Source of the DNA: a virus
Virus record (IMG/VR): IMGVR_UViG_3300030333_003244
Location: 1-22,200 of that record
Direction: 5' to 3' (one strand)
DNA length: 22,200 nt
Shown here: in pieces, positions 1-22,200 of the stretch
How positions within the stretch are numbered: the stretch's first letter is position 1
How the letters are laid out: every line of letters starts with the position of its first letter
Notes under the pieces: model-generated
Told to the model about the DNA's origin: nothing
Seen by the model: only the letters and a program-made list of their open reading frames with translations
Database searches by the model: none
Position numbers and translations under genes: made by a program

Positions 1-24
1 CACTACACGTAGGAGGTAGAAAAG

Positions 25-312
25 ATGGCTGAAGTACTAGATAAATTCCCAAAGAACGCAGGTAAAGGGCGTTTCTTTAGTGGCGACCCACAATGGCTAG
101 ATGGGCGTGTTTGGAAGTTGCACCCAGACAGAGATCTTTACATGTATAAAAGCATTAACTCTGCCCGAACAAGTCTCAGATACATGTCCATACAGTATGG
201 TTGGAGCGGTTTTCGTACAAGAGTTAGCTCAGATAATTGTTTGATCATACAATGCTACGAGCTTAGAGGAGAGTGGGACGGAAGCTTTGATTATGATTAT
301 TTGGAAGACTGA
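25..312 (+). CDS. Hypothetical protein, 95 aa
   Basis: I do not recognise the family. The ATG lies 8 bases after a strong ribosome binding site (AGGAGG, 11-16), so the start is well supported. The protein is soluble in character, rich in Tyr, Trp, Arg and Asp, with no signal peptide or membrane segment. It opens with a short Lys/Gly-rich stretch and ends in an acidic tail (DYDYLED). The aromatic and charged pattern would suit a small nucleic-acid or protein-binding phage early protein, but that is only a guess. It precedes the replication operon and is separated from it by a 107-base leader carrying a promoter candidate and a hairpin, so it may belong to an upstream transcription unit. Confidence 0.7.
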   Translation: MAEVLDKFPKNAGKGRFFSGDPQWLDGRVWKLHPDRDLYMYKSINSARTSLRYMSIQYGWSGFRTRVSSDNCLIIQCYELRGEWDGSFDYDYLED

Positions 313-314
313 GG

Positions 315-343
315 TTGCAAAACAAAATGTCACACCCTATATT
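315..343 (+). promoter_or_regulatory. Candidate sigma70-type promoter for the replication operon
   Basis: A TTGCAA box (315-320) and a TATATT box (338-343) are separated by exactly 17 bases. They match the sigma70 consensus at 4 of 6 and 5 of 6 positions. This lies in the only sizeable non-coding gap of the left block, just after the 95-aa gene. The expected transcription start is about 350-351, immediately at the foot of the hairpin that follows. The call rests on sequence match and position only. Confidence 0.45.
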
Positions 344-350
344 TATACTG

Positions 351-401
351 TACTTAGTACCAAACTCTCTGAGTTAAACGAAGAGAGTTTGATACTAAGT
401 A
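351..401 (+). promoter_or_regulatory. 20-bp hairpin in the leader of the replication operon
   Basis: Arms 351-370 and 382-401 are complementary over 20 positions with a single A:C mismatch (360/392), around an 11-base loop. Neither strand has a T tract after the stem, so it is not a normal intrinsic terminator. It ends 5 bases before the GGAGG ribosome binding site (407-411) of the next gene and starts where the candidate promoter should begin transcription. A 5'-terminal mRNA stabiliser, an RNase III processing site or a dyad operator would all fit. The structure is certain; the role is not. Confidence 0.75.
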
Positions 402-419
402 ATACTGGAGGTTAATTAA

Positions 420-1232
420 ATGGATAGAAAATATCCTATTCACCGAGATGAACAAGGACGATGGGTTCATACTTGGGTAAGACAATCGTCAATCAAAACA
501 GCAGACATGTGCATGGAACGCTTTAGGCATTCCATCTTTGGAACTGTTAGCGAACCAAACAATGATGGCGCTGATCTAGGAACAGCTTGCCATTCAGTAG
601 TTGAAGACGCAATAAATCACATGCGTCAAGGCTTTGATATGAGTTTAACTGACTGTTACCAAGCGCTAGATTATTACTGGGAAATACTCTCAGAGAACGT
701 AGACAATTGGTATTCATACGGTGATTCTCTTACAGCCCACATGATGGGTCGCCAGAAGATAAAAAGCTGGTACGAAAATGTTCTACCAATGATCACAGAC
801 CCAATAGGGGTTGAAGTAGATTTCAACAAGGTCTTGATAGAGGACGATAAACGTGTCGTATATCTCAGAGGCACTGTGGATTTAGTAGAACCGCACATGC
901 TGTGGGATTGGAAGTTCCCTAAGGCTGACTATACGAGAGATCGTTGGCAGTACGACAGGTGGGACGTTCAATCAATTGCCTACACATGGGCATTAGGAAT
1001 CCCTAACTTCAAATTTGGTGTGATGCACAACAAAGGTTGGGGAACAATGGAATTTACACGTAATGACTCAGATCATGAGTGGTTGCGTCAAAAAGTCGCT
1101 AGTATCTGTCAATACGTTGAAACACAACAAGGCACTTATTTGTTGGGTGACAACGGTTGGTGGTGTAGTGAGAAATGGTGTCCAGCTTGGACACAATGTA
1201 AGGGTAAGAAAAGCCCAGAAAGCGAGGAATAA
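420..1232 (+). CDS. Cas4/RecB-like PD-(D/E)XK nuclease with likely Fe-S cluster
   Basis: This is a predicted DNA exonuclease or end-processing nuclease of the RecB/Cas4 superfamily. Visible motifs in order: a lone Cys31 in a CMERFRHS context; H58 and E62 (GTACHSVVE); G151-D154 (RGTVD); D163 and K165 (WDWKF), the metal-binding core; the QxxxY motif Q184-Y188; and a C-terminal cysteine trio C249, C254, C260. One early Cys plus three late ones is the arrangement that holds a [4Fe-4S] cluster in Cas4 and AddB nucleases. At 270 aa it is slightly longer than typical Cas4. The start has GGAGG 8 bases upstream. It opens the replication operon, so a role in phage DNA recombination or end resection is more likely than CRISPR spacer capture. 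Superfamily assignment is solid; exact polarity and role are inferred. Confidence 0.85.
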   Translation: MDRKYPIHRDEQGRWVHTWVRQSSIKTADMCMERFRHSIFGTVSEPNNDGADLGTACHSVVEDAINHMRQGFDMSLTDCYQALDYYWEILSENVDNWYSYGDSLTAHMMGRQKIKSWYENVLPMITDPIGVEVDFNKVLIEDDKRVVYLRGTVDLVEPHMLWDWKFPKADYTRDRWQYDRWDVQSIAYTWALGIPNFKFGVMHNKGWGTMEFTRNDSDHEWLRQKVASICQYVETQQGTYLLGDNGWWCSEKWCPAWTQCKGKKSPESEE

Positions 1233-1233
1233 C

Positions 1234-1935
1234 GTGGGATACTCCATGACTCCTTATGAGAGGGCTTCAATAGAAGCTCAAGTCTGCATAAAAGCAGGCG
1301 TAGAAATGGCTGTTGCTGAAATCAGCAACGGTGGTACAGGTGGTGTGTCACTTGCTTTGGCAAATGCACTAGCACTTGCCGAATCACTGGCAGACTTGAA
1401 AGACGTCATAGTCGGTGACAATGCAACTGCACCTACTCCTGTTCCGATGACAACAGAAGCGGATATAAAAGCTGCGTTTCCAAATGCGGTAACGCAAACA
1501 ACTCCTTCTGGACAAACATCACAATACATAGCCGATGAGGATTACTCAGCGGTACATAAAATATTCATGCACGAAAAGGCTAACGGAATCGCTTACGGTT
1601 CAAAAGAGTCTGCGTTCATGGACAACCAAGCTGTTAGGAAGCTCTATGCCGAAGGCGCAAGGCAATTCCCACCAGATTACTGGGCGGAATCCATGCGTGG
1701 TAAAGAAATTCCTACCACAAAGAAAGGCAAATGCGCTCTTGGAGATTTCAAAATCAAAAAGGGTGTTAGCGTTGATGCTGATGGCACTCCCAGTTTGGGG
1801 ACTGGAGATGGCAACCACCCACTAGCCAATAAATCAGGCTACTTCGGTGGATTAGTAAACAACACACCTTTCAATTGGTCAGACCGTCCTGCCCCGATTG
1901 ACCCACAGGGTTGGTTAGCAGGCGTTAATGGCTAA
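1234..1935 (+). CDS. Hypothetical replication-operon protein, 233 aa
   Basis: The family is not recognised. I prefer the GTG start at 1234, two bases after the preceding stop, because GAGGA (1224-1228) sits 5 bases upstream. An in-frame ATG at 1246 (MTPYERAS) is the alternative, and an ATG at 1063 would force a 170-base overlap. The N-terminal part is an Ala/Leu-rich helix (about residues 9-58). A Pro/Thr-rich linker follows (about 65-95), then a mixed domain with a Lys-rich patch near 165-185 and a Gly/Asn/Pro/Trp-rich end. Its place between a nuclease and a helicase, overlapping the latter by 8 bases, suggests an accessory factor such as a DNA-binding or loader protein. Sequence does not prove this. 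Confidence 0.7.
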   Translation: MGYSMTPYERASIEAQVCIKAGVEMAVAEISNGGTGGVSLALANALALAESLADLKDVIVGDNATAPTPVPMTTEADIKAAFPNAVTQTTPSGQTSQYIADEDYSAVHKIFMHEKANGIAYGSKESAFMDNQAVRKLYAEGARQFPPDYWAESMRGKEIPTTKKGKCALGDFKIKKGVSVDADGTPSLGTGDGNHPLANKSGYFGGLVNNTPFNWSDRPAPIDPQGWLAGVNG

Positions 1936-2917
1936 TAAGCGTCTCACTATGACAGACGCCATGAACTTGTTGGGGCAACAGGAAACTGTTGCCCCAACAG
2001 TCGTTCCAAAGGCAAATGGTGTTACAGACACAGACCTAAAGCGATTATTTACACCTAAGTCAGAGCAAATGAAAAGAATGCGCTCTGATCTTCGTGCAGG
2101 CGGAGAGTGGCGCTTTGGGATTGATGCTTTTGACACCGCTACGCTAGGAGGCGCAAGAGCAGGTCAGCTAGTAACGTTGATCGGCAAAACGCATACAGGT
2201 AAAACTATGGTAGCCATGAACATGGTAGCCAAGAACAGGAATCACAGAACACTATGGGTAAGTCCTGACGAGACTGAAACAATGTTCTGGGGTCGTTACT
2301 CAGCTATGCAACTGCAAATACCACAATCAGACTGGCTATCTAGGCTAATGCGACAAGATGAACAAGCTTGGGAACGCACAGCTCAAATAGTCCAAGACCA
2401 GAAAAACCTACACTTTGAGTCTACAGGAATGTCTGTAGATGATTTGGATAAAGCGCTTAGGATAGCTTCAACAGAACTATGGGACGGTGAACGTCCACAT
2501 GTTTTAGTGTATGACTACCTAGAGTTGATACGAGGCGGAAACGGCGATGCACAAAGTGTGCAAGCCAAGATAGAATCCTTCAAACAGCTCGTAAGCGACT
2601 GGCGGATAATAGGCGTTATGCTTCATCAGTCAGGTAGAGGTTCTGGTACTCGTGGAACTGCTGGAGGGATAGACTCAGGTCGTTACGGCTCAACGTCAGA
2701 AAGCCATTTCGTCATTGAAACATGGCGCAGATGGGATGACACAAGCCTAGACGAAGAGACTCGCTCTTGGTATCAAAACGAAATAAGTGTAGGCTTATGG
2801 AAGAACAAGGCTGGCGAAGGCACAAAAGCCGAAGCCAACCTGACGATAGACCCAAGTGGGCGATTGCTTGAAGCAGGTGTTACTTGGGAGCAGAGGGAGC
2901 TAGAGATAGATGTCTAA
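1928..2917 (+). CDS. DnaB/RecA-fold replicative helicase ATPase
   Basis: This is a predicted hexameric helicase motor that unwinds phage DNA at the fork. Walker A is GKTHTGKT (86-93); an acidic H1a-like motif is at 110-117 (WVSPDETE); Walker B is VLVYDYLEL (192-200, D196); an H3-like sensor region includes H233-Q234; and a Gly/Ser-rich H4-like loop lies around 247-268, ending in IETWRR. These follow the order of DnaB and T7 gp4 helicase domains. The usual DnaB N-terminal domain is missing: only about 75 residues precede the ATPase core. The gene overlaps its neighbours by 8 bases on each side, suggesting translational coupling, and is followed directly by the primase gene. A RadA or KaiC-type recombination ATPase is the main alternative. 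Confidence 0.85.
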   Translation: MANKRLTMTDAMNLLGQQETVAPTVVPKANGVTDTDLKRLFTPKSEQMKRMRSDLRAGGEWRFGIDAFDTATLGGARAGQLVTLIGKTHTGKTMVAMNMVAKNRNHRTLWVSPDETETMFWGRYSAMQLQIPQSDWLSRLMRQDEQAWERTAQIVQDQKNLHFESTGMSVDDLDKALRIASTELWDGERPHVLVYDYLELIRGGNGDAQSVQAKIESFKQLVSDWRIIGVMLHQSGRGSGTRGTAGGIDSGRYGSTSESHFVIETWRRWDDTSLDEETRSWYQNEISVGLWKNKAGEGTKAEANLTIDPSGRLLEAGVTWEQRELEIDV

Positions 2918-3926
2918 TATTACGCAAGACTTTACAAATCTATTTAAGGGCTTTCCTAACGCTTTCGGAACTAACGAAGGCGGATGTAAATGGGAAAAAC
3001 CACAGTGGGAAGATCACCTATTTGGTACTCGTGAAGACGACATGATAGGTATTTACCCGATGGTTTACGACCCATACTGCAAGCTAGACATGCAAGGTCC
3101 AGAAGCTTACAACTCTGAGCGCAAATACACAGAAATGCAGCCAGATATGTGGCATTGCATTTGGGGTGCTATAGACATAGACGAAGGTGACGACTCGCTA
3201 GACTACGCTTTTAATGCCCAGACAATACTCAGGGCATTAGACATACCTAGCTGGGTTGAGCTTTCACGGTCTAAAGGATGCCACGTGTGGGTATTTTGCG
3301 AAGAATGGGTTACTGCCAAGCTGATACGTAAAGTATTAAAGGGAGTAATGCAACTAGGCGAAATACCTTATGACGCCGTGTATCCAAAACAGGATTCACT
3401 TGACGGACCAGTTGGCAACTACATGAGATTGCCTTACGGTTGTTTGCGACCTGAAGGTAGACAGATGATGATTAATCACACAGGGGAAGCCTACGACATT
3501 AACTCATTTGTCTTTACGGCAACTGACCGTAAAGCAAGCAAGGTAGCGTTAGAAGCAGCTTCACATATATATAAAGAACCCAAAGCTGACCTACCTCCAC
3601 CACGTGAATACTCCAAAGAGCCATTAATGACAATGGACGGTTCTAAATTACGTGGCGCAGCCCGAAGAATGTATGATGACGGACCAGTTGAATATTTCCT
3701 CACAGGACAAGGCGCAGGTCGTGGACGACACGGTTTCCTTCACAGGTTTGCAAGAGCAATGTGGGAGTCAAAGTATAATCGTAGTGATATAGTATCATGG
3801 ACAACAGACTTAGACTCTCGTCTTGGACTATGGTTTCAAGAGGGACCGAAATTTTCGGGGAGGCGTGATGGGCAAAAACAAATCCAAAGAATCGTTGATG
3901 ACGCAGGTTCAAGAGCCACACATTGA
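2910..3926 (+). CDS. Archaeo-eukaryotic-type (AEP) DNA primase
   Basis: This enzyme is predicted to make primers for phage DNA synthesis. The catalytic domain shows the AEP pattern: the metal-binding DID at 89-91; SRSKGCH at 119-125, matching the SxxxGxH nucleotide-binding motif; YPKQ at 158-161; and YMRLPYG at 171-177. A second part (about 240-338) has a helical, Arg-rich segment (GRGRHGFLHRFARA...) resembling primase C-terminal domains. At 338 aa it is a stand-alone primase, not the primase-polymerase fusion seen in some plasmids. The SD-like AGGGAG (2894-2899) lies 10 bases upstream of the ATG. The helicase is directly upstream with an 8-base overlap, so the two probably form the phage primosome. 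Whether it also has polymerase activity, as some AEPs do, cannot be told. Confidence 0.85.
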   Translation: MSNITQDFTNLFKGFPNAFGTNEGGCKWEKPQWEDHLFGTREDDMIGIYPMVYDPYCKLDMQGPEAYNSERKYTEMQPDMWHCIWGAIDIDEGDDSLDYAFNAQTILRALDIPSWVELSRSKGCHVWVFCEEWVTAKLIRKVLKGVMQLGEIPYDAVYPKQDSLDGPVGNYMRLPYGCLRPEGRQMMINHTGEAYDINSFVFTATDRKASKVALEAASHIYKEPKADLPPPREYSKEPLMTMDGSKLRGAARRMYDDGPVEYFLTGQGAGRGRHGFLHRFARAMWESKYNRSDIVSWTTDLDSRLGLWFQEGPKFSGRRDGQKQIQRIVDDAGSRATH

Positions 3927-4257
3927 GTTCATTGTAGAGGGACGACCCAAACCAAAGGGTCGCCCTCGCATGACTCGTAGAGGTAGAGTATATACACCTG
4001 CAGAAACGATAGAAGCTGAAGAGCTATACGCAGAGACAGTCAAAGACAAATACGAGCCAATTGACGGTCCTGTTAGCGTTGTGCTTACATTCAGCAAAGA
4101 GAACACATACGTTCACATCTCCTCCGTAAAGGAATGGAAATCTCCTTTACGTGGAGATCTGGACAATTACATTAAACTGGCTCTTGACGGCATACAACGT
4201 GCAGGGCTTATCGCTAACGATAAACAAGTCGTACACATAGATGCAATAAAGGTATAA
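3868..4257 (+). CDS. rusA: RusA-type Holliday-junction resolvase
   Basis: This is a predicted dimeric metal-dependent endonuclease that cuts four-way DNA junctions and helps resolve branched phage DNA before packaging. The N-terminal beta strand and basic loop (GRPKPKGRPRMTRRGR, 25-40) are typical. The catalytic region GDLDNYIKLALDG carries D97, D99, N100, K103 and D107, and D118 follows in ANDKQV; these are the expected acidic and lysine positions. At 129 aa it is close to E. coli RusA (120 aa). I chose the ATG at 3868 because GGGGAGG (3857-3863) precedes it by 4 bases; an upstream ATG at 3823 has no such site. The gene overlaps the primase 3' end by 59 bases in another frame. Confidence 0.9.
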   Translation: MGKNKSKESLMTQVQEPHIEFIVEGRPKPKGRPRMTRRGRVYTPAETIEAEELYAETVKDKYEPIDGPVSVVLTFSKENTYVHISSVKEWKSPLRGDLDNYIKLALDGIQRAGLIANDKQVVHIDAIKV

Positions 4258-4259
4258 CT

Positions 4260-4697
4260 ATGAGCTTTAAAGATAGACCATTTGAAACACGGTTCAAAGC
4301 TATGGGTGACATAGCAGAAACTGCGTTTGAAGAAAGATACGGAGCAAACTTTGTGAGGTTTGGTCTAAATAGACCACCTCTCAAAATGAGCGCTCTTCCA
4401 CCAGTAATAAGATACACACCTGATTATCTAACCTCTAACGCCTTCGTTGAGGTACAGGGACTAGGTGGAGATCAAATGTTCAAATTAAAACTAGACAAAC
4501 TTGAAGCATTAAGTTTCTGGAACAATATACATCCAGTACTTTTATACGTGTACGATTCCCACAAAGATAGGGATAACACCCTTGATTGGAAAACATTAAC
4601 AAGTTTGTGTCAAGAAGCAAAAATAGATACATTTCCAGAAGGAAAAAAGTACTATGCGGTCCCTGCTACCCTAATATGGGTAAATGGGGAAACGTGA
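4260..4697 (+). CDS. Small PD-(D/E)XK-like nuclease
   Basis: This is probably a small restriction-endonuclease-fold nuclease of 145 aa. The pattern is an early helix with E20 (GDIAETAFEERYG), then TPDYL with D55, a short strand with E64-V65-Q66 (FVEVQGLG), and a Lys-rich helix (FKLKLDKLEAL, 74-84). That matches the E...PD...ExK core, with Gln at the last position instead of Lys; known active members of the superfamily tolerate this change or move the Lys to the next helix. It starts 2 bases after the resolvase stop, with a modest AAAGG site (4248-4252), so it is probably cotranslated. A role in junction or end processing is plausible. Assignment is from motif pattern only. Confidence 0.65.
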   Translation: MSFKDRPFETRFKAMGDIAETAFEERYGANFVRFGLNRPPLKMSALPPVIRYTPDYLTSNAFVEVQGLGGDQMFKLKLDKLEALSFWNNIHPVLLYVYDSHKDRDNTLDWKTLTSLCQEAKIDTFPEGKKYYAVPATLIWVNGET

Positions 4698-5061
4698 CTT
4701 CATACTTGATCCAATAGAAGCATCTTGGATATTTGATAAAGCATACAGCAAACAAAAACATAAAGTAGCAACAGCTATTGAAGCGTTAATGCTTGCTGAA
4801 CCCCTTCAAGACCCTCAAGTGTCTTTAGAAGAACAACATCAGCTACGAGAAATCCTCGTTGGCGCCTTAGATGAGTTAGAGCCTATTGAGCTTTGGATAA
4901 TAAATGCGTTACTGTTTGAAAAGTTGAGTCTGAGAGAAGTTCAGCATATACTTTCCATTCCCAAAACGACTTTAGCTCGGAAACGAGACAAAATACTCCT
5001 CAAGCTACGCAAGAAGATTGAGGAAATACCCGAAGTACAGGAGTACTTAAATGGAGAATGA
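4684..5061 (+). CDS. Sigma-region-4-like helix-turn-helix protein
   Basis: A 125-aa protein whose C-terminal half looks like sigma factor region 4 or a LuxR/ArpU-type helix-turn-helix. The segment from about 64 to 110 (ELEPIELWII... then EKLSLREVQHILSIPKTTLARK) has the spacing of a DNA-reading helix pair, followed by a very basic helix (RDKILLKLRKK). The first 60 residues are helical and lack an obvious region 2, so it is not a full sigma factor. The gene overlaps the previous one by 14 bases and the next by 11. Its position at the end of the early operon suggests a phage transcription regulator, for example an early-to-late switch. DNA binding is well supported; its target is unknown. Confidence 0.7.
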   Translation: MGKRDFILDPIEASWIFDKAYSKQKHKVATAIEALMLAEPLQDPQVSLEEQHQLREILVGALDELEPIELWIINALLFEKLSLREVQHILSIPKTTLARKRDKILLKLRKKIEEIPEVQEYLNGE

Positions 5062-5629
5062 ACCAAACTTAAAACCAACCACATGGGAAACAGCAGCATG
5101 TTTAATGGCTTACAGAATAGATGACGCCAGAGAACAAGGACTGCAACACCCCGAAGTAGAACACGGATTTCTAGGTTTACTTACAACCATGAGAAACGAA
5201 TACGATTCCTTCTGCTACAAGGCATACGGCGTCATAGAAGAAGACCTAGACGCTCAAATAGTAGCAAATTGGTTTACAGCATTTGCAACACTAGCTTTAG
5301 ACGCAGGAGAATCACACGAAGATATACACGTCACATCAGCAATAGACATAGTGCCTTTCATAGCCATGAAACAACACGACTACGGACACATGAATATACA
5401 AAGATTTGGGCTAGACGGAATCCTAGTTAGACTGCACGACAAATTAGCACGTTTAGAGAATTTGGAAACCAAACATTATGACGCATCAACTGATGCTCTT
5501 TGCGAAGCAAAAGAAGACACAATAGTAGACATAATCGGCTACAGCATAATTGCGTGCATGTACGCTTATGGTATGTGGATGCTTCCGCTTAGCCCAATGC
5601 CTGAGGATTGGGAAACGGAAGATCTCTAA
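5051..5629 (+). CDS. DUF1599/Nmad1 nucleotide modification-associated protein
   Basis: The C-terminal half (about 105-175) has the DUF1599 (nucleotide modification-associated domain 1) pattern. It contains KQHDYGHMN with K107, D110 and Y111; FGLDGILVRLHDKLARLENL (119-138); and a second acidic motif E155-D156-T157...D160 followed by a hydrophobic helix (IIGYSIIACMYAYG). The family is all-helical and has been linked by comparative genomics to phage base-modification systems; a link to nucleotide-pyrophosphatase-like activity is possible but unproven. The first 100 residues are an unfamiliar extension. AGGAG (5039-5043) lies 7 bases before the ATG. It is the last gene of the plus-strand block and its stop overlaps the stop of the opposing holin-like gene. 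No partner modification enzyme is visible here. Confidence 0.75.
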   Translation: MENEPNLKPTTWETAACLMAYRIDDAREQGLQHPEVEHGFLGLLTTMRNEYDSFCYKAYGVIEEDLDAQIVANWFTAFATLALDAGESHEDIHVTSAIDIVPFIAMKQHDYGHMNIQRFGLDGILVRLHDKLARLENLETKHYDASTDALCEAKEDTIVDIIGYSIIACMYAYGMWMLPLSPMPEDWETEDL

Positions 5630-5793
5630 AGCTCTTTATTAATAGCTCTAGCTACAGGGTTCTTAAAAAGGCAACCACCAATAAACGCTATAGCAGCGTC
5701 TCCACCGATGGTTCCAACTGCTGCAAGTACTACAGCAGCGCAAACACCTACAATTGTAAGTATTTCGCCCTTTAATTCACTTATGCTGTCCAT
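5626..5793 (-). CDS. Holin-like small membrane protein, 55 aa
   Basis: A short ORF encoding 55 residues. A short N terminus (MDSISELKGE) precedes a long hydrophobic stretch (11-30, ILTIVGVCAAVVLAAVGTIG), a GD turn, a second weaker hydrophobic stretch (33-43) and a basic tail with K44, R49 and K53. The ATG at 5793 has GGAGA 5 bases upstream, and the first 13 bases overlap the end of the endolysin gene. A small membrane protein translated directly after an amidase gene is the classic setting for a holin, which permeabilises the inner membrane so the endolysin can reach the wall. Length and position fit; no specific holin family is recognised. It also covers the otherwise empty stretch between the two convergent gene blocks. 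Confidence 0.65.
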   Translation of the reverse strand: MDSISELKGEILTIVGVCAAVVLAAVGTIGGDAAIAFIGGCLFKNPVARAINKEL

Positions 5794-6524
5794 AAATATC
5801 TCCATGTCACTGGTCCGATAACCCCATCATTTACAATAGGATACTGTTTTTGAAAGCGCAATACCGCTTTCCGTGTGTTTCTTCCGTACACACCATCAAC
5901 TACAAGGTTAACAGGTATACGAGAATTTAACTGCTTTTGAGCCATTTGTACGTATTTGCCTCTAGATCCACGCTTTAAGGGTTTGCGTGCCAACGAACGA
6001 CCAATATCTAAAATATATTGATTAACAGCACGGAAATCTATAGTGCTTGGATTAACAGCAGGCGCATCCATGCCTGATTTAATCCAAGAAGCTAAACCAT
6101 TTGCAGGGCAATATGTGGCTGAAAAATCACGGTGACACTTAACCCAAAGTTGTTGCCCATATTTTTTGCGCACGCCTGCTACGGCTTTAATAAAGCCTTT
6201 CTTAGCCTCATCAGTTAACTGATCCCCAGAACCAATGTAAGCGATAGAAATGCTTCTCCAATTCCACCCTCTAGTGGCTGCTCCTTGACGCCAGCCACGA
6301 CCTTCAAAAATCTCTCCATTCTCTCCAACCAAAAAATTGTACCCAATTGATCTCCACCCTAAAGTCTTAGTGTGGTAACGATCATGGGCTTTTACACGCT
6401 CGGCAGGATTTTTTGAAGCGCCAGTAGTGTGATGCACAATAATGCCAACAGGTGTAACACGAAACGGATAAAGTCTCTTTCCCGAATCAATCGCTCCCCA
6501 TTCTTTACGAGTTGTATATTCCAT
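5781..6524 (-). CDS. Endolysin: N-acetylmuramoyl-L-alanine amidase with peptidoglycan-binding domain
   Basis: This zinc enzyme is predicted to cut the bond between MurNAc and L-alanine in peptidoglycan and release progeny at lysis. The amidase_2/PGRP-type domain spans about 1-150. Zinc ligands are H31 (VGIIVHHTTG), H131 (CHRDF) and C139 (TYCPAN), spaced as in T7 lysozyme; Y62 (IGYNFLV) and T137 are the probable catalytic neighbours. Residues 182-247 form a PG_binding_1 domain (RGSRGKYVQMAQKQLN... VDGVYGRNTRKAVLRFQ). There is no signal peptide, so export would need a holin, and a holin-like gene follows with a 13-base overlap. AAGGA lies 8 bases upstream of the ATG. The gene follows the giant virion gene after 20 bases, so it is probably on the same late transcript. 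Confidence 0.92.
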   Translation of the reverse strand: MEYTTRKEWGAIDSGKRLYPFRVTPVGIIVHHTTGASKNPAERVKAHDRYHTKTLGWRSIGYNFLVGENGEIFEGRGWRQGAATRGWNWRSISIAYIGSGDQLTDEAKKGFIKAVAGVRKKYGQQLWVKCHRDFSATYCPANGLASWIKSGMDAPAVNPSTIDFRAVNQYILDIGRSLARKPLKRGSRGKYVQMAQKQLNSRIPVNLVVDGVYGRNTRKAVLRFQKQYPIVNDGVIGPVTWRYLWTA

Positions 6525-6544
6525 ACCTATTATCCTTTTTGTCC

Positions 6545-9500
6545 CTAAGAGTACAACTCAAGCAGTTTGTTAATACGGTTCTGCTTTGCACTCGTTTCCC
6601 TAGTTTCCCATCCTAGCGCTTTAAAAGCCTGTTCTTGTTCATAGGGTGTAACTGTTCTCAAACCAACACCAGCAAACCAACTCAAAAACGTACTTAAACG
6701 CCTCTGTGTATAACGTTCTTCCTCAGGGAACAATCTACGGTAATCAGAAAAAACAGGTAAAAACTGGCTATATGCGTGCAAAACGTTATCAGCCATAAAC
6801 CATTCCCCACCATGTTTTTCAGCTAAACCTAACGCACCCATAGCATCCATCATCCCAATATTTAAAGTAGGGATTTGAAGCCTTAAAGCTTTAGGAACAT
6901 ATTCCATGCGTTTGTCCCCCTGAAAACTATAACCTTTCCAAATGTTGCGATGCAACACCCCTTCAATAGGCGCTTTAATTAAAGGAGTGACCATAGAACC
7001 AGTTTGAGACAGAACAGCGCCAAGAGCGCCTTTAATTCCACCTTCTTGAAGACCGTAAGTTGGTCCGTCTACCCATTCTTGCAAAGAACGCATAGGCAAA
7101 TCAGGCATAAAATACGTAGGTTGTCCGCCAATATCAAACCATTCAGGCAACATAATGCCACCTTGCCTTAACATCCAAGTAGGAACAGCTATTCCCTCCT
7201 CTAAAATACGATCACTTGCATCTAGCTCATTCATTATTTTAAAGTACGTGTTAAATTTCGCTGGTTGTCTAAAGAACTCAGAGAACGTAAGCGGAATAGC
7301 TCTACGTGCCCACGTGTAGAAAGGAATTAATCTTTTAATCTTTTTCTCCCTAGTGGACAAATCAGCGTAATCAAAATGCCATTTAACAATAGAATCCCAA
7401 GCATCATCAACGGTTCCACCTTTGCGCATAATGCTAAACCCATTAGCGCCACGTAGCATAGTTTCAACGCCAACGTTCATATTTCTAAAACCACTTAACA
7501 CAAAGTTTCCAGAATTGAACGGATTAACTTTACCGAAGTTAATCGTTCTACCACCAATACTTACAGTCTGAGAAAACTCTGTAGCAGTTTGAGCGCCACC
7601 CAAAGCACCACCATTTACCAATTCACGCACCCACTCTATGTGCTCTTGAGGAACTTTCCCTAACTTCTTTTCTAACTTAGCTACAATTTTAGCCTCTTCT
7701 TCCAATTGCTTAGAAGCACCAGCTCCAGACAAACGGAAAGTGCGATTAGATAAAAGCTGATTTTCTTGTTTTACATAGAAATACGCTCTAGCAAAATCAG
7801 TGTAATCACTTGGAGAAACATTAGCTAAGAAATTCATCCAAGCTCCACCATAAAAGTTACGTGCCATAAAGCCCATCTTAAGAATCATGTAACCTTTCAT
7901 AAGGTTATGCACCCTGTCATAATGTTGGACCCAGCCCTTGTTCGTTAAAGCAGCAGAAATAGCTTCTTCACTTTCCTGCATAGCCATAGCTAACGAACCA
8001 GAACTCATACCCCCACCAGTACCAATAGGTTGCTGACCAGAAACATGTTTCCTAACAACGACCTCTCCAAGATTTTTCATCTTGGCAGGAAGCTTGTCAT
8101 CTATAGGAGATTCCAAAAGTTGATTGTATTCTTTAGCGCCTAACTCTGCATGGGCAATTATTTCATCAATCAAATCAGCATCTTTTTGAGCTAAATACCT
8201 AATGGATAAATCAATATCATTAATCAACTCTTCAGGAGGTGAATGACCAACAAGCAATTGAGAAATAGTTTCAAATTCTTTTTTGGCTTTAGGAATAGTA
8301 ACTAAAGGTTCACCCATTCCATCTGTAGGTACCATCACAGAATCGTTAGCGATTGCAAAACTTAAACGCAATTGCTCCAAAGAAGACATAGCTTCTTCCA
8401 ATAACAGACTTCTTGTATTTAACCAATCTTCAACATCTTTCAATTGCGCTATGCGCTCAGGTATCTCACTAGCTCTAGACTTAGCATCTTCTAAAGTTTG
8501 ACGTGCTCTAATATGAGCAGCTTGAGCTGTTTCTAATTGCGCTTTGCTAGCTTCAACAGCAGCTTCCTGCTGAGCAATGCTACGCTGAACACCATTACGA
8601 TCAGGTCGGAAAAGATCTTCCCTGTTTCTTATCAATTCGTCCCTGTCAGGATTCTTGTAAAAGTTTTCAACTTCTTGAAGTTTTGAAGCTAAACCGTCAT
8701 TGTAAGTCAAAGCATTACGCAAACGAGCATCAAGATAATCATAAGCCGTATCTATATTAGGATTAACTCTCCACCTCATCCATTGCTCAAACCATTCCTC
8801 AGGGAATATTTCTCGCTCAATGACAGAAGCTAAAGCATCTACAACCTCTCCCCAATCGCTAGTTAAAGGTCTGCGAGGATCTAAACCTTCGCCCTTCCAA
8901 CCAACAGACTCTAAAAAGGTAATCGCTTTTTCGTTTTGAGGGGTTTTGTAATTAATACCTATGTCTTCAAGGTAAGCTAAGAACAGATCGTTTCTTCCCA
9001 TGCGAGAGTGAAAGCTTTCTAAAGCTTTTCTAATGGGTAAAGAAATTGCGCTTTCTAATCTTTCAGCAGGATCTACAAGCCTGCCTGAAAGACTAATATC
9101 ATCCAAATTGTCAGCAAAAGCATCTGCAGGAATGATCCATGCTTCACCATTCCAATAAGCACCAAATTCCCTATTAGACGACCATGAAGTTTCAGCCCTT
9201 AAAGCTTTCAACTCATCGTCTCTTACTCGCACAGCTATTTCATCAGCTAATTTTTGGGCTTCATCAAACAACACTCCCTGCAAATCTTCAGAAACATCCA
9301 AATTATTATCATCTATGTACTTAAGCCAGTTACCTAAATAATCATCTACCCATTTAGATCCCATGTAATGTTTAAGCCAATCAACCTCTTCGTTGGTTGT
9401 TCCTATACCTTGCCAAATGCGAAGAATACGGTTCCTTACTTCCATAGCTGCATCAGCTATGGCGGACTCTACTTCCATTTTTGCGTTTTTAACATCAGTT

Positions 9501-12500
9501 AATTGGACTTCAAAAGCGTTTTCTTTCATATGCACAGCAGTTTTGTCAATTACGTGCAGATCAACTATCCAATCATCATCATATGTTCCAACGCTTCTTT
9601 GTATTTCATTACTAATACCTACTTGAACTGATTCTCCAAATGCTAAACTTTCTTCCCCTTTTGACGGACTCAAAACATCTGGGCGAGGTTCCAAAGGATA
9701 TGTAGTGCCTTCACCAAAAGGAACTTGTTGAGGTTGTTCGCCTTCAAAAATTGACAGTCCTTGAGTTTCTTCATTGTAAGGGAAAGGTTGTTGTTCTCTC
9801 ATTGCAGAAAGTTGATCCCATTGTTGAGAATCTTGGAAAGCATTAAACACCCTAGCGCTCCCTGAACGTGTAGGCGTTGCAACAGCAATATACCCATCAC
9901 CTATTAAAGAAGCTTTCCAATTTTCCACTAATCTAGGCATTAGCATATCAACTGGTCTTGCAGCATTTATCATGTCACGTGCTTCAACACGTCCAAGTAA
10001 CTGATTAGCATAAATGTATGACAACATTTTTGCATCAATATTATCTGAAGACAGTTGCGGATTAGCAGGATCAGTTTTCATCATGTACTCAGCTAAGTCA
10101 TCTTCCAAAGAAGCAACTTCACCTATAAAATTATCAGAAGGCGACCTCATAGCAGTTCTGTATTTCAAATCACGCCAAGCAACAAATTCAAAAATTTCTC
10201 TAAAGCCAAGTTTTTGCTTTAAAGGAAACTTCTGAATAACACTATTAGCAGAAAGCAATGACCTTGCAGTAATTAAAGCATAAATAGCGTTAGCTTTGCT
10301 CATGCGATCATGGAGAACATGAGCTATTTGGGCTTCATTATCACTCATAAAAAATTTATACAAAGGATTATGCGGACTGTTTTCTGCACTAACTAAAGGA
10401 TTACGAACCCAATGACCGTAACCAGCTTCAGGAACCCAAGTCATCACACCATCAAGATCATTTGCACGAATATTACGTACTATTTCTTGAACAGTGCTTT
10501 CTATTTCTTTTTTGCTTAAAGGTTTTTTAAGTCCAAACATTTGCCGTTCACTAGCATCCATTGTCAAAAAGTCTCTAAGTAAATATTCAATCATTTCGTC
10601 AATATCGCTTACAGTTTGCCTGTCTAGAATATCTAAAGACCTATCACCTTTAGGGATAACTTCTCTTGGGCTTTGCCTGTAATTACGCACACCTTGCAAT
10701 GCTCTAGGTTGCGTAGAATACTGGGGTCCATAACCAGCAATGTTTTCTAACTTTTCCCAGAAGAAAGGATCGTCCATGTCAATCTGATGCAAATTATCAG
10801 GGTCATATAATCTTTTGAGAGCAAGCCTCATTAACCTATCTTCAGCAGCCCATTGGAAGAAATTACTGCCATCTTCTCCTACATCTCCCCCATGTATGCG
10901 ACCTGCAGCTAAACCCCTGTCAGCTATTTCTTCACCCACATTAGCTTGCGAAGGGCTAGCGCCATAAGTTTTTATTTTACCTGCATTTACATCAAGTTCT
11001 AAATATTGCCAAACGTTTCTTACTCCAGCACCATCAAGACCAAACTGGCTACTTACGTCCATAAAAGCGTAAGGAGCTAAAGTAAACATGCTAGAAGAAT
11101 CAGAATATAAGCTTGGAGTTTCTAAAGCAGGCTGTATTGAAGATTCAGGGTTTATTATAGTTACGCCCTCAAAATCCATTGGGCTAGATCCTTGACGAGC
11201 AACATCTATCATAAAACCTTGACCAGCAGGAGTTTGAACATAATGGAACCTATTAAATTGACGCATAATAGGAACCAATTTCCTAACATCAGTTTTATCT
11301 ACAAAAGCTTCAGGAATACCTGCTTTGATTGCAGCTTCCCTAATCATTTCATCAGTGCCTAAAGCAATAGGTCGCCCACGCAAAGCTTCAGACATTGCAT
11401 TCAATCTCACATCCATAAAATAAGACAACTTAGCTATCAAAGCTTCATCTGCAGTATTTCCCAAAATGTGTTCAATTAATCGCCTAAAGCCACCTTGCTC
11501 AAGCCTAAACTTATCTAACCTATCAACAGCATTAGATAAAGCTTGAACATATTCTGGATTCGGATACCCAAAATTATCAGTACCTAAACGAATCGTGTCA
11601 GCACCAGAACCTTCAAAAAGATGCCGTTCCATCACAGTATCTTCAGTAATTCCTTCTGGAAGATCTTTGGGTCGTTTAGTGGGTTTAACGTCAGGACGTT
11701 TACCAGTAGGACGATCAAATTCAGGACGCTTAGGCAATCCTTCAATTGAATCAGCACCCTGATTCAATTGGTTAATACGAGCTATTTCATCATCTATTAA
11801 ATGAGGATAATCGCTAACAACATCGTTAGGGTTAACAAATAAACCATCCCGATCTCGTATGCGTTTAACAACAGTGCCAATCGCTTGATCCCTAATTTGG
11901 TCTTCTGTTAAAGCTTCACCAGATTCATAAAGTTTTCTTTGTTTAGCAAGCTCAGGGTTAGCCTTGTCCCACTCAACAATAAGTTCATCGTAATCTTCCC
12001 ACGCACGAACTCTTTCATCATAATTTGAAGAAGCCTGCCATTTTCTAATAACTTCTTCTTCCCACCTATTAGCAGCTTCCCCCATTCCAGAAGTAACTGG
12101 CGTTGAAATTGGCGCATCTGGGTCACCTAAACCAACCCTTGTTCTTCCATTAAAATTGCCTATTTGGTAGCCAAGAAAGAAGTCTAAATCCCCTACGTCA
12201 ACAACATCCCCAAGACCATCAAAGAAAATACCGCCTAAATCAACACGGATAAGTCGTTCGCCTAAGTCTCCCATTACTCTTGGACGACCTATAGGATTAT
12301 AGGGAGTTCCTATAAGTAGATCTATTGCTGTAGCAAGATCAACGTATTCGCTACGTTCATATTGCGGTCTATCTACTAATGGAAGCTGTCTATCAGTAGC
12401 ACGAGTCAATTCAGAAGGCATACGCCGTCCACTAGGATCATCAGCCATTTTCCTCACAGAAGACAAAGACAAAAGTTGCCCATTAGAATCAGTAGGTAAA

Positions 12501-15500
12501 GTTAGCCACAAATAAGAACCATTTGAGTTAGCCCATTTCTTTACTTTAGGAACCTGAACACCAGCAATTTCATACATTTTGTAAGCAAAAAACATTTTGT
12601 CCAAATCCAAAGGATTATCAAATTTTTTAACTAAATAATATTCAGTTTGTTCATTCCCATATTTATCCGTAAAAGTTCTTTGATAATAGCCTTCAGTTGC
12701 ATCCCAATTTTCAGGATTCAATATTGAAGACTCTGGAAGAGCAGATTCAGGTCCAATCCCATTTACCAAAGCAGGATCAATCTTTTCCATAGAACGCACA
12801 ACTTCTTCAGTTATTTCAAAAGAATCATCAAAACCAGCTCTAAAGACAGCTTGAGACATGCCTCTTTCTTTAAAGCGTTCCATGTAAGCAATTGCACCAG
12901 CCATATTAACCGTTTCCCCAGTTGGCAAACGCACATGACCTAAACTATCAATAAAAGAGTTTATGACATTACCGACTAAAGGATCGTCAGACATTTCCCT
13001 AAGGGTTTCGTCAATTCTCTGCTGAATAAATTTTCTATACCCATCAACCATTTGCCCAAGATCTTCTAAATTATCTACTTGAGCCAAAGGACGATGCCCT
13101 CGCACACCAAAATATAATTTCGCAGCTTTAATAACTTCCGAATTTGTAAGCGGATCTAAATCAACCATTGTGCGATCAGGGTTATTGTAATAACCGTCAA
13201 ACACTCTGCGTTGAGCATCCTGCAATGCTTCAACGCTTGGCACAGGCATAAGATCAAAAATGCTATCTACTTCTGTTTCTTGAGCACTTGGATGAGATTT
13301 TTTCGGATTAAATTCTCTTTCCCACGCTGACAAGCGACTAATTCCAGATTCTATTTCAGCATCCAAAGCATCAGAAAGAACATAGAATTGCCCACCAGAA
13401 GTTCTTGTAGCTTCACGTTCTATGTTGTCTAAAACAAAACGGCTATTAAGCAACCACTCACCTATACTGTCGTTCAAAAGCCAATCATGTATACCATCAA
13501 ACAATCTACGTATTTGTGTAACACTTAGACTGTTTCCATCAGGCAAAGTGATAACGTAATTTTCTCTTTCTAAAGTGTTTAAAATTTCATTAGGTCCAAT
13601 TCTTTCAACGTTTTCTGGACCCGAAAAACGACTATCTGTAGAATTAAGATTACTCCACTCAGAAAAATTAATCTCACGATCTCTAGCAGTTGAAACCGCA
13701 ATTTCAGCTTGTTCCATAGCACGCCGAGCTTGCTCAGCTTCACTAAGCGTAGAAGTAGAAGGATCAAGTTTAATTTCTTGCAACTGATCAAAATAATGTC
13801 GCATAACCAAAGGATCAATTTCATCACCGTTAGTGTTCATCGTTGGTTTAGCGTAAGCAAAAGATTGATCTTCAGCTAAATAATAAAGATCACTAGAACG
13901 CCTAGCATCACCATAATGGCGACTAGCGTTTTTAGGCTGGTAACCCAATTCTGTAGAAATTCTATCTAAAGCCCTGAAAAACTCTTCATCTGTTAAATCC
14001 AGATTATGGATTTCGTTAACTTTAGCTTTTAGGTTATACAAAACATGCGAATCAATAGGCACTAAAAAACCATTATTAGATTCAAAGACGAAAGGATCGT
14101 CAGGCAAATCCACATCTTTTGGATAAACAACTTCTGTCCCCAACTGGGCATTAGGCGTTAAGAAAATATCGTCAGTTTGATTAGGCGCAAACAGCCTAAT
14201 CAAAAGACCTCTAGCTTCTGGACCCAAAGGCTCCAGCAAAGACACAATTGTTTCATCAATTTCAGCAAACGTAACAAACATTCCACGTTCTTGTTGAGAC
14301 AACTGAAAAGAAATATGCCCTAAAGCCTCAGGGGTTTGAGCAATACTTAAAAGAGAATCGTTATGGTATATGCGCAATCTGTCATCCACAGCGTTAATTA
14401 ACGCCTCATAATACTCTCTAGCTAATTCTGTGCCTTTCTTGGTTCCATTAATAGTGTCAAAAAACCCTGTTTCAAACAATTCATCTAAAATCATTCTTAC
14501 AGACAACCCTGTCGTTACACCTTCCCAAACTCTTGCATAAAAAGAATCAGCTATATCTTCTGGATTTTCCCCAGCACCAATGATTATCTTTCGCATTTCT
14601 TCTTGCAATTCTTGAAGCTCTTTATTACTTTCAACAGCCCTTTTGAAACTTTCCATTTCTTTTAGCGTAATTTCGTTTCGTTTAAACTTCTCCCATTCAT
14701 CTAACGCCAAATTGTTTAACAGCTCTTGTTTTCTTGCTTCTATTTCTTCAAGCCTTGCAATGTCATCGCTTAATTTAGCTTCTTTTGCTTCTTGAAGCTT
14801 TGCGCTTCTTTCAACTCGTGTTTCCAATTCTTCAATTTGAGATTGAAGAACCGAAGCTTCCTTTTCCAATTCATCTATTTCTTTAACAGTAAGCTTTCTA
14901 GCTTCCTCACTTTGCTCGTAAGCGTCATGCAACCGTTTAGTTAATCTACGTTGCATAAATTCAAGACTTCTATAACGTTGCAACAAGCTCTTGCTTGTTT
15001 CAATGTCTTTCATTCTGGGCAACTCTAAAGAGGTCACCCACCCTTTAGCCTGAGAAATAACTCCCTTCTTCTGTAAATCATTAAAAGACCACGTAGTAGC
15101 AGTTTGACGAGACAAACCTTCTATGTAATCAGTAATAAATTTCAAAGGATCACGTTCAAAGAAATTCCCACTTAAGCCATGATGTTCCATAATTTCACTT
15201 ATTTGCTCAGCTAAAGAACCATACTTTTTGCCTGTCTCAGGATCAATAAAATTAGGTTCATGCAACTGAACATCGCTAAACAAATCAGTTATGCCTTCAG
15301 AGTCCCTAAATTCGTTTTTAAACTTTTCTAAACGTGATTCAGGCGCATTAGTTAAATCAACTTGACGATGAGTTTTTTTCATCCATTCAAGGAACCTTTT
15401 GTTAAACTCAATTTTGTCTACATAACCACGCTGAAGCGTAGGCGCACCAGTTGAAAATCTTTTAAACTTTCTATGTTGTCCTTTTATCTTTCCGCTTTTT

Positions 15501-17719
15501 GCAACAGCACGCAACTCATCACGCAATTCCTTATTGAGCTGATGAGGGATGTAATTTTCTCTTCTAGAAACAACTTGCCCACCAGCCACACGCTCCGCTT
15601 CATCAGCAAAACCAACAAATAGCCGTTTCATATCTGCAGCTAAATCCACTCCTTCATAAAGAGACGGATTAACTTCTCTAGCAAGCGCCATAATCTCATT
15701 AAGCATACCTGCAGCTTCTTCGCTGCCTTCAGCAGCGTTAGTTACTAAAATCCTAAACGCTTCTTGATAACTGCTTCCATATATAGAATCTTCGCCAACA
15801 GTTATTCCATATTTAGTAAGAACTGACTGTGTTTGCCCAGAAAGTTCATTGGAACTATTGCGCAATAAATCAATAAAAGGTTTAGCCAACCTTCTTAAAC
15901 GAACCCCAGTTTGTAACTTGACAGCGTTAGCACGCCCAACAGTTGTAACCAGTTCTTTAGCTAAATGAACTTTAAATGGATTAGTAGAATTAGCTATATC
16001 CCATTTAGCCTGACGCAAATCACCGCTCATATCTAAATCATTTAACGCCCTAGCAACTCTAGACTTTCTCCAACCTTGACGCACATGCTGTGAAAAAAAC
16101 TGTGGAAAACTCATAAGTTTTCCCCAAGTCCTATCACTCACATTAATTCCCCTAGCATTAGGAACAATTCGTTTAGGCTGAAATTTAGTAGCTACTGCAG
16201 GTTTAGGTTTCTTAACAAATTGTCCAGCAGCAGCATCCCATGTATGCGTTGAAAGCCTATTACCTATTCTTTGCGCCATACTATAAACGCTGTTTGCGAC
16301 TACACCTTCACCCAAAAGATTAATTGGGCGAGTTTTGCCACGAACAACATTAAATAAAGTTACAGGCGATAAAGGTTGCCTGTACTTTAAGCCCCATTGA
16401 GGGGTTAAACCACTATTAACAAAAGGAGTAAACTTTGTAACCTTGTCGTTGTATCTAGCTGCTTCAGCAGCAAATTCTACTTCATCAACAAATTTGCCAT
16501 TGTAAAGCATCAAATTATTTTTTTCAGCCCATTTAGCCATTATGTTTGTTTCAGCAATGCTTAACGAACTAGGACCAAATCTTTCAGCTTTAATAACAAC
16601 ATCTATAACATCAACTACTTCATCCACTAAAGGAGCAGCTACCTTAGGGTCAATGTTATACAGCAAAGAATCGCCTTGAGAAAAACTAGGCGAATGCTTA
16701 AACTTTCCATTTGTTTCAAACCATTCCAAAACCTTAGCTTTAATCTGGGCTTTACTGACGTCACCAGCGTCAGAAGCCCATTGAATGACACTATCAACAA
16801 AGCCCTCTCGTGTTTCGTTAGTAACACTTGACTTTAAAGTGGCTTTAGTAATGTCGTCCATTGCTCCGACAACTTCTTCTAACCCTTCGTCAGCGTATTT
16901 CAATCCTTTTTCTATAGACTCATCAAGCATGTTGTCTACAGACCTGCGAATCACCTGTCTAGCAGCACCTATGCCACTAGCAGCTCTATTAATGTCGTTT
17001 ACAAGACCAACACCGCCAAAATAGTTTAAAGGATCAAGAGTAAAGTCCATTGGAATAGAAATAAGTTGCGAATAACGCACATTCCAACCTAGTTTAGGTA
17101 TTTCAAATTCGCCTTGAAGCCAATCCTCGTTTACAAAAATATCATCAAAAAATAAATGCCCACCGTACACAGGAACTAAATCTTTAGCGTTATCCCACGC
17201 ATCTTCCCACACGTCAGACCATTTGCCGTCTCCTATGCCAACGGTTCCCAAAGCTGCTTGACCCAAATTAATCATAGCTTGATATTGCAAAACTTTTAAT
17301 TCAAGGGGTATTTCCAAAACATTAACAGCAGCACCAAAAGCACTCTTAAGTCCCTTGCCTATAAAATTAATTGCAGCAGGATTCTTAGGAGTTGGTTTAG
17401 CAATTTCTTTTAAATTCGCATGAAGATTTTCATACTTTTCAGAAGGGAAATGCCCATAAACATTCCATTCAGGGCGAGGAGCAAACTTAGCGTCTTGCTG
17501 CATAAACGTCTTCATAACAGACGGATAATTTAAATTCTCAACCTTATATGATTGTTTAACTAATGGATCTTCTATTACACGTTCAAGAATGCTTTTATTA
17601 ACTTCGTTTTTAGACTTAGTGTTTATTGTCTGAAGGGCAGCAGTAGCTTTAGCTAATCTAGCTGTGCGTTCTTGTCTTTCCCTTGTTCTTTGGGCAAGCA
17701 ACTCTTGGTATGAAGCCAT
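6545..17719 (-). CDS. Giant phage protein, 3,724 aa; likely internal virion/ejection protein
   Basis: An uninterrupted 11.2-kb frame with AGAGAG 5 bases before its ATG, 8 bases after the 660-aa gene. Visible regions: a basic helix at 1-35; a hydrophobic-amphipathic stretch about 115-160; a DFTLDPLNYFGG signature (225-236); ENYIPH (721-726), a motif I recall from other large phage proteins; a heptad-rich coiled coil about 905-1045; a HipA/PI3K-like kinase-fold segment about 1680-1850; a Lys/Arg/Pro linker about 1990-2020; a second coiled coil about 3025-3125; and a C-terminal module with RN (3287-3288), HFDYADLS (3448-3455) and PFYTW (3466-3470). I see no signal peptide, protease or lytic transglycosylase motif. 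Position between helical structural genes and the lysin suggests an internal core or ejection protein like an oversized T7 gp16. A polyvalent protein injected with the DNA is the alternative. The ORF is certain; the function is inferred. Confidence 0.8.
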   Translation of the reverse strand: MASYQELLAQRTRERQERTARLAKATAALQTINTKSKNEVNKSILERVIEDPLVKQSYKVENLNYPSVMKTFMQQDAKFAPRPEWNVYGHFPSEKYENLHANLKEIAKPTPKNPAAINFIGKGLKSAFGAAVNVLEIPLELKVLQYQAMINLGQAALGTVGIGDGKWSDVWEDAWDNAKDLVPVYGGHLFFDDIFVNEDWLQGEFEIPKLGWNVRYSQLISIPMDFTLDPLNYFGGVGLVNDINRAASGIGAARQVIRRSVDNMLDESIEKGLKYADEGLEEVVGAMDDITKATLKSSVTNETREGFVDSVIQWASDAGDVSKAQIKAKVLEWFETNGKFKHSPSFSQGDSLLYNIDPKVAAPLVDEVVDVIDVVIKAERFGPSSLSIAETNIMAKWAEKNNLMLYNGKFVDEVEFAAEAARYNDKVTKFTPFVNSGLTPQWGLKYRQPLSPVTLFNVVRGKTRPINLLGEGVVANSVYSMAQRIGNRLSTHTWDAAAGQFVKKPKPAVATKFQPKRIVPNARGINVSDRTWGKLMSFPQFFSQHVRQGWRKSRVARALNDLDMSGDLRQAKWDIANSTNPFKVHLAKELVTTVGRANAVKLQTGVRLRRLAKPFIDLLRNSSNELSGQTQSVLTKYGITVGEDSIYGSSYQEAFRILVTNAAEGSEEAAGMLNEIMALAREVNPSLYEGVDLAADMKRLFVGFADEAERVAGGQVVSRRENYIPHQLNKELRDELRAVAKSGKIKGQHRKFKRFSTGAPTLQRGYVDKIEFNKRFLEWMKKTHRQVDLTNAPESRLEKFKNEFRDSEGITDLFSDVQLHEPNFIDPETGKKYGSLAEQISEIMEHHGLSGNFFERDPLKFITDYIEGLSRQTATTWSFNDLQKKGVISQAKGWVTSLELPRMKDIETSKSLLQRYRSLEFMQRRLTKRLHDAYEQSEEARKLTVKEIDELEKEASVLQSQIEELETRVERSAKLQEAKEAKLSDDIARLEEIEARKQELLNNLALDEWEKFKRNEITLKEMESFKRAVESNKELQELQEEMRKIIIGAGENPEDIADSFYARVWEGVTTGLSVRMILDELFETGFFDTINGTKKGTELAREYYEALINAVDDRLRIYHNDSLLSIAQTPEALGHISFQLSQQERGMFVTFAEIDETIVSLLEPLGPEARGLLIRLFAPNQTDDIFLTPNAQLGTEVVYPKDVDLPDDPFVFESNNGFLVPIDSHVLYNLKAKVNEIHNLDLTDEEFFRALDRISTELGYQPKNASRHYGDARRSSDLYYLAEDQSFAYAKPTMNTNGDEIDPLVMRHYFDQLQEIKLDPSTSTLSEAEQARRAMEQAEIAVSTARDREINFSEWSNLNSTDSRFSGPENVERIGPNEILNTLERENYVITLPDGNSLSVTQIRRLFDGIHDWLLNDSIGEWLLNSRFVLDNIEREATRTSGGQFYVLSDALDAEIESGISRLSAWEREFNPKKSHPSAQETEVDSIFDLMPVPSVEALQDAQRRVFDGYYNNPDRTMVDLDPLTNSEVIKAAKLYFGVRGHRPLAQVDNLEDLGQMVDGYRKFIQQRIDETLREMSDDPLVGNVINSFIDSLGHVRLPTGETVNMAGAIAYMERFKERGMSQAVFRAGFDDSFEITEEVVRSMEKIDPALVNGIGPESALPESSILNPENWDATEGYYQRTFTDKYGNEQTEYYLVKKFDNPLDLDKMFFAYKMYEIAGVQVPKVKKWANSNGSYLWLTLPTDSNGQLLSLSSVRKMADDPSGRRMPSELTRATDRQLPLVDRPQYERSEYVDLATAIDLLIGTPYNPIGRPRVMGDLGERLIRVDLGGIFFDGLGDVVDVGDLDFFLGYQIGNFNGRTRVGLGDPDAPISTPVTSGMGEAANRWEEEVIRKWQASSNYDERVRAWEDYDELIVEWDKANPELAKQRKLYESGEALTEDQIRDQAIGTVVKRIRDRDGLFVNPNDVVSDYPHLIDDEIARINQLNQGADSIEGLPKRPEFDRPTGKRPDVKPTKRPKDLPEGITEDTVMERHLFEGSGADTIRLGTDNFGYPNPEYVQALSNAVDRLDKFRLEQGGFRRLIEHILGNTADEALIAKLSYFMDVRLNAMSEALRGRPIALGTDEMIREAAIKAGIPEAFVDKTDVRKLVPIMRQFNRFHYVQTPAGQGFMIDVARQGSSPMDFEGVTIINPESSIQPALETPSLYSDSSSMFTLAPYAFMDVSSQFGLDGAGVRNVWQYLELDVNAGKIKTYGASPSQANVGEEIADRGLAAGRIHGGDVGEDGSNFFQWAAEDRLMRLALKRLYDPDNLHQIDMDDPFFWEKLENIAGYGPQYSTQPRALQGVRNYRQSPREVIPKGDRSLDILDRQTVSDIDEMIEYLLRDFLTMDASERQMFGLKKPLSKKEIESTVQEIVRNIRANDLDGVMTWVPEAGYGHWVRNPLVSAENSPHNPLYKFFMSDNEAQIAHVLHDRMSKANAIYALITARSLLSANSVIQKFPLKQKLGFREIFEFVAWRDLKYRTAMRSPSDNFIGEVASLEDDLAEYMMKTDPANPQLSSDNIDAKMLSYIYANQLLGRVEARDMINAARPVDMLMPRLVENWKASLIGDGYIAVATPTRSGSARVFNAFQDSQQWDQLSAMREQQPFPYNEETQGLSIFEGEQPQQVPFGEGTTYPLEPRPDVLSPSKGEESLAFGESVQVGISNEIQRSVGTYDDDWIVDLHVIDKTAVHMKENAFEVQLTDVKNAKMEVESAIADAAMEVRNRILRIWQGIGTTNEEVDWLKHYMGSKWVDDYLGNWLKYIDDNNLDVSEDLQGVLFDEAQKLADEIAVRVRDDELKALRAETSWSSNREFGAYWNGEAWIIPADAFADNLDDISLSGRLVDPAERLESAISLPIRKALESFHSRMGRNDLFLAYLEDIGINYKTPQNEKAITFLESVGWKGEGLDPRRPLTSDWGEVVDALASVIEREIFPEEWFEQWMRWRVNPNIDTAYDYLDARLRNALTYNDGLASKLQEVENFYKNPDRDELIRNREDLFRPDRNGVQRSIAQQEAAVEASKAQLETAQAAHIRARQTLEDAKSRASEIPERIAQLKDVEDWLNTRSLLLEEAMSSLEQLRLSFAIANDSVMVPTDGMGEPLVTIPKAKKEFETISQLLVGHSPPEELINDIDLSIRYLAQKDADLIDEIIAHAELGAKEYNQLLESPIDDKLPAKMKNLGEVVVRKHVSGQQPIGTGGGMSSGSLAMAMQESEEAISAALTNKGWVQHYDRVHNLMKGYMILKMGFMARNFYGGAWMNFLANVSPSDYTDFARAYFYVKQENQLLSNRTFRLSGAGASKQLEEEAKIVAKLEKKLGKVPQEHIEWVRELVNGGALGGAQTATEFSQTVSIGGRTINFGKVNPFNSGNFVLSGFRNMNVGVETMLRGANGFSIMRKGGTVDDAWDSIVKWHFDYADLSTREKKIKRLIPFYTWARRAIPLTFSEFFRQPAKFNTYFKIMNELDASDRILEEGIAVPTWMLRQGGIMLPEWFDIGGQPTYFMPDLPMRSLQEWVDGPTYGLQEGGIKGALGAVLSQTGSMVTPLIKAPIEGVLHRNIWKGYSFQGDKRMEYVPKALRLQIPTLNIGMMDAMGALGLAEKHGGEWFMADNVLHAYSQFLPVFSDYRRLFPEEERYTQRRLSTFLSWFAGVGLRTVTPYEQEQAFKALGWETRETSAKQNRINKLLELYS
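12168..12682 (-). other. HipA/PI3K-like kinase-fold segment inside the giant protein
   Basis: Giant-protein residues about 1680-1850. The first half has YYLVKKF (1694-1700) followed by an acidic helix and a KMYEIAGVQVP motif (G1720, P1724). This resembles the ATP-lobe pattern 'vKf...E..a..LY...Gv.vP' of HipA-like and related kinase-fold proteins. The second half has ATAIDLLIG then ERLIRVDLGGIFF (RVDLGG at 1825-1830, D1827), resembling the 'RID.GG' metal-binding strand. Between them, where active members carry a catalytic Asp and Asn, this sequence reads TPYNPIGRPRVMGD, so these residues appear lost or shifted. A divergent, possibly inactive kinase fold is the best reading. It rests on motif memory, not on an alignment. 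Confidence 0.45.
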
Positions 17720-17727
17720 ACATCTCT

Positions 17728-19710
17728 CTAACTATTCATTCCAGCCAAAATTTGTGCTACAAGATCTGAATCCGCTTGAAACAATGGATTTGATTCAGCC
17801 ATAGGACCATATATTGGACTAGTAGTACCGCTTTGGAAAAACATGGGTTTTCCATCAACAATTTGTACTTGACCGTAATTACTTAATGCTACCAAAGCTT
17901 GATCAAGCGTATTTCCTGTGCCTCCTGTAATAGGAACGTATTGACCAGTTGAATAGCCAGTAGGACTTCCAGAAATGTTATCTACATATTGAGCAATCAT
18001 ATCGTTAACACTATACGCATCAGTAAAGTTTCCTGAGTCGTCAGTCCAACCTTGTTCAGACATCCACGTAGCCATTTCTTCGTTTGCTGTATCTAATAAT
18101 TTTTGCGTAGCTTGCTGGTTGCTTTCAATTTCAGCAGCTCCAGATGCACCAAAACCTAATGTGTAATCATCAGAAGTGTCTTCCATGAATTTAACTTTTG
18201 CTGTTAGGTCATCTATTTCTTTTTGTTTTGTTTTCCAAGTTTGATAATCATCAACTTGGGAAACAGAAACTTCACCATCAAAATGTTTAACAATACCTTC
18301 AGGAGAATTAAGCGCTATTTGAGAATCAGCAAACGCTTGCTCCGCAGCAGCAACACGTTTTCCAATGTTAGACCACCCAATAGTTTCATATTCAGCCCTT
18401 AACGTAGCTTCATCTTCACCTAACATTCTTGCAGCAGAAGCAATCATAATATCTTTATTCTGCTCAGTTTCTAAAGCCGATAAAGCATCAGCTTCAGCAT
18501 TCGCAGCTTCAATAGCTAATTCAGCATCAGCCCTAGCATATGCGCCAGTCGGATCATAATGACGTTCCATCATTTGACCAACAATAGCTGGACCCATAGC
18601 TTGCAACTCTGCTACAGAAACACCCAAAATTGCAGACTGGCGCTCCAACTGTGCTCGCTCGTCTTCTTTAGCTTTTTGCTGAGCAGCCCAAGCAGCAGCA
18701 CGTCTTTGACGTTCTTTTTCTTCTTGAATATATGTTTGAGCACGTTGAGCTTCAATACCCTGCAACGCTTGAGCCAAAGCCATATCTTGCTGATAACCCA
18801 TTTGAGACAAACGCTGGGCTTCCGCCAAAACTTGTTGGCGCTCACCAGCATTTAACTCACGTAAAGCCTGAGACGTAGATTGTTTAATTTGGTTTTCAAT
18901 ACGGAACTTTTCATCGCCCAAAGCCATTTGCGCTTGCGCAACCAACTTCGCAGGCATAGCAAGACGCTCTTGCGAAGCCATGCGAGAAACAGCCTGCAAC
19001 CTATCCATAGCAGCAGCAGACGATTCAGCAGTATTAGCACCCATAGCCCTAGTAAGTTCAGCAACAGCTTCAAACTCACTACTAACCTGATCACCTAACT
19101 CAGCACGAGAAGCAGCTTGTCTATCTTTTTGTTCTGCAAGCATTTTTTTCTGACGATCAGCGCCTCTTTCTGCTACAGCAGCTAATTCAGCTTGACCTTG
19201 AAGATCCAAAGCTCCAAGTTCTGCAGCTAATTCCGCACCAATATCAGTTATTTGCCCAGTTCTTCTATCAAATGCCTGTTCTAGGAAAGCCAACTGTTCA
19301 TCAGATATATCTTGTATATCAGCACGACCCTCTTCGGCTAATTGCCTAATCTGTTCAGTAAAATCTTCTATTTCAACTTCGCCAAATAAATCTCTCGTAG
19401 ATTGCGCTAAATTGTCGTAAATATCAGCATAAGCACTTTTACCTGACCTCAAATAAGGGTTAGTTGCTTTTCCGCTATTACCAAAATTAAAGTCTATTGG
19501 CGCTTTTTGATTTGCCCTTAAATGAGGTGATCCCCTGTTTATGCTTCCATCAGGGTTTTGAAACATGGGATTAACTGGTTGGTTATCTGGAAGCACTTGA
19601 TTGCCTCCGAATCCACCTATATTGCTCCAATCAATAGGATCTGACGGAGTGGGCTGACCACTCAAATTAACAAGATTAGCTAACATGTCTTCATCTAAAT
19701 AAGGTGCCAT
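17728..19710 (-). CDS. Ala/Gln-rich coiled-coil protein, 660 aa; probable internal virion protein
   Basis: No enzymatic motif is recognised. The N-terminal 80 residues are Gly/Pro/Asn-rich and flexible. Residues about 100-400 are almost all helical and coiled coil (long runs rich in Ala, Gln, Glu and Arg), and a second helical block covers about 405-520. The C-terminal 140 residues are Gly/Thr/Ser-rich with a probable beta character. The size and make-up resemble T7 gp15-type internal core proteins. The start overlaps the preceding stop as TAATG with AGGA 5 bases upstream, so the two proteins are likely made in a coupled way. The giant gene follows after 8 bases. A tape-measure or scaffold-like role is the alternative; the structural role is inferred from position and composition. 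Confidence 0.75.
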   Translation of the reverse strand: MAPYLDEDMLANLVNLSGQPTPSDPIDWSNIGGFGGNQVLPDNQPVNPMFQNPDGSINRGSPHLRANQKAPIDFNFGNSGKATNPYLRSGKSAYADIYDNLAQSTRDLFGEVEIEDFTEQIRQLAEEGRADIQDISDEQLAFLEQAFDRRTGQITDIGAELAAELGALDLQGQAELAAVAERGADRQKKMLAEQKDRQAASRAELGDQVSSEFEAVAELTRAMGANTAESSAAAMDRLQAVSRMASQERLAMPAKLVAQAQMALGDEKFRIENQIKQSTSQALRELNAGERQQVLAEAQRLSQMGYQQDMALAQALQGIEAQRAQTYIQEEKERQRRAAAWAAQQKAKEDERAQLERQSAILGVSVAELQAMGPAIVGQMMERHYDPTGAYARADAELAIEAANAEADALSALETEQNKDIMIASAARMLGEDEATLRAEYETIGWSNIGKRVAAAEQAFADSQIALNSPEGIVKHFDGEVSVSQVDDYQTWKTKQKEIDDLTAKVKFMEDTSDDYTLGFGASGAAEIESNQQATQKLLDTANEEMATWMSEQGWTDDSGNFTDAYSVNDMIAQYVDNISGSPTGYSTGQYVPITGGTGNTLDQALVALSNYGQVQIVDGKPMFFQSGTTSPIYGPMAESNPLFQADSDLVAQILAGMNS

Positions 19711-20120
19711 TAGCTTCCTAACCCTTGTAATGTTTGCGCAAGACCTATCCTTCTTAAAGCATTAGCTATAGCTTCGTCCATAGCGCCAGCAGAAAATTGT
19801 TCCTCTATCAAAGATCTTTGCCGATCTAACTGAGCTTGAGCTTCCATTATTTGCCCTTCAAGCCCCCAAGATTGCAGTTCTTTATCGCCAGCTAATCTTT
19901 CAGAAGCTTTTTTAGCAACACCAGAATCTATCATTCCACGCCGATTCATTTGTCCACGTTGTTGCGTGCCCAAATCTTTAAACTGCCTATCTAAATTAAA
20001 CCTAGATAAAGCACTTTGTCTTTCTAAAGATTCACGAGCCATAGTTATATCATTTAAGCCATAACCGTAAGTCGTGGTTCGTGTTCCTGCGTTATTAGTA
20101 GTGTTGTATGAAGAACTCAT
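19710..20120 (-). CDS. Helical phage structural protein, 136 aa
   Basis: A small, mostly helical protein rich in Gln, Arg and Ala with a Ser/Thr/Asn-rich flexible start (residues 1-20). A QQRGQMNRRGMIDSGVAKK segment (53-71) resembles an 'RG...SG' motif I recall in small virion proteins beside internal core or tail genes of podovirus-like phages. No membrane segment is clear. Its stop overlaps the start of the 660-aa gene by one base (TAATG). In size and order it would match T7 gp14, the smallest of the three ejection proteins. Family membership is not proven. Confidence 0.7.
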   Translation of the reverse strand: MSSSYNTTNNAGTRTTTYGYGLNDITMARESLERQSALSRFNLDRQFKDLGTQQRGQMNRRGMIDSGVAKKASERLAGDKELQSWGLEGQIMEAQAQLDRQRSLIEEQFSAGAMDEAIANALRRIGLAQTLQGLGS

Positions 20121-20134
20121 CTCATATTAATGTA

Positions 20135-20317
20135 TTAACTGTCCCGATTATCAGCAGTTTCTTCACCATTTAGAGCTTTTTCAATAGCTGCAATTTCAGC
20201 TTTTTTCATAGCTAAATCCCATTCAGCTTGACCTCTAGGGCTTAATTGCTTAAGCACATCCTCTAAAGTTACTGTATTTTCCTCTACTGGCTGTTCGTGT
20301 TCTTCTGGCATTGACAT
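20135..20317 (-). CDS. Small acidic hypothetical protein, 60 aa
   Basis: A 60-residue protein with an acidic, Glu-rich start (PEEHEQPVEEN) and one long amphipathic helix (about 18-51, VLKQLSPRGQAEWDLAMKKA and onward). The ATG at 20317 has a strong GGAGG 7 bases upstream, which supports a real gene even though its first 34 bases overlap the end of the tail-fibre gene. It could be a small chaperone, scaffold or adaptor for the neighbouring virion proteins. No family is recognised. Confidence 0.65.
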   Translation of the reverse strand: MSMPEEHEQPVEENTVTLEDVLKQLSPRGQAEWDLAMKKAEIAAIEKALNGEETADNRDS

Positions 20318-22200
20318 TGATTGTCCTCCAAATAAGTAATTCTTTCTTGCATATCTCGCAATATTAATATTATAGGAGCTACTAAGTGCTCGTGATGTAT
20401 TCCACGAGGAATATTTGTTTGATTTCCCTCCTCGTCAACATCGTATTTAAGGGGGTATTCGTAACCTGCTTCTTGTAACGATTCTGCAGAAAGACCTGCA
20501 TATATAGGGGAATTAGGATCTTCCTTGTGTTCCTCTATATCCCTAAACAATATTGGACGAGAATCTAAGATCTTTACCGCTTCTGAAAGCGGAAGATCAG
20601 TAATGTCTGCTTTAAATCTTTCAGAAGAAACATATTCTTTAAAAATTCCTGAAGAATCCTGCCTTCGGGCAGTAGCATAACCAGACCCTGTAAAAGTAGC
20701 CATAGAATTAAGCTTGATATTACCTTTAACATTTATGCCTTTATTGCCATAAGTCGTGACATAAGTAGAGTCCACCATGTACCAGCCACCACCATACGTT
20801 TGGTTATACCAACCAGCACTACCAGTTGTTCTAAACCAGTCACCAGAGGCAAGGTAAATTCCAGCAGCATTCCAATAATGTTGAACTCCGTTTGTCGCAA
20901 TTCCAAGAGCGCCATCACTTTTTCGGTAAATACCAGTATTTGAATCACTACCAAAAGTGTAGGAAGGTGCAGAAGCACTTCCATCCTCAGCCCATACTCG
21001 CTTCCAATTTTTACTAGATAAGCCAAGCTCTAAATCATTATCAGAACTGGGGTAGAAAGTGCTAGATGTCAAAGCAGCCTGAGCGCTACCACTTACACCA
21101 AAAAAGAGAGTTGGTGCTGAAGCGTAGATGTGTTCTGCACCATCATTCATAGAGCCAATATCAATATAGCCGTGATTGTTCTCTATTCGCAAAGCATCAC
21201 CAGAACCGACTTTTAGGGTTGGGTCAGTTGAAGAACTAGTCCCAATTCTAAGCGCATGTGTAACGTTCATTTCTGTGCTGTTAATAGAAACTCTTGTAGC
21301 AGGATTTGTTGTGTGTGTTGTTTCAAAATCAGCGTCAAAGCCAAAAATAATTCCAGAGTTACCAATCGCAACATGTCCTGCTTGCGGATAACTATTAATA
21401 TCTAAATGGTGATAGTTGTTGTCAGTTCCACGCTCGTAGTTCCAAGACATATACGTTCTGTACGAACCCTGAGTACCTATAGAACCATAAGTACCTAACG
21501 CAATAGTTGAATCACTCCAAGGTTCTACAGCAAAAGAACTTATACCTGTCCCCATTTTAGCACTAGCAAAAAAATCTGTACCAGCAATTACTTTTGCACC
21601 ATCGTAAGTAAAGTTAGCGTCAGCGCCAAAACTACCATTGTCGTTAAACTGCACCTGATGATCTGAACCAGCAGGACTGCCCCCTCCACCGCCACCTAAA
21701 TCAGCTATAGATTGAGCTGTTACTTTTTTAACGTTATCACTATCAGAAGTATCCGTAATTAACACCAAATCATCTGCAGCTACTGTAACTGTTGAGGCAG
21801 TTACGGTAGCAGGAGTAATAGCACCGCTTACAGTTAACGAAGAAAGAGTACCAACGCTAGTTAACGAAGAAGTAACGACAGTGGATTTTAACTCAGTTCC
21901 AGTTAATGTGCCTGCAGCAGCAGTAACAGTAATAGGTGCTGTACCATCAAAATCAACGCCATTAATAGCTCTAGCAGTAGCCAATGCAGTAGCTGTCGCA
22001 GCATTGCCAGACGTATTCTGGTTACCTGCAGTATTTACCCCAGCTAAATCAATATTTGCTGTGCCATCAAACGACACGCCACCTATAGTGCGTGCAGTTT
22101 GTAACGCAGTTGCAGTACCAGCGTTACCACTAATGTTGGTAACTCCTGTTATGTAATTGTAAGAAAGTATTTTGTCTTGTATAGCAGCACTAGTCATTAA
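20284..22200 (-). CDS. Tail fibre with peptidase S74 intramolecular chaperone; N terminus outside window
   Basis: This is a host-recognition tail fibre. The frame stays open to the window edge: the ATG at 22197 has an in-frame codon before it and no visible ribosome site, so the N-terminal virion anchor is probably missing. Residues count from that ATG. Two diverged 29-aa repeats (SGNAxTATA..., 23-51 and 63-91) precede a poly-Gly linker (168-173) and an SPAGSDHQVQFNDNGSFGAD stretch common in aquatic phage fibres. A beta-rich shaft follows, with a GWYNQTYGGGWYMVDS motif near its end. The last 114 residues are an S74 chaperone: SSERFK (524-529), where S524 and K529 fit the self-cleavage pair, then a helical trimerisation tail. 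The chaperone is expected to fold the trimer and then cut itself off. Confidence 0.88.
   Translation of the reverse strand, partial: LMTSAAIQDKILSYNYITGVTNISGNAGTATALQTARTIGGVSFDGTANIDLAGVNTAGNQNTSGNAATATALATARAINGVDFDGTAPITVTAAAGTLTGTELKSTVVTSSLTSVGTLSSLTVSGAITPATVTASTVTVAADDLVLITDTSDSDNVKKVTAQSIADLGGGGGGSPAGSDHQVQFNDNGSFGADANFTYDGAKVIAGTDFFASAKMGTGISSFAVEPWSDSTIALGTYGSIGTQGSYRTYMSWNYERGTDNNYHHLDINSYPQAGHVAIGNSGIIFGFDADFETTHTTNPATRVSINSTEMNVTHALRIGTSSSTDPTLKVGSGDALRIENNHGYIDIGSMNDGAEHIYASAPTLFFGVSGSAQAALTSSTFYPSSDNDLELGLSSKNWKRVWAEDGSASAPSYTFGSDSNTGIYRKSDGALGIATNGVQHYWNAAGIYLASGDWFRTTGSAGWYNQTYGGGWYMVDSTYVTTYGNKGINVKGNIKLNSMATFTGSGYATARRQDSSGIFKEYVSSERFKADITDLPLSEAVKILDSRPILFRDIEEHKEDPNSPIYAGLSAESLQEAGYEYPLKYDVDEEGNQTNIPRGIHHEHLVAPIILILRDMQERITYLEDNQCQCQKNTNSQ
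21925..22131 (-). repeat. Tandem 29-aa repeats in the tail fibre
   Basis: Two copies, coded at 22045-22131 and 21925-22011, share the pattern SGNAxTATAL-TARxIxGVxFDGTAxI. They are offset by 40 residues with an 11-residue spacer. The protein pattern is conserved while the DNA has drifted, so the repeat is old and kept at protein level. More copies may lie beyond the right edge. Confidence 0.8.

Follow-up and report, generated by a model that had tools for sequence, protein, structure and literature searches.

A single open reading frame takes up 11,175 of the 22,200 bases of the stretch of viral DNA analysed here (the window), and the question it raises is what a phage does with a protein of 3,724 amino acids. 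The preliminary description had pictured the product as a string of separate domains which, if packed in the virion and injected, could carry several activities into the host. The window is a complete virus record of 22.2 kb and has no end repeats, which suggests that it is probably a fragment of a phage genome. In our view the phage is short-tailed and the giant is very probably the largest of its three ejection (internal virion) proteins, packed in the particle and injected. The features on which the discussion rests are collected in Table 1.

Table 1. Coordinates of the giant gene, its parts and its minus-strand neighbours in the window
Feature	Position	Strand	Remarks
Amidase endolysin with peptidoglycan-binding domain	5781..6524	-	Downstream neighbour, conserved in the clade
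Giant ORF, 3,724 aa, predicted large ejection protein, cysteine-free	6545..17719	-	ORF call, homologues, dN/dS, cysteine count
Conserved C-terminal module, aa 3160-3724	6548..8242	-	Contains KWHFDY and PFYTW
Variable middle, aa 1111-3160, predicted cargo region	8240..14389	-	Expansion relative to 970-1,880-aa homologues
Second conserved block of the middle, aa 2060-2628	9836..11542	-	No known family
Basic Pro-rich linker, aa 1996-2023	11651..11734	-	
Kinase-like domain with degenerate active site, aa about 1670-1850	12170..12712	-	Motif alignment with intact sisters
Conserved N-terminal part, aa 100-1110	14390..17422	-	Aligns with G001 over 992 aa at 22% identity, E 5e-68
Cysteine-free 660-aa protein, rich in Ala, Gln and Glu	17728..19710	-	Middle ejection protein (predicted), positioned like T7 gp15 and N4 gp51
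136-aa protein, no cysteine	19710..20120	-	Small ejection protein (predicted), positioned like N4 gp52
Tail fibre gene	20284-22197	-	Shufflon_N match (PF04917)

Integrity of the reading frame and its relatives

The frame opens with ATG and contains no internal stops, and GC skew and composition are even all along it. A search for relatives by tblastn against named phages found a 1,312-aa homologue in the Manatee Spring podovirus (MW202803; E 1e-11) and one of 1,783 aa in Cellulosimicrobium phage DS1. When the whole giant protein was used in a pattern scan of viral contigs there was no match, but alignments of its C-terminal part did succeed: a three-sequence alignment recovered 31 viral contigs, and a clade-specific one recovered 31 loci that partly overlap with them. 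With a mid-sized relative as the query, Arthrobacter phages Jasmine, Adat and Brad and Microbacterium phage Shocker were added. Electron microscopy shows Jasmine and the phages of cluster AV to be podoviruses (PMC5513430, PMC5794937). Several members of the group of large proteins from Jasmine, Shocker, DS1 and MW202803 are taken in by PHROG 36598.

The homologue search that the preliminary description had called for yielded seven other contigs with single-frame versions of 2,753-3,923 aa, and four contigs (G001, G002, G003 and G004) were read whole. G001 is 40,871 bp long with a 99-bp end repeat, and its 3,923-aa giant accounts for 29% of the genome. Its near twin G004 has 40,413 bp and a 123-bp end repeat; the 3,916-aa giant of this contig spans the ends and was joined across the repeat. 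The remaining single-frame giants have at least 3,812, 3,508, 3,167, 3,153 and 2,753 aa, and the wider homologue set covers 973-1,882 aa. For the giants of G001 and G004 the dN/dS ratio is 0.14 overall and 0.06-0.29 in the individual blocks when the pair is divided into 14 blocks of 280 codons. Purifying selection in every block indicates that the entire length is a working protein. Together with the single-frame homologues in other contigs, this confirms that the 11.2 kb form one intact frame.

We note that identity between the window (positions 1928-17719) and G001 is very uneven. It is 92% for the helicase, 86% for the primase and 74% for the endolysin, 62% and 48% for the 136-aa and 660-aa partners of the giant, respectively, and 22-26% for the body of the giant itself.

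Conserved ends, a variable middle and kinase-like modules

Conserved N- and C-terminal parts flank a fast-changing middle in the giant protein, which bears out the idea of a string of separate domains, and the sub-features originally named (coils, a kinase-like segment, a basic proline-rich linker and PFYTW) were all located in it. The N-terminal part contains the motif DFTLDPLNYF (positions 17018-17047), and Asp229 of the giant is invariant in an alignment of 26 proteins. Coil-like stretches lie at residues 901-1040 and 3061-3120. The middle of about 2,000 residues is absent from the shorter homologues. Sequence searches of Pfam, PHROG and the PDB with the whole giant or with the second conserved block of the middle recognized no enzyme, and a simple hydropathy profile of the giant showed no evident membrane helices of the N4 kind, giving one weak segment at residue 360.

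The C-terminal 560 residues, including PFYTW at residues 3466-3470 (positions 7310-7324), are the best conserved, with about 34-45% identity within the clade and 17-33% beyond it. When the model of this module (mean pLDDT 74.5) was compared with BFVD using Foldseek, it matched proteins named 'large polyvalent protein associated domain' (E 1.7e-15 to 1e-2) with probability 1.0 and TM scores of up to 0.56 of the query, as expected of an LPD-type fold. Further matches of the model are proteins whose names refer to ART, zeta toxin, helicase or RelA/SpoT parts and, more weakly, Vibrio phage virion RNA polymerases (E 0.026 and 0.042). The PF18857 (LPD38) profile found no match in 35 members; a second LPD38 profile search was also silent, as were its controls. 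Fold searches of the PDB with the C-terminal model gave nothing above noise, from which newness of the fold does not follow.

The kinase layout is kept in three sister giants, those of L058 (YYVK, a helix with Glu, NWDVVG..DN and RVDQGG) and of G002 and G003 (YYVK, a helix with Glu, NLDAVG..DN and RLDNG). Their active-site residues (Lys, Glu, catalytic Asp, Asn and DxG) are all in place, which is not the case in the window protein. The catalytic loop is altered to GTPYNP in the window, to NWSVNG in both G001 and G004, to NWNVLG in L054 and to NWGVMG in L055. The model of the window segment is poor (pLDDT 47.6), and its top matches are mostly kinases, with E values of 0.06 or more and Z scores of 4.3 or less. 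The motifs and this poor model weakly suggest a kinase-type domain in the window, and the altered residues suggest that it is likely to be a pseudokinase. Kinase-domain scans of viral contigs found clade members only, and PDB sequence searches with kinase profiles gave only noise.

Domains similar to the intact versions occur in Mecenats66, a Morganella phage, and Touem01, a Pseudomonas phage, in each case within a protein with a C-terminal ADP-ribosyltransferase, and also in Verrucomicrobia, Chloroflexi and actinobacterial contigs. Kinases of polyvalent proteins are known from Verrucomicrobia and others (PMC5512222), and these domains may belong to the same family. G002 also carries Nudix, at a Pfam E value of 2.6e-4 that lies slightly over the cut-off, with the box REAYEETGL, and a stretch of G003 matches it. 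The proposal of several activities is therefore upheld only for the sisters, three with intact kinase motifs and two of these also with Nudix; for the window copy, with its degenerate kinase-like active site and no enzyme recognized, it is not. We note a probable Nudix domain after the kinase-like domain in the giant of L005 (residues about 1827-1930), kinase-like and Nudix domains in one protein of the Chloroflexi contig L080 and a NUDIX gene two genes past the kinase-ART gene in Mecenats66.

A late cassette without cysteine

The giant gene comes third and last in a late cassette of three genes and is the largest of them. The order of small protein, middle protein, giant and lysis gene is recurrent and is placed at the end of the late genes. 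The small protein has about 136-155 aa in the clade and 238-244 aa in Jasmine and Shocker, and the window copy bears the conserved motif NRRGM(I/L/V)DSG. The middle protein ranges from 276 to 1,009 aa across the loci; PDB sequence searches with the 660-aa family returned only noise.

Genes for a major head protein, scaffold, portal and terminase and for an SU10-type adaptor (PF24175, E 5.5e-21) are present in the sister G001, and G004 encodes a 524-aa protein matching virion and internal-virion PHROGs. The assignment to short-tailed phages comes through relatives only, from the genes of G001 and the electron microscopy of Jasmine and its kin, the window itself being without these genes. The plus strand of the window is a replication block with a DnaB-type helicase, a protein that is 31% identical to an MW202803 protein annotated as a PD-(D/E)XK nuclease and a 144-aa, putatively RusA-like protein.

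Several side observations concern these neighbouring genes. Next to the helicase, in the same plus-strand block, is an archaeo-eukaryotic-type primase (window positions 2910-3926) with a match to PF22548, the model for primases of TOTE conflict systems (E 2.5e-16); the window showed no noticeable DNA polymerase gene. The large terminase is encoded by two overlapping ORFs, an ATPase part of 295 aa and a nuclease part of 222 aa, in G001 (L035 6666-8215), G002, G003 and G004, and is a single 560-aa protein in MW202803. The tail fibre of the window is a mosaic, with 92% identity to the G004 fibre over 178 aa and poor alignability elsewhere.

The cysteine count is zero in all three cassette proteins of the window, compared with 0.96% in its other genes of at least 100 aa. 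Zero cysteine was likewise found in 41 giant homologues with 80,589 residues (0.85% in other ORFs of the same loci); these homologues are related and their counts are not independent, although some are only about 20% or less identical to the window protein. Further upstream partners are cysteine-free in 16 of 17 cases. The G001 cassette would be expected to contain 38.7 cysteines (binomial P 1e-17); all other residue types are present. Among the controls, gp50, gp51 and gp52 of N4, gp7, gp20 and gp16 of P22 and gp15 and gp16 of T7 have none. T7 gp14 and gp26 of Anabaena phage A-4L each contain one, so the cysteine rule has exceptions. Several cysteines are present in fibre, portal and terminase proteins of the three control phages; some of their scaffold, head and other proteins are also cysteine-free, as is the helicase, a short protein, and in short proteins such absence can arise by chance.

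For N4-type virion RNA polymerases the lack of cysteine has been linked to cell entry (PMC2784036; also PMC4837373). Our literature search found the rule stated for these polymerases and no general statement of it for ejection proteins, and we treat cysteine absence as a shared trait found here, not as a published definition. It marks whole cassettes in P22, in N4 and in the present group, and most of the T7 cassette, and it is the strongest new evidence for an ejection role. It fits the idea that ejection proteins cross the tail and the envelope unfolded, and it gives a simple sequence test for such proteins.

Proposed ejection, its alternatives and comparison with known systems

Cassette position, cysteine exclusion, the short-tail genes and the C-terminal fold together lend strong, if inferential, support to the proposal that the giant is packed in the virion and injected. 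Beyond its encoding in an ejection-type cassette, we infer virion location, ejection, channel formation and the function of the middle by analogy, each step being modelled on N4, T7 and P22 (PMC12633501, PMC8954989). The giant would hold the place of gp16 in T7 and P22 and of gp50, the virion RNA polymerase, in N4. It would be packed in the phage head with its two partners and leave through the short tail with the DNA, either unfolded or as beads on a string. The smaller partners may go before or alongside it and begin the channel that crosses the envelope, and the two conserved ends of the giant may serve in packing and in forming or attaching to this channel. Inside the host the protein would refold, and the variable middle of about 2,000 residues would be the delivered cargo, which in some sisters may include a kinase-like domain whose motifs are intact and, in a pair of them, Nudix as well. 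No lytic transglycosylase, RNA polymerase or metallopeptidase was found in the giant.

That the giant is instead a tail protein which stays on the particle, whether fibre, tape measure or hub, is improbable. A match over 69 aa to PHROG 19395 ('tail fiber; host specificity'; E 1.9e-5) points that way, as does a short match around PFYTW to A-4L gp26, which shares the motif and is filed as a tail protein in PDB entry 9k3a; this match weakens with a broader profile (E 0.37). However, the window has a separate tail-fibre gene, the adaptor and nozzle-like genes are typical of short tails, for which no tape measure is expected, and the shared cassette and shared cysteine exclusion favour ejection. 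We note that A-4L gp26 (L085 16766-20110), itself annotated 'tail fiber; host specificity', is among the last late genes, and the annotation may be wrong.

Less probable still is a multi-enzyme that acts early or late within the cell and never enters the virion. The kinase and Nudix domains of the sisters would suit such a protein too, but the gene lies in a late operon, adjoins virion genes and is co-conserved with two small cysteine-free partners, and cysteine exclusion would have no reason in it. A frame joined from two or more genes by assembly fusion or read-through, for which the origin of the window as one metagenome contig is the only opening and no support was found, is rejected with near certainty by the seven contigs with single-frame homologues and the uniform purifying selection.

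The ejection reading has a wider form, which we regard as evenly balanced: that a gp16-type ejection protein has turned into a general carrier of injected cargo, with conserved ends for delivery on either side of an exchangeable middle of ~2,000 aa (kinase, Nudix or pseudokinase), and that a strict, cassette-wide ban on cysteine holds across unrelated short-tailed phages and is usable to recognize ejection proteins. What is new here is the family, the share of the genome that it takes up, the changing middle with both intact and degenerate kinase-like modules and the breadth of cysteine exclusion. Giant virion proteins as such are already known: the N4 virion RNA polymerase has 3,500 aa, and the 4,515-aa DarB-like gp69 of the Bcep22-like podovirus JC1 was found in particles by mass spectrometry (PMC9144972), which tempers the earlier remark that the gene is very long for any phage. 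The present group points to further phages besides N4 that would eject a protein of such size, as phages of roughly 40 kb devote up to 29% of the genome to one giant with no recognizable polymerase.

Like the window giant, the polyvalent phage proteins (Iyer et al. 2017) are very large and multi-domain, with a similar C-terminal fold and with kinase and Nudix modules that are paralleled in the sister giants; they differ in that PF18857 (LPD38) is unmatched and no ART, methylase or helicase domain was found in the window protein. T7 gp16 and P22 gp16 are each the third and largest ejection protein and cysteine-free, but at 1,318 and 609 aa they are far shorter than 3,724 aa, and the transglycosylase domain of T7 gp16 has no counterpart found in the giant. 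The order and sizes of N4 gp52 (150 aa), gp51 (644 aa) and gp50 match the window cassette, and gp50 is likewise cysteine-free and multi-domain with a separate C-terminal domain. No significant sequence similarity was found between gp50 and the giant; unlike gp50, the giant gave no Pfam or PHROG match to an RNA polymerase domain, and the HExxH metallopeptidase motif of N4-type virion RNA polymerases occurs in none of nine giants.

The large proteins of Jasmine (gp29, 1,803 aa), Shocker (gp37), DS1 and MW202803 are shorter than the giant (1,312-1,803 versus 3,724 aa) and lack the long middle, and their functions, like its own, are predicted. The exchangeable middle makes the question of what phages inject besides DNA testable in the cultured phages Jasmine and Shocker. 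All four proteins share with the giant a homologous C-terminal module, freedom from cysteine and the same cassette ahead of a lysis gene.
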